This document shows, one piece after another, positions 1-64,000 of a stretch of DNA of 64,000 nucleotides; position 1 is the stretch's first letter; every line of letters begins with the position of its first letter. This DNA is from Kaistia hirudinis. GTDB taxonomy: Bacteria > Pseudomonadota > Alphaproteobacteria > Rhizobiales > Kaistiaceae. The position numbers were made by a program, and so were the translations under genes. A model generated the notes under the pieces. It did no database searches, had not been told where the DNA came from, and saw nothing but the letters and a program-made list of their open reading frames with translations. The stretch is from assembly GCF_014196455.1 (NCBI RefSeq), contig NZ_JACIDS010000004.1, positions 682,001 to 746,000 of the forward strand. Direction: 5' to 3'.

Positions 1-288
1 CTCGGAGACGGTCATCTCGGAAAAGAGGCGTCGCCCCTCCGGCACCAGGGATATGCCCAGCGCGGCGATCTCATAGGCCGGGCGATTCTGGATCTCCTCG
101 CCCTTGAAGCGGATTGAGCCCCCGCTCGCCGGATTGAGCCCGACGATCGTGCGCAGCAAGGTCGACTTCCCGGAGCCGTTCGCGCCTACGATGACCGTGA
201 TGCGGCCTTCCTCGACTTCCAGGCTCACCCCCTTCAGGACGGGGAGGCGTTCAACCCGGGCGTCTAAATTGTTGATGCTCATCAACAT
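1..288 (-). CDS. livF: Liv-type ABC transporter ATP-binding protein (LivF-like), 3' part off the left edge
   Basis: Second cytoplasmic ATPase of a branched-chain (HAAT) type ABC importer. Only the first 96 codons are in the window. The Walker A loop GANGSGKST is clear, followed by the LivF-like stretch LVPEGRRLFSEMTV (Q-loop region). The ATG at 288 has GGAGAAG a few bases upstream; an in-frame ATG at 282 is possible. The gene start overlaps the end of the preceding livG by about 38 bp, as is common in these operons, so it is the distal gene of the operon livK-livH-livM-livG-livF. The signature and Walker B motifs lie outside the window. Substrate is not deducible from this subunit. Confidence 0.9.
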   Translation of the reverse strand, partial: MLMSINNLDARVERLPVLKGVSLEVEEGRITVIVGANGSGKSTLLRTIVGLNPASGGSIRFKGEEIQNRPAYEIAALGISLVPEGRRLFSEMTVSE

Positions 289-1030
289 TGTAGTCTTCTC
301 CGAGATACGCCTTCAGCACGGCGGGGGACGTCGAGACCTGCTCGGGCGTTCCGGTTTCGATGATCCGTCCGCTCTCCAGCACGATGACCTGGTCGCTCAT
401 GCTCATGATCACGTGCAGCACGTGCTCGACGATGATCAGCGTGATGCCGTCCCGCTGGTTCAGCCGTCCGAGAATGTCGATCAGCTCCGAGATTTCGCCG
501 AGCGAGCAGCCGGCGAAGAGTTCGTCGAGCAGCAGCAGCTTCGGCCGCGTCGCGAGCGCCGTGGCGAGTTCCGCCTTCTTCCGTTCGAAGGCGTTGAGTT
601 CCGAGTTCCGCCGTCCGGCGCGGGCCGCGAGGCCGAGATCCGTCAGGATGGCGTCGGCGATCGACCGCGCCTCGCTCCGGCGCGACGTCCTGCAATACGC
701 CGCGACCATCGCGGACTCGCGGACGTCCATCTCCGTGAAGCTTTCCGAGATCTGGAACGTGCAGCAGAGCCCGCTGCGGCACCGGCTTTGCTGGCTGGCC
801 TGGGTGATGTCCTGGCCGTCCAGCATGATACGACCCGTATCCGGCCGATGGACACCGAGGATCGTCTTGAACAGGGTGGATTTGCCGGCGCCGTTCGGAC
901 CGATCAGGCCGGAGATGCTACCGCGCGCCACGCTGAACGAGACATCCGCATTGGCTGCCAGCCCGCCGAACGTCTTGCCGAGCCCGACCACTTCGAGCAT
1001 GGGCTGGGACTTCGCCATGTTGATGCTCAT
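251..1030 (-). CDS. livG: Liv-type ABC transporter ATP-binding protein (LivG-like)
   Basis: First ATPase subunit of the same importer, 259 aa. Walker A is GPNGAGKST near residues 40-48 and Walker B is LLLLDELFAG, followed by a switch histidine in IIVEH. The ABC signature is unusual: where LSGGQ/LSYG is expected the protein reads LNAFERKKAELATALA, with no glycines; similar ERK-type signatures occur in a branch of LivG-like ATPases, so this may be lineage-specific rather than a defect. The start is the ATG at 1030, which overlaps the livM stop (ATGA), indicating translational coupling. A longer upstream open frame is an overlap artefact with livM. Confidence 0.9.
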   Translation of the reverse strand: MSINMAKSQPMLEVVGLGKTFGGLAANADVSFSVARGSISGLIGPNGAGKSTLFKTILGVHRPDTGRIMLDGQDITQASQQSRCRSGLCCTFQISESFTEMDVRESAMVAAYCRTSRRSEARSIADAILTDLGLAARAGRRNSELNAFERKKAELATALATRPKLLLLDELFAGCSLGEISELIDILGRLNQRDGITLIIVEHVLHVIMSMSDQVIVLESGRIIETGTPEQVSTSPAVLKAYLGEDYNVDEHQQFRRPG

Positions 1031-1983
1031 GACGATGCCTCCCGGCTGGCGGGGCGCAGCCGCTCCATGATTCCCTTCGGCAGGAACAGGACGCAGATGA
1101 CGAGAATGGTGCCATAGGCGACGAGCGAAACGCCACCGAACGAACTGCCGAGCCAGGCACGGACCAACTCGTCGAACACGATCAGGACCGCGCCGGCCAG
1201 CGGTCCGAAGACCGTGCCCATGCCGCCGATCATCGTGACGATCAGCATCTTGATCGAGATCGAGAAGGAGAAGACCATCGTAGGTGCGACAATGCCCTGG
1301 TACATCGCGAAGAACCCGCCGCCGATCGACACCATCGCGGCGCTGATCAGCAGGATCACGATCTTCCAGAGCCCGGTATTCACGCCGATGGCGCGCGAGA
1401 AAGCTTCGTTCTCCTTGATCGCGACGCACAGCGTGCCGAGCTTGGAGTGCCGGATGAGCGCCATCAGCACGAAAGCCGCGATGCAGAGCCCGAAGAACAC
1501 CCAATAGGCCGTGGTGAAGCTGATCGTGAACTGCTTCCTCAGATAGGTGCCGGCGTCGCCCTTGGTGAGCCAGGTCAGCTGCGAGGCGAGATTGAGAAGA
1601 ATCTCGTTGAGCCCCAGCGTCACCATTGCGAAGAACATACCGGACAGGCGCGTGCTGATGAGGCCGGTGATCACCGCGAGGACGGCGCTCAGGAACAGGC
1701 CGATGGCGAAGCAGGCGAGGGGAGGGAGGCCGTATTTGGCGACACCGACGGCGTAGGCATAAGCGCCGATGCCGAAATAGGCGCTGTGGCCGAGGCTGAA
1801 GAGACCCGCGAGCCCGCCGGCCAGATTCCAGGCCTGCGCCAGATAGACGAACAGCATGACCTGCAGGATCAGGCCCATGAAATAGGTCGTCGATGGCGAG
1901 GGAAACAGCGGCAATGTCAGCAGCACGCCGATCAAGCCGACGATGATCGCTATGCCGACCGGTCTAGCCAGGTTGCGATGCAT
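1027..1983 (-). CDS. livM: Liv-type ABC transporter permease (LivM-like)
   Basis: Inner-membrane permease, 318 aa, with about eight to ten hydrophobic segments. It shows the family block NLAGGLAGLFSLGHSAYFGIGAY near residues 53-75 and the cytoplasmic loop AIKENEAFSRAIGVN that docks the ATPases, followed by MIGGMGTVFGPLAGA. These are typical of LivM. It sits between livH (13-bp gap) and livG (4-bp overlap), so the whole block is one transcription unit on the minus strand. The usual substrates of this transporter class are hydrophobic amino acids, amides, urea or aromatic acids; the neighbouring sugar kinase raises other possibilities. Confidence 0.92.
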   Translation of the reverse strand: MHRNLARPVGIAIIVGLIGVLLTLPLFPSPSTTYFMGLILQVMLFVYLAQAWNLAGGLAGLFSLGHSAYFGIGAYAYAVGVAKYGLPPLACFAIGLFLSAVLAVITGLISTRLSGMFFAMVTLGLNEILLNLASQLTWLTKGDAGTYLRKQFTISFTTAYWVFFGLCIAAFVLMALIRHSKLGTLCVAIKENEAFSRAIGVNTGLWKIVILLISAAMVSIGGGFFAMYQGIVAPTMVFSFSISIKMLIVTMIGGMGTVFGPLAGAVLIVFDELVRAWLGSSFGGVSLVAYGTILVICVLFLPKGIMERLRPASREASS

Positions 1984-1996
1984 GGGTGTGCGTTCC

Positions 1997-2854
1997 TCAG
2001 ATATGCCGCATGCCCGCCGTCCTGCCCGAACGCAGGATCAGGACGACGACGAAGAGGCTGAAAATCACGACCGTGACGAAGGAGGCGGCGAAGTAGAGCA
2101 GGAAGGCATTCAGGACGCCGATGGCGAGGCCCGCATAGAAGGCGCCGCGCATGTTGCCGAGCCCCGCGATCGTCGCGATGAGAAAGCTCATCAACTGGTA
2201 GGACGAGCCGGCAGAGGTCGTGACCGGGAAGAGGTGGATCAGCATGATCCCGGATATCGCGATGAGCACGAAGCTGATGCCGAAGGCGATGCCGATGATC
2301 CGTTCGGAATTGATGCCCATCAGCATCGCCGTCTCCTTCTCGAGCACGACGGCGCGGATCACCTTTCCAAGGTGCGAGCGCTGCAGGAAGAGCTGGAAGA
2401 GGACGAGCAGCACCGCGGCGAGGATGAAGACGGTGAGGCGGATGGCGCCGATGCGGATCCCCGGCGCGATCTCGATCAGCGGTTCGATGATCCCGAGCGT
2501 GCGGGGCGCCGGCGAATAGAACAGGATGATCAGACCATCGACGATCATCGCGATGCCGATGGTGGACAGGATCTGGACGTTCAGCGAGCCGCCGACCAGC
2601 AGCCGGTTGCGGATGACATAACCGGCCGCGAAGTAGATGACCGGCAGGACGAGCACGACGAAGGCAAGCGGCACGTTCCAGATCTTGAGCGCGAAGAAGG
2701 TCGTGTACATCGCCAGGATCAGCCAGCTGCCATAGCCGAAATTGGCGATCGACAGCGAGCCCAGCTGGAAGGTCAGCCCGCTCGCGAAGAGGCCGTAGAT
2801 GGCGCCGGTGAACAGGCCGTTCAGCAGCAGCGTGATGATGATCTGGGGCGTCAT
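1997..2854 (-). CDS. livH: Liv-type ABC transporter permease (LivH-like)
   Basis: Second inner-membrane permease, 285 aa. The N-terminus runs MTPQIIITLLLNGLFTGAIY, followed by LGSLSIANFGYG, the LivH version of the conserved N-terminal block, and the ATPase-contact loop AVVLEKETAMLMGINSERI with IATIAGLGNMRGAFYAG near the C-terminus. The ATG at 2854 was chosen because it begins the first hydrophobic helix; the open frame upstream to 3007 is an Arg/Ser-rich artefact overlapping livK. It lies 70 bp downstream of the binding-protein gene and 13 bp upstream of livM. Confidence 0.92.
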   Translation of the reverse strand: MTPQIIITLLLNGLFTGAIYGLFASGLTFQLGSLSIANFGYGSWLILAMYTTFFALKIWNVPLAFVVLVLPVIYFAAGYVIRNRLLVGGSLNVQILSTIGIAMIVDGLIILFYSPAPRTLGIIEPLIEIAPGIRIGAIRLTVFILAAVLLVLFQLFLQRSHLGKVIRAVVLEKETAMLMGINSERIIGIAFGISFVLIAISGIMLIHLFPVTTSAGSSYQLMSFLIATIAGLGNMRGAFYAGLAIGVLNAFLLYFAASFVTVVIFSLFVVVLILRSGRTAGMRHI

Positions 2855-2924
2855 GATCTGGGCGGGACGGTCCTGGCGCGCCGGGGTGACGGAGGCGCGG
2901 ATGCGCCTCCGTCGGATCCGCGGC

Positions 2925-4139
2925 TCAATGCTTCTTGAAGTAGGGGATGATCGGATCGGCGACCGCCAGCTCGGCCGGATAGACGACCTTGTAGACCGGC
3001 TTGCCATCGGGGCCGGGAATCCACTGGCCGATGATCAGCGGGTTGGCCAGCGTGTTGTTGTGCTTCTCGTCGAACTTGACGCCCCAGTAGTTCGGCAACT
3101 GGCCGCGGGGGATCTCGATGGTCTCCATGGTCTGGCGGACCTTGTCGATGTCGAAGGATCCTGCCTTCTCGACCATCTCGAAGAAGGCCATGGCGGTCGC
3201 GAAGGTCTGCAGACCATGCGTGACCGGAAGCTCGCCATACTTCGCCTTGTAGCGCTCCTTGAACTCCTTGAGGCCGGGCGCGGACGCTTCCTTCATCTCC
3301 GGAACGGTGTAGGACAGCGACATCGAACCGAGCGCGGCATCGCCCATATTGGCGAATTCGGGCTGGTCATAGCCGACGCCCGCGGCGAGCAGGATCGGCG
3401 GCGTCTCCTGCAGGCCGGCGGCCTGGCGGCGATACAGCTCCGCATCGGAACCGAGCTGATAGGGGATGACGATGTCGATATTCGCTTCCTTCATCTTGGT
3501 GATGAGGGGCGTGAAATCGGCGATGTCGTTGCCATAGGTCTCATGGATGGCCGCGGGGATGCCCTTTTCCTCGAGAATGCGGGCTGCCTCGTCGCCGACA
3601 TAGCTCATGATCGGATTGCCGATCAGGGCGATCTTGAGGTCCTTCGGGTCCTTGCCGAGATTGTCCTTGCCGAACTTCAGCGAATAATCGACCAGCGTCT
3701 TGGAGAAGTCTTTCCAGGACGGCATGAACATGAAGTAGTTCTGGTAGCCGCCTTCCTCGGTGAGGTCGGGGAACCAGCTCGTGCCGTCCGCCATCAGGCC
3801 GCCATTGTCGACGACATAGCGCGCAAGCGGGACCGGAACGAGGTTGTAGCCCTGGATGTAGAACTTGATGCCCTGGGCCATCAGACGCTGGGCTTCGGCG
3901 ACCTGGTTGTTCGGGTTCTGCGCGTCGACGATCACCGGCTCGATCTTCTTGCCGAGCACGGTCCCCTTCATCTCGGCCGCGATCTCGAACGAGCGCTTCG
4001 TCGACGTGCCGGGATAGCCCCAGTCGCCCGTCAGATAGGTGACCATGCCGACCTTGAAGGTGTCGTCATCGGCAAGGGCAGGCGCCGCGAGGCTCGCCAC
4101 CGCCGTCGCAAGAGCGACGGATCGTATCCAGTTCTTCAT
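2925..4139 (-). CDS. livK: Periplasmic substrate-binding protein of Liv-type ABC transporter
   Basis: Ligand receptor of the importer, 404 aa. A Sec signal peptide MKNWIRSVALATAVASLAAPALA precedes the mature sequence beginning near DDTFKVGMVTYLTGDWG, a Peripla_BP_6 fold with two alpha/beta lobes. The start at 4139 has GGGAGGAGA directly upstream; the ATG 15 bp earlier lacks a ribosome site. The ligand-contact serines/threonines of classical LivJ/LivK are not obvious, so the amino-acid assignment is by family only. It lies 65 bp downstream of an FGGY kinase gene in the same orientation, which suggests co-transcription and a ligand that, or whose product, is phosphorylated. Confidence 0.9.
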   Translation of the reverse strand: MKNWIRSVALATAVASLAAPALADDDTFKVGMVTYLTGDWGYPGTSTKRSFEIAAEMKGTVLGKKIEPVIVDAQNPNNQVAEAQRLMAQGIKFYIQGYNLVPVPLARYVVDNGGLMADGTSWFPDLTEEGGYQNYFMFMPSWKDFSKTLVDYSLKFGKDNLGKDPKDLKIALIGNPIMSYVGDEAARILEEKGIPAAIHETYGNDIADFTPLITKMKEANIDIVIPYQLGSDAELYRRQAAGLQETPPILLAAGVGYDQPEFANMGDAALGSMSLSYTVPEMKEASAPGLKEFKERYKAKYGELPVTHGLQTFATAMAFFEMVEKAGSFDIDKVRQTMETIEIPRGQLPNYWGVKFDEKHNNTLANPLIIGQWIPGPDGKPVYKVVYPAELAVADPIIPYFKKH

Positions 4140-4204
4140 CTTGTCTCCTCCCAAGGTTCATCGCTCTGCCGTCGCGGGGACCAAGCGCCCAGCAACCGGC
4201 AAAA

Positions 4205-5689
4205 TCAGGCGTCGGCGCTGATCTCGTGATTGAGTGCGGTCAGCAGTTGCTTGGATCTCTGGTACCGGTCGAAGAGCCGGTCATAGGTGATGGCGACGTC
4301 CTCGCGCGGCCGGATGGCCGGACCGAAGACGACGGCGCGGCGCACGGCGTCGGTCTCGTCCGTGAAGGCCCCGGCTCCGACGGCCGCCATGAGGGCGGCG
4401 GCATAGGAGGCGTCCCCATGCACCGGGCGTCGCACCTGGATGGCGAAGACGTCGGCGATGATCTGCGCCCAGACTTCGCTGACCGCGCCGCCGCCGACGA
4501 GGCTTGCGCTGCCGATCCCGAGGCCCGCCGCACGGAAGCGGCTGGCCGCATCGCGCAGCGCAAAGGCGACACCCTCATAGAAGGCGCGCACGAGATGGCC
4601 GCGATCATGCGACATGGTCAAGCCGAGGAAGTCGGCACGCAGCGCCGGGTCCCAATAGGGTGCCCGCTCGCCCTGCAAATAGGGGTGAAACAGGAGGCCG
4701 TCGGCGCCCGGCGCGGTCGCTCCGGCCTCGCGATCCAGCTCATCGAAGGACGCCGCCGCCGTGCCGCGGCCGCCAATGACGTTCCGAAGCCATTTGTGCG
4801 CGGAGGCACAGGAATTGATGGCGGCGAGCACATAGCCGCTCTGCGGCACGACGAAGCTCTTATAGGCGATGTCGGTCTGCAGATAGGGCCGGTCGACCAT
4901 GACGCTCACGACGCCGGCGGTCGCCAGCTTGATCACCGCGCTGCCGACATCGACGGCGCCGGCCGCCCAGACTTCGGCGGCGGTGTCGCAGGTGCCGACA
5001 TAGACGTCCGTGCCGCCGCGCAGACCAAAGCGCCGGGCGGCATTCTCCGTGACCACGCCCGCCCGGTCGGTCGGGTTGCGGATTTCGGGCAGCGTCGCGC
5101 GGTCCCAGCCGATCGCGTCGCAGAGCTCGTCGGACCAGGTGAAATCGCCACCGTCGAGCATCAGCGTGCCCTGCGCATCAATCCGGTCGGTCAGGCAGTC
5201 GCCCGTCAGCTGGTGGCGCAGATAGTCCTTCACGAACAGGACCTTCGCCGTCCGCCGCACCGCGTCCGGATCGTTCTTGACCAGCCAGTGCAGCGGCGCG
5301 ATCGACCAGGTCGGCGCCGCCTTGTTATAGGCGATCGCGATGAGCCGGTCTTGCATGCGCTCATTGAGGGCGGCGGCCTCCGCCCCGGCGCGCTGGTCGC
5401 TCCAGAGAATCGGCCGGCGGACAACTTCGCCGTGGGCGTCGAGCAGGACGCAGGTATGCGTCCCGCCGGTGAAGGAAATGCCGTTGAGCCCGCCGAGATC
5501 GATCCGCTCGCCCACGGCCTTCAAGGCGGCCGACAGGGCGTGCAGCCAGCCCGACGGTTCCTGCTCGGCCCAGCCGGGCCTCGGGCGCACGGTCTCGACC
5601 GGCGCGGAGGCCTCCGCCAGCACAGCGCCGTCACGCCTGATGACCGTCGCCTTGAGACTGCCGGCGCCGAGATCGATTCCGAGAAACAT
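4205..5689 (-). CDS. FGGY-family carbohydrate kinase (xylulokinase-like)
   Basis: ATP-dependent sugar or polyol kinase, 494 aa, the usual FGGY length. The N-terminal phosphate loop is FLGIDLGAGSLKATVI; the sugar-side block is RPILWSDQRAGAEA; the presumed catalytic Asp lies in GTCDTAAEVWAAGAV; the C-terminal half has HPYLQGERAPYWDP (the xylulokinase-type signature) and ASLVGGGAVSEVWAQIIADVF. The start at 5689 begins the actin-like fold; upstream codons are non-homologous. Context (LacI gene upstream, transporter downstream) suggests it phosphorylates the imported compound. The exact sugar cannot be read from the sequence; D-xylulose or a related ketose/polyol is only a family-level guess. Confidence 0.88.
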   Translation of the reverse strand: MFLGIDLGAGSLKATVIRRDGAVLAEASAPVETVRPRPGWAEQEPSGWLHALSAALKAVGERIDLGGLNGISFTGGTHTCVLLDAHGEVVRRPILWSDQRAGAEAAALNERMQDRLIAIAYNKAAPTWSIAPLHWLVKNDPDAVRRTAKVLFVKDYLRHQLTGDCLTDRIDAQGTLMLDGGDFTWSDELCDAIGWDRATLPEIRNPTDRAGVVTENAARRFGLRGGTDVYVGTCDTAAEVWAAGAVDVGSAVIKLATAGVVSVMVDRPYLQTDIAYKSFVVPQSGYVLAAINSCASAHKWLRNVIGGRGTAAASFDELDREAGATAPGADGLLFHPYLQGERAPYWDPALRADFLGLTMSHDRGHLVRAFYEGVAFALRDAASRFRAAGLGIGSASLVGGGAVSEVWAQIIADVFAIQVRRPVHGDASYAAALMAAVGAGAFTDETDAVRRAVVFGPAIRPREDVAITYDRLFDRYQRSKQLLTALNHEISADA

Positions 5690-5837
5690 GCCTAGCGTGC
5701 CCCGCTGAGGGGCAGGAAGCGGGCAGCGTGGCACAGCCCCGCTCTCCCGCGGCGCGACAGCGGCGCGCGCGGCAACCATAGGCAATCCATTGCGGTGTCC
5801 TTCCGCGCGGACTGTGTCGAAATCGCAGAAAATCGAC

Positions 5838-5855
5838 TAGTCCAACGTTTTACTA
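5838..5855. promoter_or_regulatory. Predicted LacI-family operator upstream of the FGGY kinase/liv operon
   Basis: An 18-bp imperfect palindrome, TAGTCCAACGTTTTACTA, with a central CpG as is typical for LacI-family sites; 14 of 18 positions are symmetric. It lies about 150 bp upstream of the kinase start and just downstream of the LacI gene, in the only sizeable gap (207 bp) of the minus-strand run. Binding by the product of the gene at 5897-6919 is inferred. Confidence 0.55.
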
Positions 5856-5896
5856 ACTCTCCAATAGGGCGCCGGCGAAATCGAGTCAAGCGCATC

Positions 5897-6919
5897 TCAC
5901 GACTGGATCGCCGCCGTGCTCTCGCGCTCGATGACGCGCCCTTCGGCGAAGGTCATGGTGATGGCAGCGCGGCGCTTCTCGAGAATGTCGATCATGCCTT
6001 TCGCTGCCGCCGCGCCCATGTCGACGAGCGGATAGGCGATAGTGGTCAGCGTCGGGGAGATGGCGCGCGCCAGCAGGCCATCGTGGAATGCCATGACCGA
6101 TACGTCGCCCGGAACGGCGACGCCGCGCCTGCGAAGGGTGCTGATCGCGCCCGCCGCAGCCATCAGCGTGACGACGAACACCGCGGTGAACGTCCCCTGA
6201 CGGCGATCGAGAAGACGCTCCATCGCGGCCGCGCCCTGCTCGAAGGAATAGCCGGCCGGCTCGACGAGGTCCGCGTCAAAGGCGATCCCGGCCTTGTCCA
6301 GCGCATCACGATAACCCTGGAAGCGTTCGCCGGCGTTGAAGCGGCCGATCTCGCCGCTGAGATGCGCGATCCGGCGATGGCCGATATCGATCAGATGGCG
6401 CGTGGCAAGCTCCCCCCCCGCGCGCTCATCCACCACGACGAAATTGCCGAAGCCCTCCGAGCGCCGGTTCACCATCACCACCGGCACGCCGAGCGCCGCG
6501 AGTTCGGGAAGCTCGGCCGCCTCGTTCTGCAAGGTCAGCACAAGCAGCCCCTCGACCCGGTGCTTCTCGACCAGCTGGCGATAGAGCTCGCGCTGCGGAC
6601 GCCCCGGCTCCGCATGCACGACGAGCAGGGAATAGCCGGCGGCGAGGCAGGCGCTCTGGGCGCCCTCGACGATCTGGGCGTGGATCTGGTTCTGGAGCGA
6701 GGGCACGACAGCCCCGAGTGCATAGCTTCGCGATGCCTTGAGGCTTCGGCCGGCCGGATCGGGACGATAACCGAGTTCCTCGGCCGTCCGTTTGATGAGC
6801 GCGAGGTTCTCGGCCCGGATCGAGAGGGTCGGGTCGTTGCGCAATGCACGAGAGATGGTCGACTTGTCGAAGCCGGTCCGCTCCGCAAGAACCCCCAGCG
6901 TCACCTTCGGCCCGACCAA
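5897..6919 (-). CDS. LacI-family transcriptional regulator
   Basis: DNA-binding sugar-responsive regulator, 340 aa. The N-terminal helix-turn-helix reads VTLGVLAERTGFDKSTISRA with the hinge region ELGYRPDPAGRSLKASRS, followed by a periplasmic-binding-like sensor domain (residues ~62-335). The start is a TTG at 6919 preceded by GGGAGA eight bases upstream; no ATG gives a complete HTH. It is the first gene of the minus-strand run leading into the kinase and liv genes, so it is the probable local regulator of that operon, binding the palindrome at 5838-5855. Ligand unknown. Confidence 0.9.
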   Translation of the reverse strand: MVGPKVTLGVLAERTGFDKSTISRALRNDPTLSIRAENLALIKRTAEELGYRPDPAGRSLKASRSYALGAVVPSLQNQIHAQIVEGAQSACLAAGYSLLVVHAEPGRPQRELYRQLVEKHRVEGLLVLTLQNEAAELPELAALGVPVVMVNRRSEGFGNFVVVDERAGGELATRHLIDIGHRRIAHLSGEIGRFNAGERFQGYRDALDKAGIAFDADLVEPAGYSFEQGAAAMERLLDRRQGTFTAVFVVTLMAAAGAISTLRRRGVAVPGDVSVMAFHDGLLARAISPTLTTIAYPLVDMGAAAAKGMIDILEKRRAAITMTFAEGRVIERESTAAIQS

Positions 6920-7148
6920 GTCGATTCTCCCTCAACAATCGATTTACTCGAGGGTATAGCACCTCCGAAATGAGTTTCGAGGCCGTCCCGGGGGAATTTG
7001 CGGCAGGGGCGTCCGGGCTGGCCGTCGGGCCGCAGCCGGTTGCGGCAACGAAGCCGAGTTGTCGCGTGTGCCGACCCTTATCGCGGCCGTCATGTAACCG
7101 ACTGTGGCTCCATGCAGTCGCGGTTGCGGCCGCAGTCCCAAGCTCGCC

Positions 7149-8111
7149 TCAGGCGCCGCCCACGATCGTCCGACGATAAAGCGCCAGCAGGCGCGCCGGA
7201 TCGACGTCGATGCAGATGGCGTGTGAGGGGCGGTCGTCCCAGGCTCCCGGGGGGAAGTTGTAGTCGTCGGGCTTCTGGATCGTCTGGCCGATCGCGAGCC
7301 CTTCGGTGACAACGCGGAGCGCGCCGCGGCGCGTTGCGAACAGGGTCGGGTCCAGCAGATAGGCGACGGCCGAGGAATCGTGGACGAACATGTTGGGCAC
7401 GCCGGCCGCGTGATGGAAGGCCACGTAGAAGCGCGTGATGTCCCAGATGAACCGGCCGACTTCGCCGCCGTCTTTTGCCAGCGCCTGCAGATATTCGGTC
7501 GTCATCTGCGTGCGCTGCGTGACGTCGAGCCCGACCACCGTGATCGGCCAGGTGCCGCCGAACACTTCGTCGGCGGCCAGCGGATCGCCGTAGATATTGG
7601 CCTCGGCCACGGGCGTCACATTGCCGTGGAAGCCATTATAGCCGAACGCGCCGCCCATGATGATGATCTCGCGCACCAGGCCGACAATCGCCGGGTCCTC
7701 GCGGAGCGCGAGGGCGAGATTGGTCATCCGGCCGACCGCCACGATGGTGATCTCGCCCGGATTGGCCCGGACGGTGTCGATGATGAAGCGATGCGCGGGC
7801 CGCGGATCGGCCTCGCGCGTGATGCGCTCCGGCAGATCGATGTCGCCAAGGGCGTTGGCGCCATGGACGAATTCCGTCGGCGCCGGCACCGGGCCGACCA
7901 GCGGGGCCGCCGTGCCGCTGGCGACCGGCGCGTCGATGCCGAAGCGCTCCGTCAGGTAGAGCGCGTTCCACGTCGTCGTGGCGATCCGGCCATTGCCGAA
8001 GGTCGTCGTGACGCCCACGAGATCCACTTGCGGCGCGCGATGCAGGAAGAGGAGCGCCATCGCATCGTCGACGCCAGGGTCGGTGTCGAAGATGACCTTG
8101 ATCTTATCCAT
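7149..8111 (-). CDS. Inosine/uridine-preferring nucleoside hydrolase
   Basis: Hydrolyses the N-glycosidic bond of ribonucleosides to base plus ribose, in the cytoplasm. 320 aa. The calcium-binding N-terminal signature VIFDTDPGVDDAMAL is intact, and further IUNH blocks are present: TTTFGNG, VAVGRMTNLALAL, IIIMGGAF and the late region FVHDSSAVAYLLDP. The ATG at 8111 starts directly before the signature; the longer frame to 8231 has no ribosome site. It lies 82 bp downstream of two nucleoside-type permease genes in the same orientation, so imported nucleosides are probably cleaved here. Purine versus pyrimidine preference cannot be decided from the motifs. Confidence 0.9.
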   Translation of the reverse strand: MDKIKVIFDTDPGVDDAMALLFLHRAPQVDLVGVTTTFGNGRIATTTWNALYLTERFGIDAPVASGTAAPLVGPVPAPTEFVHGANALGDIDLPERITREADPRPAHRFIIDTVRANPGEITIVAVGRMTNLALALREDPAIVGLVREIIIMGGAFGYNGFHGNVTPVAEANIYGDPLAADEVFGGTWPITVVGLDVTQRTQMTTEYLQALAKDGGEVGRFIWDITRFYVAFHHAAGVPNMFVHDSSAVAYLLDPTLFATRRGALRVVTEGLAIGQTIQKPDDYNFPPGAWDDRPSHAICIDVDPARLLALYRRTIVGGA

Positions 8112-8193
8112 CGAGAAGACGTCCTTTCTGTCCGCCGCGGGCAAGGCCGGGCGATGAAGCCGGGGATGGGGGATGGCGAGCGCGGCGAAGGCC

Positions 8194-9108
8194 TCAAGCG
8201 CGCGCGAGGAGCCGCTGGCGGCGGCGGGCATAGACGACGAGGGCGATCACCGGGACGATGTAGGGCACGGTCTGCATCAATTCGCTCGGCAGTCCTCTGC
8301 CCTGCAGCGCGACCGCGATCGCCTCGGCCGCGCCGAGAAGGAGCGACGCGAACATCGTTCCCGACGCGCTGCCATGCCCCATGACTTCGGCGGCCAGCGC
8401 GATGAAGCCGCGGCCGGCGCTCATATCCTGCGAGAACCAGCTGACATAACCCATGGAGAGGAACGCACCGCCGGTGCCGACGAAGGCGCCCGAGACGATC
8501 AGCGCCATGACCTGGACCCGCACGACGTTGATCCCCGCGATCGCCGCCGATTCCGGGCTCTCGCCGACGGCGCGAAGACGGAGGCCGAGCGGCGTGCGCG
8601 TCAGGAAGATGCCGACGCCGGGGACGGCGAGGAACGCGACATAGGTCAGGATATGATGGCCGGAGAGCAGCGTGCCGAGCAGCGGAATATCCGCGATCAC
8701 CGGAATGGTCACCTTGGGCAGGACCTGGCTCGCCAGCGATCCCGACATGCCCTTGTCGCCGGTCATCAGGAACAGCAGCAAGGTCGTGCCGGCCGCCGCC
8801 GCGATATTGAGCGCGATGCCGGAGAGGATCAGGTCGGCCTTCAGGATATGGACCGCGCCGGCGAGCACCGCGCCAAGCAGTCCGCCGACGATGATCGCGC
8901 CGATGAGGCCGGCCGCCGCGCTGCCCGTCGCGGCGCTCGCGACGACGCCGACAAAGGCGCCCGACAGCATCATACCCTCGACGCCGATATTGAGAACGCC
9001 GGCCCGGTCCGAGATCAGCACGCCGAGCGCGGCGAGCAGGATCGGCGTCGTGACGCGCAGAATGGCGGGGACGAAGCTCAGAAGCCCGACGAAATCGATG
9101 TCGCTCAT
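8194..9108 (-). CDS. ABC transporter permease, BMP/nucleoside type (second permease)
   Basis: Inner-membrane permease, 304 aa, about eight hydrophobic segments. It carries the family pattern LISDRAGVLNIGVEGMMLSGAF near residues 32-52, and the coupling-loop motif LRAVGESPESAAIAGINV. This is the NupQ/YufQ-like partner in nucleoside ABC importers that use a BMP-family binding protein. Its start overlaps the stop of the preceding permease gene by 4 bp (ATGA). Gene order binding protein-ATPase-permease-permease-nucleoside hydrolase supports nucleoside import. Confidence 0.9.
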   Translation of the reverse strand: MSDIDFVGLLSFVPAILRVTTPILLAALGVLISDRAGVLNIGVEGMMLSGAFVGVVASAATGSAAAGLIGAIIVGGLLGAVLAGAVHILKADLILSGIALNIAAAAGTTLLLFLMTGDKGMSGSLASQVLPKVTIPVIADIPLLGTLLSGHHILTYVAFLAVPGVGIFLTRTPLGLRLRAVGESPESAAIAGINVVRVQVMALIVSGAFVGTGGAFLSMGYVSWFSQDMSAGRGFIALAAEVMGHGSASGTMFASLLLGAAEAIAVALQGRGLPSELMQTVPYIVPVIALVVYARRRQRLLARA

Positions 9109-10196
9109 GCGGCGCTCCCTTCGGCGACCTTCGGTCCGGACGTCTTGTTCGCGGCGGCTTTCCGGCCGGTGATGAAGCGCAGCAGGCGCGGATTGCGCAT
9201 GATGGCCGACGAGGTGACGACGAGCAGCACCAGCGCCTGGATCAACCCGACCGCTTCGCTCGGCACGTCGAAATTGCGCGAGATCAGATCGCCGCCCACC
9301 TGCAGATAGGACAGGAAGAGCGCCGCGGGGATCAGCAGGATCGGGTTGTCGCGCGCCAGGATGGCGACGACCACGCCGGTCCAGCCATTGCCGGGCAGCC
9401 CCTGCCAGGAGAAACGCTGATAGAGGCCGAGCATCTCGATGCCGCCCGCGCCGGCAGCGATCAATCCGCCGATCAATTGCGATCTGAGCAGAATCCAGCG
9501 GATCGGCAGGCCGAGATGGGCCGCGAAGGCGGGATTGAGGCCGACGATCCGGGATTCGAAGCCGGCGCGCGTCATGAAGAGATAGACGGTGCCGAGCAGG
9601 CAGCCGGCAACGGCGATGATCGTCCCGAGATGGATGCGTGTTCCCGCCACGAGGCGCGGCAGCCGGGCGTCATTCGGGATCTTGTAGGACACCATGGCGC
9701 CGGCCGTCGGATCGCGCAGGAAATAATTGACGATGAAGAGGCCGATGAAGAGCGCCGCAAAATTCAGCATCAGCGAGGAGACGAGCTCGGACGCATCGTA
9801 GCGCGCGCGCAGAAGCCCCGGCACCGCGCAGACGCTGGAGCCCACCACGGCGCCGACGGCGAGGCCGACCGGCGCCATCGCCCAGCCGGGCAGCGGAACG
9901 AGCAGCACGGTCGCGACCGTCGCGAGGCCGCCGAGGAAGAACGCGCCCTCGACGCCGAGATTGAACATGCCGGCGCGCAGCATGATCGCGACGGCGAGAC
10001 CGCACATCATGCCGGGCGTCGCCATCTCGATGATGTTGCCGGTATGGCGCGGATTGCGGAACGGGCCGAGCACGAACATGTCGAGGACGGCGAGCGGATC
10101 CGGCATTTGCATCGCGATCGGGACGAGCACGATGCCGACGACGACCACCAGCAGGACCGCCGTGATGACGAAGGAAGCAAGGGCGGAGCGGATCAT
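9105..10196 (-). CDS. ABC transporter permease, BMP/nucleoside type (first permease)
   Basis: Inner-membrane permease, 363 aa, NupP/YufP-like. The region GLAVAIMLRAGMFNLGVEGA (residues ~67-86) and the loop SRIVGLNPAFAAHLGLPI are characteristic, as is IEMLGLYQRFSWQGLPGNGWTG. Hydrophobic helices fill the rest. The C-terminus is a short basic tail. Its start overlaps the ATPase stop by 4 bp and its stop overlaps the next permease start by 4 bp, so the three genes are translationally coupled. Membrane partner of 8194-9108. Confidence 0.9.
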   Translation of the reverse strand: MIRSALASFVITAVLLVVVVGIVLVPIAMQMPDPLAVLDMFVLGPFRNPRHTGNIIEMATPGMMCGLAVAIMLRAGMFNLGVEGAFFLGGLATVATVLLVPLPGWAMAPVGLAVGAVVGSSVCAVPGLLRARYDASELVSSLMLNFAALFIGLFIVNYFLRDPTAGAMVSYKIPNDARLPRLVAGTRIHLGTIIAVAGCLLGTVYLFMTRAGFESRIVGLNPAFAAHLGLPIRWILLRSQLIGGLIAAGAGGIEMLGLYQRFSWQGLPGNGWTGVVVAILARDNPILLIPAALFLSYLQVGGDLISRNFDVPSEAVGLIQALVLLVVTSSAIMRNPRLLRFITGRKAAANKTSGPKVAEGSAA

Positions 10197-11722
10197 GCCG
10201 CGCTCTCCAGTCCGAGCATGGAGGGACCGAGCCGCTCCGGCGTCAGATCGGGGCCGTTCTCCATCCGCGCGACAATGCGGCCGGCATAGAGAACGACGAT
10301 CCGGTCCGAGAGCGCGAGCAACTCGTCGAGATCGGCGGTGATGAGCAGGACAGCACAGCCTTTTTCGGCGAGCTCCGACAGCCGCTCATGCAGGAAGGCA
10401 GCGGCGGCGACATCGATGCCGCGCGTCGGCTGGTCGGCGATCAGGAAGCGCGGCTCCGTCGCGAATTCGCGCGCCGCGATGAGCTTTTGCGCATTGCCGC
10501 CGGACAGCGCCGCAAGCGGCGCCTTCGGACCGGGCGCGCGGACATTGTAGCGCTCGATCATCTGGACCGTCCGCGCCTCCATGGCGCGCCGTTTCAGGAA
10601 CGGCCCCGACGAGAACGCCGCCAGACGGTGGGCGCCGGCGATTGCGTTCTCGACGAGCGACATCCGCTTCGAGCCGCCATCATGAAACCGGTCGGCCGGC
10701 AGGTGGGCGAGACCGCGCTGGCGCAGCGCCGCGGTGCCGAGCCCGGCGATCGAATGGCCGTCATAGGCGATGGCGCCGGCGCTCGGCTGAATGCGGCCCG
10801 TCAGCACGGAGACGAGACCGCGCTGCCCGCTGCCATCGACGCCCGCGACGCCCAGGATTTCGCCGGCATGGATCGCGAGGTCGAGGTCGTGCAGCCGGTC
10901 CGCCGCGTCGCGCGCGGCAAGCGAGACGTCCGCCAGCGTGACCGTCGCGGCGCCGGACACGCGGCCGCCGCGCTTCAGTTTCGGCCGCTCCGCCTGGCCC
11001 ATGACGAGGCGCGCGATCGCATCGTCCTCGATCGCATCGAGCGGCGCATCGCCGACGAGCCGGCCGGCCCTCAGCACCGTAACGTGGCTCGCCAGCGCAC
11101 GGACTTCGCGGAGCTTGTGCGAGATGAACAGGATAGTGAGCCCTGCCGCCCGCAGATCGCGCAGCCGCTCGAACAGTTCGTCCGTCTCGGGCGGCGTCAG
11201 AACGGCGGTAGGCTCGTCGAGGATCAGGACGCGCACATCGCGCGAAAGCGCCTTCAGGATCTCGACCTTCTGCTGCGCCGCTACCGAGAGCGTGCGGACG
11301 ACGGCATCCGGATCGACCAGGAGATTGTAGCGCTGCGCGAGATCGACGACCCGCTGGCGCGCCGCCGCGCGGTCGATGAACGCCCCGCGACGCGGCTCCT
11401 GGCCGAGCACGATGTTCTCGGTCACGGACAGGGAGGGCACCAGCGAGAAATGCTGGTGCACCATGCCGATGCCCTGCCCGGCGGCAACGCGGGGCGACGT
11501 GATCGCCACCGCCTTGCCGTCGAGCAGCACCGCGCCCGACGAAGGCTGCTCGAGGCCGAACAGGATCTTCATCAGGGTCGACTTGCCCGCGCCATTCTCG
11601 CCGCAGATGGCGTGGATCACGCCCCCTGCGATCGAGAAAGACACATCGTCCAGCGCGAGCGTGCCATTGCCGTAGGTCTTCGAAATGCCGGCAAAGGCGA
11701 CCAGAGGCGCGTTCGTCATCAC
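10193..11722 (-). CDS. ABC transporter ATP-binding protein with two nucleotide-binding domains (NupO/RbsA-like)
   Basis: Cytoplasmic double ATPase, 509 aa. The first domain has Walker A GENGAGKST (residues ~40-48), a signature around TLSVAAQQKVEILKAL (SVAAQQ form) and Walker B VLILDEPTAVLTP. The second domain has a degenerate P-loop GVDGSGQRGL, the signature LSGGNAQKLIAAREFA and the Walker-B-like FLIADQPTRGID. Such asymmetry, with an intact first and degenerate second P-loop, is usual for sugar/nucleoside ABC ATPases. It is 6 bp downstream of the binding-protein gene. A second in-frame ATG lies one codon after the first. Confidence 0.93.
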   Translation of the reverse strand: MMTNAPLVAFAGISKTYGNGTLALDDVSFSIAGGVIHAICGENGAGKSTLMKILFGLEQPSSGAVLLDGKAVAITSPRVAAGQGIGMVHQHFSLVPSLSVTENIVLGQEPRRGAFIDRAAARQRVVDLAQRYNLLVDPDAVVRTLSVAAQQKVEILKALSRDVRVLILDEPTAVLTPPETDELFERLRDLRAAGLTILFISHKLREVRALASHVTVLRAGRLVGDAPLDAIEDDAIARLVMGQAERPKLKRGGRVSGAATVTLADVSLAARDAADRLHDLDLAIHAGEILGVAGVDGSGQRGLVSVLTGRIQPSAGAIAYDGHSIAGLGTAALRQRGLAHLPADRFHDGGSKRMSLVENAIAGAHRLAAFSSGPFLKRRAMEARTVQMIERYNVRAPGPKAPLAALSGGNAQKLIAAREFATEPRFLIADQPTRGIDVAAAAFLHERLSELAEKGCAVLLITADLDELLALSDRIVVLYAGRIVARMENGPDLTPERLGPSMLGLESAA

Positions 11723-11728
11723 CAGCGC

Positions 11729-12850
11729 TCAGGGACGGACGCTGTCGCGGAGCGCGTTCAGCTTGTCGGTATCGAGATTGAAGCCGGACGTCACCTTGAT
11801 CGAGCCGTCGATGATCCCGGCCTTCGCCGCCGCGATCTTCTGCTTGAGCTCGGGCGAGGCCAGCTTCGCCATATTGCCGGTCTCGACAAGGCCGACCGAA
11901 TCCTCCGCAAGGCCGATGGCCTCGACCTGGCCGACCGGCAGCTTGCCTTCGACATAGAGGTCATAGGCGCGGAGCATGCTGACATCGACCTTCTTGACCA
12001 TCGAGCTCGCCACCCAGTCGGCCATGGCCGGATCGGTGTCCCGGAAGATCGCTTCCTGGTCGGAATTGACGCCGAGCGCCCATTTGCCGACTTCCTTCGC
12101 CGCAGCCAACTGGCCGAGGCCCGTCTGGCCGGCAACGTTGAAGCCGATCGCGGTGCCGGAACGATACTGCGCCAGCGCCAGTTCCTTGCCCTTCGCCGCA
12201 TCGTCGAAGGTACCGGCATAGGAGATGGCGACCTTGATGTCCGGATTGACCGACTGCGCGCCCTCGATATAGCCCGCCAGGAAGTCGTTGATGCCGGGAA
12301 TGTCCATGCCGCCGAGGAAGCCGATCGACGTGCCCTGGTCGGCCGGAATCGTGCCGTCCTTCAGAAGGCCCGCAGCGAGGATGCCCGCGAGGTAGGACCC
12401 TTCGTTCTGCTTGAAGGAGACCGCATAGACATTGCCGAGATTGCCCTGCGAATAGGGCACCACCGCATCGATGACGGCATAAGTCTTGTCCGGATGATTC
12501 GGCGCGACCTCGGCGATGATGTCCGAAATCTCATAGGTGCAGGCGAAGATCAGGTCCCAGTCCTGCTCCGATACGTCCTCGAAGGCCGGCTGCCACTTGG
12601 TCTGGTCGTTGCCCATCTCGAGGATCTTGGTCTCGACCGCATCGCCATACTTGGCCTTGATCGCCTGGATGCCGGCTGCGCCGAGGTCGAAATAGGATTT
12701 GTCGCCAAGCGTGCCATTGACGAGGAAGATGACCTTCTTCGGCTTGTCCGCCGCTTCGGCCGGACCGCTCAAAATTCCGAAGCCGAGCGTGGCAACGGCG
12801 CTGACACCGAGGAGAAGGGTCGCGAGACCCCGGCGGGTGATGTTCGACAT
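11729..12850 (-). CDS. BMP-family (PnrA-like) nucleoside-binding protein
   Basis: Periplasmic receptor of the importer, 373 aa. The N-terminus MSNITRRGLATLLLGVSA contains paired arginines, so it may use the Tat route; there is no lipobox cysteine, unlike PnrA of Gram-positives and spirochaetes. The mature part begins VIFLVNGTLGDKSYFDLGA, the BMP opening, and continues with IIAEVAPNHPDKTYAVID and GFLGGMDIPGINDFLAGY. First gene of the operon with 10193-11722, the permeases and the nucleoside hydrolase; a predicted operator lies about 120 bp upstream. Purine nucleosides are the best-known ligands of the family. Confidence 0.92.
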   Translation of the reverse strand: MSNITRRGLATLLLGVSAVATLGFGILSGPAEAADKPKKVIFLVNGTLGDKSYFDLGAAGIQAIKAKYGDAVETKILEMGNDQTKWQPAFEDVSEQDWDLIFACTYEISDIIAEVAPNHPDKTYAVIDAVVPYSQGNLGNVYAVSFKQNEGSYLAGILAAGLLKDGTIPADQGTSIGFLGGMDIPGINDFLAGYIEGAQSVNPDIKVAISYAGTFDDAAKGKELALAQYRSGTAIGFNVAGQTGLGQLAAAKEVGKWALGVNSDQEAIFRDTDPAMADWVASSMVKKVDVSMLRAYDLYVEGKLPVGQVEAIGLAEDSVGLVETGNMAKLASPELKQKIAAAKAGIIDGSIKVTSGFNLDTDKLNALRDSVRP

Positions 12851-12971
12851 GGTTCTCTCTGTTCCCTGATCAGACGAATTCTTCCCGCCCGGGATGGACA
12901 GGTCGATCCCCGGGCGAAACCCTGCGTGAAAGGAGGACGGTTGAGCGTCGCGGAGCGCTTTTCCGTGTACA

Positions 12972-12987
12972 GTTAAACGTTTTCCAT
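12972..12987 (+). promoter_or_regulatory. Predicted LacI operator in the divergent BMP-operon/LacI promoter region
   Basis: The sequence GTTAAACGTTTTCCAT contains the perfect palindrome AAACGTTT with a central CpG. It lies between the divergent genes for the BMP protein (start 12850) and a LacI regulator (start 13134). A 14/16 match occurs at 15088-15103 on the minus strand, directly upstream of the oxygenase gene. Binding by the LacI protein at 13134-14135 is inferred from position and from recurrence. Confidence 0.65.
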
Positions 12988-13133
12988 TACCTTAGCCGGC
13001 AGCGTCGCGCCGTCAAGATCATTTGATGGGCGCGATCTGATGTGAAATCGGGCGACCGCCGATCCCGCGAACCGGTCTGGCCGCTGGACAGGCGCTACCG
13101 GGCCTGCAAGATCGGGTGAAGGAGCAGCAAGGC

Positions 13134-14135
13134 ATGGCGACCATCAAGGATGTGGCGGCGCTGGCGGGTGTATCGATCGCCACGGTTTCGCACTATCTGA
13201 ACAAGACGAAGGCGGTCAGCACGCCGACCGCCGAGCGGATCGGCAAGGCCATTGCGGAGCTCGATTATCGCAAGGACAGCCTCGCCGCCTGGTTCAAGAC
13301 GGCCGAGGTGCCGGTCATTTTCCTGGCGACGGCGCCCGCCGACACATCCTTCTTCGACGATGTCTCCGCGGCGATCGAGGAGCGATTCGCCGATCGTGAC
13401 TTGAACGTGCTGCGCGTGCAGATCGCGACGCTGGAGCGGATGCGGCAAGGTGGAGCGCTCGCCTCGTTCCTGCAGCGCGCGGCCGGCGTGGTCGTGCTCG
13501 GCCATTCGGACGGCTGGATCACCGACGAGGCAGGGCTCGCCGCCCAATTGCCGAGCGTGCTGCTCAACTGGGACCGGCCGGCCGATTTCCGCAAGCAGGG
13601 CGTCGTCGAGCATCTCGAACGCGGCGCCGACATGGCGCTCACCTATCTCGCCGAGCACGGCCATCGCGATATCGGGCTGATGACGGGCCCGATGCTGCAG
13701 CGCGCGCAAGGCCTGCTCGCCGGCACGCGGCAATCGGCAGAGAGACTCGGCCTCAATATCGATCCGCGCTGGACGGTCGAGACCAGCTATGCCTTTGGCG
13801 ATGCCCGCGACAAGGCGCGGGCGATGCTGGAGCGCGGGCCGCGGCCGACGGCCATGTTCACCTTCGGCACCCAGTTCAGCTTCGGTGTGCTGCAGGCCGC
13901 CTATCAGCTCGGCATCGACGTTCCCGGCGAGCTTTCGGTGATCAGCTATATCGAGTGCAAGCAGACGGAATTCTGCGCGCCGCGCATGACCACCGTTTCC
14001 CCCTCGATCCCGCAGGTGGCCGCGCATGTCGTCGACCGCATCCTGGCCCTGATGGCGGGGCGAAATGTGCCGCTGGTTACCTCGCTGGGAATCGAGCTGA
14101 TCGAGCGCGACAGCGTGCGCACACTGAACGCATAG
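13134..14135 (+). CDS. LacI-family transcriptional regulator of the nucleoside operon
   Basis: 333 aa. The HTH is ATIKDVAALAGVSIATVSHY, followed by the minor-groove hinge helix region and a periplasmic-binding-like effector domain. The hinge ELDYRKDSLAAWFKT departs from the usual YxPN-A-ARSL, so its DNA-minor-groove contact may be unusual. The ATG at 13134 has AAGGAG fifteen bases upstream and places the HTH at the N-terminus; an earlier ATG at 13116 is less likely. It is divergent from the BMP transporter operon and convergent with the oxygenase gene, and both of those have a matching operator. Confidence 0.9.
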   Translation: MATIKDVAALAGVSIATVSHYLNKTKAVSTPTAERIGKAIAELDYRKDSLAAWFKTAEVPVIFLATAPADTSFFDDVSAAIEERFADRDLNVLRVQIATLERMRQGGALASFLQRAAGVVVLGHSDGWITDEAGLAAQLPSVLLNWDRPADFRKQGVVEHLERGADMALTYLAEHGHRDIGLMTGPMLQRAQGLLAGTRQSAERLGLNIDPRWTVETSYAFGDARDKARAMLERGPRPTAMFTFGTQFSFGVLQAAYQLGIDVPGELSVISYIECKQTEFCAPRMTTVSPSIPQVAAHVVDRILALMAGRNVPLVTSLGIELIERDSVRTLNA

Positions 14136-14147
14136 GTTCTTGGGGAT

Positions 14148-14179
14148 CGGAACGCCGCCGATCGCTCCGGCGGCGTCCG
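14148..14179. terminator. Hairpin between convergent genes
   Basis: A 9-bp perfect stem (ACGCCGCCG / CGGCGGCGT, 14152-14160 with 14168-14176) extended by CGG/CCG, with a 7-base loop. It sits between the stop codons of the LacI gene and the convergent oxygenase gene, so it can terminate in both directions. No long U-tract follows. Confidence 0.5.
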
Positions 14180-14208
14180 AACTGGGCCCGGCCGGTGAGG
14201 CGCCGACG

Positions 14209-15075
14209 CTACTTGCCGCGGATTTCGCGCAGCCGCTCGTCGAGATAGCTGCCGGCCGTATAGCGCTCGGAAAGGACAACGTCGGGCCGCGGCTGCAGGA
14301 AGAGCGGCAGCGAAACGCGCGAGCGCCGTGCGCCGGCGCCGGAGGGGTTCACCACGCGATGGGTGGTGGATTTATAGTATCCGCCCGAGGCCTCCTGCAG
14401 CATGTCGCCGACATTGATCACCAGCGAGCCGAAGTCGGACGGGACGTCGGCCCATTCGCCGGTCTTGGTCAGAAGCTGCAGGCCGCGCTCGTTCGAAGCC
14501 GGAAGGACCGTGAGGAGGTTGATATCCTCATGCGCGGCGGCGCGAACCGCGCCCGGCTCCTCCTCACCGGTGAGCGGGGGATAGCGCAGCACGCGCAGCA
14601 GCGTGTCCGGGCTGCCCTCGATCATGCTGGCGAGCGGCATCGAGAAGCCGGCGCTGACCTCGGGTGGCGTATGTGCTTCGACCCAGGACAGGATCTCGCC
14701 GGCCAGCGTGCTCGCCAGATCATAGTAGCGGCGGGCGGCGTCCGACACTTCGGCCGGATAGCGGCCCCACGGGAAGATATGGAAGAACTCCTTGAGATCG
14801 CGCTTGGAATTGCCCTTGGCGATCTCGGAGACGGACGGCGAGAAGAAGCCGTCATGCCGGTCCGGTCCGGAGGCATAGGCATATTTCGCCTCGCCATCGA
14901 AGAAGCCGAGCCATTCGGCATAGACCTGCTCGACCAGCGCCTGCGGGATCGGATGATCACGGATCACGCCAAAGCCGGTTTGCCGCAGCGATTCCGTGAA
15001 AAGCGCCGGAGCCGCCGGATCCCGATAGGACACCGCCACGACCCCGCTCTCAGCCCCCAGGTTCACCGCACCCAT
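14209..15075 (-). CDS. Isopenicillin-N-synthase-like 2-oxoglutarate/Fe(II) oxygenase
   Basis: Non-haem iron oxygenase, 288 aa. The facial triad is visible as HED in RAAAHEDINLLTVL and the distal His in KSTTHRVVNPSG; the co-substrate-binding RxS is RSRVSLPLF. The N-terminal DIOX_N-type block is TGFGVIRDHPIPQALVEQVY. The start at 15075 has GGAG eight bases upstream; longer frames are not supported. A LacI-type operator overlaps its leader (15088-15103), linking it to the purine-nucleoside operon. A paralogue lies at 58746-59705, also beside purine genes. Relatives act on xanthine, thymine or other small molecules; the substrate is not known. Confidence 0.87.
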   Translation of the reverse strand: MGAVNLGAESGVVAVSYRDPAAPALFTESLRQTGFGVIRDHPIPQALVEQVYAEWLGFFDGEAKYAYASGPDRHDGFFSPSVSEIAKGNSKRDLKEFFHIFPWGRYPAEVSDAARRYYDLASTLAGEILSWVEAHTPPEVSAGFSMPLASMIEGSPDTLLRVLRYPPLTGEEEPGAVRAAAHEDINLLTVLPASNERGLQLLTKTGEWADVPSDFGSLVINVGDMLQEASGGYYKSTTHRVVNPSGAGARRSRVSLPLFLQPRPDVVLSERYTAGSYLDERLREIRGK

Positions 15076-15087
15076 ATCGAGATCTCC

Positions 15088-15103
15088 ATGGTAATCGTTT
15101 AAC
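15088..15103 (-). promoter_or_regulatory. Predicted LacI operator overlapping the oxygenase leader
   Basis: Read on the minus strand the site is GTTAAACGATTACCAT, matching 14 of 16 bases with the site at 12972-12987. It lies 12 bases upstream of the oxygenase ATG and overlaps the ribosome-binding region, a position suited to repression. Confidence 0.65.
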
Positions 15104-15450
15104 CGACCGTAGCATCCGCCTTTTCCTGGAGTTTGCAAGGGCGCCACACGCCTGCAGCCCGCTTGGGCAGTCCGATTCCATACAATCTGAAAGTGTATCG
15201 CGCTCTAACCCGATTCCGCTTTGCGCCAGATCAATCTTCCCAAGCATTTTCCCAGATGGCATGTCGGCGCGAAGTGGAGAATTCAATATTCCGGAAAATT
15301 ATCTACAACAGGGAGGAGGCAAAATCTCGCCGGCAGGAAGAGGAAGGGTGTAGCCGACGCGCGACATAGCGTCCCAAGGTCGGCAATGGTCTCTTCGGTA
15401 CAGTAAACAGTGATATGATAGCAAATACTCGGGCCTTGGGGGGGGCTAGT
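15104..15450. other. Intergenic region between divergent oxygenase and AraC genes
   Basis: About 350 bp with no credible coding frame. It must hold the promoters of the two divergent genes. Apart from the LacI-type site at its left edge and a G-rich ribosome-site region just before the AraC start, nothing conserved was recognised. Confidence 0.4.
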
Positions 15451-16455
15451 ATGCAAGATCAGGAGGCGACCGCAGTCGCCGAAATGGGCATCGCTTCGGA
15501 ATCGCATTGGGTTCTGCCGAGCGGCCTTGGAAGCTTCGATCTATCGCCAGAGGCGGCGCAGTTACCGGAGAGCGTGGGCTCGATAAGCTACCATCAGTTC
15601 TCGCTTCGTCCCGGACTGGAAGTCTACAAATATGCGGCGACGATCCGCTCGCCAGTCACGATGCGCTATTCCGTCCTAACGGGGCAGCCTTATCTTTGGC
15701 TCGCCGTCAATTCGAGAGGGAACAGCGGCTATCGGCACGGGGATTCCCTGCATGATGGCGTTGTTCCGAACATGATGTACTGCGCCTTGCTTCGGGAATC
15801 CGTCAGCCATCTGGACTATCCACCATCGTATCATCAGACGGCGGGGATGGCCGTATCGCCGGAGCGGCTGCGAGACATGCTGCAGGGGCAACGGCTCTGG
15901 GGGCCCATCGATGAATTCCTTGACGGCCGCTTTGATCCCAGGGTCATGGCGTCCCGCCCCACGACCGCACAATCGCTTATCGCCGAACAGATCGACAGGC
16001 ATCCCTATCACGGTGCGATGGCTGCGGTCTTCCTCGAGGCCAAGGCGTTCGAACTATTGGCGGAGACGCTGCGAACCCTGATCGACAACGACGGCTCTTC
16101 GCACTCTTGGCGGGGGCGGCGTCAGGCTCTGGCCGCCCGCGACATCATGATGGCCGACCCTGCGAATCCACCCCGGATCGAGGACGTGGCGCGGCAGGTT
16201 GGTCTCTCTCAGCGGCGGCTCAATGATGTGTTCCGGGAAGTCTTCGGAGCGCCTCCATTGCAATGCCTCGTGCAGTGGCGCCTGGATTTGGGGCGTCAGC
16301 TTCTGGCGGGCGGGGAGGCGAGCGTCAAGGAAGTTGCAGGGCGGCTGGGTTATGCTCATGCGAGCAACTTCTCGCTGGCCTTCACCCGACGCTTTGGCCG
16401 TCCGCCAACAGGGGTCTCAGGTGTCGCGTCGTTCCATGATGACGAAAGCGCATAG
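15451..16455 (+). CDS. AraC-family transcriptional regulator
   Basis: 334 aa. The C-terminal third carries the double helix-turn-helix of AraC proteins: IEDVARQVGLSQRRLNDVFR followed by VKEVAGRLGYAHASNFSLAF and RRFGRPPTGV. The N-terminal 230 residues resemble the AraC-binding-like (cupin-type) effector domain of the MmsR/OruR type. The start at 15451 was chosen because of the G-rich stretch just upstream; an ATG at 15415 has no ribosome site. The next genes on the same strand are an outer-membrane protein and two amidohydrolases, which it may control; this is inference from position. Confidence 0.85.
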   Translation: MQDQEATAVAEMGIASESHWVLPSGLGSFDLSPEAAQLPESVGSISYHQFSLRPGLEVYKYAATIRSPVTMRYSVLTGQPYLWLAVNSRGNSGYRHGDSLHDGVVPNMMYCALLRESVSHLDYPPSYHQTAGMAVSPERLRDMLQGQRLWGPIDEFLDGRFDPRVMASRPTTAQSLIAEQIDRHPYHGAMAAVFLEAKAFELLAETLRTLIDNDGSSHSWRGRRQALAARDIMMADPANPPRIEDVARQVGLSQRRLNDVFREVFGAPPLQCLVQWRLDLGRQLLAGGEASVKEVAGRLGYAHASNFSLAFTRRFGRPPTGVSGVASFHDDESA

Positions 16456-16787
16456 TCGTTCCGCGAATCCCCATATTGGGATCACGTTGGAACAGCCCGA
16501 ACCATTCTCTATGTTGTGAACATGTAGAACGACAGAGACGGCCGGGATTTGTCTGAATCAACCATAGATAGTTTACATACTAATATGCATCTACGAAATC
16601 GAGCGAGAATTATTTTGAGAATTGAATATTATGAGTAGTATTAAATGATTTATTCTCAAATAGAATTAAAGGAAATTTTCGTTTTTTTGTCGACTATGGA
16701 ATCTGACGGATCCATTGTTTTCGAGAAGGTTCCTGCAAGACAGGCCTGGGTCAGGTCTTAAGGACTAATCGCCGGTGATTTTGGAGG
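16456..16787. promoter_or_regulatory. AT-rich intergenic promoter region upstream of the outer-membrane protein gene
   Basis: This 330-bp gap is strikingly AT-rich between about 16555 and 16700 in an otherwise GC-rich chromosome, with runs such as GTTTTTTTGTCGAC. It contains no coding frame. AT-rich promoter DNA of this kind is a typical target of nucleoid silencers or of AraC-type activators in Hyphomicrobiales, but no defined operator was recognised. Confidence 0.45.
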
Positions 16788-17642
16788 ATGAAGAGGGTGG
16801 GCATGCTTTCCAGAGTGGGTATCCTCACGCTCGTCGCGACGAGTGTTCTGTCGGTGCCGGCATGGGCGCAGTCGGTGCGAGAGCCGATCGTCGGTGACGA
16901 TGCGGCCAAGGAAAGCGATACGGAGCTGGCGAAGAAGATCCAGAATCCGGTCGGCGACCTCATCAGTCTGCCGTTCCAATACAATGCGAATTTCGGCTAC
17001 GGACCGAACAAGGGAACGCAAAGCGTTCTCAATATTCAGCCGGTCGTTCCCCTGCACCTCAACGAGGACTGGAACGTCATTACGAGGACGATCCTGCCGG
17101 TCGTCTGGAACCCCGACATGGCACCGCAGGCCGGCGCGACGTCCGGAACGGCCCCAACCTCGTTCACGGCTTTCCTTTCGCCCAGTCGCGACACCAATGG
17201 CTGGCTCTGGGGCGCGGGCATCGTGGTTCAGGCTCCCACGATCAGCAATGTCGCCCTTGGTTCGACGGTGTGGGGCTCAGGCCCGAGCGCCGTCCTGGTC
17301 TATTCCGGCGGCCCATGGGTCGCGGGTGCGCTCGTCAACAATATCTGGTCGTTCGGCGGAACGGGCGGTGCTTCGGGAACGAGCTACAGCACGTTCCTCG
17401 CCAACCCGTTTGTATCTTACAACTTCGACGATGGCTGGTACGCCTTTTCCTCGCCCAACGTAACGGCGAACTGGAAGCTCGACGGACAGAAGTGGACGGT
17501 TCCCGTCGGAGGCGGCGCCGGCCGGGTGTTCCATATCGGCAGCCAGCCGGTCGATATCTCGCTCAGCGCCTATTACAACATGGTCAAACCACAGGACGGG
17601 GCGGACTGGCAGCTCAGCTCGCAGCTCACCCTTGCCTTCTAG
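16788..17642 (+). CDS. Outer-membrane beta-barrel protein (neuromedin-U-like/transporter family)
   Basis: 284 aa with a Sec signal peptide ending near VLSVPAWAQ. The mature part begins with ELAKKIQNPVGDLISLPFQ and NIQPVVPLHLNEDWNVITRT, then alternates short aromatic strands (GWLWGAGIVVQAP, WVAGALVNNIWSF) and ends in a beta strand with a terminal Phe (SQLTLAF), the outer-membrane assembly signal. These are features of the family related to phenol-degradation MetA-type barrel proteins. Start at 16788 lies directly after GGAGG; an ATG at 16803 has better spacing. It may let the substrate of the following amidohydrolases cross the outer membrane; that link is inferred. Confidence 0.8.
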   Translation: MKRVGMLSRVGILTLVATSVLSVPAWAQSVREPIVGDDAAKESDTELAKKIQNPVGDLISLPFQYNANFGYGPNKGTQSVLNIQPVVPLHLNEDWNVITRTILPVVWNPDMAPQAGATSGTAPTSFTAFLSPSRDTNGWLWGAGIVVQAPTISNVALGSTVWGSGPSAVLVYSGGPWVAGALVNNIWSFGGTGGASGTSYSTFLANPFVSYNFDDGWYAFSSPNVTANWKLDGQKWTVPVGGGAGRVFHIGSQPVDISLSAYYNMVKPQDGADWQLSSQLTLAF

Positions 17643-17891
17643 CTGTCCGACCCACGTTTCGAAAAGCAGGCTTCCTGCAGGCACGGCTCGACGAGAGCGT
17701 CCTCGGATGTGGCCACGCGATCCGGCCTGCGCGGCGTGCCGATTGGCCCGGGATCGGGCAGTGTTCTTCACGAAATCCCCATTCGAGACGCCGCTGTCGC
17801 TGCCCGTTCCGCGGGAACAGGCCTGTTCCCGCCGGCGGTGTCTCCATGAAATGCGCGCGTCGGCGCGCTGGCGGCGAGAGGAGCAGCCCAA

Positions 17892-19721
17892 ATGTGCATC
17901 GGGTGTCACTGGGCCATCTTCCGGGACTATTTCCCGGCTGCGTCCACGTCGAATGCGGGCGGGCTGACGCGCCGCCAGGCTCTGCGGGGCGGGGCGGTAT
18001 TCGCCGTCTCGGCCGTTGCCGCCGCCGGCGCGGTGCCGTCCTTCGTCGCCGAGGCCGTCGCGGCCGAGGACGGTGAGGCCGACATCGTCTTCAGGAACGG
18101 TCCCGTCTACACGGTCGATGGCGCCAAGCCCTGGGCGCGCGCCGTCGCGGTCAAGGGAAAGCGCATCGCTTATGTCGGCGACGAGGCCGGTGTCGCGGCT
18201 CTCGTCGGCCCGAAGACCCGCGTCGTCGATATCGCCGGCAAGATGCTGATGCCCGGCTTCGTCGAGGGCCACACCCATCCCCTCGTCGGGGCCGCGCTCA
18301 CCCGGGGTGTCGATCTTCAATTCGACACCCGCGCGGAAATCCTCGCCGCGCTCCGTGCCTATCGCGACAAGCTCGGACCGGTCGACATCGTCCGCGGCTT
18401 CGGCTGGCGTTACAACGCCTTTCCATCGGCCGGCCCGCGCAAGGAAGACCTCGACGCGATCTGGCCCGATACCCCCGTGATTCTTGTCGGCATTGACGGG
18501 CACGGCGCCTGGGTCAACTCGCAGGCCCTCGCGCTCGCTGGTGTCACCAAGGACACGAAGGATCCGATACCGGGCTTCAGCTATTTCCAGCGCGACCCGG
18601 CGACGGGCGAGCCGACCGGCTTTCTCGCCGAGCCGCCCGTCATGCTGCAGGTGAATAACGCGGTCGAACCCTTCAGCCTCGACTATGTGGGCGATGCGCT
18701 CGCGGAGTGGTTTCCCAAAGCCGCGGCCGCCGGGATCACGACCCTGTTCGACGCCGGTATCCAGGTTCTCCCCGATCCGGAGGGGTTTGCTCTCTATACG
18801 CGCTTCGAGCGGGCTGGAAAGCTGCCGTTCCGGGTGATCGGGTCCTATTACCACAACAACCGGGCCATCGATCCCCTGCCGGTCATCAAGGCATTGCGGC
18901 GCGAGTTCCAGTCCGAGCTGGTCAAGGCGTCGGTGCTGAAGCTCAACATGGACGGCGGCGACAATGCTCACACGGGCGTGTTTCTGGCCCCTTATGCCGA
19001 CCGGCCCGACACGAGCGGCGAGCCGCTGCTTTCCCCGGAACTTCTGGCAGATATCGTCAAGCGCGCCGATGCCGAGGACATCGACATTCATGTCCACAGC
19101 ATCGGCGATCGGGCGACGCGGCTCACGCTCGATGCGGTCGAGGGGGCGATCAAGGCCAACCCGCCGCGCGATCGCCGCCACGCCATCGCCCATCTGACGC
19201 TGGTCGATCCGCAGGACGAGCCGCGCTTTGCCGAACTCGGCGTCATCGCGCAGTTCTCGGCGCAATGGGCGGTCGCCGATCAGCCCTGGCAGGTGGTTAC
19301 GCGGACGCGTCTCGGTCCCGAACGGGCCGACAATGTCTATCGGATCGGATCGATCCAGCGCCAAGGCGGCGTCTTGTCCTTCGGCGCCGATTGGCCGGCC
19401 GCCAATTCCTACAGCACCTACAAGCCGCTCGACGCGATCGAGATCGCGACAACCCGGCGCGAGCTCGACAAGCCGCAAGGACCGCAACTGCCGCCCTTCG
19501 ACGAGGTGATCCCCCTCGACGTGGCCTTGCGGGCGGCAACGATCGGCGCGGCCTATCAAATCCGGATGGACAGCGATGTCGGATCGATTGAGGCCGGCAA
19601 GCTGGCCGACCTCATCGTTCTCGAAAGGAACCTGTTCGAGGCTGCCCCTCAAAACATCCACAAGACCAGGGTCCTGATGACGGTCATGAACGGCAAGATC
19701 ACGCATGAGGCGCGTGCCTGA
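17892..19721 (+). CDS. Tat-exported amidohydrolase (YtcJ/N-substituted-formamide-deformylase-like), copy 1
   Basis: 609 aa metal-dependent hydrolase of the amidohydrolase-3 group. The N-terminus MCIGCHWAIFRDYFP is followed by a twin-arginine signal LTRRQALRGG and a hydrophobic stretch ending near AVAAE. The beta-sandwich and barrel follow: FVEGHTHPLVG (HxH metal site), VGIDGHGAWVNSQAL, HVHSIGDRATRLTLD, AIAHLTLVDP and LSFGADWPA. The C-terminus LADLIVLERNLFE closes the sandwich. GAGAGGAG lies upstream of the ATG. It is followed after 62 bp by a paralogue. Family members cleave N-formyl or other amide bonds; the substrate is unknown. Confidence 0.88.
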   Translation: MCIGCHWAIFRDYFPAASTSNAGGLTRRQALRGGAVFAVSAVAAAGAVPSFVAEAVAAEDGEADIVFRNGPVYTVDGAKPWARAVAVKGKRIAYVGDEAGVAALVGPKTRVVDIAGKMLMPGFVEGHTHPLVGAALTRGVDLQFDTRAEILAALRAYRDKLGPVDIVRGFGWRYNAFPSAGPRKEDLDAIWPDTPVILVGIDGHGAWVNSQALALAGVTKDTKDPIPGFSYFQRDPATGEPTGFLAEPPVMLQVNNAVEPFSLDYVGDALAEWFPKAAAAGITTLFDAGIQVLPDPEGFALYTRFERAGKLPFRVIGSYYHNNRAIDPLPVIKALRREFQSELVKASVLKLNMDGGDNAHTGVFLAPYADRPDTSGEPLLSPELLADIVKRADAEDIDIHVHSIGDRATRLTLDAVEGAIKANPPRDRRHAIAHLTLVDPQDEPRFAELGVIAQFSAQWAVADQPWQVVTRTRLGPERADNVYRIGSIQRQGGVLSFGADWPAANSYSTYKPLDAIEIATTRRELDKPQGPQLPPFDEVIPLDVALRAATIGAAYQIRMDSDVGSIEAGKLADLIVLERNLFEAAPQNIHKTRVLMTVMNGKITHEARA

Positions 19722-19783
19722 AATCGGTGCCGCCAGCCTCGTCCACGCAATAGATTTAACTAGTCAATCAAGGAGTAGCGACG

Positions 19784-21613
19784 ATGTGCATCGGGTGCCA
19801 CTGGGCCATCTTTCGGGACTATTTCCCGAATGCTTCGGCGTCGAATGCGGGCGGGCTGACGCGCCGCCAGGCTCTGCGGGGCGGGGCGTTATTCGCCGCC
19901 TCGGCCGTTGCCGCCGCCGGCGCGGTGCCGTCCTTCGTCGCCGAGGCCGTCGCGGCCGAGAACGGTGAGGCCGATATCGTCTTCAGGAACGGTCCCGTCT
20001 ACACGGTAGATGGCGCCAAGCCCTGGGCGCGCGCCGTCGCGGTGAAGGGAAAGCGCATCGCCTATGTCGGCGACGAGGCGGGTGCCGCGGCCTTCATTGG
20101 GCCGAAGACCCGCGTCGTCGATCTCGCCGGCAAGATGCTGCTGCCCGGCTTTGTCGAGGGCCACATCCATCCGCTCGTGGGTGCGACCATCACGCGCGGC
20201 GTGGACCTGCAGCTGAGCACGCGCGAGGAAATCCTCGCCGCGCTCCGCGCCTATCGCGACCGGATCGGGCAGGCCGATATCATCCGCGGCTTCGGCTGGC
20301 GCTATTTCGCGTTCCCGGCGACCGGTCCGCGCAAGGAGGATCTCGACGCGATCTGGCCGGATGTGCCGGTGATCCTGCTTGCCATCGACGGGCATTGCGG
20401 CTGGGTCAATTCGCAGGCCCTGGCACTCGCCGGCGTGACCAAGGACACGAAGGATCCGATACCGGGCTTCAGCTATTTCGAGCGCGATCCGAAGACAGGG
20501 GAGCCGACCGGCTATCTGGTCGAGGTCCCGGCGATCATCCAGGTCAACAACGCCGTCGAGCCGTTCAGCAAGGATTACGTCGCCGCCTCGCTTCGCGAAT
20601 GGCTGCCGAACGCGTCTGCCGCTGGCATCACCGCCGTCTTCGATGCCGGCATGCAGGTGATGCCTGAGACGGAGGGATACGACATCTACATGAAGGCGGA
20701 GCGGGACGGAAAGCTGCCCTTCCGCGTGGTCGGCTGCTACTACCACAACAATCCGGCCGTCGATCCGGTGCCGGTGATCCAGGCCTTGCGGCGCCAGTTC
20801 CAGTCTGAGCTGGTCAAGGCGTCGGTGCTGAAGCTGAACATCGATGGCGGCGACGCGCAGTACACCGCCGCCATGCTCGCTCCCTATTCCGACAAGCCGG
20901 AGACAAGCGGCGACACCTTGCTGCCGACCGACATCTTTGCCGACATTATCCGGCGTGCCGATCGGGAGGGGATCGACATCCACATCCATTCCTATGCTGA
21001 CCGCGCCACCCGCCTGTCGCTCGATGCCTTCGAAGCGGCGATCAAGGCCAATCCGCCGCGCGACCGCCGCAATGCGCTGGCCCATCTGATCCTGATCGAT
21101 CCGGCGGACACGACGCGGTTCGGCAAGCTCGGTGTTGTCGGGCAATTCTCGGCGCAATGGGCCGTGCCCGATCAGCAATGGCGCGATGTCACGAACGCGC
21201 GCTGGGGCGAAGCCCGCTGCAACGCGCTCTACAGCATGAAGTCGATCCTCGACCATGGCGGCATGCTCTCATTCGGTACCGACTGGCCGGCTGCCGGCTT
21301 CTCCAGCACCTATCGTCCGCTCGACGCGATCGAATCCGCGATCACGCGTCGCGAACTCGATAAGCCAGACGGCCCGCAACTGGCGCCGGCGGGTGAGGCG
21401 GTTACTCTGGAGGAAGCGTTGCGGGCCAGCACGCTCGGGCCGGCCTGGCAGATCGGCATGGAGCGGGAGATCGGCTCGATCGAGACCGGCAAGCTCGCGG
21501 ACCTCGTGGTGCTCGAACGCAACCTGTTCGAGATCGCGCCTCAGGACATCCACAGCACGAGGGTCGCGATGACGGTGATGAACGGCAAGGTGACCCACGA
21601 GGCGAAGGCCTGA
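19784..21613 (+). CDS. Tat-exported amidohydrolase (YtcJ-like), copy 2
   Basis: 609 aa paralogue of the preceding gene, in tandem. It keeps the odd MCIGCHWAIFRDYFP leader, the LTRRQALRGG twin-arginine motif and the metal block EGHIHPLVG. It differs at one active-site block: HIHSYADRATRLSL replaces HVHSIGDRATRLTL, so the usual IGD is YAD, which hints at a different substrate or weaker activity. AAGGAGT lies seven bases upstream of the ATG. The first ~400 bp are nearly identical in DNA to copy 1 while the rest has diverged clearly, suggesting gene conversion at the 5' end. Confidence 0.88.
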   Translation: MCIGCHWAIFRDYFPNASASNAGGLTRRQALRGGALFAASAVAAAGAVPSFVAEAVAAENGEADIVFRNGPVYTVDGAKPWARAVAVKGKRIAYVGDEAGAAAFIGPKTRVVDLAGKMLLPGFVEGHIHPLVGATITRGVDLQLSTREEILAALRAYRDRIGQADIIRGFGWRYFAFPATGPRKEDLDAIWPDVPVILLAIDGHCGWVNSQALALAGVTKDTKDPIPGFSYFERDPKTGEPTGYLVEVPAIIQVNNAVEPFSKDYVAASLREWLPNASAAGITAVFDAGMQVMPETEGYDIYMKAERDGKLPFRVVGCYYHNNPAVDPVPVIQALRRQFQSELVKASVLKLNIDGGDAQYTAAMLAPYSDKPETSGDTLLPTDIFADIIRRADREGIDIHIHSYADRATRLSLDAFEAAIKANPPRDRRNALAHLILIDPADTTRFGKLGVVGQFSAQWAVPDQQWRDVTNARWGEARCNALYSMKSILDHGGMLSFGTDWPAAGFSSTYRPLDAIESAITRRELDKPDGPQLAPAGEAVTLEEALRASTLGPAWQIGMEREIGSIETGKLADLVVLERNLFEIAPQDIHSTRVAMTVMNGKVTHEAKA

Positions 21614-22006
21614 GTTCCGCAGCTATCGGGAGCGTTCGGAGAGCCGCTCGCTGTAACTGGCGGCGGCTATCCGTTCGCGTCCGATGCGGACGTTGATGGA
21701 TTCTTGTTGTCCCGGGGCAGGCATGCCGAGCCGAGATGAAGGGCGCTGCGGCACCTTCTTGCCGTCGGACGGGTCAAGCCACTCCGCACTCGGTCGACGA
21801 TTTCATGCCAGTCGGACGACCATTGGGCGGCAATTGGGGTGACGGAGGCGCGTTGGCGCAAAGCTCCGGCGGATACGCAGTTGGCCCGTTCGGAGATCGG
21901 GCCAGCCGCCGGCAACATTGCGCGTGGCCAGGATCGTCGGGCTCGAAACGTCCGGTCAGTCGTCGCGCCACGACCCGCCACGACATCCTTGGGTATCTGC
22001 GCTCGA
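21614..22006. other. Non-coding gap between convergent operons
   Basis: About 390 bp between the amidohydrolase and the convergent quinone-reductase gene. No frame with a recognisable product and no strong U-tailed terminator was seen. Confidence 0.35.
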
Positions 22007-22600
22007 CTACGATGGAATGCCCAGGACCGCCTGCCGGACGCGGGCGAGATGGCGGTTGCGTTTGGCCATGCTCACCGAATCCATCTTGTAGAGCGCCAGG
22101 AAGCTCGTCCGGCAGCGCATATGGCAGACCGATCTGAACCCACGCAGCAGCGTCCTCCGACCCGGCTGTCCCATGACCCAACTCACCAGCGGCGTCGCAC
22201 CGCAGGTCGTCAGTACCATCAGCCGCCGGATATTCGTGAGATTCGGGCGTGATCCCCGATGCGCGGTCGGCATCTTGAAGGCAAAGCCGGGGACCATGAC
22301 CCGCTCCAGCCAGCCCTTGAGCATGGCCGGCAGGCCATACCACCAGGTCGGATAGACGAAAACCACCATTTCCGCCCAGAGCAGACGAGCGGCATGCTCT
22401 GCGAAAGGCAACAGATTCGTCGCCTCGTCGTGATAGCCGCGCCGTTCCGCGTCGCTCATGACGGGGTCGAACTTTTCGCCATAGAGATCGATCTCGTGGC
22501 AGGCGTGATTTCCCTCGTGAAGCGCCGCGACGACCACATCACGGACGGCGGCGGTGAAGCTGTCCGCGCAAGGATGGCAATAAACGACGAGGACGTTCAC
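22007..22600 (-). CDS. Flavodoxin-fold NAD(P)H dehydrogenase (quinone) family protein
   Basis: 197 aa, soluble FMN/FAD oxidoreductase of the NQO1/MdaB type. The start is a GTG at 22600 (VNVLVVYCHPCADSFTAAV), which overlaps the stop of the upstream gene as GTGA; the longer upstream frame is Arg-rich artefact. Key blocks are the first beta strand plus phosphate-contact loop YCHPCADSF, EIDLYGEKFDPVMSD, VFVYPTWWYGLPAMLKGWLE (FMN loop, nearly invariant in the family) and VMVPGFAF. Last gene of the ECF-transporter operon. Confidence 0.88.
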   Translation of the reverse strand: MNVLVVYCHPCADSFTAAVRDVVVAALHEGNHACHEIDLYGEKFDPVMSDAERRGYHDEATNLLPFAEHAARLLWAEMVVFVYPTWWYGLPAMLKGWLERVMVPGFAFKMPTAHRGSRPNLTNIRRLMVLTTCGATPLVSWVMGQPGRRTLLRGFRSVCHMRCRTSFLALYKMDSVSMAKRNRHLARVRQAVLGIPS

Positions 22601-23043
22601 GACGACGCGCCGTCCTTTGCCACGGCTCCGGCGTCGGACGCGGTACCGTGATAGTCTTCCACGGCTAGGGCCGTATCGAAATATTCGCGCCAACTCAGGA
22701 TTTTGCCGTCCTCGAGGTCGACGAGGATCGCGTCGGGCGTCGAACTTCGCGCTCCGTCCCGTCGTCGTGTCACCGTCCAAAGCCACTCGAGGGCGAGTTT
22801 GCTGCCGTCGGTCGAAGCGAAGGCGTTGGTGATCGTCACGTCGAGATCGCCATATTCGGAATGAAAGCGGCGTATGGTTTCCGGCAGCGCCGCATAGGGC
22901 ACGCGATTGCCGGGCGCGGTGAGCACGCCATCGGGATGCCAGTCGGCGCTGGCGGCGCTGAAATCGCCGGTCTTCCAGGCATTCGCCTGGCGCTCCAGCA
23001 TCGCCATCAGGCCGTCCGCATCATTGAACGCACGCTCGCTCAC
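22597..23043 (-). CDS. SnoaL/NTF2-like protein
   Basis: 148 aa. The pattern LERQANAWKTGDFSAASADW, DGVLTAPGNRVPYAALPETI and ILSWREYFDTALAV is that of NTF2-like SnoaL-fold proteins, small alpha+beta cones acting as cyclases, isomerases or binding proteins. Start is a GTG at 23043 that overlaps the ecfT stop codon (GTGA), and its own stop overlaps the next GTG start, so it is tightly coupled to the operon. Its presence next to an uptake system suggests it handles the imported compound or a derivative; the reaction is unknown. Confidence 0.8.
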   Translation of the reverse strand: MSERAFNDADGLMAMLERQANAWKTGDFSAASADWHPDGVLTAPGNRVPYAALPETIRRFHSEYGDLDVTITNAFASTDGSKLALEWLWTVTRRRDGARSSTPDAILVDLEDGKILSWREYFDTALAVEDYHGTASDAGAVAKDGASS

Positions 23044-23867
23044 AGTACCGTTCCTCCCAGGCCCAAGCCGATCCGCGCGGCGATCGCCGCGATCCAGAAG
23101 AAGAGTGCACCGCCGATCAGACTGCGCTCCACGGCGGTCAGACGCTCGCGCCCCGGATGGAGCTGCGTTCGGTCCGCCGAGCCGGTGAAGCCGCGTGCCT
23201 GGAGCGCGATTTCCATCAGCTGCGCCTTGGCGAGACACCCGGTGATCAGCGGCACAAGCATCCGCCCCATGGCCAGGAGCTTGCGCGGGATGCCGAAGCT
23301 GTCGAGATCGATGCCTCTCAGGCGCTGGGCGTCCTTGATCGACTGGAACTCCTCCAGGAGCAGAGGCACGAAACGAAATGTGGTCGAGAACAGCAGCGCG
23401 ACACGGTAGGGCACGCGGAGCCGCGTGAGGCCCAGAACGATGTCGTTGGGTTCCGTCGTTGAAAATGCGAGCTGGAAAGCGAGCAGTGGCACCAGAATGC
23501 GGCAACCGACGACGAGCCCGAAGACGAGCCCCTCCACCGTGAACACATGCGCGCCACCGACGAATGGAACGGTGGCCGGCACCGTGAAGACGGGGTGAAT
23601 GCCATAGGGGCTCCACAGGCCCTGGATCACGCAGATCAGAGCCAGGGCAGGCAGAGTCAGCCGGACGAGCCGCCAGAGCGTCGCGGCAGGGGTTCTCGCC
23701 GCCAGCATCAGCGCAACGACCGTCGCCAGAAGCAGCGCCTGGGCGAAGAGGTTGTTCCAGACGAAGATCAGCGTGCTCGCGAGCAGAAGCCCGACCAGCT
23801 TCACGCGGAAATCCAGGGCGGCGAAGCGGCTCGGCGAAAGCTGGACAAGGGTATCCGTCATCGTCAT
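23040..23867 (-). CDS. ecfT: Energy-coupling factor transporter transmembrane protein EcfT
   Basis: 275 aa, membrane scaffold of an ECF vitamin/metal importer. Five or so hydrophobic helices in the N-terminal two thirds, then the coupling helices with the conserved arginine motifs: SIKDAQRLRGIDLDS (first ARG-type motif) and MEIALQARGFTG (second). Start ATG at 23867 overlaps the ATPase stop (ATGA). The C-terminal tail after residue ~235 adds one more hydrophobic segment. Partners are the fused ATPase at 23864-25633 and the S component at 25635-26411. Confidence 0.9.
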   Translation of the reverse strand: MTMTDTLVQLSPSRFAALDFRVKLVGLLLASTLIFVWNNLFAQALLLATVVALMLAARTPAATLWRLVRLTLPALALICVIQGLWSPYGIHPVFTVPATVPFVGGAHVFTVEGLVFGLVVGCRILVPLLAFQLAFSTTEPNDIVLGLTRLRVPYRVALLFSTTFRFVPLLLEEFQSIKDAQRLRGIDLDSFGIPRKLLAMGRMLVPLITGCLAKAQLMEIALQARGFTGSADRTQLHPGRERLTAVERSLIGGALFFWIAAIAARIGLGLGGTVL

Positions 23868-25633
23868 GCGACGCCTCTGACCGGAGAGACGACCAGCGAA
23901 GCGAGGGCTGCGGGTGACAAGGGCCGCCGCCCCGGCAGGGTGAGGCTCTCGATCGTCGAGGCGAAGCTGACGGTCTGAGGCGGCGTCAGCGAAGCCGCTT
24001 CCAGCGTCGGTCCTGCGTAGAGAACGTCGGCAAGCGGACCGTCGAGCACAACGCGGCCCTGCGCCATGACGACGAGGCGCTGCGCATATCCGGCAAGGAG
24101 ATAGAGGTGGTGCGTCACCAGAAGGACTGTCTTGCCGAGACCGTTCAGCCGACGGCAGATGTCAAGGATCGCCAGGGCCCCGCGCCAATCCTGCCCCGTG
24201 GTCGGCTCGTCGAAGACGAGCATGTCCGGACCGGAGGCCAGCGTGGCGGCGATCGCGACGCGCAGCCTGTCGCCCCGGCTCAGTGCGGCTGGATGGCGGT
24301 CGGCCAGGTCGACGAGCTGCAGCGCGGTGAGCGCGTAGTGAACTGCAGCATCGATCTCCCCCTTTGGTCGCTTCATGAGTTTCAGGGCGAAGGACACTTC
24401 CTCCCGGACGCTCTCGCAGAAGAGCTGCTGGTGCGCGTTCTGCGCGACGTAACCGATGCGTCTGGCGAGTTCGCTGATCTTGAGACCGGCGACGTCGGAA
24501 CCATCGACGCGCACCGTGCCGGCTGTCGGACTGAGCAGATGCAGGAAATGCTTGATCAAGGTGGACTTGCCGCAGCCGTTGCGGCCAGCCAAGGCGACGA
24601 ACTCGCCACGCCGGATCGCGAGGTCCACGCCACGCAATGCGGCCGTGCCGTCGGGATAGACATGCGAGACACCATCGGCTTCCAGCACCGGCGCGCCATG
24701 CCGGACTGGACGATCCGCCTCGGGATCGCCCGCTGCCGTGAAGTCGGGACGCAGCGCCGCAAACGCGGCGGGCGCGGCCTCCACCGTGACCGGCGCCGCA
24801 GGGCGAACCGAGGGAGCGAGCCGCTCCGCAACGGCCGCGAAGGCCTGCGCGATGTCGGGCGGCCTCACATTGTTTTCGCGCAGCAGCTCGACGTCGCCCA
24901 GCACGGCCTCGGGCGTGCCATCGCGAACGATCCGGCCTCCCGACAGGAGCAGGATGCGGGTCGCCGCCGCCGCCAGTTCCTCGCTCGCGTGGGTCGCGAC
25001 GATGATGGTGATGCCGCGCTCGCGGTTGAGGCGGCGCAACAACGCGAAGACATCGCGCGTGCCGACGGGATCGAGCTGGGACGTCGGCTCGTCGAGGACG
25101 ATGAGATCGGGTGAGAGGGCGAGCGCCGCGGCGATGGCGAGACGCTGTTTCTGCCCTCCCGACAGGCGGGCCGGGTGCTTTCGCTCCAGCCCGGCAAGCC
25201 CGACCGCGCGCAGGGCTTCATCGACGCGCACCCGCATGTCCGTCGTCGGAACGCGCAGATTCTCGAGGGCGAAGGCGACCTCGCCTTCCACGGTCGTCGC
25301 GGTGATCTGGGTCTCGGGGTCTTCAAAGACCATGCCGACGAAGGCCGCGAGCTTGTTCGTCTCCGTCTCCAGCGTGTCGAGACCGCCGATCCGTACCGAT
25401 CCGAAGAAGGTGCCGCCGAAGAACTGCGGGACGATGCCGTTCAGCGTCATGCAGAGGGTCGACTTGCCGGCTCCGGTTGCTCCGATCATGCCGACGAACT
25501 CGCCGGACGATATCGTCAGGTCGAGGCCATCGAGCGTCCTCCCCTCGACCCCGGGATAGGCGTAGGCCACGTGATCGAAGGAGACGACCGGCGCAAGCCG
25601 CCCGTCTCCCAGCCCGCTGTTCACATCCAGCAT
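23864..25633 (-). CDS. ECF transporter fused double ATPase (EcfA1-EcfA2 type)
   Basis: 589 aa with two complete ABC domains. Domain 1: Walker A GATGAGKST (~residues 54-62), signature LSGGQKQRLAIAAALAL, Walker B LIVLDEPTSQLDP. Domain 2: Walker A GRNGCGKST (~residue 345), signature LSRGDRLRVAIAATLA (LSRGD, deviant but usual in this position), Walker B MLVFDEPTTGQD. A ~50-residue Ala/Pro-rich linker joins them. One base separates its ATG from the S-component stop. It energises the EcfT/S complex. Confidence 0.92.
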   Translation of the reverse strand: MLDVNSGLGDGRLAPVVSFDHVAYAYPGVEGRTLDGLDLTISSGEFVGMIGATGAGKSTLCMTLNGIVPQFFGGTFFGSVRIGGLDTLETETNKLAAFVGMVFEDPETQITATTVEGEVAFALENLRVPTTDMRVRVDEALRAVGLAGLERKHPARLSGGQKQRLAIAAALALSPDLIVLDEPTSQLDPVGTRDVFALLRRLNRERGITIIVATHASEELAAAATRILLLSGGRIVRDGTPEAVLGDVELLRENNVRPPDIAQAFAAVAERLAPSVRPAAPVTVEAAPAAFAALRPDFTAAGDPEADRPVRHGAPVLEADGVSHVYPDGTAALRGVDLAIRRGEFVALAGRNGCGKSTLIKHFLHLLSPTAGTVRVDGSDVAGLKISELARRIGYVAQNAHQQLFCESVREEVSFALKLMKRPKGEIDAAVHYALTALQLVDLADRHPAALSRGDRLRVAIAATLASGPDMLVFDEPTTGQDWRGALAILDICRRLNGLGKTVLLVTHHLYLLAGYAQRLVVMAQGRVVLDGPLADVLYAGPTLEAASLTPPQTVSFASTIESLTLPGRRPLSPAALASLVVSPVRGVA

Positions 25634-25634
25634 G

Positions 25635-26411
25635 TCAGTATCCGGCCATCGACGCCTTGGCGAGCGGCGAGCGGCGAAGCGCGCTCACGACGCCGACGCC
25701 GACCAGCGCGCCGATGGCGGTGAAGGCGAGGCGCTCGATCGCGATGATCGGGATCAGGACCGGCCAGACTTCGGCGGGCCATGGATTGGTGGCGAAAGAG
25801 GGGACCCAGTTGAGCTGGATGCCGGCGGTCGAACCGAAGAAGAAGACGATGAAGAAGCCGACATAGGTCTTCAGCCCAACGCCGCCATTCCGGATCCGGT
25901 CAATGCTCCAGTTGCGAAGCTGCGGTATGGCGATCAGCACCAGGGCGACGTCGATCGTGATCACATTGCTGAGCCACAGCGGGAAGCTGATGCCGAACGA
26001 GAGCGCCTGCCAGAGATAGAACAGGTTGGCCGCCAGCGTGATGATCCACGGCACAAACCAGAGAGAGCGGTTGGGGTACGTCACCATGCCGACGGCGAAT
26101 GCGCTCATTGCGCCCATCAGCGGCGCCCAGGGTCCCAGATTCGTATAGGGCGCGATGACGCCGCCGATCAGGATTCCGATGGCCGAGGCGATCGGCCCCG
26201 CGATCGGTCCGAGCAGCAGTCCGAGCAGCGGATGAATGGCGTCATGCAGCGGCCAGCCGCCGCCCATGCCTCCGACGACGATGGACGCCGGCACGAAGGC
26301 CAGGATGGCCACCAGCGCCGCCATGAACGCGGTGTAGGATACCGGTGCCCCGCCGATTGAAACGCCGGCGGATACCTTAATGACCCTCGGTTGTTCGGTC
26401 TCGAATGCCAT
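25635..26411 (-). CDS. ECF transporter substrate-binding (S) component
   Basis: 258 aa, highly hydrophobic, about six helices. Gly-rich stretches such as HPLLGLLLGPIAGPIASAIG and APYTNLGPWAPLMGAMSAF are typical of S components that pack against EcfT. It leads the operon followed by ATPase, EcfT, SnoaL-like and quinone-reductase genes. No riboswitch was recognised in the 110 bp upstream. The vitamin or metal carried cannot be assigned; it does not resemble BioY, ThiT or RibU strongly by eye. Confidence 0.75.
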   Translation of the reverse strand: MAFETEQPRVIKVSAGVSIGGAPVSYTAFMAALVAILAFVPASIVVGGMGGGWPLHDAIHPLLGLLLGPIAGPIASAIGILIGGVIAPYTNLGPWAPLMGAMSAFAVGMVTYPNRSLWFVPWIITLAANLFYLWQALSFGISFPLWLSNVITIDVALVLIAIPQLRNWSIDRIRNGGVGLKTYVGFFIVFFFGSTAGIQLNWVPSFATNPWPAEVWPVLIPIIAIERLAFTAIGALVGVGVVSALRRSPLAKASMAGY

Positions 26412-26521
26412 TTGCGCGCCCTGCTTTTCCCTGCCACGGCTTTGCGCCGCTGCAGGATGTTGCGAACTTTCGGTTCGCCCTCAAAGCATCAATTCTCGCG
26501 CAGGCATGGACCGAAAAGGCA

Positions 26522-27430
26522 TCAGCCGCTGCCTCTTCTCGCCTCCAGGAGATCGGACAGGCGCTCGACCACGAGCCCGGGGAGCGGTGCGAGGGCGCCT
26601 CGCGTCCGATGCACGACGGAGATCGTCTGTGTCTTGCCCTTGAGCTCCACGATCGGAACGAAGACAAGCGCACCCGACCGCAAGGGGGCGTCGATATCGA
26701 GTTCGTTGAGGAGGGCGATTCCCTGGTTCGAGGCGGCGAATTGTTTCAGGAATTCAAAGGAATCGGATTCGATGACGGGCTGTATCTGAATATCGTTCCG
26801 CTGGCAGGCATCATCGAACTGGTCGCGGATCAGGACGCCAACGCGTGGCGCGATCAGCGGATAATCCCGGAGGGTGTTCAGCCGCAACGCCGGTTCGCCG
26901 GCGAGCGGATGGCTCGGGAGCATCACGGCGCCATATCTCGTCTCCAGCGAGCTGGCCCGCGTCACGCCGCCGAAATCCGGCAGATCGAAGGCAAAGCCGA
27001 GATCGAAGTCCCCTGCGGCGACGACGCCCATGATGTCGTCGGCATCCATCACGCTCACCATGAGGCGAATGAATGGGCGTTCGGCGCGCAGTTCCATCAG
27101 AGCCTTCGACAGGACGTCACAGGCAAGACCGCCGACAGTCGCTATGGATGCGCTCGGGAAGCGATAGTCCCGCAGGCGGTCGATGCGCTCCGAGCTCCAT
27201 TTGTAGTCTTTCAACGTCTTGCGGACATGGGCGATGATGATCTCGCCCGCCGCCGTAAGACGTAGGCCATGGGGCAGGCGCTCAAACAGCGGTGTGCCGA
27301 CCTCGTCTTCAAAGGCGATGATCTGCCGGTTTACTGCGGAAGAAGCGACGTTCAGCTTGGCTGCCGCCTTGCGGATCGAACCCGACCGGGCGACCTCGTC
27401 CAGGTAACGCAGCAGACGCGCATGCAGCAT
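26522..27430 (-). CDS. LysR-family transcriptional regulator
   Basis: 302 aa. The N-terminal winged HTH reads LLRYLDEVARSGSIRKAAAK followed by LNVASSAVNRQIIAFEDEVG and LFERLPHGLRLTAAGE, the classic LysR pattern. The remainder is the two-lobed LysR effector domain. The ATG at 27430 starts the protein; a TTG one codon earlier is possible. It is transcribed in the same direction as the ECF operon, 110 bp upstream of the S-component gene, and is the likely regulator of it. Confidence 0.9.
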   Translation of the reverse strand: MLHARLLRYLDEVARSGSIRKAAAKLNVASSAVNRQIIAFEDEVGTPLFERLPHGLRLTAAGEIIIAHVRKTLKDYKWSSERIDRLRDYRFPSASIATVGGLACDVLSKALMELRAERPFIRLMVSVMDADDIMGVVAAGDFDLGFAFDLPDFGGVTRASSLETRYGAVMLPSHPLAGEPALRLNTLRDYPLIAPRVGVLIRDQFDDACQRNDIQIQPVIESDSFEFLKQFAASNQGIALLNELDIDAPLRSGALVFVPIVELKGKTQTISVVHRTRGALAPLPGLVVERLSDLLEARRGSG

Positions 27431-27433
27431 CAA

Positions 27434-27813
27434 GGCAGCTCCAGCAGGGCAGCAATGACGGGTGTCCCGACCGTTCGCGGCCGACTCTGGTGTGATGCTT
27501 GCCGGGAATCAATCTCGGTTTCAGAAGCTGTCGCCGCTTCGATAGTCCCGTCTGACCTGAATACCGAAACGCCAACCACGCGGACAAGGCCCAGATCGCG
27601 TTCCCCACTCCACGCCTCGCTCTCCGCGGCGCCCACCAGCCCGACGGCCTGCGGAAATGAAACTGCTTCCCCATCCGCTTGAGCGCACCGGGATTGGCCG
27701 TATTGCAGGTATCCGCCGGTGCGTCGGCAAGGCGCGGATCGTTCCCCGAATGGGTGCCTACGCCGCGAACAAGAATGCGGTTCGCACACTCATGGAAGCG
27801 CTGCGGCAAAAGT
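27434..27813. other. Intergenic gap without a recognised gene
   Basis: About 380 bp between the LysR gene and the end of the MocR pseudogene. Several short overlapping frames exist on both strands but none has a ribosome site or recognisable sequence. Confidence 0.3.
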
Positions 27814-29212
27814 TCATACGACGAGGGTCGAGACGTCGGGTCGCTGGGAGAGGATATGGGAGAGGATATCGAGGCTCTGCTTCAGGGCCTCGGCGCTGCG
27901 TGGGGCGCCGAGGCCGAGGCGCACCGCTTCTGGCGCATCGGCAACGGCAAAGGCGTCACTGGGGACGAGACCGACACCCTCGGCTCGCAACCTCGCGACG
28001 AGAGCCCCGCGCGTCCAGTGCTCCGGCAAGTTCAGCCAGGCGTGGAATGCCCCTGGCGACATCTGGACACCACCGTCGAGGCTTGATCGCACGATTGCCT
28101 GTCTCGCCTTCGTCTCGCGTCGGATGGCATCGAGGGTCGCGTCCGCCGTGCCGGTTTCGAGCCATCGCGTCGCCAGTGCCGCCGTCAGCGGCGAGGCCAT
28201 CGAGGCGGTGGCGCGGATTGCGACCATGAGGGACGCGGCGTCCCCGGCGCTGGGGGCCACGAGATAGGCCACGCGGAGGGCGGGCGAAAGGCATTTGGAG
28301 AGGCCGGCTATGTAGTAGACGACATCCTCGCCGATCGCCGCGAGCGGCGGCGGAGCATCGGGGGCGAGGGCGCCATAGGCATCGTCCTCGATGATCCTCA
28401 CGCCGTGGCGCCGCGCAATGTCGACGAGGCGCCGCCGACGGTCCAGCGGAACTGTCGTGGTCGTCGGATTATGCAGGGTCGGATTGACGCAAAGGACTTT
28501 CGGCTTTCTGCGGAGGCAGAGCTCCTCGAATGCGTCGGGAATGATGCCGCTTGCGTCGAGCGTGACGGGATCGACGCCGAGCCTCATATGCGCTGCCGCC
28601 GCGAGCAGGCCGGGATAGGTCAGCGCCTCGGCGGCGATGGTGTCTCCCGGAGCTGCGAGAACACCGAGGAGCGCCAGCAAGGCGCCCTGAGCCCCCGGGC
28701 AGACAAGGATCCGCTCGGGCGCGCGCGTGCCAAGGCGCGCCTCCAGCCAGCGCGCTCCGGCTTCGCGATCGCGCATGGTCCCCCCCCGGCGCCTGGTACC
28801 GCAGGAGCAGGTCCAGTCCGTCATTGCCCCTGAGGCCGCCGAGTTCTTCCCACATGCGCGCAACCAGCGCCGGATCATCGAAGTGAGGCGGCAGGTTCAT
28901 GCTCATGTCGACGAGGCCGCCGCGATCGGATGAGGCGTCGCGTCTGCGCGACCGGACGAATGTCCCCTGTCCGACGCGTCCGACGACGAGGCCGCGCCGG
29001 CCCGCCTCGGCATAGGCGCGGCCGACCGTCGTGAAGTCGATCCCGAGGGCCTCGGCGAGGGCGCGCTGCGTCGGCAGGCGGAAGCCATCACCAAGGCGGC
29101 CGGCGAGGATGTCGGCGGCGAGCGCATCGGCGATGGCGGCGTAGAGGGGGCCGGCGCCCTTGGAGAGCCGGGGTACCCAACTTGTCGCAGCTGCATCAAG
29201 ATCGGTTGTCAT
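27814..29212 (-). pseudogene. MocR-type regulator (GntR HTH plus aminotransferase fold) split by a frameshift
   Basis: The N-terminal part (from 29212) has the GntR winged HTH: PLYAAIADALAADILAGRLG, RLPTQRALAEALGIDFTTVG and GQGTFVRSRR. The C-terminal part, in another frame (to 27814), has the class I aminotransferase fold with PGAQGALLALLGVLA, NPTLHNPTTTTV, IIEDDAYGAL and the PLP-lysine region YYIAGLSKCLSPALRVAYLV. The frames join at a run of eight C on the plus strand (28780-28787). With seven bases the reading frame is continuous (RYQAPGGTMRDREAG). It is divergent from the aminolevulinate-synthase gene, its probable target. A real mutation, phase variation or a sequencing error are all possible. 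Confidence 0.85.
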
Positions 29213-29257
29213 GCATTCAATCTCCCAATATAGGTAAATTGCATGTTTCTTGATGCA
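29192..29257. promoter_or_regulatory. Inverted repeats in the MocR/ALAS divergent promoter
   Basis: A perfect 9-bp inverted repeat TGCATCAAG (29192-29200) and CTTGATGCA (29249-29257) brackets the start of the MocR gene, with further ATGCAT-like elements at 29211 and 29239 between the arms. MocR regulators commonly bind repeated sites in the divergent promoter of the gene they control. Operator role is inferred. Confidence 0.45.
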
Positions 29258-29295
29258 TCCTCAAGTGGCGAATGTTCCCGCGCCGGGAGTGATAG

Positions 29296-30471
29296 ATGGA
29301 CATCGACGCGCGTCTTGCCGGCCTGATCGCAGACATGAAGCTGGAGGGCCGGTATCGCACCTTCATCGAGCTCGAGCGGCTGGCTGGCGAATTTCCGTCG
29401 GCCCTCTGGCATGGGCCGGACGGGGCGCAGCGCGTGACGGTGTGGTGCAGCAACGACTATCTCGGCATGGGCCAGAACGCCGCCGTTCTCGGCGCCATGC
29501 ACCGGGCGATCGATGCGTCGGGTGCCGGGACCGGCGGCACGCGCAACATCTCCGGCACCAATCGCCAGCATGTCGCGCTCGAGACTGCGCTTGCCGATCT
29601 GCACGACAAGGAGGCAGCGCTCGTCTTCACGTCCGGGTGGATTTCGAACCTCGCCGCACTCGGCACGCTCGGACGCGTGCTCCCCGATGCCGTCATCTTC
29701 TCCGACGCGCTCAACCACAATTCGATGATCGAAGGCATCCGCCGTTCGGGCGCGGAAAAGTTCATCTTCCGCCACAACGATCCGAGCCACCTGGACGAAC
29801 TGATGTCGGCGGTCGATCCGGCGCGTCCCAAGATCGTGGCTTTCGAGAGCGTCTACAGCATGGATGGCGACATCGCGCCGATCGCCGCGATCTGCGATGT
29901 CGCCGAGCGTCACGGTGCGCTGACCTATCTCGACGAGGTCCATGCCGTCGGCCTTTATGGCGAGCGCGGCGGCGGCATTGCCGATCGCGAGGGATTGTCG
30001 CATCGGCTGACCATCATCGAAGGGACACTTGCCAAGGCGTTCGGCGTCATGGGCGGATATATCGCCGGCCCCGCGCTGCTGGTCGATGTCGTGCGTAGCC
30101 TCGCGGACAGCTTCATCTTCACCACGTCGCTCTGTCCGCATCTGGCCGCCGGAGCGCTGGCCGCCGTCGAGGAGGTGAGGGCGCATCCGGAACAGCGCCG
30201 CCTCCAGGAGCGCAATGTCGCGATGTTGAAGGCCATGATGCAGGCCGAGGGCATTCCCGTGCTCGACACGCCGAGCCACATCCTGCCGGTCATCATCGGT
30301 GATGCCCATCTCTGCCGGCAGACGAGCGAGCGTCTCATCGCCGACCATGGCATCTATGTGCAGCCGATCAACTATCCGACGGTCGCGCGCGGCCACGCGG
30401 TGTCACCGTCAGGTCATTGCCGACATAGGTCAGCGCATAGTTCGACGATGCGGCGAGCGAGCCCTGCGTGA
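29296..30471 (+). CDS. 5-aminolevulinate synthase-like enzyme, 3'-truncated at a recombination junction
   Basis: PLP-dependent alpha-oxoamine synthase that joins glycine and succinyl-CoA. Conserved blocks: [66 protein letters not shown] and the PLP lysine in [17 protein letters not shown]. It ends correctly as far as [14 protein letters not shown] (~residue 367); then the homologous C-terminus (normally an RLR...TP block and about 40 residues) is replaced by [17 protein letters not shown], which is the antisense of the adjacent adhesin gene. The product would lack part of the C-terminal domain and is probably inactive. Whether this was the housekeeping hemA or an accessory copy is not known. 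Confidence 0.88.
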
Positions 30472-33400
30472 TCGCATAGGCGCCGACACTCGACATCGAG
30501 GACGCCGACGTGGCCAGGCCGCCGCTGAGCTGGTCGCCATTGACGAGACCCATGCCGCCAATGTCGTAGGTCAGCCCCGGAACGCTGTTGCCATAGATCA
30601 TCGACTGCGCGTCGGCCGTCACGGTCAGCGCGCGGGTCGTGACGTCGAACGCGCCGTTCTCATAGGTGATGATGTAGTTGCCCGCCGCCGCGCCGCCGAG
30701 GATCCCATTGGCAGCGGTGGTGACGTAGCTCGTGCCGACATTCGAGGTTGAGGTCGCGTCGGTGGAGACTCCGACGCCCGTCAGCAGATTGTCGCCCTGC
30801 CCATTCTTCCAGCCGGAGACCGAGTAGCCGAGCGAGGGGACGGAATTGCCATAGATCATGCTGCCATCGTCGGCGGTCACGGTCAGCGTCGCAGGTTTCA
30901 CCTCGAAGCTGCCATTCACATAGCTGAGCACATAATTGCCAGTCGCCGCGCCACCGAGCGAACCGCCGCTCGCGCTCGTGACGTAGCCATTGCCCACATT
31001 GGAGAGCGCCGTGGCATCGGTCGAAACGCCGACGCCGGTCAGGAGCGCATCGGTCTGGTTGTTCTTCCAACCCGAGACGGAATAGCCAAGCGAGGGCGTA
31101 TCGCCATAGTCCATCTGACCGTCGTTGGCAGTCACGGTCAGGGTTGCCGGCTTCACCTCGAAGCTGCCATTCACATAGGTGATCGTATAATTGCCGGTCG
31201 CCGCACCTCCGAGGGCGCCGCCGGTCGCGCTGGTGATGTAGCCGTTGCCGACATTGGAAAGCGCCGTGGCATTGGTCGAAACATCGACGCCAGTCAGGAG
31301 CGCATCGGTCTGGCTGTTCTTCCAGCCGGAGACGGAATAGCCAAGCGAAGGCGTATCGCCATAGTTCATCTGGCCATTGTCGGCGGTCACGGTCAGCGTC
31401 GCCTTGTCGACGCTGACCGTCGAACCGGCATGATAGGTGAAGACGCGATAGGTGACGCCGCCGGCGCTGGTCTGGCTCGAATTACCGTTTGCAAGCGTGA
31501 CGATATGGTCGCCGGCCGAGAGCGTCGGATCGATGGCGATGGACGTGCCGAGCGGATTGAGGCTGTCGCCGTCCGGACCGAAGACATAGCTATTTGGCCC
31601 ACCGGCACCCGAAGTCGATGTCACCGTCGCGGTCGAATCGCCATAGGTCGAACTTGCGGTCGCCGACCTGACCCAGACGACGGGCGTCACCGCATAGAGT
31701 TCGGGATAGTAGCCGGCGCTCGGCGGCGCCCAGACCGTGTCGAAATCCCAGCCTGCGGCCGAGGCCAGCGTCATGAAGGAGGCGGTGTCCTGGAACTGCG
31801 CCATCGTCAGGCCGGTGACCCCGGTGATGCCGGCACAGGCGGTGCCGACCCCGCAGGACTGATCTGTCACCAGGGTATCCCAGAAATTGCCGGAATAGCT
31901 GGTGGTGCCGCCGTCATAGCCCACCAGCCCCCCGACCGTGCTGGTGCCGGTGACCTGGTTGGCAGCATAGCTGCGCTCGATCGTGACGGTACCGGAGGAA
32001 AAGGTGTCGCTGCGCCCGACTAAGCCGCCGACATCGCTGCTGCCGCTTACGGAGCCCACGGCATAGGAGTCGGCGATGATGGTCGTGCCGCCATACCCTC
32101 CGAAAGCGTGACCAACGAGGCCGCCCACCAAAGCACCGCCTTGGATCACGACATCGGCATAGGATTGCTCGATCTTCGCTGTTCCGTCGACGGCAGCGTA
32201 CAAATAGCCGAATAGCCCGCCGGCAACGCTGCCCGTCGAGGTGACTTTGCCCGTCACATAGGTCCGCGCGACGCTGAGCTCGCCCGAAGCGGCTACCGAG
32301 AATCCGACGAGGCCGCCGACGGTGCCCTTACCGGTCACATCGATATGGGTCAGCCCCAGATCGAGGATCGTCGCGTTCCCCGCGCGCCCGAACAGGGCAA
32401 CACTGTCCCTGTCGGGACGGTCGATGGTCAGCTTGTCGATCACATGGCCCTGACCGTCCAGCGTGCCGTAGAACCCGTTGTTCGCATTGAGCGCCGCCCC
32501 GTCGCTATCGGTGCCGAGCGGCACGAAGCCTCTGGTGCTCCACATGTCGGCAGCGTTGGCGCCGTCGGTCGCGCTGGCATCGACATCGGCGCCGAGCGTA
32601 TAGGTCGCGCCGAGGTCCAGCGCGATCAGCTGCAGCTGATGCGCATTGGTGATAGTCGTCTGGTATTCCGAGCGAAGGAACGGGCGGGTCTCCCCGTCGA
32701 TCATGTACCAGGTACTGCCGAAGTCGAGATTGGCGTATGTCGACTGCTTGTAGCGGTTCGAGGCGTCGATGCCCGTGACGTTTGTCGTCGTGCCGCTTCC
32801 ATCGCCAGCCGTCGGGCTGGCCTGTCCTGTCGAATCGGTGTCCCAATAGCTGTTGGTGATCAGTCCCTCATTCAGGCCGGTGATCCCGCCGACGACGTCT
32901 CCCGATACCAGGCCGGACGCATAGGAGGTTACAATCTTGCCGATATTACGCCCGACGAGCCCGCCTCCGTCGGCCGCTGAGGTGACCGAGACGAGGGAAT
33001 AGGCATTGGTGAGCGTGCCATAATAGTAGTTTTGACCGAGAATGCCGCCGATCTGCGCTGCGCCCTGGATGGAGCCGGACGCGTAGACGTCGGAGACCGC
33101 GCCGCCGCTATACCCGACGACTGCGCCAGCTATCAAATCGGCGGTTATGTCGACGTTCGTCAGCCCGACGCCACGAATGATCGAACCGTCGTCGGTATAG
33201 CCGAAGAGCCCGACGAAAGCATCATCCGGCCGGTCGATGGTCAGCCCGTCGATCACGTGGCCCTGGCCGTCGAAGATCCCCTTGAACCTTGTGGCATAGC
33301 TCGTGCCGATCGGTGCAAAGCCGGCGCCGCTGTTCCACGTCGCGGTCCCGCTCGCGTCGATGTCGCGTCCAAGGGCATACGTGCCGCCGAGATTGGTATT

Positions 33401-35296
33401 GATCGCCTGGAGGTCATCGACATTGTTGACCAGCATATAGGCTGTCAGCGGAGTGTAGCCACCTCCCATGTAGCCGGAATAGTCAGTCGGGTTCGCGTAG
33501 CTCGACGGATTGCAAAAGATCGACACACCACCGGGGACGACAATCGACCCGCCGGAGCCGAACGACACCGTGCCGGCGCCGGTGCCGGTATTGTCCGCCC
33601 GCAGGACCAACGACCCACCCACCCCGGCTGAGATCGCCGCATTGACCACGATGTCGTGATAGGCGGAGAGTTCCAGCGTCGTCCCCAGGCCATCCCAGTA
33701 GATCAGGGACGCAACGGTGATGTCGCCGGCCTGCTCGCCACCCGAGCCGGTTGTCACCCTGACATTAGCTCCCTGCAACGCCCCTCTGAGCGAAACGGCA
33801 TTGAGCACGCTGTCGTTGGCATTGGCGTTGAAGCCGGACATGCCGCTCGACGCGGCATCGGTGATCGTCAGATTGTAGGGGTCGAGCAGCAGCCAGCCGA
33901 AGGCGCCGCTTGCGCTGCTCAAATCCACCGTGCCGGTGAAATCGAGCACCGCCTTGCCCGAAACCTCCGCATCGCCACCGGCGCCGGAACCCGAGCCTGT
34001 GGAGAGGATCGTGCCGGCGAACTGCGTATACTGATCCGACCAGACGACGACGTTGCCCCCGGCGCCTTCGCTGCTGCTCGCATCGAGGATGGCGCCGGCC
34101 GCCACGCTCGTCGTCTGAGCATTGGCGACCGCTTCGGCGAGATATTTGGTGTCGGCATTGGTGCCGCCCTGATAATCGCCGCCGACCAGGATGACGCCGC
34201 CGAGCGCGCCGCTGACATCGAGCTTTGCCGTCGCGAGGATCGAGACGCCCTTGCCGGTCGCGACGATGGTGCCGCCATCGCCTCCGCCCTCTCCCGCCGC
34301 ATCGAGCATCGCCGATATGGCCACGTCGCCGCCCGAAATGCGGATGTCGCCGCCCTTGCTCTTGCCATTGCCGACCGATCGCTTGGCGGACAGCTTCTGC
34401 GCGACCTTGACCGACCCGCCGTCGCCGGCGGTCAGGAAGATCCGCCCGCCTTTGCTGGCGACGCCGGTCGCCTTGGTGATGCTGCTGGTATTGCCGGCGA
34501 GCGCATAAACATTGCCGCCATTGGCACGCAGCTCGACATTCGCCGCCTGGATGACGCCGGAGGTGCTCGCCTCCGTATCGCCGCCGCCGACCTTGACCAG
34601 GAACTTGCCGTCGGACAGCGCTGCGTCGCGCATCAGGACTTCATAGCCGGCCGCAAGCGCGGCCGTGCCATTCGGCGCAGTGATCGTGCCCTCATTGCCG
34701 ACCTTGCGGGCGAACAGCGCGACATCACCGCCCAGGGCTCCGATGGAGCCGTAATTGATCACGGCCGCCTGGCTGTCGCCCTTGAAGGTCATCGCGCCCT
34801 GGGCGTTGAACTCCGCGTCCGAGACGTCGAGCGTCGAGGCGATGAAGGAGCCGCCGGTCGAGATCACGCCGCTCGACCCGATGACGATACCCGAAGGATT
34901 GACCAGATAGACGCTGCCGGAGGCGGAAAGCACACCGTCGATCTGCGAGGGCGTGAAGCCGGTGACACGGTTCAGCGTCGCGCCGGAACCATTGGCGAAG
35001 GTGACGGAATTGCCCGCGCCAATCGAAAAGCTTTGCCAGTTCAGGATCGCGGTTGGCGACGATTGATCGACGCGCAGATTTCCGGACGGTGAGGCTGCTA
35101 TCGCGGCGCTGCCGGAAACGACCTCCCCTCCGGTTGGCAGCGTGCCGTCGGCTTGCGCCGATCCGGAAAGGCCAATCCCCAGAAGGAAGGGGGTGAGATA
35201 GGTAGCGCTCGCCAACAGCGCGGCACGCGTCGATGCCGACCGACCCAAAACAATCTTCCGCCCGGCCCGCCGCATGAACCTGCCCCCGCCTTCCAT
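30368..35296 (-). CDS. Filamentous-haemagglutinin-like adhesin (two-partner-secretion), 3' end truncated
   Basis: 1642 aa, large secreted adhesin. An extended signal region ([23 protein letters not shown]) leads into a TPS/haemagglutinin N-domain with [39 protein letters not shown] and [18 protein letters not shown] (residues ~50-245). The middle (~residues 685-1130) has GLUG-type repeats such as [10 protein letters not shown]; the C-terminal 320 residues are MBG-type repeats. It stops after [19 protein letters not shown], where the last residues are antisense of the neighbouring synthase gene, so the original 3' end is missing. An ATG at 35275 is an alternative start. No TpsB outer-membrane partner gene is visible in the window. 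Confidence 0.88.
30620..31405 (-). repeat. Tandem MBG-type repeats inside the adhesin
   Basis: About three 255-bp units (about 85 codons each, beginning [12 protein letters not shown]) repeat in tandem with high DNA identity; further diverged units flank them. Corresponding points fall near 30870, 31125 and 31380. They are MBG-type beta domains found in bacterial surface proteins. Such arrays change copy number by recombination. Confidence 0.8.
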
Positions 35297-35389
35297 GCCG
35301 AAGGCGATTGCCCCACTCGTGCCTCAGCGGATGGAAGGATAGGTCGAACGGCGATGCGTCTCCCATCCGCTAAACAGAGGAAGCGGCAG

Positions 35390-36193
35390 CTAAGCGTTGC
35401 GCGGTGTGGGAGATTTGCCATGCGGGCGATTGAGCCAGACGCTCATCAGGCCGGCCCGGCTCCGGACCCCGAACTTGCGAAAGACGCTGGTGACGTGCTG
35501 GTGCGCGGTCGAGGGCGCGATGTCGAGCAGCCGGCCGATCTCCTTTTCCGAAGCTTCGGTCAGGAGAAGCTGCAGGATTCGCCTTTCCATCGGCGTCAGC
35601 GGCGAGGATGCGGTCAGCAGGCCGTGGCCCAGCATCATGCGCCGCTGGAACCACTTGATGCCACGGAGCGCATAGGTGAGCCGTGCGATCGCGACATCGG
35701 AAAAAACCTCGCCGGAATAAAATCCGAAATGCGATTTGCAATCCTCATTGATCGGAAACGCCACGAACACGGCGTCGTGAATCCCGACCCGGCCATAGTG
35801 ACGCTCGAAGAAGGGGGAACCGAACCAGTCAGGCGCCAATTCGCGGCGGAAGGAGTAGGTGCGGAAGGTCCCTACGTCCCGCATCGGCAGCAGGAAGGAG
35901 GGGTCGATCTCGCGCCGCTCCCAGACCTTCAGAATGTCCCGGAAATGCTGCTCGTCCGGCGCGGGCACGATCGGCACCAGCGCCTGGACCGCGCCGACGC
36001 GCCAGCCCTGTAGCGGATCCTTGCGTCCAGAACCATCCAGGCGGACCGCCCCGGCCCAGGTTGCATTCCACGCGCCGGAAAGCTCGCAGAGCGCGCCCAT
36101 GAGGAAGCTGGCAGCCTGTTCAGTCTGGCGGGCCTCGAAATCGGACAGCGTGTCCCAGATGAGATGAATGCGTTCCTGTGCCAACTGATCCAC
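35390..36193 (-). CDS. LuxR-type HTH transcriptional regulator
   Basis: 267 aa from the GTG at 36193, which has an AGGGG upstream; an open frame continues to 36415 but its extra N-terminus is low-complexity and unlike the family. The C-terminal LuxR HTH is clear: LTPMERRILQLLLTEASEKE, IGRLLDIAPSTAHQHVTSVF and RKFGVRSRAGLMSVWL. The N-terminal ~180 residues form a sensor-like domain rich in aromatic residues with no autoinducer-binding signature that can be recognised. It is adjacent to, and in the same orientation as, the adhesin gene (stop 35390, adhesin start 35275-35296), so control of adhesin expression is plausible. Confidence 0.8.
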   Translation of the reverse strand: MDQLAQERIHLIWDTLSDFEARQTEQAASFLMGALCELSGAWNATWAGAVRLDGSGRKDPLQGWRVGAVQALVPIVPAPDEQHFRDILKVWERREIDPSFLLPMRDVGTFRTYSFRRELAPDWFGSPFFERHYGRVGIHDAVFVAFPINEDCKSHFGFYSGEVFSDVAIARLTYALRGIKWFQRRMMLGHGLLTASSPLTPMERRILQLLLTEASEKEIGRLLDIAPSTAHQHVTSVFRKFGVRSRAGLMSVWLNRPHGKSPTPRNA

Positions 36194-36370
36194 CCAAGTC
36201 TGCCCCTGATGATCCCTCGTTGATAACTGGACTCGGTACACCTTGTGGTCTGTTCTGGACCGTGTTGCAAACTCGTGCGAGGGCAGGCAACGCAGCCCAG
36301 CGTGCGAAAAAATTGAGGCCTCGCCGTCGACGCCGGATGTGGCCGCGGACCTGCTCCACCCCCGCCGGCT

Positions 36371-36608
36371 CAGGCGGTCACCCGCACGGGCGATCTTGGG
36401 CGACTCGGAGCGCATCCCCTGGCCTGCGGCGATGCTCGATCATTGGAGGACATCGCCTCCGCTGCAGTGGAAGAACCGATCGATCTGATCGTCACCGACC
36501 CGCCCTACAATGTGCCGATCGATGGCCATGTCGCGGGACTGGGCTCGATCCGGCATCGCGAGTTCGCCTTTGCCTCCGGCGAGATGTCTAGAGCCGAGTT
36601 TACCGCCT
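36371..36608 (+). pseudogene. DNA methyltransferase relic (N6-adenine/cytosine-N4 type fragment)
   Basis: The plus strand encodes, in one frame without a proper start, a piece resembling ParB-associated DNA methylases: TRTGDLGRLGAHPLACGDAR, then LIVTDPPYNVPIDGHVAGLG and REFAFASGEMSRAEFTA. DPPY is the catalytic motif IV. Homology stops abruptly after EFTA and neither the SAM-binding region nor the rest of the protein follows. It is a truncated remnant left beside the tRNA-Ser hotspot. Confidence 0.7.
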
Positions 36609-36998
36609 GTGCGATGCGGCTGTCGCTCCAGCCAGAGGTGTCCCATGGCCTCCCGCAATCAACGTGGCCCGCGTTGTTCAGGCGGCAGCGATGCCTCTGG
36701 TAGCGATGCGAAACCAATAATCTTCGGTGGCGCCGGGCTGACACCTTATTGTCTCCTCCTGCCGCGCTCAGACAGACTCGTAAGCGCTCAGTCTGCGAAC
36801 GCCCAGTTCCGACCGGCCCTGGCTTCGGTACTGCCGAATGCCTGCATGGAGATGCAGCCGAGAAAGCGGCGCGGATTCGGCGGGGAAATCGTCTCCCGAA
36901 ACCACCCCTGCGATGAGGTGTCCGCAAGCCCCGGAAATGACGGGTGAACTCGCTGCGTCAAAAGACCAAAAGAATAACAATATCAATGGTTTATTTAG
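36609..36998. other. Unassigned DNA between methylase relic and tRNA-Ser
   Basis: About 390 bp with no recognisable gene. Frames on both strands are short. It is probably debris from earlier integration events at the tRNA, but no transposase or inverted repeat was identified. Confidence 0.35.
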
Positions 36999-37088
36999 TG
37001 GCGGAGAGGGGGAGATTCGAACTCCCGATACCCTTGCGAGTATGCCGCATTTCGAGTGCGGTGCAATCGACCACTCTGCCACCTCTCC
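36999..37088 (-). tRNA. tRNA-Ser (anticodon CGA), CCA encoded
   Basis: A full class II cloverleaf on the minus strand: acceptor GGAGAGG/CCTCTCC, D-arm GCA...TGC, anticodon stem CCGCA/TGCGG with loop CTCGAAA (anticodon CGA, decodes UCG), a long variable arm (ATACTC GCAA GGGTAT), T-arm GGGAG TTCGAAT CTCCC, discriminator G and encoded CCA. Its 5' 42 bases are duplicated at 47300-47342. It is therefore the attachment site of the downstream island, and its present 5' half and promoter come from the island. Confidence 0.97.
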
Positions 37089-37089
37089 G
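37047..37089. repeat. attL: 43-bp direct repeat, 5' half of tRNA-Ser
   Basis: Identical over 43 bases to 47300-47342; flanks diverge immediately (TGCC vs GATT on the left, TGT vs CGG on the right). It covers tRNA nucleotides 1-42, ending in the anticodon stem just past the loop, where tyrosine integrases commonly recombine. Confidence 0.93.
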
Positions 37090-37137
37090 TGTAATCCAAC
37101 CATTTAAGAACCAAGGCTGAATCGGCGGTCGGGGCGG

Positions 37138-37166
37138 TTATTAGCCCATCGTAGGACGGTCTGCAA
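37138..37166 (-). promoter_or_regulatory. Island-borne promoter now driving tRNA-Ser
   Basis: Read on the minus strand: -35 TTGCAG, 17-bp spacer, -10 TAATAA, about 50 bases upstream of the tRNA 5' end. It lies inside the island (left end). In the excised circle it would point across attP into the integrase gene. Confidence 0.55.
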
Positions 37167-37210
37167 GGGTCGCTGTGGGTATCGTGTTTTGCGCCGTTCT
37201 GATCAATGAG

Positions 37211-37227
37211 TGTGCCGACATTGTGCC
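37211..37227 (+). repeat. Left integrase arm-type sites (paired TGTGCC repeats)
   Basis: TGTGCC occurs at 37211 and 37222, exactly 11 bp apart in direct orientation, followed by a weaker GGTGCC at 37237. The right end of the island has the same pair with the same spacing. This resembles the arm sites of tyrosine integrases. Confidence 0.5.
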
Positions 37228-37285
37228 AGAGACTTCGGTGCCAGATGACGGTTCTCTGGGCGAGAATGGAAGTGTGAACGCCTGT

Positions 37286-39949
37286 TTAAATTGATCCCGC
37301 CCGCTCCCTAAGCGCCTCATAAAGCCGTCCCGGCCCGAGTAGCACGTCCTTGAGCCCTTCCCTCACTTTCGCCGAATCCAGCGCCTGCTTGCTCAGGCTC
37401 TGGTTGGCCGTGAGGGCGTCGATGATGGCGTTCATGATTTCGTTGGTCAGCGTCGGCGAATTGGAAAACTGCGCCTTGCTGTTGTTCGCAGCCTGAACGA
37501 CCAGTTCTTCGGACTCTAGCAGCTTCCCTTTCAAGACGTTGTTCACGTAGACGAGTTGATCGCCGTCGGTCGTGTCGCTTCCAAACAGGTCGTTGACCTT
37601 TGCAATGATCTCGTTCAGCAGCGCCTTCTCCTTCTCCTGAACGGCGCCGGAGCCAGCCTCATCCGCCGGGGCAAGCTTTGGCTTTTCCCCATCGCCGAGC
37701 GGCAAGGGCAGGGCGCCTTTGGTCCGGAGAACATGATGGGTCAGGGTCAGTTGCGAGACGTCGACGCCTTCTCGCTCCCGGCCGAATTCCAGCAGGGGGA
37801 TGAGGCGCTTGTAGAAGATGAAGCGCTTCTCGATCGCCGTGTTGCCGTAGTCGAATATCTGCGAAAGGAACGTGTAGAGCCGCACGAAGGCGCCCATGTC
37901 GCCCTTGAACAGGATCAAGGCGTTGATCTCGTCTTGGGCCGCCGCTTCGGCCTTGCCATCTCCGTTCGTGATCGCCGATTTCAAACGGTCCTGAGCCTGT
38001 TTGAACTTCTTCAGCAGCCGATCGGCGACGGGTTCGATGGCGGCAATTAAGTCGCCCTGTTTGGACTTCGGGTCCAGTTCGACCTTGGCGACCTGATCGA
38101 CTTCGAACTCGTCATAGTGGCCGGAAGCGTCGAGCTTGGCCCGGAGATTGAAGACGAGGTTCGGATCGGTGACGGACTCGAGTTCGGCCGTATCGTAGTA
38201 GGTCCGGAACGCTGCAAGGATTTCGTCGGAACTGTTGACGAAGTCGAGGATGTAGGTCGTGTCCTTGCCGGGATGGGCTCGGTTCAAACGGGACAGCGTC
38301 TGGACCGCCTGAATGCCGGCGAGACGTCGATCGACATACATCCCGGCCAACAGCGGCTGATCAAAGCCCGTCTGAAATTTGTTGGCGACAAGGAGAAGGT
38401 GATAGTCGTCGCCCTTGAAGGTTTCACGGATATCTCGCCCCTTCAGGCCCGGATTGAGGCCCTTGCTCGTCTCCCTGAAGGGGTCGGGACCACTTTCCGG
38501 ATCGTCGACCTCGCCCGAGAAGGCGACCATGGTGCCGATCTGATAGGCCTTGGATTTGATGTATTTGTCGATGGCGATCTGCCAGCGCACCGCCTCGACC
38601 CGGCTTCCAAGAACGACCATCGCCTTGGCTTTGCCGTCCAGCAGTCCCGCAACATTCGCCCGGAAATGCTCGACGACGATCTCGACCTTTTGGCTGATGT
38701 TGTATGGGTGCAGCCGGACCCATTTCATGATGCTCTTGAGAGCGGCGTCCCGTTCGACCTCCCGGTCGTCGATGTCCTTTCCGCCATGGGCAAGCCGGAA
38801 GGCGAGTCGATAAGGCGTGTAGTTCTTGAGGACGTCGAGGATGAATCCTTCCTCGATCGCCTGCCGCATCGAATAGACGTGGAACGGGGCCGGGAGGTTG
38901 TTCGGCCCGGCTGGTTCGGCAGGTCTCGGCACTCGACCGAACAGCTGGAGGGTCTTCGCCTTCGGGGTGGCGGTGAAGGCGACGAAGGTGATGCCCTTGT
39001 CGCTCGCCCGAGCCGACATCTGAGCGGCCAAGATGTCTTCGGCGCTGACCTCGCCGCCGTCGTTGAGGTCAATCAGTTCCTCCGGTGACAGGACCTGTTT
39101 CAGCTTTGCAGCCGTCTCGCCAGCCTGTGAGGAATGGGCTTCGTCGGCAATGACGGCGAAGGTCTTGCCCTCCGTTGCCGCCAATTCCCTGACGGCCTTC
39201 AAGGCGAAGGGGAACGTCTGAATCGTGCAAACGATGATCTTCTTGCCCTGCGATAGAGCCTCGGCGAGCTTGCCACTCTTGCTCTCGCCTTCGCTCTTGA
39301 TTGTGGCGACGACGCCGGTCGTCCGCTGGAAATCGAACAGGGCTTCCTGAAGCTGGGAATCGATGACGTTCCGATCGGAAACGACGATCACGGTCGAATA
39401 CAGCTTGCCATGGTTGGCGTCGTGCAGGTCGGCGAGGAAATGGGCGGACCATGCGATCGAGTTCGTTTTGCCGGAGCCAGCCGAATGCTGGATCAGGAAC
39501 TTGCCGCCAGCGCCTTCCTCCAGAATGGCAGCCTGCAATTTCCTTGTGGCGTCGAGCTGGTGGTAGCGGGGGAAGATGACGCTCTTGATCTGCTTCTTGT
39601 CGTTGCGCTGGGTGACGAGATAGCGGCCGAGAATTTCGAGCCAGCTTTCCCGTTCCCAGACCTCTTCCCAAAGGTAGGCCGTGCGGTGCCCATCCGGGTT
39701 CAGCGGATTGCCCTTGCCGCCATGATTGCCCTTATTGAAGGGCAGAAAGCGGGTCGCCGGACCGAGTAGCTCGGTCGCCATGTGGACTTCGGTATTGCTG
39801 ACGGCGAAATGCACCAATGCGCCGCTTGGGAAGCCCAACAGCGGCTCTGGAGCCTGCCCCTTGGGCGTCGGGTGCCGATCGAAGCGATACTGGTCTATGG
39901 CGTCCGTAACGCTCTGGGTGAAGTCCGTCTTGAGCTCGGCCGTCGCCAC
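37286..39949 (-). CDS. hsdR: Type I restriction enzyme R subunit, N-terminally truncated
   Basis: 887 aa remain of a normally ~1000+-aa motor/nuclease subunit. Intact SF2 translocase motifs: Walker [14 protein letters not shown], motif [14 protein letters not shown], motif [16 protein letters not shown] and [20 protein letters not shown] with [20 protein letters not shown]. The start is a GTG at 39949 ([14 protein letters not shown]): the ELK of the PD-ExK nuclease is kept but about the first 150 residues, including the catalytic Asp, are missing. The 5' end lies inside the truncated hsdM frame, the result of a deletion that removed the hsdM 3' part, hsdS and the hsdR 5' part. A restriction function is very unlikely. 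Confidence 0.92.
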
Positions 39950-40896
39950 GGGAAGCCCGGACCGAACCGGCCATTGAAGCCTTGGCTTTCATGCTCTTTC
40001 CGGACTTCCTTCTCGACCTTCTTCCATTCGACGCCGTAGGGCGGATTGGAGAGCATGTAGTCGAACTTGCGATAGGCATGGCCATCATCGGAGAGCGTGT
40101 TGCCGACGATGATGTTGCCGACATCCTGCCCCTTGATGAGCATGTCGGCTTTGCAGATGGCATAGGATTCGTCGTTTAGTTCCTGACCGAACATGGTCAG
40201 GCGGGCGTTCGGATTGAGCGCCTCCAGATGCTCGCCAGCGACCGACAGCATGCCGCCGGTCCCAGCCGTCGGATCATAGATCGTGCGAACCACGCCCGGC
40301 TTGGTCAGGATGTCGTCATCCTCGACGAACAGCAGATTGACCATGAGCCGGATGACCTCACGGGGCGTGAAGTGCTCGCCGGCCGTCTCATTGGAGATTT
40401 CGGCGAACTTCCGGATCAGTTCCTCGAAGGCCAGCCCCATTTGGCTGTTGTCGACCTTCTCGGGATGCAGATCGATCCCGGCGAATTTCTCAGTCACCTG
40501 ATAGAGCAGCTTGGCTTTCGCCAGACGCTCGATCTGGGCATAGAACTCGAAGCGCTCGAAAATGTCCCGGACAGCCAGCGAGAACGCTTGGATGTAGGCG
40601 AACAGGTTCTCCCGGATATGGTCCTGATCACCCATCAGGCGGCGCATATCCATCGGCGACGTGTTGTAGAAGCTCTGCCCGGCGACCCGGAGCATGAACG
40701 GCTCGGGATTGAGCCCGGCCTTCGACTTGGCCTCGAACTCGGAGAGCACGGCAACCTTGGTCGACTCAAGGACGCAATCGAGGCGACGAAGCACGGTGAA
40801 CGGCAGGATGACTTTGCCATATTCCGATTGCTTGTAGTCACCCCGGAGCAGGTCGGCGACGGACCAAATGAAGGACGAAAGGGTCTGGTGGTTCAC
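39895..40896 (-). CDS. hsdM: Type I restriction-modification M subunit, C-terminally truncated
   Basis: 333 aa of a normally ~500-aa N6-adenine methyltransferase. Present: N-terminal HsdM domain ([20 protein letters not shown]), the SAM motif [13 protein letters not shown] and catalytic motif [10 protein letters not shown]. Homology ends at [12 protein letters not shown]; the last 20 residues ([19 protein letters not shown]) are a frame-shifted read of the hsdR gene. The C-terminal domain that contacts HsdS is gone and no hsdS exists, so modification is probably lost too. Upstream of the start at 40896 there is no other R-M gene. Confidence 0.9.
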
Positions 40897-41043
40897 GGCG
40901 GCGAGGCTCCCGATCGCTCTTGATTCGGCTCATATGGCCAGAAGGCAACCGGGGATGGCAAGTCCGGGCGCAGCTGATCGGATGTCCGACGTAAGATCAG
41001 CGAACCATTCGGCTTAAGCCGGCGGCGCCGGGCTGATTATCCT

Positions 41044-42006
41044 CTACGACAGCGGAATTTCCGACAATGAAACTGGGACGGAGTAGCCTTTTTCGCTCAA
41101 TAGCATCTCGATACTCGCCTTCCTGCGATCAGGCTCCGACGATGGCCCAACGATCACTCTTGCGATCGGCAACTGCTTCCCGTCAAATGGATCGATCGCA
41201 ATGTAGGGTAGTAGGTAGTTATCCCGAACCTTGAATTGAATTTTTTTGTCTGGAAGTTTCTTAGTAGAAAAACCGTTCCTTGGGATTCCAAAAACCATAC
41301 GAAATTCTCGTTCTTCATGAAATGAAGGATGTTTCAATACAGGTTTTACGGTCACATAGGGCATGAATAGATTATCAATTGAAGTCTTATCTCCTTCAAA
41401 CGATACTTTCTTTCCGGACAATGATTCAATCATTGTTTCTATCATCGTTGGAACAGCTTTACGAAACATATCGAGAGAAGAAGCGATCTCGGAATATTGA
41501 CTGTCCGTTGTCCCATATACTACGTCACCAAACATTGATCCCGATGTCTTATAATTCTGCCCTTGTCGACGCCACATCTTTTTTAGCTTTTTGGTGTCAA
41601 AGACTATAGCCACCCCGCCGTCGCCATAGCTCCTCCATTGGCTAAGAAGTCCATGTTCTGCGCTGTGTTGCGTCTCTGCTCGACAGAATGACGTAACGAA
41701 AAGTGGACTGAGCCGATTCGAGACTAGCCTGATCGATGATAGGAGATTGCTGGTCTCTTTATCGCACAGGTCCTTCATTTCGAAATTATTCGTCATTAAA
41801 CTGGCGTTTTGTAATTCAACAAATCGTCTTTCGAATTCTTGCGACATCATAGGTCGTATTATTTCATCGGCATATATAAGTTCCTTACGGTCATTCATGA
41901 ATTCTATATGAGAAGCATGAATATTGTTAGATTCAACAATTCCTAACAATCCTCGGATGCTTGTGTAGTGGAAAAGTTCTTTTGGGTCTTTGGTTTTATC
42001 GTCCAT
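41044..42006 (-). CDS. DUF2971-domain protein
   Basis: 320 aa. Family hallmarks are visible: LFHYTSIRGLLGIVESNNIH at the N-terminus, HIEFMNDRKEL, FVTSFCRAETQHSAEHGLLS followed by QWRSYGDGGVAIVFD, and HPSFHEEREFRMVFG. DUF2971 proteins are of unknown molecular function and often lie in genomic islands and near defence genes. Its base composition is clearly lower in GC than the chromosome, as for the rest of the island centre. It is a single gene between hsdM and the divergent recombinase; a role in phage defence is speculation. Confidence 0.85.
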   Translation of the reverse strand: MDDKTKDPKELFHYTSIRGLLGIVESNNIHASHIEFMNDRKELIYADEIIRPMMSQEFERRFVELQNASLMTNNFEMKDLCDKETSNLLSSIRLVSNRLSPLFVTSFCRAETQHSAEHGLLSQWRSYGDGGVAIVFDTKKLKKMWRRQGQNYKTSGSMFGDVVYGTTDSQYSEIASSLDMFRKAVPTMIETMIESLSGKKVSFEGDKTSIDNLFMPYVTVKPVLKHPSFHEEREFRMVFGIPRNGFSTKKLPDKKIQFKVRDNYLLPYIAIDPFDGKQLPIARVIVGPSSEPDRRKASIEMLLSEKGYSVPVSLSEIPLS

Positions 42007-42177
42007 GCTCAGCCAGCCTTTGGGTCTTCATTTTAGAGTCAGCTGTCATCGTAGGCCCTACCCCTCGATCAGGGTAGCGACGGCGATCAGGCATTTGCAA
42101 AAACGAAGGTATTTGAGATCAGCCCCGCCGGCACGGAAAACTAGCCGAAAGGCCGTGTCCAAAATTCTTGAAACAGT

Positions 42178-42226
42178 CTCTCGAAATTAGTACTCTCGAA
42201 ACGTGACAGTGGACGGGTTTCGAGAG
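42178..42226. promoter_or_regulatory. Putative recombination/operator site of the serine recombinase
   Basis: Three copies of a 9-bp element lie just before the recombinase gene: CTCTCGAAA at 42178-42186 and 42193-42201, and its inverse TTTCGAGAG at 42218-42226. Resolvases usually bind repeated inverted sites immediately upstream of their own gene, for recombination and autoregulation. Confidence 0.5.
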
Positions 42227-42236
42227 GGCGGCTCCT

Positions 42237-42806
42237 TTGAAGATCGGCTATGCACGTGTTTCAACGGCGGATCAGTCCTTGGGCCTTCAACAGCAGGCGC
42301 TGGAGCGGGAAGGCGCTGAACGAATCTTTGTCGAGACGGCATCGGGCGCACAGCGGGATCGCCCTGAACTCGCCAAGGCGCTGGCGTTCCTCCGCTCTGG
42401 CGACACGCTGATTGTCTGGAAGCTGGACCGGCTTGGCCGTTCGCTGCGGCAGCTGATTGATACGGTCGAGGCTTTGAACGAACGGGGTGTCGAATTCCGA
42501 TCTATCACGGAGAATCTTGAGACCGGGACCCCCGGCGGGAAACTCATCTTCCATGTCTTTGGAGCGCTCGCCGAATGGGAACGGTCGTTGATCAAGGAAC
42601 GGACCATGGCGGGTCTTAAGGCGGCCAAGGAGGCGGGGAAGGTTGGCGGACGGCCTCGGGCTCTCTCGGAAGCCGATCTTGCCGCAGCGAGAGCGCTATT
42701 GGCCGATCCGGCTATTACCGTGAAGGAGGTCGCCGATCGGCTCGGCGTGTCCCAGCCAACCCTGTATCGGTATCTGCCGGCAGCAAAGGACCAAGCGAGG
42801 GCGTGA
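42237..42806 (+). CDS. Serine recombinase (Tn3 resolvase/DNA-invertase family)
   Basis: 189 aa, small serine recombinase. N-terminal catalytic domain: IGYARVSTADQSLGLQQQAL with the nucleophile Ser in RVST, LIVWKLDRLGRSLRQLIDTV with the catalytic Arg, and SITENLETGTPGGKLIFHV. The C-terminal HTH Hin-type domain reads TVKEVADRLGVSQPTLYRYL. Start is a TTG at 42237 preceded by GAGGGCGG. It is preceded by an array of 9-bp inverted elements. No transposase or invertible segment is evident; it may be a remnant of a Tn3-type element or a stability function of the island. Confidence 0.92.
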   Translation: MKIGYARVSTADQSLGLQQQALEREGAERIFVETASGAQRDRPELAKALAFLRSGDTLIVWKLDRLGRSLRQLIDTVEALNERGVEFRSITENLETGTPGGKLIFHVFGALAEWERSLIKERTMAGLKAAKEAGKVGGRPRALSEADLAAARALLADPAITVKEVADRLGVSQPTLYRYLPAAKDQARA

Positions 42807-42810
42807 GGGC

Positions 42811-43221
42811 GTGAATCAACGGAGAAGAGCCGGCTGCATTCAGCGGCGGTTCGCCGTCGATGGCATGGTCTATCTGTTTGAGGCCGCACCCGGCTCCGCC
42901 GTCACCTTTCGGATTGTTTCGGGCGGCACGAGGAAGCGCCGCTACAATCCACACTTCTGGTTTGATGATGAGGATGTCGTCTCGATCGAGGATGGCGACT
43001 TCCTCCGCTCGGCGATCCCGTTATTCCGTTCAGTGAAGGCGATCCTTATCGATTGGGTCTTTAGCCAGCGGCCGTTCGGATTTCGGATCGAACCCTCTAC
43101 CGATCGCAAGGAGCCGATCTATCGTTGGATGGCACATCGGCTGGGCAGGAGCCTACATGGACAATATTCCATGGTTGAGGAGCAAGAAGCGTTCTATTTC
43201 TATCGAAGCGCTGGCTCTTGA
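42811..43221 (+). CDS. Hypothetical protein
   Basis: 136 aa, not recognised. Start GTG at 42811, four bases after the recombinase stop, so probably co-transcribed. Basic N-terminus (MNQRRRAGCIQRRF) then a mixed alpha/beta sequence with acidic FDDEDVVSIEDGD and the stretch RFAVDGMVYLFEAAPGS. No signal peptide or membrane segment. The C-terminus is aromatic (EEQEAFYFYRSAGS). Confidence 0.6.
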   Translation: MNQRRRAGCIQRRFAVDGMVYLFEAAPGSAVTFRIVSGGTRKRRYNPHFWFDDEDVVSIEDGDFLRSAIPLFRSVKAILIDWVFSQRPFGFRIEPSTDRKEPIYRWMAHRLGRSLHGQYSMVEEQEAFYFYRSAGS

Positions 43222-43273
43222 ATCAGACATAGCCAATGGTATGCGGGGCTCGCTCGCCCCGTTGAGGAGGACC

Positions 43274-43483
43274 ATGAACACCTTAACACAAGACGATTAT
43301 CGTCGACGATTGTCCGAATTCGTCACAAAGGAAGAGGCAAAGCGGCCCCTTGGGAAGCGGCCGCAAGGCTTCTTTGGCCATTGGGGTTTCTACACACATT
43401 GCCAGGTCGAGTTTGATGGCGCTCTCGCACGAGAGGACATTGAAGTCCTTAGTCCGACGGGAGAGACAACATATGAGAAATGA
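43274..43483 (+). CDS. Small hypothetical protein
   Basis: 69 aa from the ATG at 43274, preceded by GAGGAGG six to ten bases upstream; a longer frame from 43157 overlaps the previous gene. The product MNTLTQDDYRRRLSEFVTKE... is charged and soluble, with a central GFFGHWGFYTHCQVEFDG segment. No family recognised. It lies 52 bp after the preceding hypothetical gene. Confidence 0.6.
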   Translation: MNTLTQDDYRRRLSEFVTKEEAKRPLGKRPQGFFGHWGFYTHCQVEFDGALAREDIEVLSPTGETTYEK

Positions 43484-43824
43484 AGCTCTCCATCACATGA
43501 ATGCGGTATGGCCCAACAGCTAGCTGAGCAGAGCGTTCTGGCCTTCGCTCGACATTGAACACCGAGTTCAGCCGTCCTCCGTCGACTAGAGCCCACTGTT
43601 TTGGACCGTGGCCGCCAAGGGCATGGCACGTGCCGAGGCCGACGTAAACCCGGATTTCAGGAGTCTGGCTGCAGCGTCCCGCCGCTGTCTATCTCATCTT
43701 CATTGCTGATCGAATATTTTATTGTTTCAACTGTTATGTTATATTACAGCATGATATCATAACCTGATATCGATCGTGATTAATATAGTGTTAATGTATT
43801 CCAATTTTTGGATTTGATGCGACG
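43484..43824. other. Island intergenic DNA, composition boundary
   Basis: No gene recognised. The first ~190 bp are chromosome-like in GC; from about 43690 the sequence becomes strongly AT-rich and stays so to about 44900. Confidence 0.35.
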
Positions 43825-44220
43825 TCATCGACGTTTTCGAGATAGACGATAACCGTTATCCGTCGCCCAGCGCAGCTTCTCAGCCTCTGACAGGGTACGA
43901 CCTGTGATAGCTCCGCCGAAATTACCGCCGAACGTTCTAAGTCTTTGCGTTCGGTGCCCGCCAAATCGATTTTGGCTGTATCCTCGCAGATCGGGGGGGA
44001 ATTCGACAACCCGCTTAGGTTTGGGGGTGTCTGCCGATTCGATGACATTTCTTATAGTCGATATATTCAAGTAATAAATCGATATGCGTCGGATTTTTAG
44101 ATTAAATAGAGTCTTATTATCTATTATCCACATTAGGTAATTTTGAGGGATATCAATCCATTTCTTTTGTCTGTATTTTTTTCCGACTTCGCATATTGAT
44201 AGGCTGAAGTCTGTATCCAT
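43825..44220 (-). CDS. Small protein with DUF3820-like N-terminus
   Basis: 131 aa. The segment EVGKKYRQKKWIDIPQNYLM (residues ~11-30) resembles the short GKYKGxxxxDxPxDYLxWLL module of DUF3820/exonuclease-associated proteins. The rest (Lys/Arg-rich, RLSRKRR C-terminus) is not recognised. Low GC, no good ribosome site; the C-terminal part differs in composition from the N-terminal part, so it may be a chimera or decayed gene. Confidence 0.4.
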   Translation of the reverse strand: MDTDFSLSICEVGKKYRQKKWIDIPQNYLMWIIDNKTLFNLKIRRISIYYLNISTIRNVIESADTPKPKRVVEFPPDLRGYSQNRFGGHRTQRLRTFGGNFGGAITGRTLSEAEKLRWATDNGYRLSRKRR

Positions 44221-45252
44221 ACGAATATGTAGTGCTCGTTGAGCGTGATAAAGAATATCTGGTCAAAAACTATTATATTGTGATAATATCCATAATATAT
44301 AATCTGTAGGAATGTCGGACCAATTTTTTCCCTTGTAACGACCAAAAGGGCATTTGCTGATTGTGCTAGATTTTGTCATTTTAATTATGATAAGATAGAA
44401 AAGTACGTTCGAATGAACGAAGTGAATTCGTGTTCTCGAAGAGAACGAGGTTACATTTTATTTGGAAAAATTGTCTAGTATCATAATGTTTATTATCGAT
44501 ATGATTCCGTATTCGGGTTTTCTAAATTAATGTTTGTTAAAAGATCTTCATAATGATTTATATTTAATTCAATGAAGCGATCCTCCGGCTCGCCTTCGGA
44601 CCTTTCGGTCCTCAGTGTCTATGAATGAATTATTTGTATGTTCTAAATATTTCAATTATGACTCACTTATAGCACAGAAACGAAGTAAAATCAAGTGTGT
44701 TGTGGCTATGATTGGTTTGTTTGTTGAAATCTATGTAATATAAAGTTCAGTCATAATAGATGATATCACGGTTATATAGATTTATTATATAATGTATCGC
44801 TATTTTAATATATAAATACGGTGGTAATATGCGTATTAACTGGCGCAATATTCATTCTGTATGAAAATAATAGTATAAATTGAACTAAGGTTATTTGAAG
44901 ATGGCTTCTCGATAATTGACAGGAAGCAGATTGCTCTCCCGTAGAGATTTTGGCTCTCGGAAGACGGTTAGGTTATCGTGCTCTGTGCATTGTGGCTCGC
45001 CGCTGCGCCGACGGTATTGTTCCCGATGGGGCATTCACGCAGTGCCGACAGCGAGCCGTCCTGAGCGGCATGTCAGCGGTGCCACGATTGATGCAATTCG
45101 TGGACCTCCTCCGCTTCGACCAATTCGACTAAGGCAGGCCAGAATTAGCTCGAATTCGTTTCCAGCATCTTCTTATTGTCTTTCTTCCCGTTGTGCCTCC
45201 CATCAAACATAGAATGCTCGGGCACTTAGACAGTTAGGCGTGACCCTGGAAT
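44221..45252. other. AT-rich island segment without recognised genes
   Basis: About 1 kb, very AT-rich to about 44900, then more balanced. It contains hairpins, e.g. CGTTC-GAAT-GAACG at 44406-44419, GTTCTC-GAA-GAGAAC at 44432-44446 and GGACC-TTTC-GGTCC at 44598-44611. Frames up to ~98 codons (44916-45212) lack ribosome sites and recognisable sequence. A small RNA, a replication or transfer origin, or simple decay are all possible. Confidence 0.4.
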
Positions 45253-45621
45253 CTACAGATTCTGCTGGGAAGCGGCTTTCTCTGCGATCGAAATTAGCAT
45301 GTCGATCCATTCGTCGGGAAGCTGGTTGGCGACTGCGTTGAGCCGTATGAGCAAGCGGCGGCGGTCGGACGGCTGGCTCGGATTTGGCTGTGCATCCCAA
45401 CCGGCGAGAAAGTTAGGCGAGGCATCCAACGCATAGGCTAGGGCGATCATAATCTCGAAATTCGGCCGGTTCACGCCCGTTTCAAGCTTACTGAGCGTCA
45501 CGGACGAGATGTCAGCCTTCGCCACGACTTCATCCTGCGTAAGGCCGGCCATGGATCGGGCCGCCTTTAGGCGGTCCGGCAACTGTTCGGCGGCAATGCG
45601 TGCTCGTTCTCTCGGGCTCAT
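45253..45621 (-). CDS. XRE-family HTH DNA-binding protein
   Basis: 122 aa from the ATG at 45621 (MSPRERARIAAEQLPDRLKA); a longer frame to 45651 is less likely. The Cro/C1-type HTH is clear: LTQDEVVAKADISSVTLSKL ending ETGVNRPNFEIMIALAYAL, residues ~25-70. The C-terminal half is helical and ends EWIDMLISIAEKAASQQNL. It is divergent from the zinc-ribbon protein gene (45786), so the 165-bp gap between is probably its operator region, and it may be the island's repressor. Confidence 0.87.
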   Translation of the reverse strand: MSPRERARIAAEQLPDRLKAARSMAGLTQDEVVAKADISSVTLSKLETGVNRPNFEIMIALAYALDASPNFLAGWDAQPNPSQPSDRRRLLIRLNAVANQLPDEWIDMLISIAEKAASQQNL

Positions 45622-45785
45622 TCTCCATCTATGGGGACAAAGCGAGAGCACTGAGTATATCCAGACATACCAGTTTTCTCTTGAAAGTGGTATATATGGA
45701 CGGTAATCCAGTTGTGGTTCGTCCGGACGGATGGGAACCCGTTGACGGCAAGTCAGCCGCAGCGTTTCGACTGGCGAGGGGGACT

Positions 45786-46106
45786 ATGAGCACGGCATCG
45801 TCTGGTACTGTCGAATGCCCGTATTGCTCGGGCGAGATTTCGCCCAAGGCAAAGAAATGCCGGCATTGCGGAGAGATCCTTGATCCACAAATGCGGGAGA
45901 TGGAGCTGCTGAAGAATCAGCGAACAGCCCCTCCGCCCGTCTATATGAATGCCGGTGGGGGAGGTGGAGCCGCCGGCGGATATGCGGCGCCCTTGCGTCG
46001 GTTTCCGCACGTCCTGCACATTATTATATGCCTGATAACCGGCGGACTATGGTTCCCCGTTTATGTCCTTCTGTATCTGTTCAGGAACAAGCAATATTAT
46101 ATATGA
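45786..46106 (+). CDS. Zinc-ribbon protein with C-terminal membrane segment
   Basis: 106 aa from the ATG at 45786, which has GAGGGGG upstream; ATGs at 45696 and 45600 give longer forms. The zinc ribbon is ECPYCSGEISPKAKKCRHCG (two CxxC pairs). A Gly-rich linker follows and then a hydrophobic hairpin-like stretch IIICLITGGLWFPVYVLLYL with a basic RNKQYYI tail. This architecture resembles small phage-related membrane proteins including superinfection-immunity-type proteins. Divergent from an XRE repressor gene. Function unproven. Confidence 0.65.
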   Translation: MSTASSGTVECPYCSGEISPKAKKCRHCGEILDPQMREMELLKNQRTAPPPVYMNAGGGGGAAGGYAAPLRRFPHVLHIIICLITGGLWFPVYVLLYLFRNKQYYI

Positions 46107-46187
46107 ATATATATCAAATATAGCATAAATTGGTGCGCTCGAAGACAAAATTTAGCGCACTAAAAACTTTATATATTGGAAGCGGAA

Positions 46188-47165
46188 CTATAGCAACTTC
46201 TTTGAGACCTCTTCTGGGCGAATATGAGTGTATCTGAAGAGCATTCGAAGGTCCTTATGACCGCTGATCAGGGCGACCTCGGGGACGGATAACCCTTGCT
46301 CAAAGAAGCGGCTGATAGCCTCATGGCGCAGGTTATGAAACCTCAAATCAGACAGAGCGGCTCGGCGGGTCATGCGCTCCCAAGCACGGCCGACTGTGCC
46401 AGCCTTTATCGGAAACACGTAGCTGGCAGAGCGATCCAACTGGCGTAAAATACACTTAGCTCGGGAGCTAAGCGGGACGTCACGTCGATCCCCATTTTTC
46501 GTGATAGGCAAACGGGCGACGCCTCTCTCGAAATCGACATGATCCCACCGGAGCGCCAGCAGTTCGCCTCGCCGCATTCCGGTTTCTATGGCTATTTCGA
46601 CGAGTGGACGCAAATACGGTGGGCTATGTCCGATTGCGTCATTGATAGCCTCGATATCCGACAGCTCGAGTCGGCGCTGTCTCGCACGTCCGGCAGGCGG
46701 CTTTTTTACACCGGCCAACGGATTCCTGCCCAATGGGACGCCCCATTCGTTTCGTGCGACTTCGAAGCAATGGCTTAGTAGTGCCAGCTCTCTTCGGACG
46801 GTGCCCGTCTTGACTTGCGTCAATCTTTCGTTGCGATAGGCGGCGACAGAGGCGCTTGTGACCTTAGACAGTTTGGTCCGTGCGAGGGCATGGCGTCTCA
46901 GAACGGCGAGCTTATAGCGCTCTCGATCGCCGCTTCGCTTAGTGCAAGTGATCGTCTGTTCGTATCGGTCGAGCAGGTTGCCGACGGTCATGTTCCCGAG
47001 GCGGCCCGCTCCGGGATCAACTTCCCGGCGATCAATTTCTCGTTCCCGTTCCCTCGACCATTCAACCGCTGCGACTTTGGAGCCGAACGACTTCGTTAGG
47101 CTTGGATAGCCCGCCTTGCGGATCTGAGCGTGCCATTTGGTTCCACGCTTTCGGATAGTAGCCAT
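46188..47165 (-). CDS. Tyrosine-type site-specific integrase
   Basis: 325 aa phage/island integrase. An N-terminal arm-binding domain (MATIRKRGTKWHAQIRKAGY) and SAM-like core-binding domain precede the catalytic domain with Arg in ETGMRRGELLALRW, His-x-x-Arg in LRFHNLRHEAISRF, SGHKD and the nucleophile Tyr in FRYTHI. It sits at the right end of the island, pointing inward from attR, 134 bp from the repeat. Upstream lie paired TGTGCC repeats (probable arm sites), and beyond attR the displaced host tRNA promoter reads into it. Confidence 0.95.
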   Translation of the reverse strand: MATIRKRGTKWHAQIRKAGYPSLTKSFGSKVAAVEWSREREREIDRREVDPGAGRLGNMTVGNLLDRYEQTITCTKRSGDRERYKLAVLRRHALARTKLSKVTSASVAAYRNERLTQVKTGTVRRELALLSHCFEVARNEWGVPLGRNPLAGVKKPPAGRARQRRLELSDIEAINDAIGHSPPYLRPLVEIAIETGMRRGELLALRWDHVDFERGVARLPITKNGDRRDVPLSSRAKCILRQLDRSASYVFPIKAGTVGRAWERMTRRAALSDLRFHNLRHEAISRFFEQGLSVPEVALISGHKDLRMLFRYTHIRPEEVSKKLL

Positions 47166-47177
47166 AGCAAATCAATC

Positions 47178-47194
47178 TGTGCCCGATGTGTGCC
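47178..47194 (+). repeat. Right integrase arm-type sites (paired TGTGCC repeats)
   Basis: TGTGCC at 47178 and 47189, 11 bp apart in direct orientation, the same spacing and sequence as the pair at 37211-37227. They lie just upstream of the integrase start. Confidence 0.5.
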
Positions 47195-47249
47195 GAGCCG
47201 ATTGACGATGGGACTATCGATGAGATTTCACGAGAGATTCGCTAGACAA

Positions 47250-47272
47250 AGCAGTAGCTTACGTTAACTGCT
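47250..47272. promoter_or_regulatory. Inverted repeat in the integrase leader
   Basis: AGCAGT (47250-47255) and ACTGCT (47267-47272) form a 6-bp stem with an 11-base loop containing GTTAAC, between attR and the integrase start. It could be an operator or a transcript hairpin. Confidence 0.35.
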
Positions 47273-47299
47273 CAGCATCTCTATGACGTGAGGTAGATT

Positions 47300-47342
47300 G
47301 CATTTCGAGTGCGGTGCAATCGACCACTCTGCCACCTCTCCG
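47300..47342. repeat. attR: 43-bp direct repeat, displaced 5' half of tRNA-Ser
   Basis: Perfect copy of 37047-37089. The 3' half of the tRNA is absent here, so this is the displaced original 5' part of the host gene, and it marks the right boundary of the ~10.3-kb island. Confidence 0.93.
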
Positions 47343-47368
47343 CGGTGGCGCTCTCGGGCGCGAAGCGG

Positions 47369-47397
47369 GTGATACATGGGTGCGGCGCGGAAGACAA
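47369..47397 (-). promoter_or_regulatory. Displaced host tRNA-Ser promoter facing the integrase
   Basis: On the minus strand: -35 TTGTCT, 17-bp spacer, -10 TATCAC, starting about 30 bases upstream of the tRNA 5'-half remnant. It lies outside the island in host DNA. Transcripts would run through attR into the integrase gene. Confidence 0.45.
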
Positions 47398-47869
47398 GTC
47401 CTTCGGCACGGCTCTTTTGCGGCGGCTGGGGATGGCGCCGCCGTCTTCCCGTCATCGCCGGATCAGGCCGGCGCCGGGTTTGGCGATCCAGCGCGTGAAC
47501 CGCCGGGCTGTCCGTCCGTCGCGCGCCTCGAGAACGGTCGGTTTCGCCCCGCCTCGGCCAAATCGAGGTGAGTCACACGCCTGCCCCAGTTCCCGGAACC
47601 GGTGGCCTTCGCACCGCCTCCTGGCGACGGACAGGTGTCGAGCTGCGAGCCGCGTCCCTCTCATGGCCGGTCATGGCGCATCCATGCGGAGCTGGCTGCG
47701 CGTCGGGGAGGACCGGCGAGAGAAAGGCTGGATGGCCGGGTCACGCCCGGCCATTGCAGGAGATCGATCGCCGTGCGCGCTTCGCTCAGCCGAGCGCTGA
47801 TCGGCTTGATCTCTTTGTTGGATCGCGTCTTCTTGACGCGAACCGGCGTCCGCTTCGCTCGAGAAAGCC
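47398..47869. other. Intergenic region with a Hyphomicrobiales-like repeat element
   Basis: No convincing gene. A hairpin CGCGTC-TTCTT-GACGCG at 47824-47840 is followed by GAACCGGCGTCCGCTTCGCT, which resembles a dispersed intergenic element common in this order (from memory, not searched). It lies just after the tautomerase stop and may act as its terminator. Confidence 0.4.
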
Positions 47870-48055
47870 CTAACGGTCCGAGAACAGGACGCCGCCCTTG
47901 GCCTTGTCGGTGCGGGGGGCCTCGACGATCTGGATCGTCACGGCTTCCGGCGCGGCGCCGAAATTCTTCACCACCGCGTCGGTGATGTCTTTGACCAGGG
48001 CGCGCTTCTGCTCGATCGAGCGGCCTTCCACGGCATAGACGATAACTTCGGGCAT
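47870..48055 (-). CDS. 4-oxalocrotonate tautomerase family protein
   Basis: 61 aa, the standard length. Starts MPEVIVYAVEGRSIEQKRAL; after Met removal Pro1 is the catalytic base. The Arg of SIEQKRALV and a late basic residue in the loop EAPRTDKAKGG complete the site. It forms hexamers in the family and isomerises 2-hydroxymuconate-like dienols. The next genes encode an esterase and a VOC dioxygenase in the same orientation, consistent with handling of ring-cleavage products, though a 112-bp gap separates it from the esterase. Confidence 0.9.
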   Translation of the reverse strand: MPEVIVYAVEGRSIEQKRALVKDITDAVVKNFGAAPEAVTIQIVEAPRTDKAKGGVLFSDR

Positions 48056-48167
48056 TGTTCCTCCTCTTGCCTCCGCGTCGGCGGGAGGAAAGGAGTAGCG
48101 GCGCGGCGGCTCGCGTCAAGCCGCGCCGCGACTTCCGTGTGGCTCGCGGCTGGAGTTCCGTTCGGCC

Positions 48168-48827
48168 TCAGGCGGCGAGGCCGGTGAGCAGCGTGCGGAT
48201 GAGGCCGATTTCGTCGTCGTTCACGCCATGGCCCGAGCCGCGATAGATGCGCTTGGTCACCTCCGCGCCGGAGGCGGCGAATCGCGCAGCGGAGAGTTCG
48301 ACGCGGGCTAGCGGGATATGCGCGTCCATCTCGGCGCAGCCGAAGAGGGCCGGCGTGCCGGCTAGCGCAGGGGCGGCTTCGGCGACCTCGTCGTCGGCGC
48401 CGATCAGTCCGCCCGACAGCGCAACGACGCCGCCATAGCGGCGCGGGCGGCGGATCGCGCTTTCGAGCGCGAGGCACGCGCCCTGCGAGAAGCCGAGCAG
48501 CACGATCCTGTCGTCTGGGATGCCGGCCGCGTTCAGGTCGTCGGCGAGCGCGGCGACATTGGCGAGCGCGGCGGAGAGATAGGGCTCGTTCAGCCGGCGC
48601 GGCTGCATGAAGCGCTCGGGATACCAGACATGGCCGGCGGCCTCGGGCGCGAGATAGGTGATGTCGTCGCGGCCGAAATAGGAGGCGAGCGAGAGTATGT
48701 CGTCGGCGCTGCCGCCGCGGCCATGCAGCAGGATCATGGCGCCCCCCGCCTCGGCCGCCGGCGCGCCGGCGGCGAGGACGGGACGGCCGCCATGCGGGGC
48801 GGGCCCGCGCGTCGTCTGAAGGGTCAT
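48168..48827 (-). CDS. Alpha/beta-hydrolase, carboxylesterase/phospholipase family (MhqD-like)
   Basis: 219 aa. Catalytic elements: oxyanion strand MILLHGRGGSADD, nucleophile elbow LLGFSQGACLAL, Asp in CAEMDAHIP and His in GSGHGVNDDE. The start at 48827 begins MTLQTTRGPAPHGG; the earlier ATG at 48878 is less likely. It follows the ring-cleaving dioxygenase gene by 67 bp; the pair resembles the MhqO/MhqD genes known in Bacillus for quinone detoxification. Confidence 0.87.
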   Translation of the reverse strand: MTLQTTRGPAPHGGRPVLAAGAPAAEAGGAMILLHGRGGSADDILSLASYFGRDDITYLAPEAAGHVWYPERFMQPRRLNEPYLSAALANVAALADDLNAAGIPDDRIVLLGFSQGACLALESAIRRPRRYGGVVALSGGLIGADDEVAEAAPALAGTPALFGCAEMDAHIPLARVELSAARFAASGAEVTKRIYRGSGHGVNDDEIGLIRTLLTGLAA

Positions 48828-48894
48828 CTTTCTGTCTCCTCGGATGGCGAGGCCGGCGGCGCGTGGCCGCCGGCCCATTGATCGGCGCTGCCGC

Positions 48895-49845
48895 CTAGAG
48901 CGGCTTCAGATTGGCTTCGATCGAGCCGCGGCGTCCCTCGAGGAAGGGCGGCAGCGAGAGCTTCTCGCCGAGTGTGGCGAGCGGCTCGTCGGCCGTGAAG
49001 CCGGGGATGTCGGTCGCGATCTCGAACAGCACGCCGCCCGGCTCGCGGAAATAGAGCGAGCGGAAATAGAAGCGCTCGACCTCGCCGCTGGAGGGGATGC
49101 GGAAGCCGCGGACACGCTCGGTCCAGGCCGCGAGGCCCTCATAGTCCGGCGTGCGGAAGGCGACGTGGTGGACGGCGCCGGCACCCTCGCGGGCGACGGG
49201 CATGTCCGGCTCGACCGCGACATGCAGCTCCGCCGCCGGGCCGCCGGGGCCCATCTCGAAGACATGCACCTGGTTGGTCGAGATCGCGTTCACGGGATAT
49301 TCCGCGATCTTCTTCATGTTCATGACGCGCGTCAGCACCGTCTCGGTCGGCTCCAGCTTCGGCACGCTCATGGTTATCGGGCCGAGGCCGAGGATCTGGT
49401 GCTCCGCCGGAACCGTGCTCTTCGCCCAGGGATGGGCATCGGCCGGGGCGCCATTGGCGACGAGCGACAGGCGCTGGCCTTCCGGATCCTCGAAGGCGAG
49501 GGTGGGGCGGCCGCCGACCTCGACGACGTCACCGGCCTTGACGCCGGCGGCGCGCAGATGGTCGCGCCACCAGCCGAGGCTCTCGCCATCGACGCGGAAG
49601 CCGGTGCGCACGACCGAATGCGTGCCACGGCGCGCGGGGCCGACCGGCCAGTCGAAGAAGGTGATGTCGGAGCCGGGCGTCGCGTCGCCGTCGCCGTAGA
49701 AGAGGTGATAGGCGGTGGTATCGTCCTGGTTCACCGTCTTCTTGACGAGGCGCAGGCCGAGAACGCGCGTGTAGAAATCGAGATTTCCCGAAGCATTGGC
49801 CGTGATGGCCGTCAGATGATGAAAGCCGCCGAGCGAGAGGTCCAT
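48895..49845 (-). CDS. VOC-family ring-cleaving dioxygenase (MhqO-like)
   Basis: 316 aa with two vicinal-oxygen-chelate modules. Each starts GFHHLTAITANASGNLDFYT and LGPITMSVPKLEPTETVLTR; the metal ligands are the His of FHHLTAI, the His of VHHVAFRTPDY and the Glu of FREPGGVLFEIAT. Typical glyoxalase-like blocks include FYTRVLGLRLVKKTVNQDD. ATG at 49845 has GGAG nine bases upstream; an ATG at 49869 is also possible. Family members cleave catechols or hydroquinones or protect against quinones. In its 205-bp divergent promoter a pair ACAAT/ATTGT is a possible MarR-type site. Confidence 0.88.
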   Translation of the reverse strand: MDLSLGGFHHLTAITANASGNLDFYTRVLGLRLVKKTVNQDDTTAYHLFYGDGDATPGSDITFFDWPVGPARRGTHSVVRTGFRVDGESLGWWRDHLRAAGVKAGDVVEVGGRPTLAFEDPEGQRLSLVANGAPADAHPWAKSTVPAEHQILGLGPITMSVPKLEPTETVLTRVMNMKKIAEYPVNAISTNQVHVFEMGPGGPAAELHVAVEPDMPVAREGAGAVHHVAFRTPDYEGLAAWTERVRGFRIPSSGEVERFYFRSLYFREPGGVLFEIATDIPGFTADEPLATLGEKLSLPPFLEGRRGSIEANLKPL

Positions 49846-50050
49846 GGGGGTCACTCCGTCTGTGTTCATTGTCGGAGCTGAAGATCGTCGTGCGGAGGGT
49901 TAAACACAATCGACCCTTGCGGAACAAAATTGTCTCTGATTGGTGAACAGTCCCGCGCGATTGTTGCGTTCGCGCAAGGCGATGCCCCGGTTTCGCCGCG
50001 ATGATGCGGCCCCGTCAGGCAGGGGCGGTGGAGAGAAGCGGGAGAGCGAG

Positions 50051-51457
50051 ATGGCGGATCGGGAGCGGCAGTTCCTCTGGGGCGCGGCGAGCGCGGCCTA
50101 TCAGGTCGAGGGCGCCTGGCAGGCGGCCGGCAAGGGTCTTTCGAACTGGGACGTCTACACGAACGTTTATCACGTCACCGAGGCGGGCGCGGGCCGTCAG
50201 GAGACGGGCAACGTGGCGATCAACGCCTTCGATCGCACGCAATATCTCGCCGATATCGCCCTGATGCAGGAGCTCGGCATCAACGCCTATCGCTTCTCGC
50301 TCGCCTGGACGCGGATCCTCCCTGATGGCACGGGGCGGGTGCTGCAGGCCGGGCTGGACCATTACAGCCGCTTCGTCGACGATCTCCTCGCCGCGGGCAT
50401 CCGTCCGGTCGCGACGCTGTTCCACTGGGACATGCCGCAGGCGCTGGAGGATCGCGGCGGCTGGCGCAATCGCGAATCCGTCGGCTGGTTCCGCGACTAT
50501 GCCGCGCTGGTGCGCGATCGCCTGGCAGACCGGGTCGAGACCTTCGTCACCCTTAACGAGCCGTTCATCAACCTCTTCCTGATCGAGCCCCTGGTCGAGA
50601 TCGCCAAGGAGAGCATCGGCAATCCCGGCGCCATCACGGATGCGCAATGGACGCGCCAGGCGATGGCGATGCATCACTGGATGCTGGCGAGCGCCGAGAC
50701 GGTGGGCGATTTTCGCGCCGCCGGCTTCAAGGGCGAGGTCGGCCTGTCGCTGCCGCTGATGCCGACCCTGCCCGAACGGCCGGGGGAGGGGGAGGACATC
50801 GCGGCGGCGTCGCTCGCCGATGCGGTGATCAATCGCTGGTGCCTCGATGCGATGTTCAACGGGCGCTATCCGGACGAGGTCGTCGCCGAATTTGCGCGCC
50901 GCGATCCCGCCTTCGCGGCCGTGGTCGAGGATTTCCCGCGCCTCGCCGCGAACCGTCACGATTTCCTCGGTGTCAATTTCTACGCGCCGGCCTTCGTGCG
51001 GCGCGATGCGGCGGCGCCGCTCGGCTTCCGCTGGGGCGCCTATAACCCCGATCCGGCGCCCCAGGCCTTCAACGGCCCGGTGCGGCCGGACTATCTCAAG
51101 GTCCTGCTGGAGCGCATCCGCGACGACTATGGCAATCCGCCCGTCTACATCACGGAAAACGGCGCCGGTTTCGGGCCGAGCGACGAGGTGATGGCCGACG
51201 GCACGGTGAAGGACCCGCGCCGCGCCGATTATGTCGCCCGCCACATCACGGCGGCGCTCGAGGCGAAGGCGAATGGCGCGGACCTCCGCGGCTACATGAT
51301 CTGGAGCCTCTTCGACAATTTCGAATGGCTGCAGGGTTACAGCCGCCGCTTCGGCATGGTGCATGTCGATTTCGACACGCTGAAGCGCACGAAGAAGCAG
51401 AGCTTCGAGACCTATCGGGAGATTATCGCGCGCGGGGTGGGGCCTCAGGCCGGATAG
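50051..51457 (+). CDS. GH1 family beta-glucosidase
   Basis: 468 aa, standard GH1 length, retaining glycosidase. The N-terminal signature FLWGAASAAYQVEGAW is present; acid/base Glu is in TFVTLNEPF (~residue 165) and nucleophile Glu in VYITENGAGF (~residue 366). GYMIWSLFDNFEWLQGYSRR is the C-terminal substrate-binding block. No signal peptide, so cytoplasmic. The ATG at 50051 has GGGAGAGCG upstream; the longer frame is unsupported. Its last 13 bp overlap the convergent guanine-deaminase gene. Confidence 0.93.
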   Translation: MADRERQFLWGAASAAYQVEGAWQAAGKGLSNWDVYTNVYHVTEAGAGRQETGNVAINAFDRTQYLADIALMQELGINAYRFSLAWTRILPDGTGRVLQAGLDHYSRFVDDLLAAGIRPVATLFHWDMPQALEDRGGWRNRESVGWFRDYAALVRDRLADRVETFVTLNEPFINLFLIEPLVEIAKESIGNPGAITDAQWTRQAMAMHHWMLASAETVGDFRAAGFKGEVGLSLPLMPTLPERPGEGEDIAAASLADAVINRWCLDAMFNGRYPDEVVAEFARRDPAFAAVVEDFPRLAANRHDFLGVNFYAPAFVRRDAAAPLGFRWGAYNPDPAPQAFNGPVRPDYLKVLLERIRDDYGNPPVYITENGAGFGPSDEVMADGTVKDPRRADYVARHITAALEAKANGADLRGYMIWSLFDNFEWLQGYSRRFGMVHVDFDTLKRTKKQSFETYREIIARGVGPQAG

Positions 51458-52776
51458 CGGAACGGCTCCTCCCGCTCGCGGTCGTAGACGGCTTCGCCAG
51501 CGACATAGGTTGCGCGGATGGCGCGGTCGTCGCCGAGCGTCAGGAGCACTGAGAGCAGTTCCGGCAGGTCGCGGCAATAGGCGGTGCGGAAGGCGAGCAG
51601 CGGCGTCGCCTTGGGGTCGAGCACGATGAGATCGGCCTCGAGGCCCGGCTCGACCGCGCCGACGCGGTCCGCGAGGTGCAGCGCCTCCGCCGCCCCGCGC
51701 GTCGCCAGCCAGAAGGCCTGCGCCGGCGTCAGCGTGGTGCCGCCGAGCTTGGCGACCTTGTAGGCCTCGTTCATCGTCTGCAATTGCGAAAAGGCCGTGC
51801 CGGCGCCGAGATCCGTGCCGAGCGCGACATGAACGGGCCGATCGGCGCGACGCGCCTCGAACAGGCGAAAAAGGCCGCTGCCAAGGAAGAGATTGGATGT
51901 CGGGCAATGGGCGAGCGCCGACCCCGTCCGGTGGCAGCAGGCGAAGTCGGTCTCGTCCATATGCACGGCATGGCCGAAGATCGCGCGCGGGCCGGTCAGC
52001 CCGGCATGGTCGTAGACATCGAGATAGGAGGAGCGCTCCGGGAACAGCTCGTGCACCCACTCGATCTCGCCCCGGTTCTCGCACAGATGCGTCTGGACAT
52101 AGGTGCCGGGGTGCTCGCGCCAGAGCCGCGCGGCGGCTTCGAGCTGCGCCTGCGTGGAGGAGGGGGCGAAGCGCGGCGTCACGCAATAGAGCTGCCGCCC
52201 GCGGCCGTGCCAGCGCTCGATCAGCGCCCTGGATTGCTCATAGCCGGTCTCGGCGGTGTCGCGCAGCGCTTCCGGCGCGTTGCGGTCCATCAGCACCTTG
52301 CCGGCGATCATGCGCGTGTTGAAGCGCTCGGATTCGGCGAAGAACGCCTCGACCGAGCCCGGATGCACGGTGCAATACACGGCGGCCGTCGTCGTCCCGG
52401 CGCGCAGCAGCTCGCGCAGGAAGCGCCCCGCCACGTCGCGGGCATGGGCCTCGTCGGCGAAATCCTGCTCGGCGACGAAGGTGTAGCGCTCCAGCCAGGC
52501 GAGCAGCTCGTCGCCGTAGGCGCCGATCATCTGCATCTGCGGATAATGGACATGGGCGTCGATGAAGCCGGCGGAGATCAGGCCTTCGGGATAGTGATCG
52601 ACGGGCGTGCCCGGCGGCAGTTCGGCGAGCGCGCGCTCGGCCGGCTCCACCGAAACGATCCGGCCGTCCTCGATGAGCACGACGGCGTCCTGGAGATGCA
52701 GCACCGCCTCGTCGAGCGGCAGCTGGAAGGGATCGCCCCGGAAGGAGAGGACGGATCCCCGGATGGCACGTCGCAT
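51445..52776 (-). CDS. guaD: Guanine deaminase
   Basis: 443 aa amidohydrolase that converts guanine to xanthine plus ammonia. The zinc site HVHYPQMQMIGAYG (~residue 77) with its following PQ is characteristic of guanine deaminases rather than other amidohydrolases; QTHLCENRGE, FGHAVHMDETD and LGTDLGAGTAFSQLQTM complete the metal and substrate pocket. ATG at 52776 (MRRAIRGSVLSFRGDPFQL) chosen over an upstream Ala/Pro-rich extension. It is divergent from the zinc dehydrogenase gene (128 bp) and 3' overlaps the GH1 gene. Supports purine breakdown in this region. Confidence 0.93.
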   Translation of the reverse strand: MRRAIRGSVLSFRGDPFQLPLDEAVLHLQDAVVLIEDGRIVSVEPAERALAELPPGTPVDHYPEGLISAGFIDAHVHYPQMQMIGAYGDELLAWLERYTFVAEQDFADEAHARDVAGRFLRELLRAGTTTAAVYCTVHPGSVEAFFAESERFNTRMIAGKVLMDRNAPEALRDTAETGYEQSRALIERWHGRGRQLYCVTPRFAPSSTQAQLEAAARLWREHPGTYVQTHLCENRGEIEWVHELFPERSSYLDVYDHAGLTGPRAIFGHAVHMDETDFACCHRTGSALAHCPTSNLFLGSGLFRLFEARRADRPVHVALGTDLGAGTAFSQLQTMNEAYKVAKLGGTTLTPAQAFWLATRGAAEALHLADRVGAVEPGLEADLIVLDPKATPLLAFRTAYCRDLPELLSVLLTLGDDRAIRATYVAGEAVYDREREEPFRYPA

Positions 52777-52904
52777 GGTCGCAAGGCTCGGTTTCGGCGC
52801 ATCGGCGCGATTGACGGGGGCTGCCGCGGCGGATGACACTCGCGGCAAGCGAGACGCAACGATCTCGCGCCATGGGCGGAAATACCAGAGGGCATGATGC
52901 AGCC

Positions 52905-53954
52905 ATGCGTCGAAATATGAGGGCCGTCGTCATCGATGCGCCGCGCAGCGTCGCGCTTCGCAATCTGGCGGACGAGGCGCCGGGCTTCGGCGAGGTGTCC
53001 ATCCGCGTGCTGGCGACCGGCATTTGCGGCACCGATGTCGAGATCTTCGACGGGACGATGCCCTATTTCACCATGGGCATGGCGCGCTATCCGGTCGTGC
53101 CGGGCCATGAATGGGTCGGCGAGGTGATCGCCTGCGGCGAGGGCGTTGCGCGCTTCCAGTGCGGCGATCGCGTCGTCGGCGAGTGCAGCGTCGGCTGCAT
53201 GCAGTGTACGGTGTGTCTCGCCGGAAATTATCACCGCTGCCCGAACCGGACCGAGACCGGCATCCTCAACCGCCCCGGCGCGTTCGCCGAGACGATCCGC
53301 TTTCCCGCGCTCTTCCTGCACAAGATTTCGCGTGACGTGCCGATCGAGGCGGCGGCGCTGATCGAGCCCTCCGCCGTCGCGTTCAACGGCGTGCGCATCG
53401 CCGCCGTCTCGCCGCGCGACGACGTGGCGATCCTTGGCGACGGGCCGATCGGCCTGCTGCTGTTGCAGATGGCGCGCGCGTTCGGGGCGCGGCGCGTCAT
53501 CGTCGTCGGGGGGACGCCGCATCGCCTGGCGCTTGCCGAACGGCTCGGCGCACATGCCGTCATCGATATCGCCGATGGCCGCGTCGTCGAGCGCCTCGTC
53601 GAGGCAGCGGGCGGTGAGCGTCCGGCCGTGGTCATCGAGGCGACCGGCAATCCCGCCGCCGTGAATACGGCTGTCGAGGCCGTGGCGCCGGGCGGGCGGC
53701 TGGTGCTGCAGGGCCTGTTCGCGGGGCGCAAGGCGGATGGGGTGGATCTCGACCGGATCGTGACCGCCGACATCATGCTGCGCGGGGCGCTCGGCAGCCC
53801 CGGCGTCTGGGACGACGTCATCGGCCTCGTCGAATCGGGCCGCGTCGATCCGGCGGCTCTTGTCTCGGAACGGCTGAAACTTGCCGATTTCGAGAAGGGG
53901 ATCGGGCTGGTCAAGGCGCGTTCCGGCGTGAAACTGGTCGTGGAGCCGGCCTGA
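52905..53954 (+). CDS. Zinc-dependent medium-chain alcohol/polyol dehydrogenase
   Basis: 349 aa MDR protein. Catalytic zinc ligands: Cys of GICGTDVEIF and His-Glu of VPGHEWVGEV; structural zinc cysteines in CSVGCMQCTVC and further HRC. NAD binding: ILGDGPIGLLLLQMARAFGA with Gly-rich fold. Resembles sorbitol/threonine-type dehydrogenases. Start at 52905; 52917 also possible. Alone in its direction upstream of the ABC exporter by 150 bp. Substrate unknown. Confidence 0.87.
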   Translation: MRRNMRAVVIDAPRSVALRNLADEAPGFGEVSIRVLATGICGTDVEIFDGTMPYFTMGMARYPVVPGHEWVGEVIACGEGVARFQCGDRVVGECSVGCMQCTVCLAGNYHRCPNRTETGILNRPGAFAETIRFPALFLHKISRDVPIEAAALIEPSAVAFNGVRIAAVSPRDDVAILGDGPIGLLLLQMARAFGARRVIVVGGTPHRLALAERLGAHAVIDIADGRVVERLVEAAGGERPAVVIEATGNPAAVNTAVEAVAPGGRLVLQGLFAGRKADGVDLDRIVTADIMLRGALGSPGVWDDVIGLVESGRVDPAALVSERLKLADFEKGIGLVKARSGVKLVVEPA

Positions 53955-54105
53955 TCCGCACGTCGCGACCGACACCGGAAGGGGCGCTGCCAAAGGCCGC
54001 GGCGGGCGTCGATGGACACGGAACGGGGCACCCGGTACAAGGACGCCTATGGGAACCGGATCGGAAGAGCGGTCCGGCCGCGCGTCGTGCGCCTGACCGG
54101 GTGAT

Positions 54106-55953
54106 ATGACTGATCTCGAAATGAACAATACTGCCGTGGAGCAGGAGCGCCGTCGCCGCCTGCCGAGCTGGGCCGGTTTCAAGCGGGCGCTCGCCGACGA
54201 GAACGGCTCGGTCGGCATCATAGCGCGCGTCCTGCGCAGCAATTTCCGCGTCCATTGGCGCGGCTATGCCATCTCCATCTTCTTCCTGCTGATCGTCGCC
54301 AGCACGACCTCGCTCGCCGCATGGATCATGCGCGACGTGGTCAACCAGATCTTCGTCAAGCGCGACGTCGAGATGCTCTGGGTGCTCTCGTTCGGCGTCA
54401 TGGCGCTGTTCGTGGTCAAGGGTGCCGCGACCTATGGCCAGATGGTCGTGCAGAGCCGCATCGGCAATCGCATCGTGGCGGAGAATCAGAAGCGCTTCTA
54501 TCAGCGCTGCCTGCAATTCGGCATCGAGTTCTTCAACGAGCGCGCGTCGAGCGAGCTCATCATGGCCAATTCGGTCGGCGCGCAGGCCATCCGGGGTCTG
54601 CTCGACACGCTCGTCGTCAGCGTCGCGCGCGATTTCGTGACGCTGGTCGGCCTCGTCGCCGTCATGGTGATCCAGGCGCCGATGATGTCGCTGTTCGCCT
54701 TCGTGTTCGCCCCCGTCGCGATCGTGGGCGTCTCGCGCCTCGTCAAGCGCATCCGCGGCATCGCCCGCTCCGAGTTCACCTCTGCGACGCAGATCATCGC
54801 GATCATGCAGGAGACGGTGCACGGCGCGAAGATCGTCAAGGCGTTCGGGCTCGACGGCCATATGCAGGCGCGCATGGGCTCGGCGATCGATCTCGTCGAG
54901 AAGCGCGCCAACAAGATCTCGCAGCTGCAGGCGCGCACCTCGCCGCTGATGGAGACGCTCGGCGGCATCTCGGTCGGCCTGGTGATCCTTTATGCCGGCT
55001 GGAGCACGATCTCTTCGGGCAAGACGCCCGGCGAGTTCATGTCCTTCATCACCGCACTGCTGCTCGCCTATGAGCCGGCCAAGCGCCTCGCCCGCGTGCA
55101 TGTCGGCCTCGCCGAGAATTTCGTCGCCATCCGCGCCCTGTTCTCCGTGCTCGACACGCCGCCGAGCGTGACGGAACTGGACGACAAGCCGCCGATCACC
55201 TTCTCGCGCGGCAATATCGAGCTCGACGAGGTGTATTTCGCCTATCGCGCCAAGGAGCCCGTGGTGCGTGGCGTCTCCCTGACCGTTGAGCACGGCAAGC
55301 GCCTGGCGCTGGTCGGCCCGTCCGGCGGCGGCAAGTCGACGCTCCTGTCTCTGATCCAGCGCTTCTACGACGTGCAGAAGGGCGCGATCCGCGTCGACGG
55401 TCAGGACATCCGCAACGTCTCCGTCAATTCGCTGCGCCACCACATCTCCTTCGTCAGCCAGGATGTGTTCCTGTTCTCCGGCTCGGTGCGCGACAACATC
55501 CGCATCGGCCGGCTGGACGCGAGCGACGAGGAGGTCGAGCGGGCGGCGCGCGATGCATTTGCCCATGATTTCATCATGGCGATGCCCAAGGGTTACGACA
55601 GCACCGTCGGCGAGAACGGCGTCCAGCTTTCGGGCGGGCAACGCCAGCGCATCGCCATCGCGCGCGCCATCCTGAAGAATGCCCCGATCCTGCTGCTCGA
55701 CGAGGCGACCTCGGCGCTCGATTCGGAATCGGAGCGGGTGATCCAGATCGCGCTCGACAAGCTCGTCCAGGGCCGCACGACGATCGTCATCGCGCATCGC
55801 CTCTCGACCGTGGTGCATGCCGACGAGATCGCCGTGATCGAGAACGGCATCGTTCTGGAGCGCGGCACCCATGGCGAGCTCGTGCGCAAGGGCGGGCTCT
55901 ACGAGAAGCTCTACCGCTACCAGTTCGCCGAGCATCACAGCCCGGCGGCATAG
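54106..55953 (+). CDS. ABC exporter, fused membrane and ATPase domains (MsbA-like)
   Basis: 615 aa half-transporter. Six hydrophobic helices over residues ~50-340 form an exporter fold; the ATPase has Walker A GPSGGGKST (~residue 405), signature LSGGQRQRIAIARAIL and Walker B ILLLDEATSALDSESERV, with the switch His in IVIAHRLSTVV. Resembles lipid A or small-molecule exporters in alphaproteobacteria (MsbA/MsbA-like). It starts with a ~20-residue charged N-terminal extension. No obvious operon partner. Substrate unknown. Confidence 0.9.
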   Translation: MTDLEMNNTAVEQERRRRLPSWAGFKRALADENGSVGIIARVLRSNFRVHWRGYAISIFFLLIVASTTSLAAWIMRDVVNQIFVKRDVEMLWVLSFGVMALFVVKGAATYGQMVVQSRIGNRIVAENQKRFYQRCLQFGIEFFNERASSELIMANSVGAQAIRGLLDTLVVSVARDFVTLVGLVAVMVIQAPMMSLFAFVFAPVAIVGVSRLVKRIRGIARSEFTSATQIIAIMQETVHGAKIVKAFGLDGHMQARMGSAIDLVEKRANKISQLQARTSPLMETLGGISVGLVILYAGWSTISSGKTPGEFMSFITALLLAYEPAKRLARVHVGLAENFVAIRALFSVLDTPPSVTELDDKPPITFSRGNIELDEVYFAYRAKEPVVRGVSLTVEHGKRLALVGPSGGGKSTLLSLIQRFYDVQKGAIRVDGQDIRNVSVNSLRHHISFVSQDVFLFSGSVRDNIRIGRLDASDEEVERAARDAFAHDFIMAMPKGYDSTVGENGVQLSGGQRQRIAIARAILKNAPILLLDEATSALDSESERVIQIALDKLVQGRTTIVIAHRLSTVVHADEIAVIENGIVLERGTHGELVRKGGLYEKLYRYQFAEHHSPAA

Positions 55954-56285
55954 GCCCGCCGGGACGATCTCCAAGCCCGTCCGTTCCGTGATGGCGCCGC
56001 CGAAGCAACGGCGGCCGCGGCGCAGCTCCGCGGCCTGCAGGAAGGCTCTTCCGAGCGTGCTCCGGCGCGTGCTAGCCTCGCTCGCGGCTGGGGGGAATCC
56101 AGGAATTGCCGTCTTGAAGGCCATCGCCCGCAACGCGCGATCGTGAACGCCAACCGCTCCGATCTTCACCGGAAGCCGCTGGGACGCGGCAGGCCGTGGG
56201 TGATCGCAGCCTCGTTCCGTACGTCGCTTTCGGTCCTCTCCCGTCTCAGCCGACCCTGTCGTCGCAGCCGCGGCGATGCAACCCG
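55954..56285. other. Intergenic region upstream of exported nucleoside-hydrolase-like gene
   Basis: About 330 bp, GC-rich, no recognisable gene or hairpin of note. Presumably carries the promoter of 56286-57335. Confidence 0.35.
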
Positions 56286-57335
56286 ATGTCGACACGACGG
56301 AACGAAGCGATGACGAATGCGAACAGGGCCGGTGGAGCCGGTGGCTGGAAATGGCGCCTGACGGCGCTGCTCGCCCTCATGGTTCCGCTTGCGGGCGTCA
56401 CCGCCCCGGCGGCTCAGGCTGGTCCGGCCATCGAAAAATGCGTGGTCATCGACAACGACTTCGACATTGACGACATGATGGCGATCGCCGCGGTGATCGG
56501 GAACCGGCATGTCGCCGCGATCGTCAACACGGAGGGCGTCTCGACGGCGCAATCCGGGGCGTCAGCCGCTTCCCGCCTGATTGCCGAGCCGAGCGAGCGC
56601 GCCATTCCCGTCATCATCGGTGCGGACTCGCACCGCTCGGAAGCCGATATTCGCAAGAACTGGCCGTGGCTGCTCTATTTCCGCGCGAGCATGGGCCGCG
56701 TCAACGATCTGCTGACGGCCCCGCTGCCGCCTTCGCGCCGGCCCTTGCGCGATTTCGTGGCGGAGCTTTCCCGCGCCACCGCCGATTGCCGGCGCATCGA
56801 TCTCCTGATCACGGGGCCCTACACGTCGTTCATCCGCTACAGCGCCGCGCTCGCGCCCAAGCTCGACCATGTGGTGATCTCCGGGAAGCCGATCGGCGAC
56901 CCCACGCTGAAGCCGGGCCAATATCTGTTCAATTGCGGCTATGATCTGCGGGCATGCCGGATCGCCATGAAGCAGCTGCGTGGCACGAAGACGAGTTGGG
57001 TCAATATTTCAGAGGCTGCGAATCCGCCCTATGCGCCGTCTTTGGGCATGGTCCAGGGTCTTCGCGCCGACGGCCTGCCCGGTGCGCTCAAGGCGGCGCT
57101 GATGGCCAATCAGCACACCTGGGACCCGGCCAAGGTGCCTGTTTCGGCCGGAGGTCCCGGCGGCCAGACCTTCATGTGGGACCAGACCGCGGCGATGTAT
57201 CTGCTGCACCCGGAACGCTTCGCGCCGGTGGGTGCGCATTACGGGCCGCGGCCGAGCGGGCCGAACGCCCTTTCGCCCGCCGGGCTGCATCGTTTGTGGA
57301 CCCGCGACGTGAACGCGGCCCGGCGCTATCAGTAA
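56286..57335 (+). CDS. Exported nucleoside-hydrolase-like protein
   Basis: 349 aa. A signal peptide (WKWRLTALLALMVPLAGVTA, then APAAQA) precedes CVVIDNDFDIDDMMAIAAV, a close variant of the calcium-binding DTDPGVDD motif of nucleoside hydrolases (DNDFDIDD). Later blocks IDLLITGPYTSFIRYS and MWDQTAAMYLLHPERF match the IUNH scaffold, and TWDPAKVP is family-like. So it is an IUNH-fold protein directed to the periplasm rather than the cytoplasm. Start 56286, alternative 56310. It lies between an exporter gene and a convergent FAH-like gene. Confidence 0.75.
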   Translation: MSTRRNEAMTNANRAGGAGGWKWRLTALLALMVPLAGVTAPAAQAGPAIEKCVVIDNDFDIDDMMAIAAVIGNRHVAAIVNTEGVSTAQSGASAASRLIAEPSERAIPVIIGADSHRSEADIRKNWPWLLYFRASMGRVNDLLTAPLPPSRRPLRDFVAELSRATADCRRIDLLITGPYTSFIRYSAALAPKLDHVVISGKPIGDPTLKPGQYLFNCGYDLRACRIAMKQLRGTKTSWVNISEAANPPYAPSLGMVQGLRADGLPGALKAALMANQHTWDPAKVPVSAGGPGGQTFMWDQTAAMYLLHPERFAPVGAHYGPRPSGPNALSPAGLHRLWTRDVNAARRYQ

Positions 57336-57350
57336 GGCGACGACAGGCAG

Positions 57351-57380
57351 CCTTGCCGGGAACGGTTCGTCCCGGCAAGG
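57351..57380. terminator. Bidirectional terminator hairpin
   Basis: A perfect 11-bp stem, CCTTGCCGGGA (57351-57361) and TCCCGGCAAGG (57370-57380), with an 8-base loop, between the stop codons of two convergent genes. Strong intrinsic hairpin; only weak T-tracts follow. Confidence 0.7.
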
Positions 57381-57416
57381 CGCCGATGGCGCGCCTCCGA
57401 GGCGGCGTGCGCCGCC

Positions 57417-58592
57417 TTAGAGCAGGCCGCGGCCGGCGAGATTGCGCATCAGCGCGGCGGTGCCGAAGGTCCAGGGCTCGGCGTCATGGGTCAGCACGAC
57501 GCGGTTGGAGAGCTTGCCGAGCTTCGGCGCGGCGATGGTGACGATGTCGCCGACCTTGTGGGTGAAGCCCTTGCCGGGTCCGTCGCGGTCCTGCACCGGC
57601 GCGAACATCGTGCCGAGATAGAGCACGAAGCCGTCCGGATACTGGTGATTGCGGCCGATGGTCTGCTTCACGAGATCCGCCGGATCGCGGCTGATCTTCG
57701 ACATGGCCGAGGAGCCGTCGAGGCGGAAGCCGTCGTCGCCGGTCACAGTCAGGCGCACATCGGTCGCGCGCACGTCGTCGAGCGAGAAATTCTCGTCGAA
57801 GAGGCGGATGAACGGGCCGATCGAGGCGCTGGCATTGTTGTCCTTGGCCTTGGACAGCAGCAGGGCCGAGCGGCCCTCGACATCGCGCAGATTGACGTCG
57901 TTGCCGAGCGTCGCGCCGACGATGCGCCCGTCCGAGGCGACGAGGAGCACGACCTCGGGCTCGGGATTGTTCCAGCTCGAGATCGGGTGGATCCCGACCT
58001 CGGCGAGATGGCCGACGGTCGAGAGCGGCTGCGACTTCGAGAAGATCTCGGCATCGGGGCCGATGCCGACCTCGAGATATTGCGACCACATGCCCTTTTC
58101 GATCAGCAGCTTCTTCAGCGCCATGGCCGGCTCCGAGCCCGGCTTCAGCCCGGCGAGATCGTCGCCGATCGTCGCCTGGATCTCGGCGCGGATCGCATTG
58201 GCGCGTTCGGGCAGGCCGCGGGCCTGCTCCTCGATCACGCGCTCCAGCATCGAGACGGCGAAGGTGACGCCTGCCGCCTTCACGGCCTGAAGGTCGATCG
58301 GAGAGATCAGCCAGGGCTTGGAGCGGTCGCGCGTCTCGCGCGGCGTATTGTCGAGGATCTCGTCGAGGCGGCCGATGAACTCGCCGCCGGCGAGGCGCGC
58401 CGTGCGGGCCGGGTCGTCGCGCTCGGCGAGATCGCGCAGCGTGATCGCCTCTTCGGTGATGTCGTAGAGATCGCCGCCGCGCAGCACGACGACCGACGGG
58501 CCGTCGACATCCGGCCGGAAGACACGCCCGACCAGCGTCGCCTGTTCGGCGTCGTCGGGCAGGGCGAAGGCGGGGGCGGTGTCGAACGGCAT
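57417..58592 (-). CDS. Fumarylacetoacetate hydrolase family protein
   Basis: 391 aa. The C-terminal two thirds have the FAH fold: WNNPEPEVVLLVASDGRIVG (metal ligands Glu-x-Glu), TLGNDVNLRDVEG with the nearby Asp, KDNNASASIGPFIRLFD and YPDGFVLYLGTMFAP followed by the GDIVTI block. An N-terminal domain of ~150 residues precedes it, as in larger FAH-type dehydratases/hydrolases. Members hydrolyse acylpyruvates or dehydrate 2-keto sugar acids. It is divergent from the Fe(II) oxygenase gene by 153 bp. Confidence 0.87.
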   Translation of the reverse strand: MPFDTAPAFALPDDAEQATLVGRVFRPDVDGPSVVVLRGGDLYDITEEAITLRDLAERDDPARTARLAGGEFIGRLDEILDNTPRETRDRSKPWLISPIDLQAVKAAGVTFAVSMLERVIEEQARGLPERANAIRAEIQATIGDDLAGLKPGSEPAMALKKLLIEKGMWSQYLEVGIGPDAEIFSKSQPLSTVGHLAEVGIHPISSWNNPEPEVVLLVASDGRIVGATLGNDVNLRDVEGRSALLLSKAKDNNASASIGPFIRLFDENFSLDDVRATDVRLTVTGDDGFRLDGSSAMSKISRDPADLVKQTIGRNHQYPDGFVLYLGTMFAPVQDRDGPGKGFTHKVGDIVTIAAPKLGKLSNRVVLTHDAEPWTFGTAALMRNLAGRGLL

Positions 58593-58745
58593 GGGGTTCC
58601 TCCGGATGGCGCTTCAAATGGCGGCGTTCGCCGCCCGCGGGTGCGGCACGCTACACGCTTCGCGAAGGCGGCGCCAACCGCTTATCGCATCCGCGCAGGC
58701 ACGTATCTTGCTCGTGGAAGGCGATCCATTGCGTGAGGCGCAGCC

Positions 58746-59705
58746 ATGACCGAGACCCTTCCCATCATCGATGTTTCCGCGCTGGTCGCGGGAAAGCCCG
58801 GGGCGGCCGAAGCCGTCGCGCGGGAGGTCGGCAAGGCCGCGCGCGAGATCGGCTTCTTCTATGTCGCCGGCCACGGCATTCCGTCGCTGACGATCGACCA
58901 TGTCTTCGACACCGCCCGCCGCTTCTTTGCGCTGCCGCTGGAGAAGAAGCAGGAGGTCGCCTTCGCGCTGTCGAAGCACAATCGCGGCTTCATCGCCATG
59001 AAGGGCGAATCGCTCGACCCCTCCAAGCCCGCCGATCTCAAGGAGGGCTTCAATATCGGCCTCGACCTCGCGCCGGACGACCCGCGCATCCTGGCCGGCG
59101 AGCCGTTCCGCGGCCTCAATCTGTGGCCGGACATGCCGGGCTTCCGCGAGACGATGCTCGACTATTTCGCGCGCGTGCTGGCGCTCGGCCGGCTGCTGCA
59201 GCGCGCGGTGGCGGTCGATGTCGGCCTGCCCGAGGACTTCTTCGAGGACAAGCTCGACCAGTCACTGTCGACGCTCCGCATGCTGCATTATCCGCCGCAG
59301 CCGCCGGCGATCGAGGAGGGCCAGCTCGGTGCGGGCGAGCACACGGATTATGGCTGCCTGACGCTGCTGATGACCGACGATGTCGGCGGGCTCGAGGTCA
59401 GGAAGCGCGACGGCACCTGGCTCGCCGCGCCGCCGATCCCCAACGTCTATGTCTGCAATATCGGCGACTGCCTGATGCGCTGGACCAATGACGTCTATGT
59501 CTCGACGCCGCACCGCGTGGTCAACCGTTCCGGGCGCGAGCGCTATTCGATCCCATTCTTCCTCGATCCCAATCCCGAGGCGCCCGTCGCCGCGATCCCG
59601 AGCTGCGTCTCCGAGGAGCGCCCCGCGCGCTACCCGCCGACGACGGGCGCGGCGTATCTGCGCGAGCGTCTGAGCCGGACCTATGCGCCGGGCATGATCG
59701 CCTGA
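58746..59705 (+). CDS. Isopenicillin-N-synthase-like 2-oxoglutarate/Fe(II) oxygenase, paralogue
   Basis: 319 aa. Fe(II) ligands HxD in GEHTDYGCLTLL and the distal His in TPHRVVNRSG; the RxS co-substrate site is RYSIPFF. DIOX_N block IGFFYVAGHGIPSLTIDHVF and the acidic FEDKLDQSLSTLRMLHYPPQ are typical of IPNS-like oxygenases. Relative of 14209-15075. It lies immediately upstream of the second BMP operon, in the same direction, with a 296-bp gap containing two TGTATGCA repeats. Substrate not known. Confidence 0.88.
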   Translation: MTETLPIIDVSALVAGKPGAAEAVAREVGKAAREIGFFYVAGHGIPSLTIDHVFDTARRFFALPLEKKQEVAFALSKHNRGFIAMKGESLDPSKPADLKEGFNIGLDLAPDDPRILAGEPFRGLNLWPDMPGFRETMLDYFARVLALGRLLQRAVAVDVGLPEDFFEDKLDQSLSTLRMLHYPPQPPAIEEGQLGAGEHTDYGCLTLLMTDDVGGLEVRKRDGTWLAAPPIPNVYVCNIGDCLMRWTNDVYVSTPHRVVNRSGRERYSIPFFLDPNPEAPVAAIPSCVSEERPARYPPTTGAAYLRERLSRTYAPGMIA

Positions 59706-59745
59706 GGGCAGGGAGGGCGGCGGACTGATCAGGGGTCGGCCAAAA

Positions 59746-59773
59746 TGTATGCAATCCACCCGAATTGTATGCA
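59746..59773. promoter_or_regulatory. Two TGTATGCA repeats in the BMP-operon promoter
   Basis: TGTATGCA at 59746-59753 and 59766-59773, 20 bp apart (two helical turns) in direct orientation, each resembling the TTGTATACAA-type palindromes bound by FadR/GntR regulators. No GntR gene of that type is in the window. They lie about 230 bp upstream of the BMP start. Confidence 0.45.
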
Positions 59774-60001
59774 GTGCTCGCAGGGAGGTATGGCCGCTCA
59801 ACCGCTGAATGAAGCCTGTCTGTCCCGCCCGTCGACTGCACTATTCGAGATTATTCAGATCCATCAAAAGGTTGAGCCAAAATTGTTCGGATTCGCGCGC
59901 CATCTCCGTTCAGTTGGCACGGCGGTTGCGAATGCCAGAACGGGTGCACCCCGGTGACGGCCATCTGCCGCGCCGATGATCGTCCTACGAGGTAACTGTC
60001 C

Positions 60002-61117
60002 ATGTCCGCCTTCACCCTATCCCGCAGAACGCTTCTCAAGAGCGCCGCCATCGGCTCCATCGGTCTTTCGGCCGGCCTGCTCACCCGGCGCCCGGCTCAT
60101 GCCGAGGATCTGACCATCGGCATCATCTATGTCGGCTCGCGCGACGACTATGGCTGGAACCAGGCCCACGCCGTCGCCGCCAAGGCGCTGGCGGCCGTTC
60201 CGGGCGTCAAGGTCGTCGAGGAGGAGAACGTCCCCGAGACGATCGCCGTCGCCAAGACGATGGAATCGATGATCGAGCTCGATGGCGCCAAGCTGATCTT
60301 CCCGACCTCGTTCGGCTATTATTCGCCCTTCATGCTCGACGCGGCGAAGAAGTATCCGGACGTGCAGTTCCGTCATGCCGCGCCGCTCTGGAAGGAAGGC
60401 GATCCGACGAACGCCGGCTCCTATTTCGGCTATCTCGACCAGGCCCACTACGTGAACGGCGTCGCCGCCGGCCTCTCGACCAAGTCGAACAAGCTCGGCT
60501 TCGTCGCCGCCAAGCCGATCTCCTCGGTCCTGTCCAACGCCAACGCCTTCGCGCTCGGCGCGCGCAGCGTCAATCCGAAGGCCGAGGTGCAGGTAATCTT
60601 CACGGGCGACTGGTCGATGCCGGTGCGCGAGGCTGAGGCGACCAATGCGCTGATCGATGCCGGCGCCGATGTCATCGGCTGCCATGTCGACAGCCCGAAG
60701 ACCGTGATCCAGACGGCGGAATCCCGCGGCGTGAAGAGCGTTGGCCACAATGCCTCGCAGGCCAATCTCGCGCCGAAGGGCTTCATCACCGGCGCCGAAT
60801 ACAAGTGGGAGACGATCTACAAGAAGTTCGCCGACCTGCTGGCCAAGGGTGAGCCGCTGCCGAACTTCACCGGCGGCGGCTATGACCTCGACTATGTCCA
60901 GAACACGGCCTATGGCGCCGGCGCCTCGCCCGAGGCGATCGCGGCCGCCGACAAGGCCAAGGAAGACATGCGGGCCAAGAAGCCGATCTATATCGGCCCG
61001 CTGAAGGACAACAAGGGCAACGAGGTCATTCCGGCCGGAACGGTGCACGCGCCCTACGATCCGTGGATCGACCAGATCAACTTCCTCGTCGAGGGCGTCC
61101 AGGGTTCGATCACCTGA
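60002..61117 (+). CDS. BMP-family substrate-binding protein (second transporter)
   Basis: 371 aa. Twin-arginine signal: LSRRTLLKSAAIGSIGLSAG ends near RPAHA. The mature part begins EDLTIGIIYVGSRDDYGWNQ with FRHAAPLWKEGDPTNAGSYF, the BMP/PnrA fold. GCHVDSPKTVIQTAESRGVKS lines the second lobe. Followed by two permease genes and a formamidase-like gene; the ATPase gene is not between them. Ligand might be a purine, amide or thiamine-related compound; undefined. Confidence 0.9.
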   Translation: MSAFTLSRRTLLKSAAIGSIGLSAGLLTRRPAHAEDLTIGIIYVGSRDDYGWNQAHAVAAKALAAVPGVKVVEEENVPETIAVAKTMESMIELDGAKLIFPTSFGYYSPFMLDAAKKYPDVQFRHAAPLWKEGDPTNAGSYFGYLDQAHYVNGVAAGLSTKSNKLGFVAAKPISSVLSNANAFALGARSVNPKAEVQVIFTGDWSMPVREAEATNALIDAGADVIGCHVDSPKTVIQTAESRGVKSVGHNASQANLAPKGFITGAEYKWETIYKKFADLLAKGEPLPNFTGGGYDLDYVQNTAYGAGASPEAIAAADKAKEDMRAKKPIYIGPLKDNKGNEVIPAGTVHAPYDPWIDQINFLVEGVQGSIT

Positions 61118-61210
61118 GGTTGGCGGGCGGGCCTCGGCCCGCTCGTCTGCGCATGAGCGGCTGGCGCCGCGCGATCGGTGCCAGCCCTTTTCCCTCGACC
61201 GGAGAGCCCC

Positions 61211-62323
61211 ATGGCCGATACCGTGAACCAGGGCGTCGTCGCTCCCGCCGCCTCCGCTCCGGCGGAATTCCTCGACCGGATCCGCCGCTCGTCCGAATAT
61301 GTCGTGATCCCGCTCTTCGCCCTGATCGTGGCGGGGCTGATCTTCTCGCTGTTCCTGTTCGCGCTCGGCCATTCGCCGGCGACCTTCTTTTCGCTGCTCT
61401 GGCGCGGCGGCTTCGGCACGGGCTTCTCCTGGCAGAACACGCTGGTCCGCGCGGCGCCGCTGATCTTCACCGGCCTGTGCGTCGCCATTCCCGCACGGCT
61501 CGGCCTCACCATCGTCGGCGGCGAGGGCGCGCTGGTGCTCGGCGGCTTCACGGCGGCCGTGGCGGCGATCCCCTTCGTTCATGCCGGGGCGCCGAACTAT
61601 GTCGTGCTGCCGGCCATGCTGCTCTGCGCCACGCTGACCGGCGCGGCCTGGATCGGTCTCGTGGGCGCACTGCGCCACTATCGCGGCATCAACGAGACCA
61701 TCGCGAGCCTGCTGATGTCCTACATCGCGATCGCGATCATGAATTTCTTCGTCGAGGGCGCGCTGCGCGATCCCGGCAACCCGAACAAGCCGTCGACGCT
61801 GCCGATCGGCGACGCGAACATGATCGGCAATATTCCCGGCGTCGGCGTCCATTGGGGTCTCGCCGCGGGCGTCCTGGTGGCACTCGCTCTGTGGATCCTG
61901 ATGAACCGGACGACGTTCGGCTTCGCGGCGCGGGTCACGGGCGGCAATGTCCGCGCCGCCCGGGCGCAGGGCCTCTCGGTCGGCCGCCTGATGGTGATCT
62001 CCTGCGCCATCGCCGGCGCCTGCGCCGGTCTCGCCGGCTTCTTCGAGGTCGCGGCGGTCCAGGGCCGCGCCAATGCCTCGCTCGCCGCAGGTTACGGTTT
62101 CACCGGCATTCTGGTCGCCTTCCTCGCCCGGCAGAATGCGCTCGCCATCATCCCGGTCTCGATCCTGCTCGGCGGCATCGCCGCGGCCGGCGGCCTGATC
62201 CAGCGCCGCATGGGCATGCCGGATGCCACGGTGCTGGTGCTGCAGGGCCTGATGTTCGTGGTGCTCCTCGTCAGCGAGACGCTTTACGGGCGGTTCGCCT
62301 TCTTCCGTCCCAAGGGAAACTAG
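61211..62323 (+). CDS. ABC transporter permease, BMP-type (first permease)
   Basis: 370 aa with about eight to ten helices. Family block IPARLGLTIVGGEGALVLGGF (residues ~98-118) and the ATPase-contact loop ARVTGGNVRAARAQGLSVG are clear. ATG at 61211 lies after GGAGAGCCCC; the earlier ATG at 61178 is less likely. Downstream permease begins three bases after its stop. Confidence 0.9.
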   Translation: MADTVNQGVVAPAASAPAEFLDRIRRSSEYVVIPLFALIVAGLIFSLFLFALGHSPATFFSLLWRGGFGTGFSWQNTLVRAAPLIFTGLCVAIPARLGLTIVGGEGALVLGGFTAAVAAIPFVHAGAPNYVVLPAMLLCATLTGAAWIGLVGALRHYRGINETIASLLMSYIAIAIMNFFVEGALRDPGNPNKPSTLPIGDANMIGNIPGVGVHWGLAAGVLVALALWILMNRTTFGFAARVTGGNVRAARAQGLSVGRLMVISCAIAGACAGLAGFFEVAAVQGRANASLAAGYGFTGILVAFLARQNALAIIPVSILLGGIAAAGGLIQRRMGMPDATVLVLQGLMFVVLLVSETLYGRFAFFRPKGN

Positions 62324-62325
62324 CC

Positions 62326-63252
62326 ATGAACGAGACCGATATCGGCTTCTGGGGCGTCCCGCTCGCAATGTTCGCCGGCGCCATCCGCGTCTCGACGCCC
62401 TTCCTCTTCGTCTCGCTCGGCGAATGCCTGACCGAGAAGTCGGGCCGCATCAATCTCGGCCTCGAGGGCACGCTCGTCTTCGGCGCCATGTCTGGCTATG
62501 CCGTCGCTTATCTCACCGGCTCGCCCTGGTTCGGCGTGTTCTGCGCCGGCCTCTCCGGCTGCTTCTTCGGCGCGATCCACGGCTATATCTGCAAGCTGCC
62601 CAAGGTGAATGACATCGCGATCGGCATCGCCATGATGCTGTTCGGCACCGGCCTTGCCTTCTTCTTCGGCAAGCCCTTCATCCAGCCACAGGCGCCGCAT
62701 CTGCCCTCGATCTCGCTCGGCGGCTGGTCGTCGTTGCCGCAGGTCCGCTCGGCGCTGGAGATCAACCCGCTGTTCTTCATCGGCATCGCGCTCGCCGTGT
62801 TCATGTGGTGGGCGTTCAAGAACACGCGCTGGGGCCTCATCGTGCGCATGACCGGCGACAGCGCGCCGGCAGCGCTCGCCATGGGCTATTCGGTGGATTG
62901 GGTGCGCTTCCTCGCGACGACGGTCGGCGGCTTCTTCGCCGGTGTCGGCGGCGCTTTCCTGTCGCTCTATTATCCCGGCGCCTGGAGCGAGGGCCTTTCC
63001 TCCGGCCAGGGCCTGATGGCGGTCGCCCTCGTCATCTTCGCGCGCTGGAATCCGCTCGCCTGCTTCGGCGCGGCGCTGCTGTTCGGCGCGGCCGGCGCGC
63101 TCGGCCCGGCACTGCAATCCGTCGGCATCACGCAGGGCTACTACTTCTTCAACGCCGCGCCCTACCTGCTGACGCTCTTCATCATGATCGCCTCGGTCTC
63201 GCCGAAGCGCTCGCTGAAGGGCGCGCCCGGCGAACTGTCGATCACCAAGTGA
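62326..63252 (+). CDS. ABC transporter permease, BMP-type (second permease)
   Basis: 308 aa. LTEKSGRINLGLEGTLVFGA near residue 33 and the contact loop VRMTGDSAPAALAMGYSVDW are the usual BMP-permease motifs. Pairs with 61211-62323. The next gene starts seven bases downstream, so it is co-transcribed. Confidence 0.9.
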   Translation: MNETDIGFWGVPLAMFAGAIRVSTPFLFVSLGECLTEKSGRINLGLEGTLVFGAMSGYAVAYLTGSPWFGVFCAGLSGCFFGAIHGYICKLPKVNDIAIGIAMMLFGTGLAFFFGKPFIQPQAPHLPSISLGGWSSLPQVRSALEINPLFFIGIALAVFMWWAFKNTRWGLIVRMTGDSAPAALAMGYSVDWVRFLATTVGGFFAGVGGAFLSLYYPGAWSEGLSSGQGLMAVALVIFARWNPLACFGAALLFGAAGALGPALQSVGITQGYYFFNAAPYLLTLFIMIASVSPKRSLKGAPGELSITK

Positions 63253-63259
63253 GTGAGAA

Positions 63260-64000
63260 ATGAACGGTCTCGGAGGTCTCAACAAATCGCCAAACGGCGT
63301 CGTCATCGGGCTGGTGCAGTTGCAGCTTCCGGTCACGGTGACGCCGGCCGATCTCGCCCGTCAGACCGCGCGCATCGTGGAACTGGTCGGCAAGGCGCGG
63401 CGCAACAATGCCGGCATGGATCTGGTCGTCTTTCCGGAATATGCGCTGCACGGCCTGTCGATGGACACCAATCCGGCGATCATGTGCTCGCTGGACGGGC
63501 CGGAGATCGCCGCCTTCAAGGCCGCCTGCAAGGAGCACCGGATCTGGGGCTGCTTCTCCATCATGGAGTATAACCCCGGCGGCAATCCCTATAATTCCGG
63601 CGTCATCATCGACGATCAGGGCGCGCTGAAACTCTACTATCGCAAGCTCCATCCCTGGGTCCCCGTCGAGCCCTGGGAGCCGGGCGATCTCGGCATTCCC
63701 GTGATCGACGGGCCGAAGGGCTGCAAGCTCGGCCTCATCATCTGCCATGACGGCATGTTCCCGGAGATGGCGCGCGAGGCGGCCTATAAGGGCGCGGAGA
63801 TCATGATCCGCACGGCCGGCTATACCGCGCCGATCCGCGAGAGCTGGCGCTTCACCAACCAGTCCAACTCCTTCTGCAACCTCATGGTGACGGCGAATGT
63901 GTGCATGTCGGGGTCCGACGGCACCTTCGATTCCATGGGCGAGGGGATGATCGTCAATTTCGACGGCTCGATCATCGCGCATGGCACGAACGGGCGGCCG
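63260..64000 (+). CDS. Formamidase-like nitrilase-superfamily amidase (AmiF), cut by the window end
   Basis: 247 codons present. Nitrilase triad visible: Glu in VVFPEYALHG, Lys in LYYRKLHPWVPVEPW and Cys in LGLIICHDGMFPEMA. RESWRFTNQSNSFCNLMVTA is similar to formamidase AmiF, which forms formate and ammonia from formamide; other short-chain amides are possible. Last visible gene of the second BMP operon; presumably the imported compound is an amide or yields one. Confidence 0.88.
   Translation, partial: MNGLGGLNKSPNGVVIGLVQLQLPVTVTPADLARQTARIVELVGKARRNNAGMDLVVFPEYALHGLSMDTNPAIMCSLDGPEIAAFKAACKEHRIWGCFSIMEYNPGGNPYNSGVIIDDQGALKLYYRKLHPWVPVEPWEPGDLGIPVIDGPKGCKLGLIICHDGMFPEMAREAAYKGAEIMIRTAGYTAPIRESWRFTNQSNSFCNLMVTANVCMSGSDGTFDSMGEGMIVNFDGSIIAHGTNGRP

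Follow-up and report, generated by a model that had tools for sequence, protein, structure and literature searches.

The island at tRNA-Ser(CGA)

The window, that is, the whole stretch of DNA analysed here, comprises 64,000 nt of Kaistia hirudinis (GCF_014196455.1, NZ_JACIDS010000004.1, positions 682,001-746,000), and all coordinates are window-based (Table 1). ARAGORN, run over the whole window, recognises a single tRNA gene, an intact tRNA-Ser(CGA), whose nt 1-42, together with one base 5' of nt 1 (nt 0-42), are part of a 43-nt direct repeat that is 100% identical between its two copies and constitutes the sole direct-repeat family of at least 20 nt between 36500 and 48000. The spacing between the copies is 10,253 nt, which gives an island of about 10.25 kb, with the integrase located inward of the displaced tRNA 5' fragment. 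The exact repeat and the ARAGORN gene agree with the original prediction, in which 43-bp repeats covered the first 42 nucleotides of the tRNA. The 3' half of tRNA-Ser, either inverted or direct, was also sought in the island leader, where nothing above shuffles was found.

In its sequence features the locus has what Islander looks for in a tDNA-targeting tyrosine-integrase genomic island, namely an intact tRNA and an end fragment in the same orientation, an integrase between them, a length of 2-200 kb and, for 5' fragments, a position upstream of the tRNA (as given in the available text of PMC4383910). The remaining genes identified include ORFs resembling type I restriction subunits, a resolvase and a regulator. 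Neither a relaxase nor type IV secretion genes, the marks of an integrative and conjugative element, were detected among the nine ORFs, a subset of those in the island, that were scanned with Pfam.

Table 1. Features of the island and its surroundings in the 64,000-nt window
Feature	Coordinates	Strand	Basis or remark
Intact tRNA-Ser(CGA)	36999..37088	-	nt 1-42 from island, nt 43-90 from host; same sequence as congeners
Distal att copy, junction with restored tRNA	37047..37089	-	exact 43-nt repeat
Island-supplied leader, putative distal integrase arm	37090..37285	-	unlike the 62-nt leaders of all 13 congeners
Predicted island promoter TTGCAG-17-TAATAA, facing the tRNA	37138..37166	-	14.89 bits, own-genome tRNA promoter model
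Putative arm-type site pair, distal end, GGCACA-N5-GGCACA on minus strand	37211..37227	-	one of two matches in 64 kb
HsdR-like ORF, type I restriction helicase subunit	37286..39949	-	Pfam, PADLOC
HsdM-like ORF, shorter than its models	39895..40896	-	Pfam, PADLOC
DUF2971 protein	41044..42006	-	Pfam
Serine resolvase	42237..42806	+	Pfam
HTH_3 regulator	45253..45651	-	Pfam
Tyrosine integrase, 325 aa	46188..47165	-	PF00589, 5.2e-28
Putative arm-type site pair, integrase end	47178..47194	-	the other of two matches in 64 kb
Displaced tRNA-Ser 5' half, integrase-side att copy	47300..47342	-	exact 43-nt repeat
Predicted native promoter (TTGTCT-17-TATCAC) of tRNA-Ser(CGA) in the host, which now points at the integrase	47369..47397	-	12.60 bits; congener leaders
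Host flank	47343..64000	.	syntenic to the tRNA-upstream side in 6 of the 12 congener regions fetched (G001, G004, G005, G007, G008, G013)

The ancestral locus

Comparison with uninterrupted congener loci, as the original prediction had proposed, places the leader now found in the right (host) flank directly before the intact tRNA-Ser(CGA) in 12 of 13 congeners, whose tRNA is identical to that of the window, whereas the island leader is carried by none of the 13. When the two flanks are joined, they match the uninterrupted G001 and G004 loci at 46/60 and 49/60 upstream positions, at 90/90 tRNA positions in both, and at 53/100 and 56/100 downstream positions; the corresponding values are 39/60 upstream and 21/100 downstream for G005, and 47/60 and 37/100 for G007. 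The moderate likeness of the left flank to G001 and G004 is weak proof of the native 3' side, because the flank belongs to a sequence that recurs next to other serine tRNAs. In six of the 12 congeners whose regions were fetched, no right-flank genes were found close to the tRNA. In G008 the tRNA leader is different and no integrase was recognised, indicating that leaders at this locus can also change by other routes.

The segment 37089-37300 was compared with 397 genomes sampled from the order, and it matched its own genome and gave eight short hits only (22-58 query bases, E values from 4e-4 to 0.009). Relatives having the island leader in front of the tRNA but no island, which would have contradicted the exchange, were thus sought among these genomes and the 13 congeners, and none appeared. 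Among the plasmid matches listed (20 of 24), similarity was essentially confined to the tRNA half, phage records gave no match to the leader, and viral contigs contained neither an exact 21-nt core of it nor, in a single-protein search, relatives of the integrase. An origin of the leader by capture from a different known tRNA-Ser was rejected, since the genome (397), plasmid, phage and viral-contig searches yielded no source. Integration into the 5' half of the gene with exchange of leaders is borne out, at the level of sequence, by the repeat, the tRNA and the congener leaders.

The two predicted promoters

A promoter model was built from 42 other tRNA leaders of the same genome, both leaders at issue being left out, and it chooses exactly the two -35/-10 pairs named beforehand. 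The island pair (TTGCAG at 37166-37161, a 17-nt spacer and TAATAA at 37143-37138) is directed leftwards into the intact tRNA, and the host pair (TTGTCT at 47397-47392, 17 nt, TATCAC at 47374-47369), kept in 12 of 13 congeners, is directed leftwards across the 5' fragment to the start of the integrase gene at 47165, as had been proposed. The scores of 14.89 (island) and 12.60 (host) compare with a leave-one-out median of 13.2, in a model for which around a quarter of true leaders do no better than at least 4% of control pieces. The island score is equalled by 3 of 2964 control pieces of the window and by 5 of 1500 shuffles (counts obtained from the printed fractions). Its -10 agrees with the textbook hexamer at three of six positions, a poor match; its support comes from the tRNA promoters of the genome itself. 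A plain sigma-70 consensus scan, confined to the integrase side (46900-47700), returned no site, which makes the organism-specific model important; a terminator-like site was also sought in this interval and none was found.

Across species, the far ends of six loci carrying 3' pieces have promoter-like scores from 5.63 to 12.78, and four of six forward whole-gene far ends score just 5.22 to 7.10. Promoter strength was rejected as a marker of 5'-type ends, as the scores do not separate cleanly. Promoter-like scores are not peculiar to 5'-type ends, and this weighs against the promoter exchange proposed below.

The integrase and its arm sites

Residues R198, K223, H277, R280, H303 and Y312 of the integrase, which we take to be the catalytic residues, are invariant among seven aligned sequences. 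The 64 kb contain two copies of the paired arm motif, one at each island end, and by this motif the island leader is a putative distal arm of the integrase as well. In related loci the motif was found 20 times outside the integrase leader, always on the integrase-forward strand (20/20, none on the opposite one), and 15 of these 20 hits adjoin a distal tRNA piece. Between the displaced tRNA half and the integrase there are 134 nt, in which hairpins are predicted. An RNA attenuator in this UTR was considered and rejected, its folding not being clearly above shuffles (z -1.40, 21 of 200 shuffles equally good).

Related islands

A survey of 84 related loci included 18 with clear repeats at both ends, and these form the type counts: the tRNA 3' half is repeated in seven, the whole gene in eight and the 5' half in three. 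The 3' types start at nt 16-31 and the 5' types stop at nt 40-42, the anticodon loop being the part common to all. In the integrase tree, the other 5' types stand separately: the window clusters with two islands of the same genus (G012 and G013) in which an intact tRNA adjoins the integrase gene. A distal 3' fragment was sought for these sister islands and found in neither genome, so that their attachment type can be described solely by the intact tRNA next to the integrase gene.

Two islands at tRNA-Arg(CCG), G082 and L127, are like that of the window in having an integrase of the same family, a 5' half upstream of it and an intact tRNA at the far end. Their repeat, however, takes in about 55 nt of leader, so that the promoter is duplicated, whereas in the window it is exchanged, and the 5' half is 2.3 kb (G082) or 0.4 kb (L127) away from the integrase instead of 134 nt.

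Proposed mechanism and alternatives

It is likely that this is a promoter-exchange island, in which the tRNA and the integrase swap two promoters upon integration and excision. The anatomy, the ancestral leader, the arms and the promoter match are read directly in the sequence; that the promoters are active, that the island excises and where precisely the strands cross over are inferred. The crossover of the tyrosine integrase would be located within the tRNA-Ser(CGA) anticodon loop, and attP would bear the tRNA 5' half, with a tRNA-type promoter in the distal arm upstream of it. Integration would split the tRNA mid-gene, joining the host 3' half to the island promoter and 5' half, and would leave the host promoter and 5' half 134 nt from the integrase. 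The host promoter would then serve the integrase in the integrated state and the tRNA after excision, while the island promoter would serve the tRNA when integrated and, in the circle, would extend transcription over attP to the integrase, a geometry foreseen in the original prediction and consistent with the sequence. Each entry or departure of the island thus probably makes the tRNA and the integrase exchange their promoters.

A fortuitous promoter on the island arm, with the anatomy correct but the tRNA either silent or transcribed weakly from another site, and UCG read by tRNA-Ser(UGA), is quite unlikely. The genome does contain a tRNA-Ser(UGA) gene, whose product can in principle read UCG, and the poor plain -10 match and the promoter-like scores of 3'-type far ends point the same way; however, scores equal to that of the island promoter are rare in window pieces and shuffles, the tRNA has kept the same sequence as in congeners, and UCG makes up 74 of 166 serine codons in eight host ORFs. 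It had also been argued that the swap would penalise loss of the island. Such an addiction device, holding the island in place, is very improbable and was rejected on geometry, since precise excision puts an entire tRNA gene back behind the host promoter, and on the presence of tRNA-Ser(UGA); harm would come only from a partial deletion of the left end, which would take away the tRNA promoter.

On the integrase side, read-through from the host promoter could be irrelevant, either because a promoter of the integrase itself lies in the 134-nt gap or because the 5' UTR attenuates the transcript. This is a possibility to be held with some doubt: stem-loops in the int 5' UTR of ICEKp1 attenuate such transcripts (available text of PMC13023037) and hairpins are predicted here too, although the folding of the UTR does not clearly exceed that of shuffles and the scan of 46900-47700 gave neither a terminator-like nor a consensus promoter site. 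The 5' type might instead be a decayed whole-gene type, whose complete integrase-side tRNA lost its 3' half by deletion. Whole-gene types do occur in the same integrase family, including one with the same cargo (G001), and the sister islands at the same tRNA have an intact tRNA adjoining the integrase, but the fragment stops at nt 42, near the nt 40 of two unrelated 5'-type islands, as expected of a core edge, and a direct 3' half sought on the integrase side left no trace above shuffles, making decay unlikely.

Beside the promoter exchange, a broader reading is offered tentatively: one integrase family with an anticodon-loop crossover may carry either half or the whole of a tRNA, the half carried determining whether a tail or a promoter is traded. 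The 5' carriers would have arisen at least twice on the tree and would act as a double-throw switch, with tRNA and integrase trading promoters each time the island excises. Binding of the integrase to its distal arm, some 45 nt before the island -35, might then adjust the supply of a tRNA that serves a leading codon.

Relation to known systems and significance

Islands with 5' fragments, promoter switching of integrases (ICEKp1) and promoter donation to dusA and prfC are already known. Islander reported 5' fragments in 159 of 3919 islands and a 3' fragment in 3760 of 3919; its 5'-fragment islands share with the window a tyrosine integrase, an intact tDNA with a same-orientation 5' fragment and an anticodon-centred crossover class, although the word promoter is absent from the available text (PMC4383910), whereas the present analysis documents the exchange of leaders, the arm sites and the setting within the integrase family. 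Promoter switching has been demonstrated experimentally in ICEKp1, and in ICEKp1, ICEclc and ICEEc1, as far as the available text of PMC13023037 goes, int is driven by the host tRNA promoter when integrated and by a far-end promoter in the circle. The window has this layout in sequence, with the host tRNA promoter preceding int, no terminator-like site between them and a predicted far-end promoter pointing across attP. Those elements, however, sit at the tRNA 3' end and leave the tRNA promoter unchanged; in the window only nt 1-42, and not an intact tRNA, are upstream of int, and the tRNA itself moves to the island promoter. Islands at dusA (PMC8409611, PMC4482086) and SXT at prfC (cited in PMC8409611), according to the parts available, integrate at the 5' end and supply a promoter, and the window sequence likewise offers a new promoter and the 5' part of its target; their targets are protein-coding and acquire an altered N-terminus, whereas here the 5' half of a tRNA gene is restored exactly. 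Phages with tRNA-dependent lysogeny (available text of PMC10865867) also integrate at a tRNA gene and make the host reliant on tRNA information supplied by the element, but they bring a separate tRNA gene and do not rebuild the tRNA. A literature search, whose coverage took in few subscription papers, retrieved no exchange of a tRNA promoter by an island.

In most islands at tRNA genes, it is the 3' part of the tRNA that is replaced, and its promoter stays untouched (available text of PMC4383910). In this Kaistia locus, transcription of the tRNA appears to have been handed over to mobile DNA, and two promoters would serve the tRNA and the integrase alternately. As relatives with another layout are found at the same tRNA within the same genus, it could be measured directly how 5' and 3' attachment differ in their effect on the amounts of tRNA and integrase and on the stability of the island.

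Island anatomy and the ancestral leader of tRNA-Ser(CGA)

tRNA-Ser(CGA) is the only tRNA called by ARAGORN in the 64-kb window, and its nt 1-42 plus one further base form a 43-nt exact direct repeat, with copies 10,253 nt apart, which is the only direct-repeat family of at least 20 nt in a search of 36500-48000. Apart from a single mismatch, GGTCGATTGCA in the tRNA fragment is the inverted repeat of TGCAATCTACC on the integrase side, with the core between them (6 of 2000 shuffles do as well); the two may be core-type binding sites.

Coordinates of features in the window and in relatives (L-numbers, individual loci)
Feature	Locus	Coordinates	Remark
Sequence 3' of the tRNA	window	36678-36998	
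tRNA-Ser(CGA)	window	36999-37088	minus strand
43-nt repeat copies	window	37047-37089; 47300-47342	
Island leader	window	37090-37285	
Island promoter-like pair	window	37166-37138	
Host promoter-like pair	window	47397-47369	
G(G/T/C)CACA pairs	window	37211-37227; 47178-47194	
HsdR ORF	window	37286-39949	overlaps HsdM
HsdM ORF	window	39895-40896	overlaps HsdR
Integrase ORF	window	46188-47165	leftward, away from right-hand repeat copy
Core inverted repeat	window	47292-47325	
Stretch between HsdM and HsdR	L069 (G001)	13942-16614	missing from window
Autotransporter-like, Crp-like, L,D-transpeptidase-like ORFs (named by eye)	L081 (G008)	5293-9247	between tRNA-Ser(CGA) and usual upstream gene
Inverted tRNA-Arg 3' half	L071	15025-15052	

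In 12 of 13 congeners, tRNA-Ser(CGA), identical to that of the window (84 of 90 nt seen in G006), has a leader with, in this order, a CTTG box, CATGTAT and a GCGCCACCGC-like end; to the right of 47342, the window shows the same pattern. Only G008 departs from this: its tRNA has a different leader and is separated from the usual neighbours by other genes; a pattern search found no tRNA fragment there, and no integrase was recognised among the ORFs. Of the 12 congeners fetched, six (G001, G004, G005, G007, G008, G013) have the genes that follow 47343 in syntenic order upstream of the tRNA; in the other six (G002, G003, G009, G010, G011, G012) these genes were not found there. The empty site, reconstructed by joining the two flanks of the window, matches G001, G004, G005 and G007 at 46, 49, 39 and 47 of the 60 upstream nt, respectively, and at 131-153 of 300 upstream nt, so that the likeness lies in the promoter stretch. 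The downstream matches (53, 56, 21 and 37 of 100 nt, in the same order) make a weakened comparison, because the left flank is part of a repeat that also adjoins other serine tRNAs. Taken together, congener leaders, synteny and empty-site alignment indicate that 37090-37285 is island DNA and that 47343 onward is the former tRNA leader.

This repeated sequence, which lies 3' of the tRNA, has several copies in G004, where it adjoins tRNA-Ser(GCT), and in G008. Weaker likenesses to it lie next to tRNA-Ser(GCT) and tRNA-Ser(GGA) in the genome of the window itself, which points to a repeated element that follows serine tRNAs.

Predicted promoters of the two leaders and predicted integrase arms

A two-block promoter model, with consensus words as starting values, was trained on the leaders of 42 of the 45 tRNAs found in this genome (the window's own leader and two tRNAs situated behind another tRNA were excluded). 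The site selected in the island leader is CTTGCAG-15-GCTAATAA (14.89 bits), and that in the host leader is CTTGTCT-15-TGTATCAC (12.60 bits); they are the two sites of the original prediction, whose positions were confirmed. In leave-one-out scoring the training leaders spanned 0.72-20.21, with a median of 13.2, and the lowest quarter (≤9.45) was equalled by at least 4.3% of control pieces. The island score is attained by 3 of 2964 random 110-nt window pieces and by 5 of 1500 shuffles of the island leader, the host score by 14 of the window pieces (counts back-calculated from printed fractions). The island -10 ends 49 nt before the tRNA, and this distance spans 7 to 75 nt in the 34 training leaders scoring above 10. 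With the same model, far ends scored 5.63-12.78 in six loci with 3' pieces from other species, 5.22-15.54 in six forward whole-gene islands (four below 7.2) and 11.58-15.22 in the three clear 5' types; the promoter score by itself does not separate attachment types.

The window island and the G001 island were noticed to have paired words at each end. All loci were therefore searched, upstream of the integrase, for 6-mers that recur at a spacing of 11 bp, and G-x-CACA pairs were found to recur across loci. Counting both strands, the 64-kb window has two copies of the G(G/T/C)CACA pair, a motif partly derived from these sites. With any second base, 37 of 84 loci have the pair in the 140 nt that precede the integrase and 47 lack it in this strict form, and all 20 further matches in 1,366,457 nt are on the integrase-forward strand (none on the opposite one), 15 of them, in our reading, beside a distal tRNA piece. 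This paired motif at both island ends identifies the island leader as a predicted integrase arm, with the island promoter placed between distal arm and core. Inspection by eye also suggests that many relatives share a CCTTGGC...(G/A)TCC-like stretch some 40-70 nt before the integrase, which may be a regulator site or a structured leader.

Attachment types in the integrase family

The family set comprised 84 loci, namely the best 80 of 565 genome-contig loci plus the window, G001 and the further relatives G077 and G082, some of them duplicating genomes of the congener and relative set. In 40 loci, with 14 tRNA kinds among them, the integrase is preceded at 60-260 nt by an intact tRNA of the same orientation, and in four by a reversed one within 40-260 nt. 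Some family members, such as L139, L165, L099 and L125, have a reversed tRNA with its 5' end toward the integrase, and its leader would serve as the integrase-side arm. Of the 84 loci, 18 gave a clear att repeat pair; 3'-type repeats start at nt 16-31 and 5'-type repeats stop at nt 42, 40 and 40, which leaves nt 31-40, the anticodon loop, common to both. Another ten loci, all involving tRNA-Arg, have only part of the 5' layout and were entered as 5' type in the tree, less securely.

Loci by attachment layout and associated elements
Class	Loci
3' type (n=7)	L092, L101, L113, L147, L157; reversed: L136, L143
Whole-gene type (n=8)	L088, L091, L093, L105, L129, L139, L165, G001
5' type (n=3)	window, G082, L127
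tRNA-like repeats, unclassed	L118, L130, L137, L163
tRNA-Arg(CCG) 5' piece (29-42 nt) within 450 nt of integrase	L104, L116
Same piece, 1.1-8.7 kb upstream of integrase	L107, L110, L114, L115, L117, L120
Intact tRNA-Arg downstream	L124, L130
Inverted tRNA-Arg 3' half upstream of 5' half	L107, L114, L110, L118, L130; partial: L120
CCTTGGC...(G/A)TCC-like stretch	L098, L104-L107, L109-L112, L114-L117, L120-L122, L124, L127, L129, L130, L133, L134, L145, G082

In G082 and L127 some 55 nt of leader also fall within the repeat (identities 93/95 and 97/97), so that there the promoter is duplicated, not exchanged. The window is thus the sole clear 5' type with an unrelated leader; the far leader of the whole-gene L093 is unrelated as well (promoter score 6.77). 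In several tRNA-Arg(CCG) islands an inverted tRNA-Arg 3' half directly precedes the leader and 5' half; of 19 positions scored for it, seven reach 38-84 against shuffle maxima of 26-31, and the other 12 score 16-24. A promoter cassette between such inverted anticodon cores might be invertible by the integrase.

In the integrase tree (80 of the 84 loci; L106, L154, L158 and L161, with an in-frame stop, were left out), the window groups at 100/99 with the integrases of G013 and G012 (L086 and L087), which adjoin an intact tRNA-Ser(CGA); no displaced 3' fragment was found in either genome. Their next neighbour, at 100/93, is the whole-gene G001. The other 12 rows labelled 5' type fall in one 14-row group, along with two rows without a recognised tRNA, and the label needs three changes on the tree, at least two being required by well-supported branches. 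Given this placement and these forced changes, the 5' attachment of the window is probably a separate change within a group otherwise keeping the tRNA beside the integrase.

The G001 island sits in tRNA-Arg(CCG) and has a different integrase (54%), and shares with the window HsdM (97%), HsdR (91%), a resolvase (86%) and a DUF2971 protein (50%). Because the HsdM and HsdR ORFs overlap in the window, which lacks about 2.7 kb found between them in G001, its restriction system is probably inactive.

Proposed promoter exchange

A crossover in the anticodon loop would place the leader and 5' half carried by the island in front of the 3' half that stays with the host, and would leave the host's own leader and 5' half attached to the integrase side. 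In the integrated state, the tRNA would be driven by the island promoter and the integrase by the host promoter, the displaced 5' half lying 134 nt from the integrase with no terminator-like site there; after excision, the host promoter would again serve the tRNA and the island promoter would read across attP into the integrase. The further proposal that the exchange penalises loss of the island was rejected, since precise excision restores the host promoter and a tRNA-Ser(UGA) gene is also present in the genome. In other bacteria, UCG can be read through wobble by tRNAs of the tRNA-Ser(UGA) type. UCG makes up 74 of 166 serine codons in eight host ORFs of the window (five read stop to stop), so tRNA-Ser(CGA) probably matters for speed.

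The integrase half of such a switch has been established by experiment in ICEKp1, with analogous results described for ICEclc and ICEEc1 (PMC13023037). The target-promoter half is known for proteins, IMEVchUSA3 supplying dusA with a new, weaker promoter and SXT being cited as giving prfC a new one (PMC8409611), whereas the target here is a tRNA. Islands carrying 5' tRNA fragments are also known (159 of 3919; PMC4383910), and Swenson et al. (as cited in PMC2951348) had already suggested that integrated elements are coupled to tRNA promoters. The present analysis adds the combination at a tRNA, with its arms and family setting; the promoter swap follows from the 5' attachment type and is visible only where the leaders differ.
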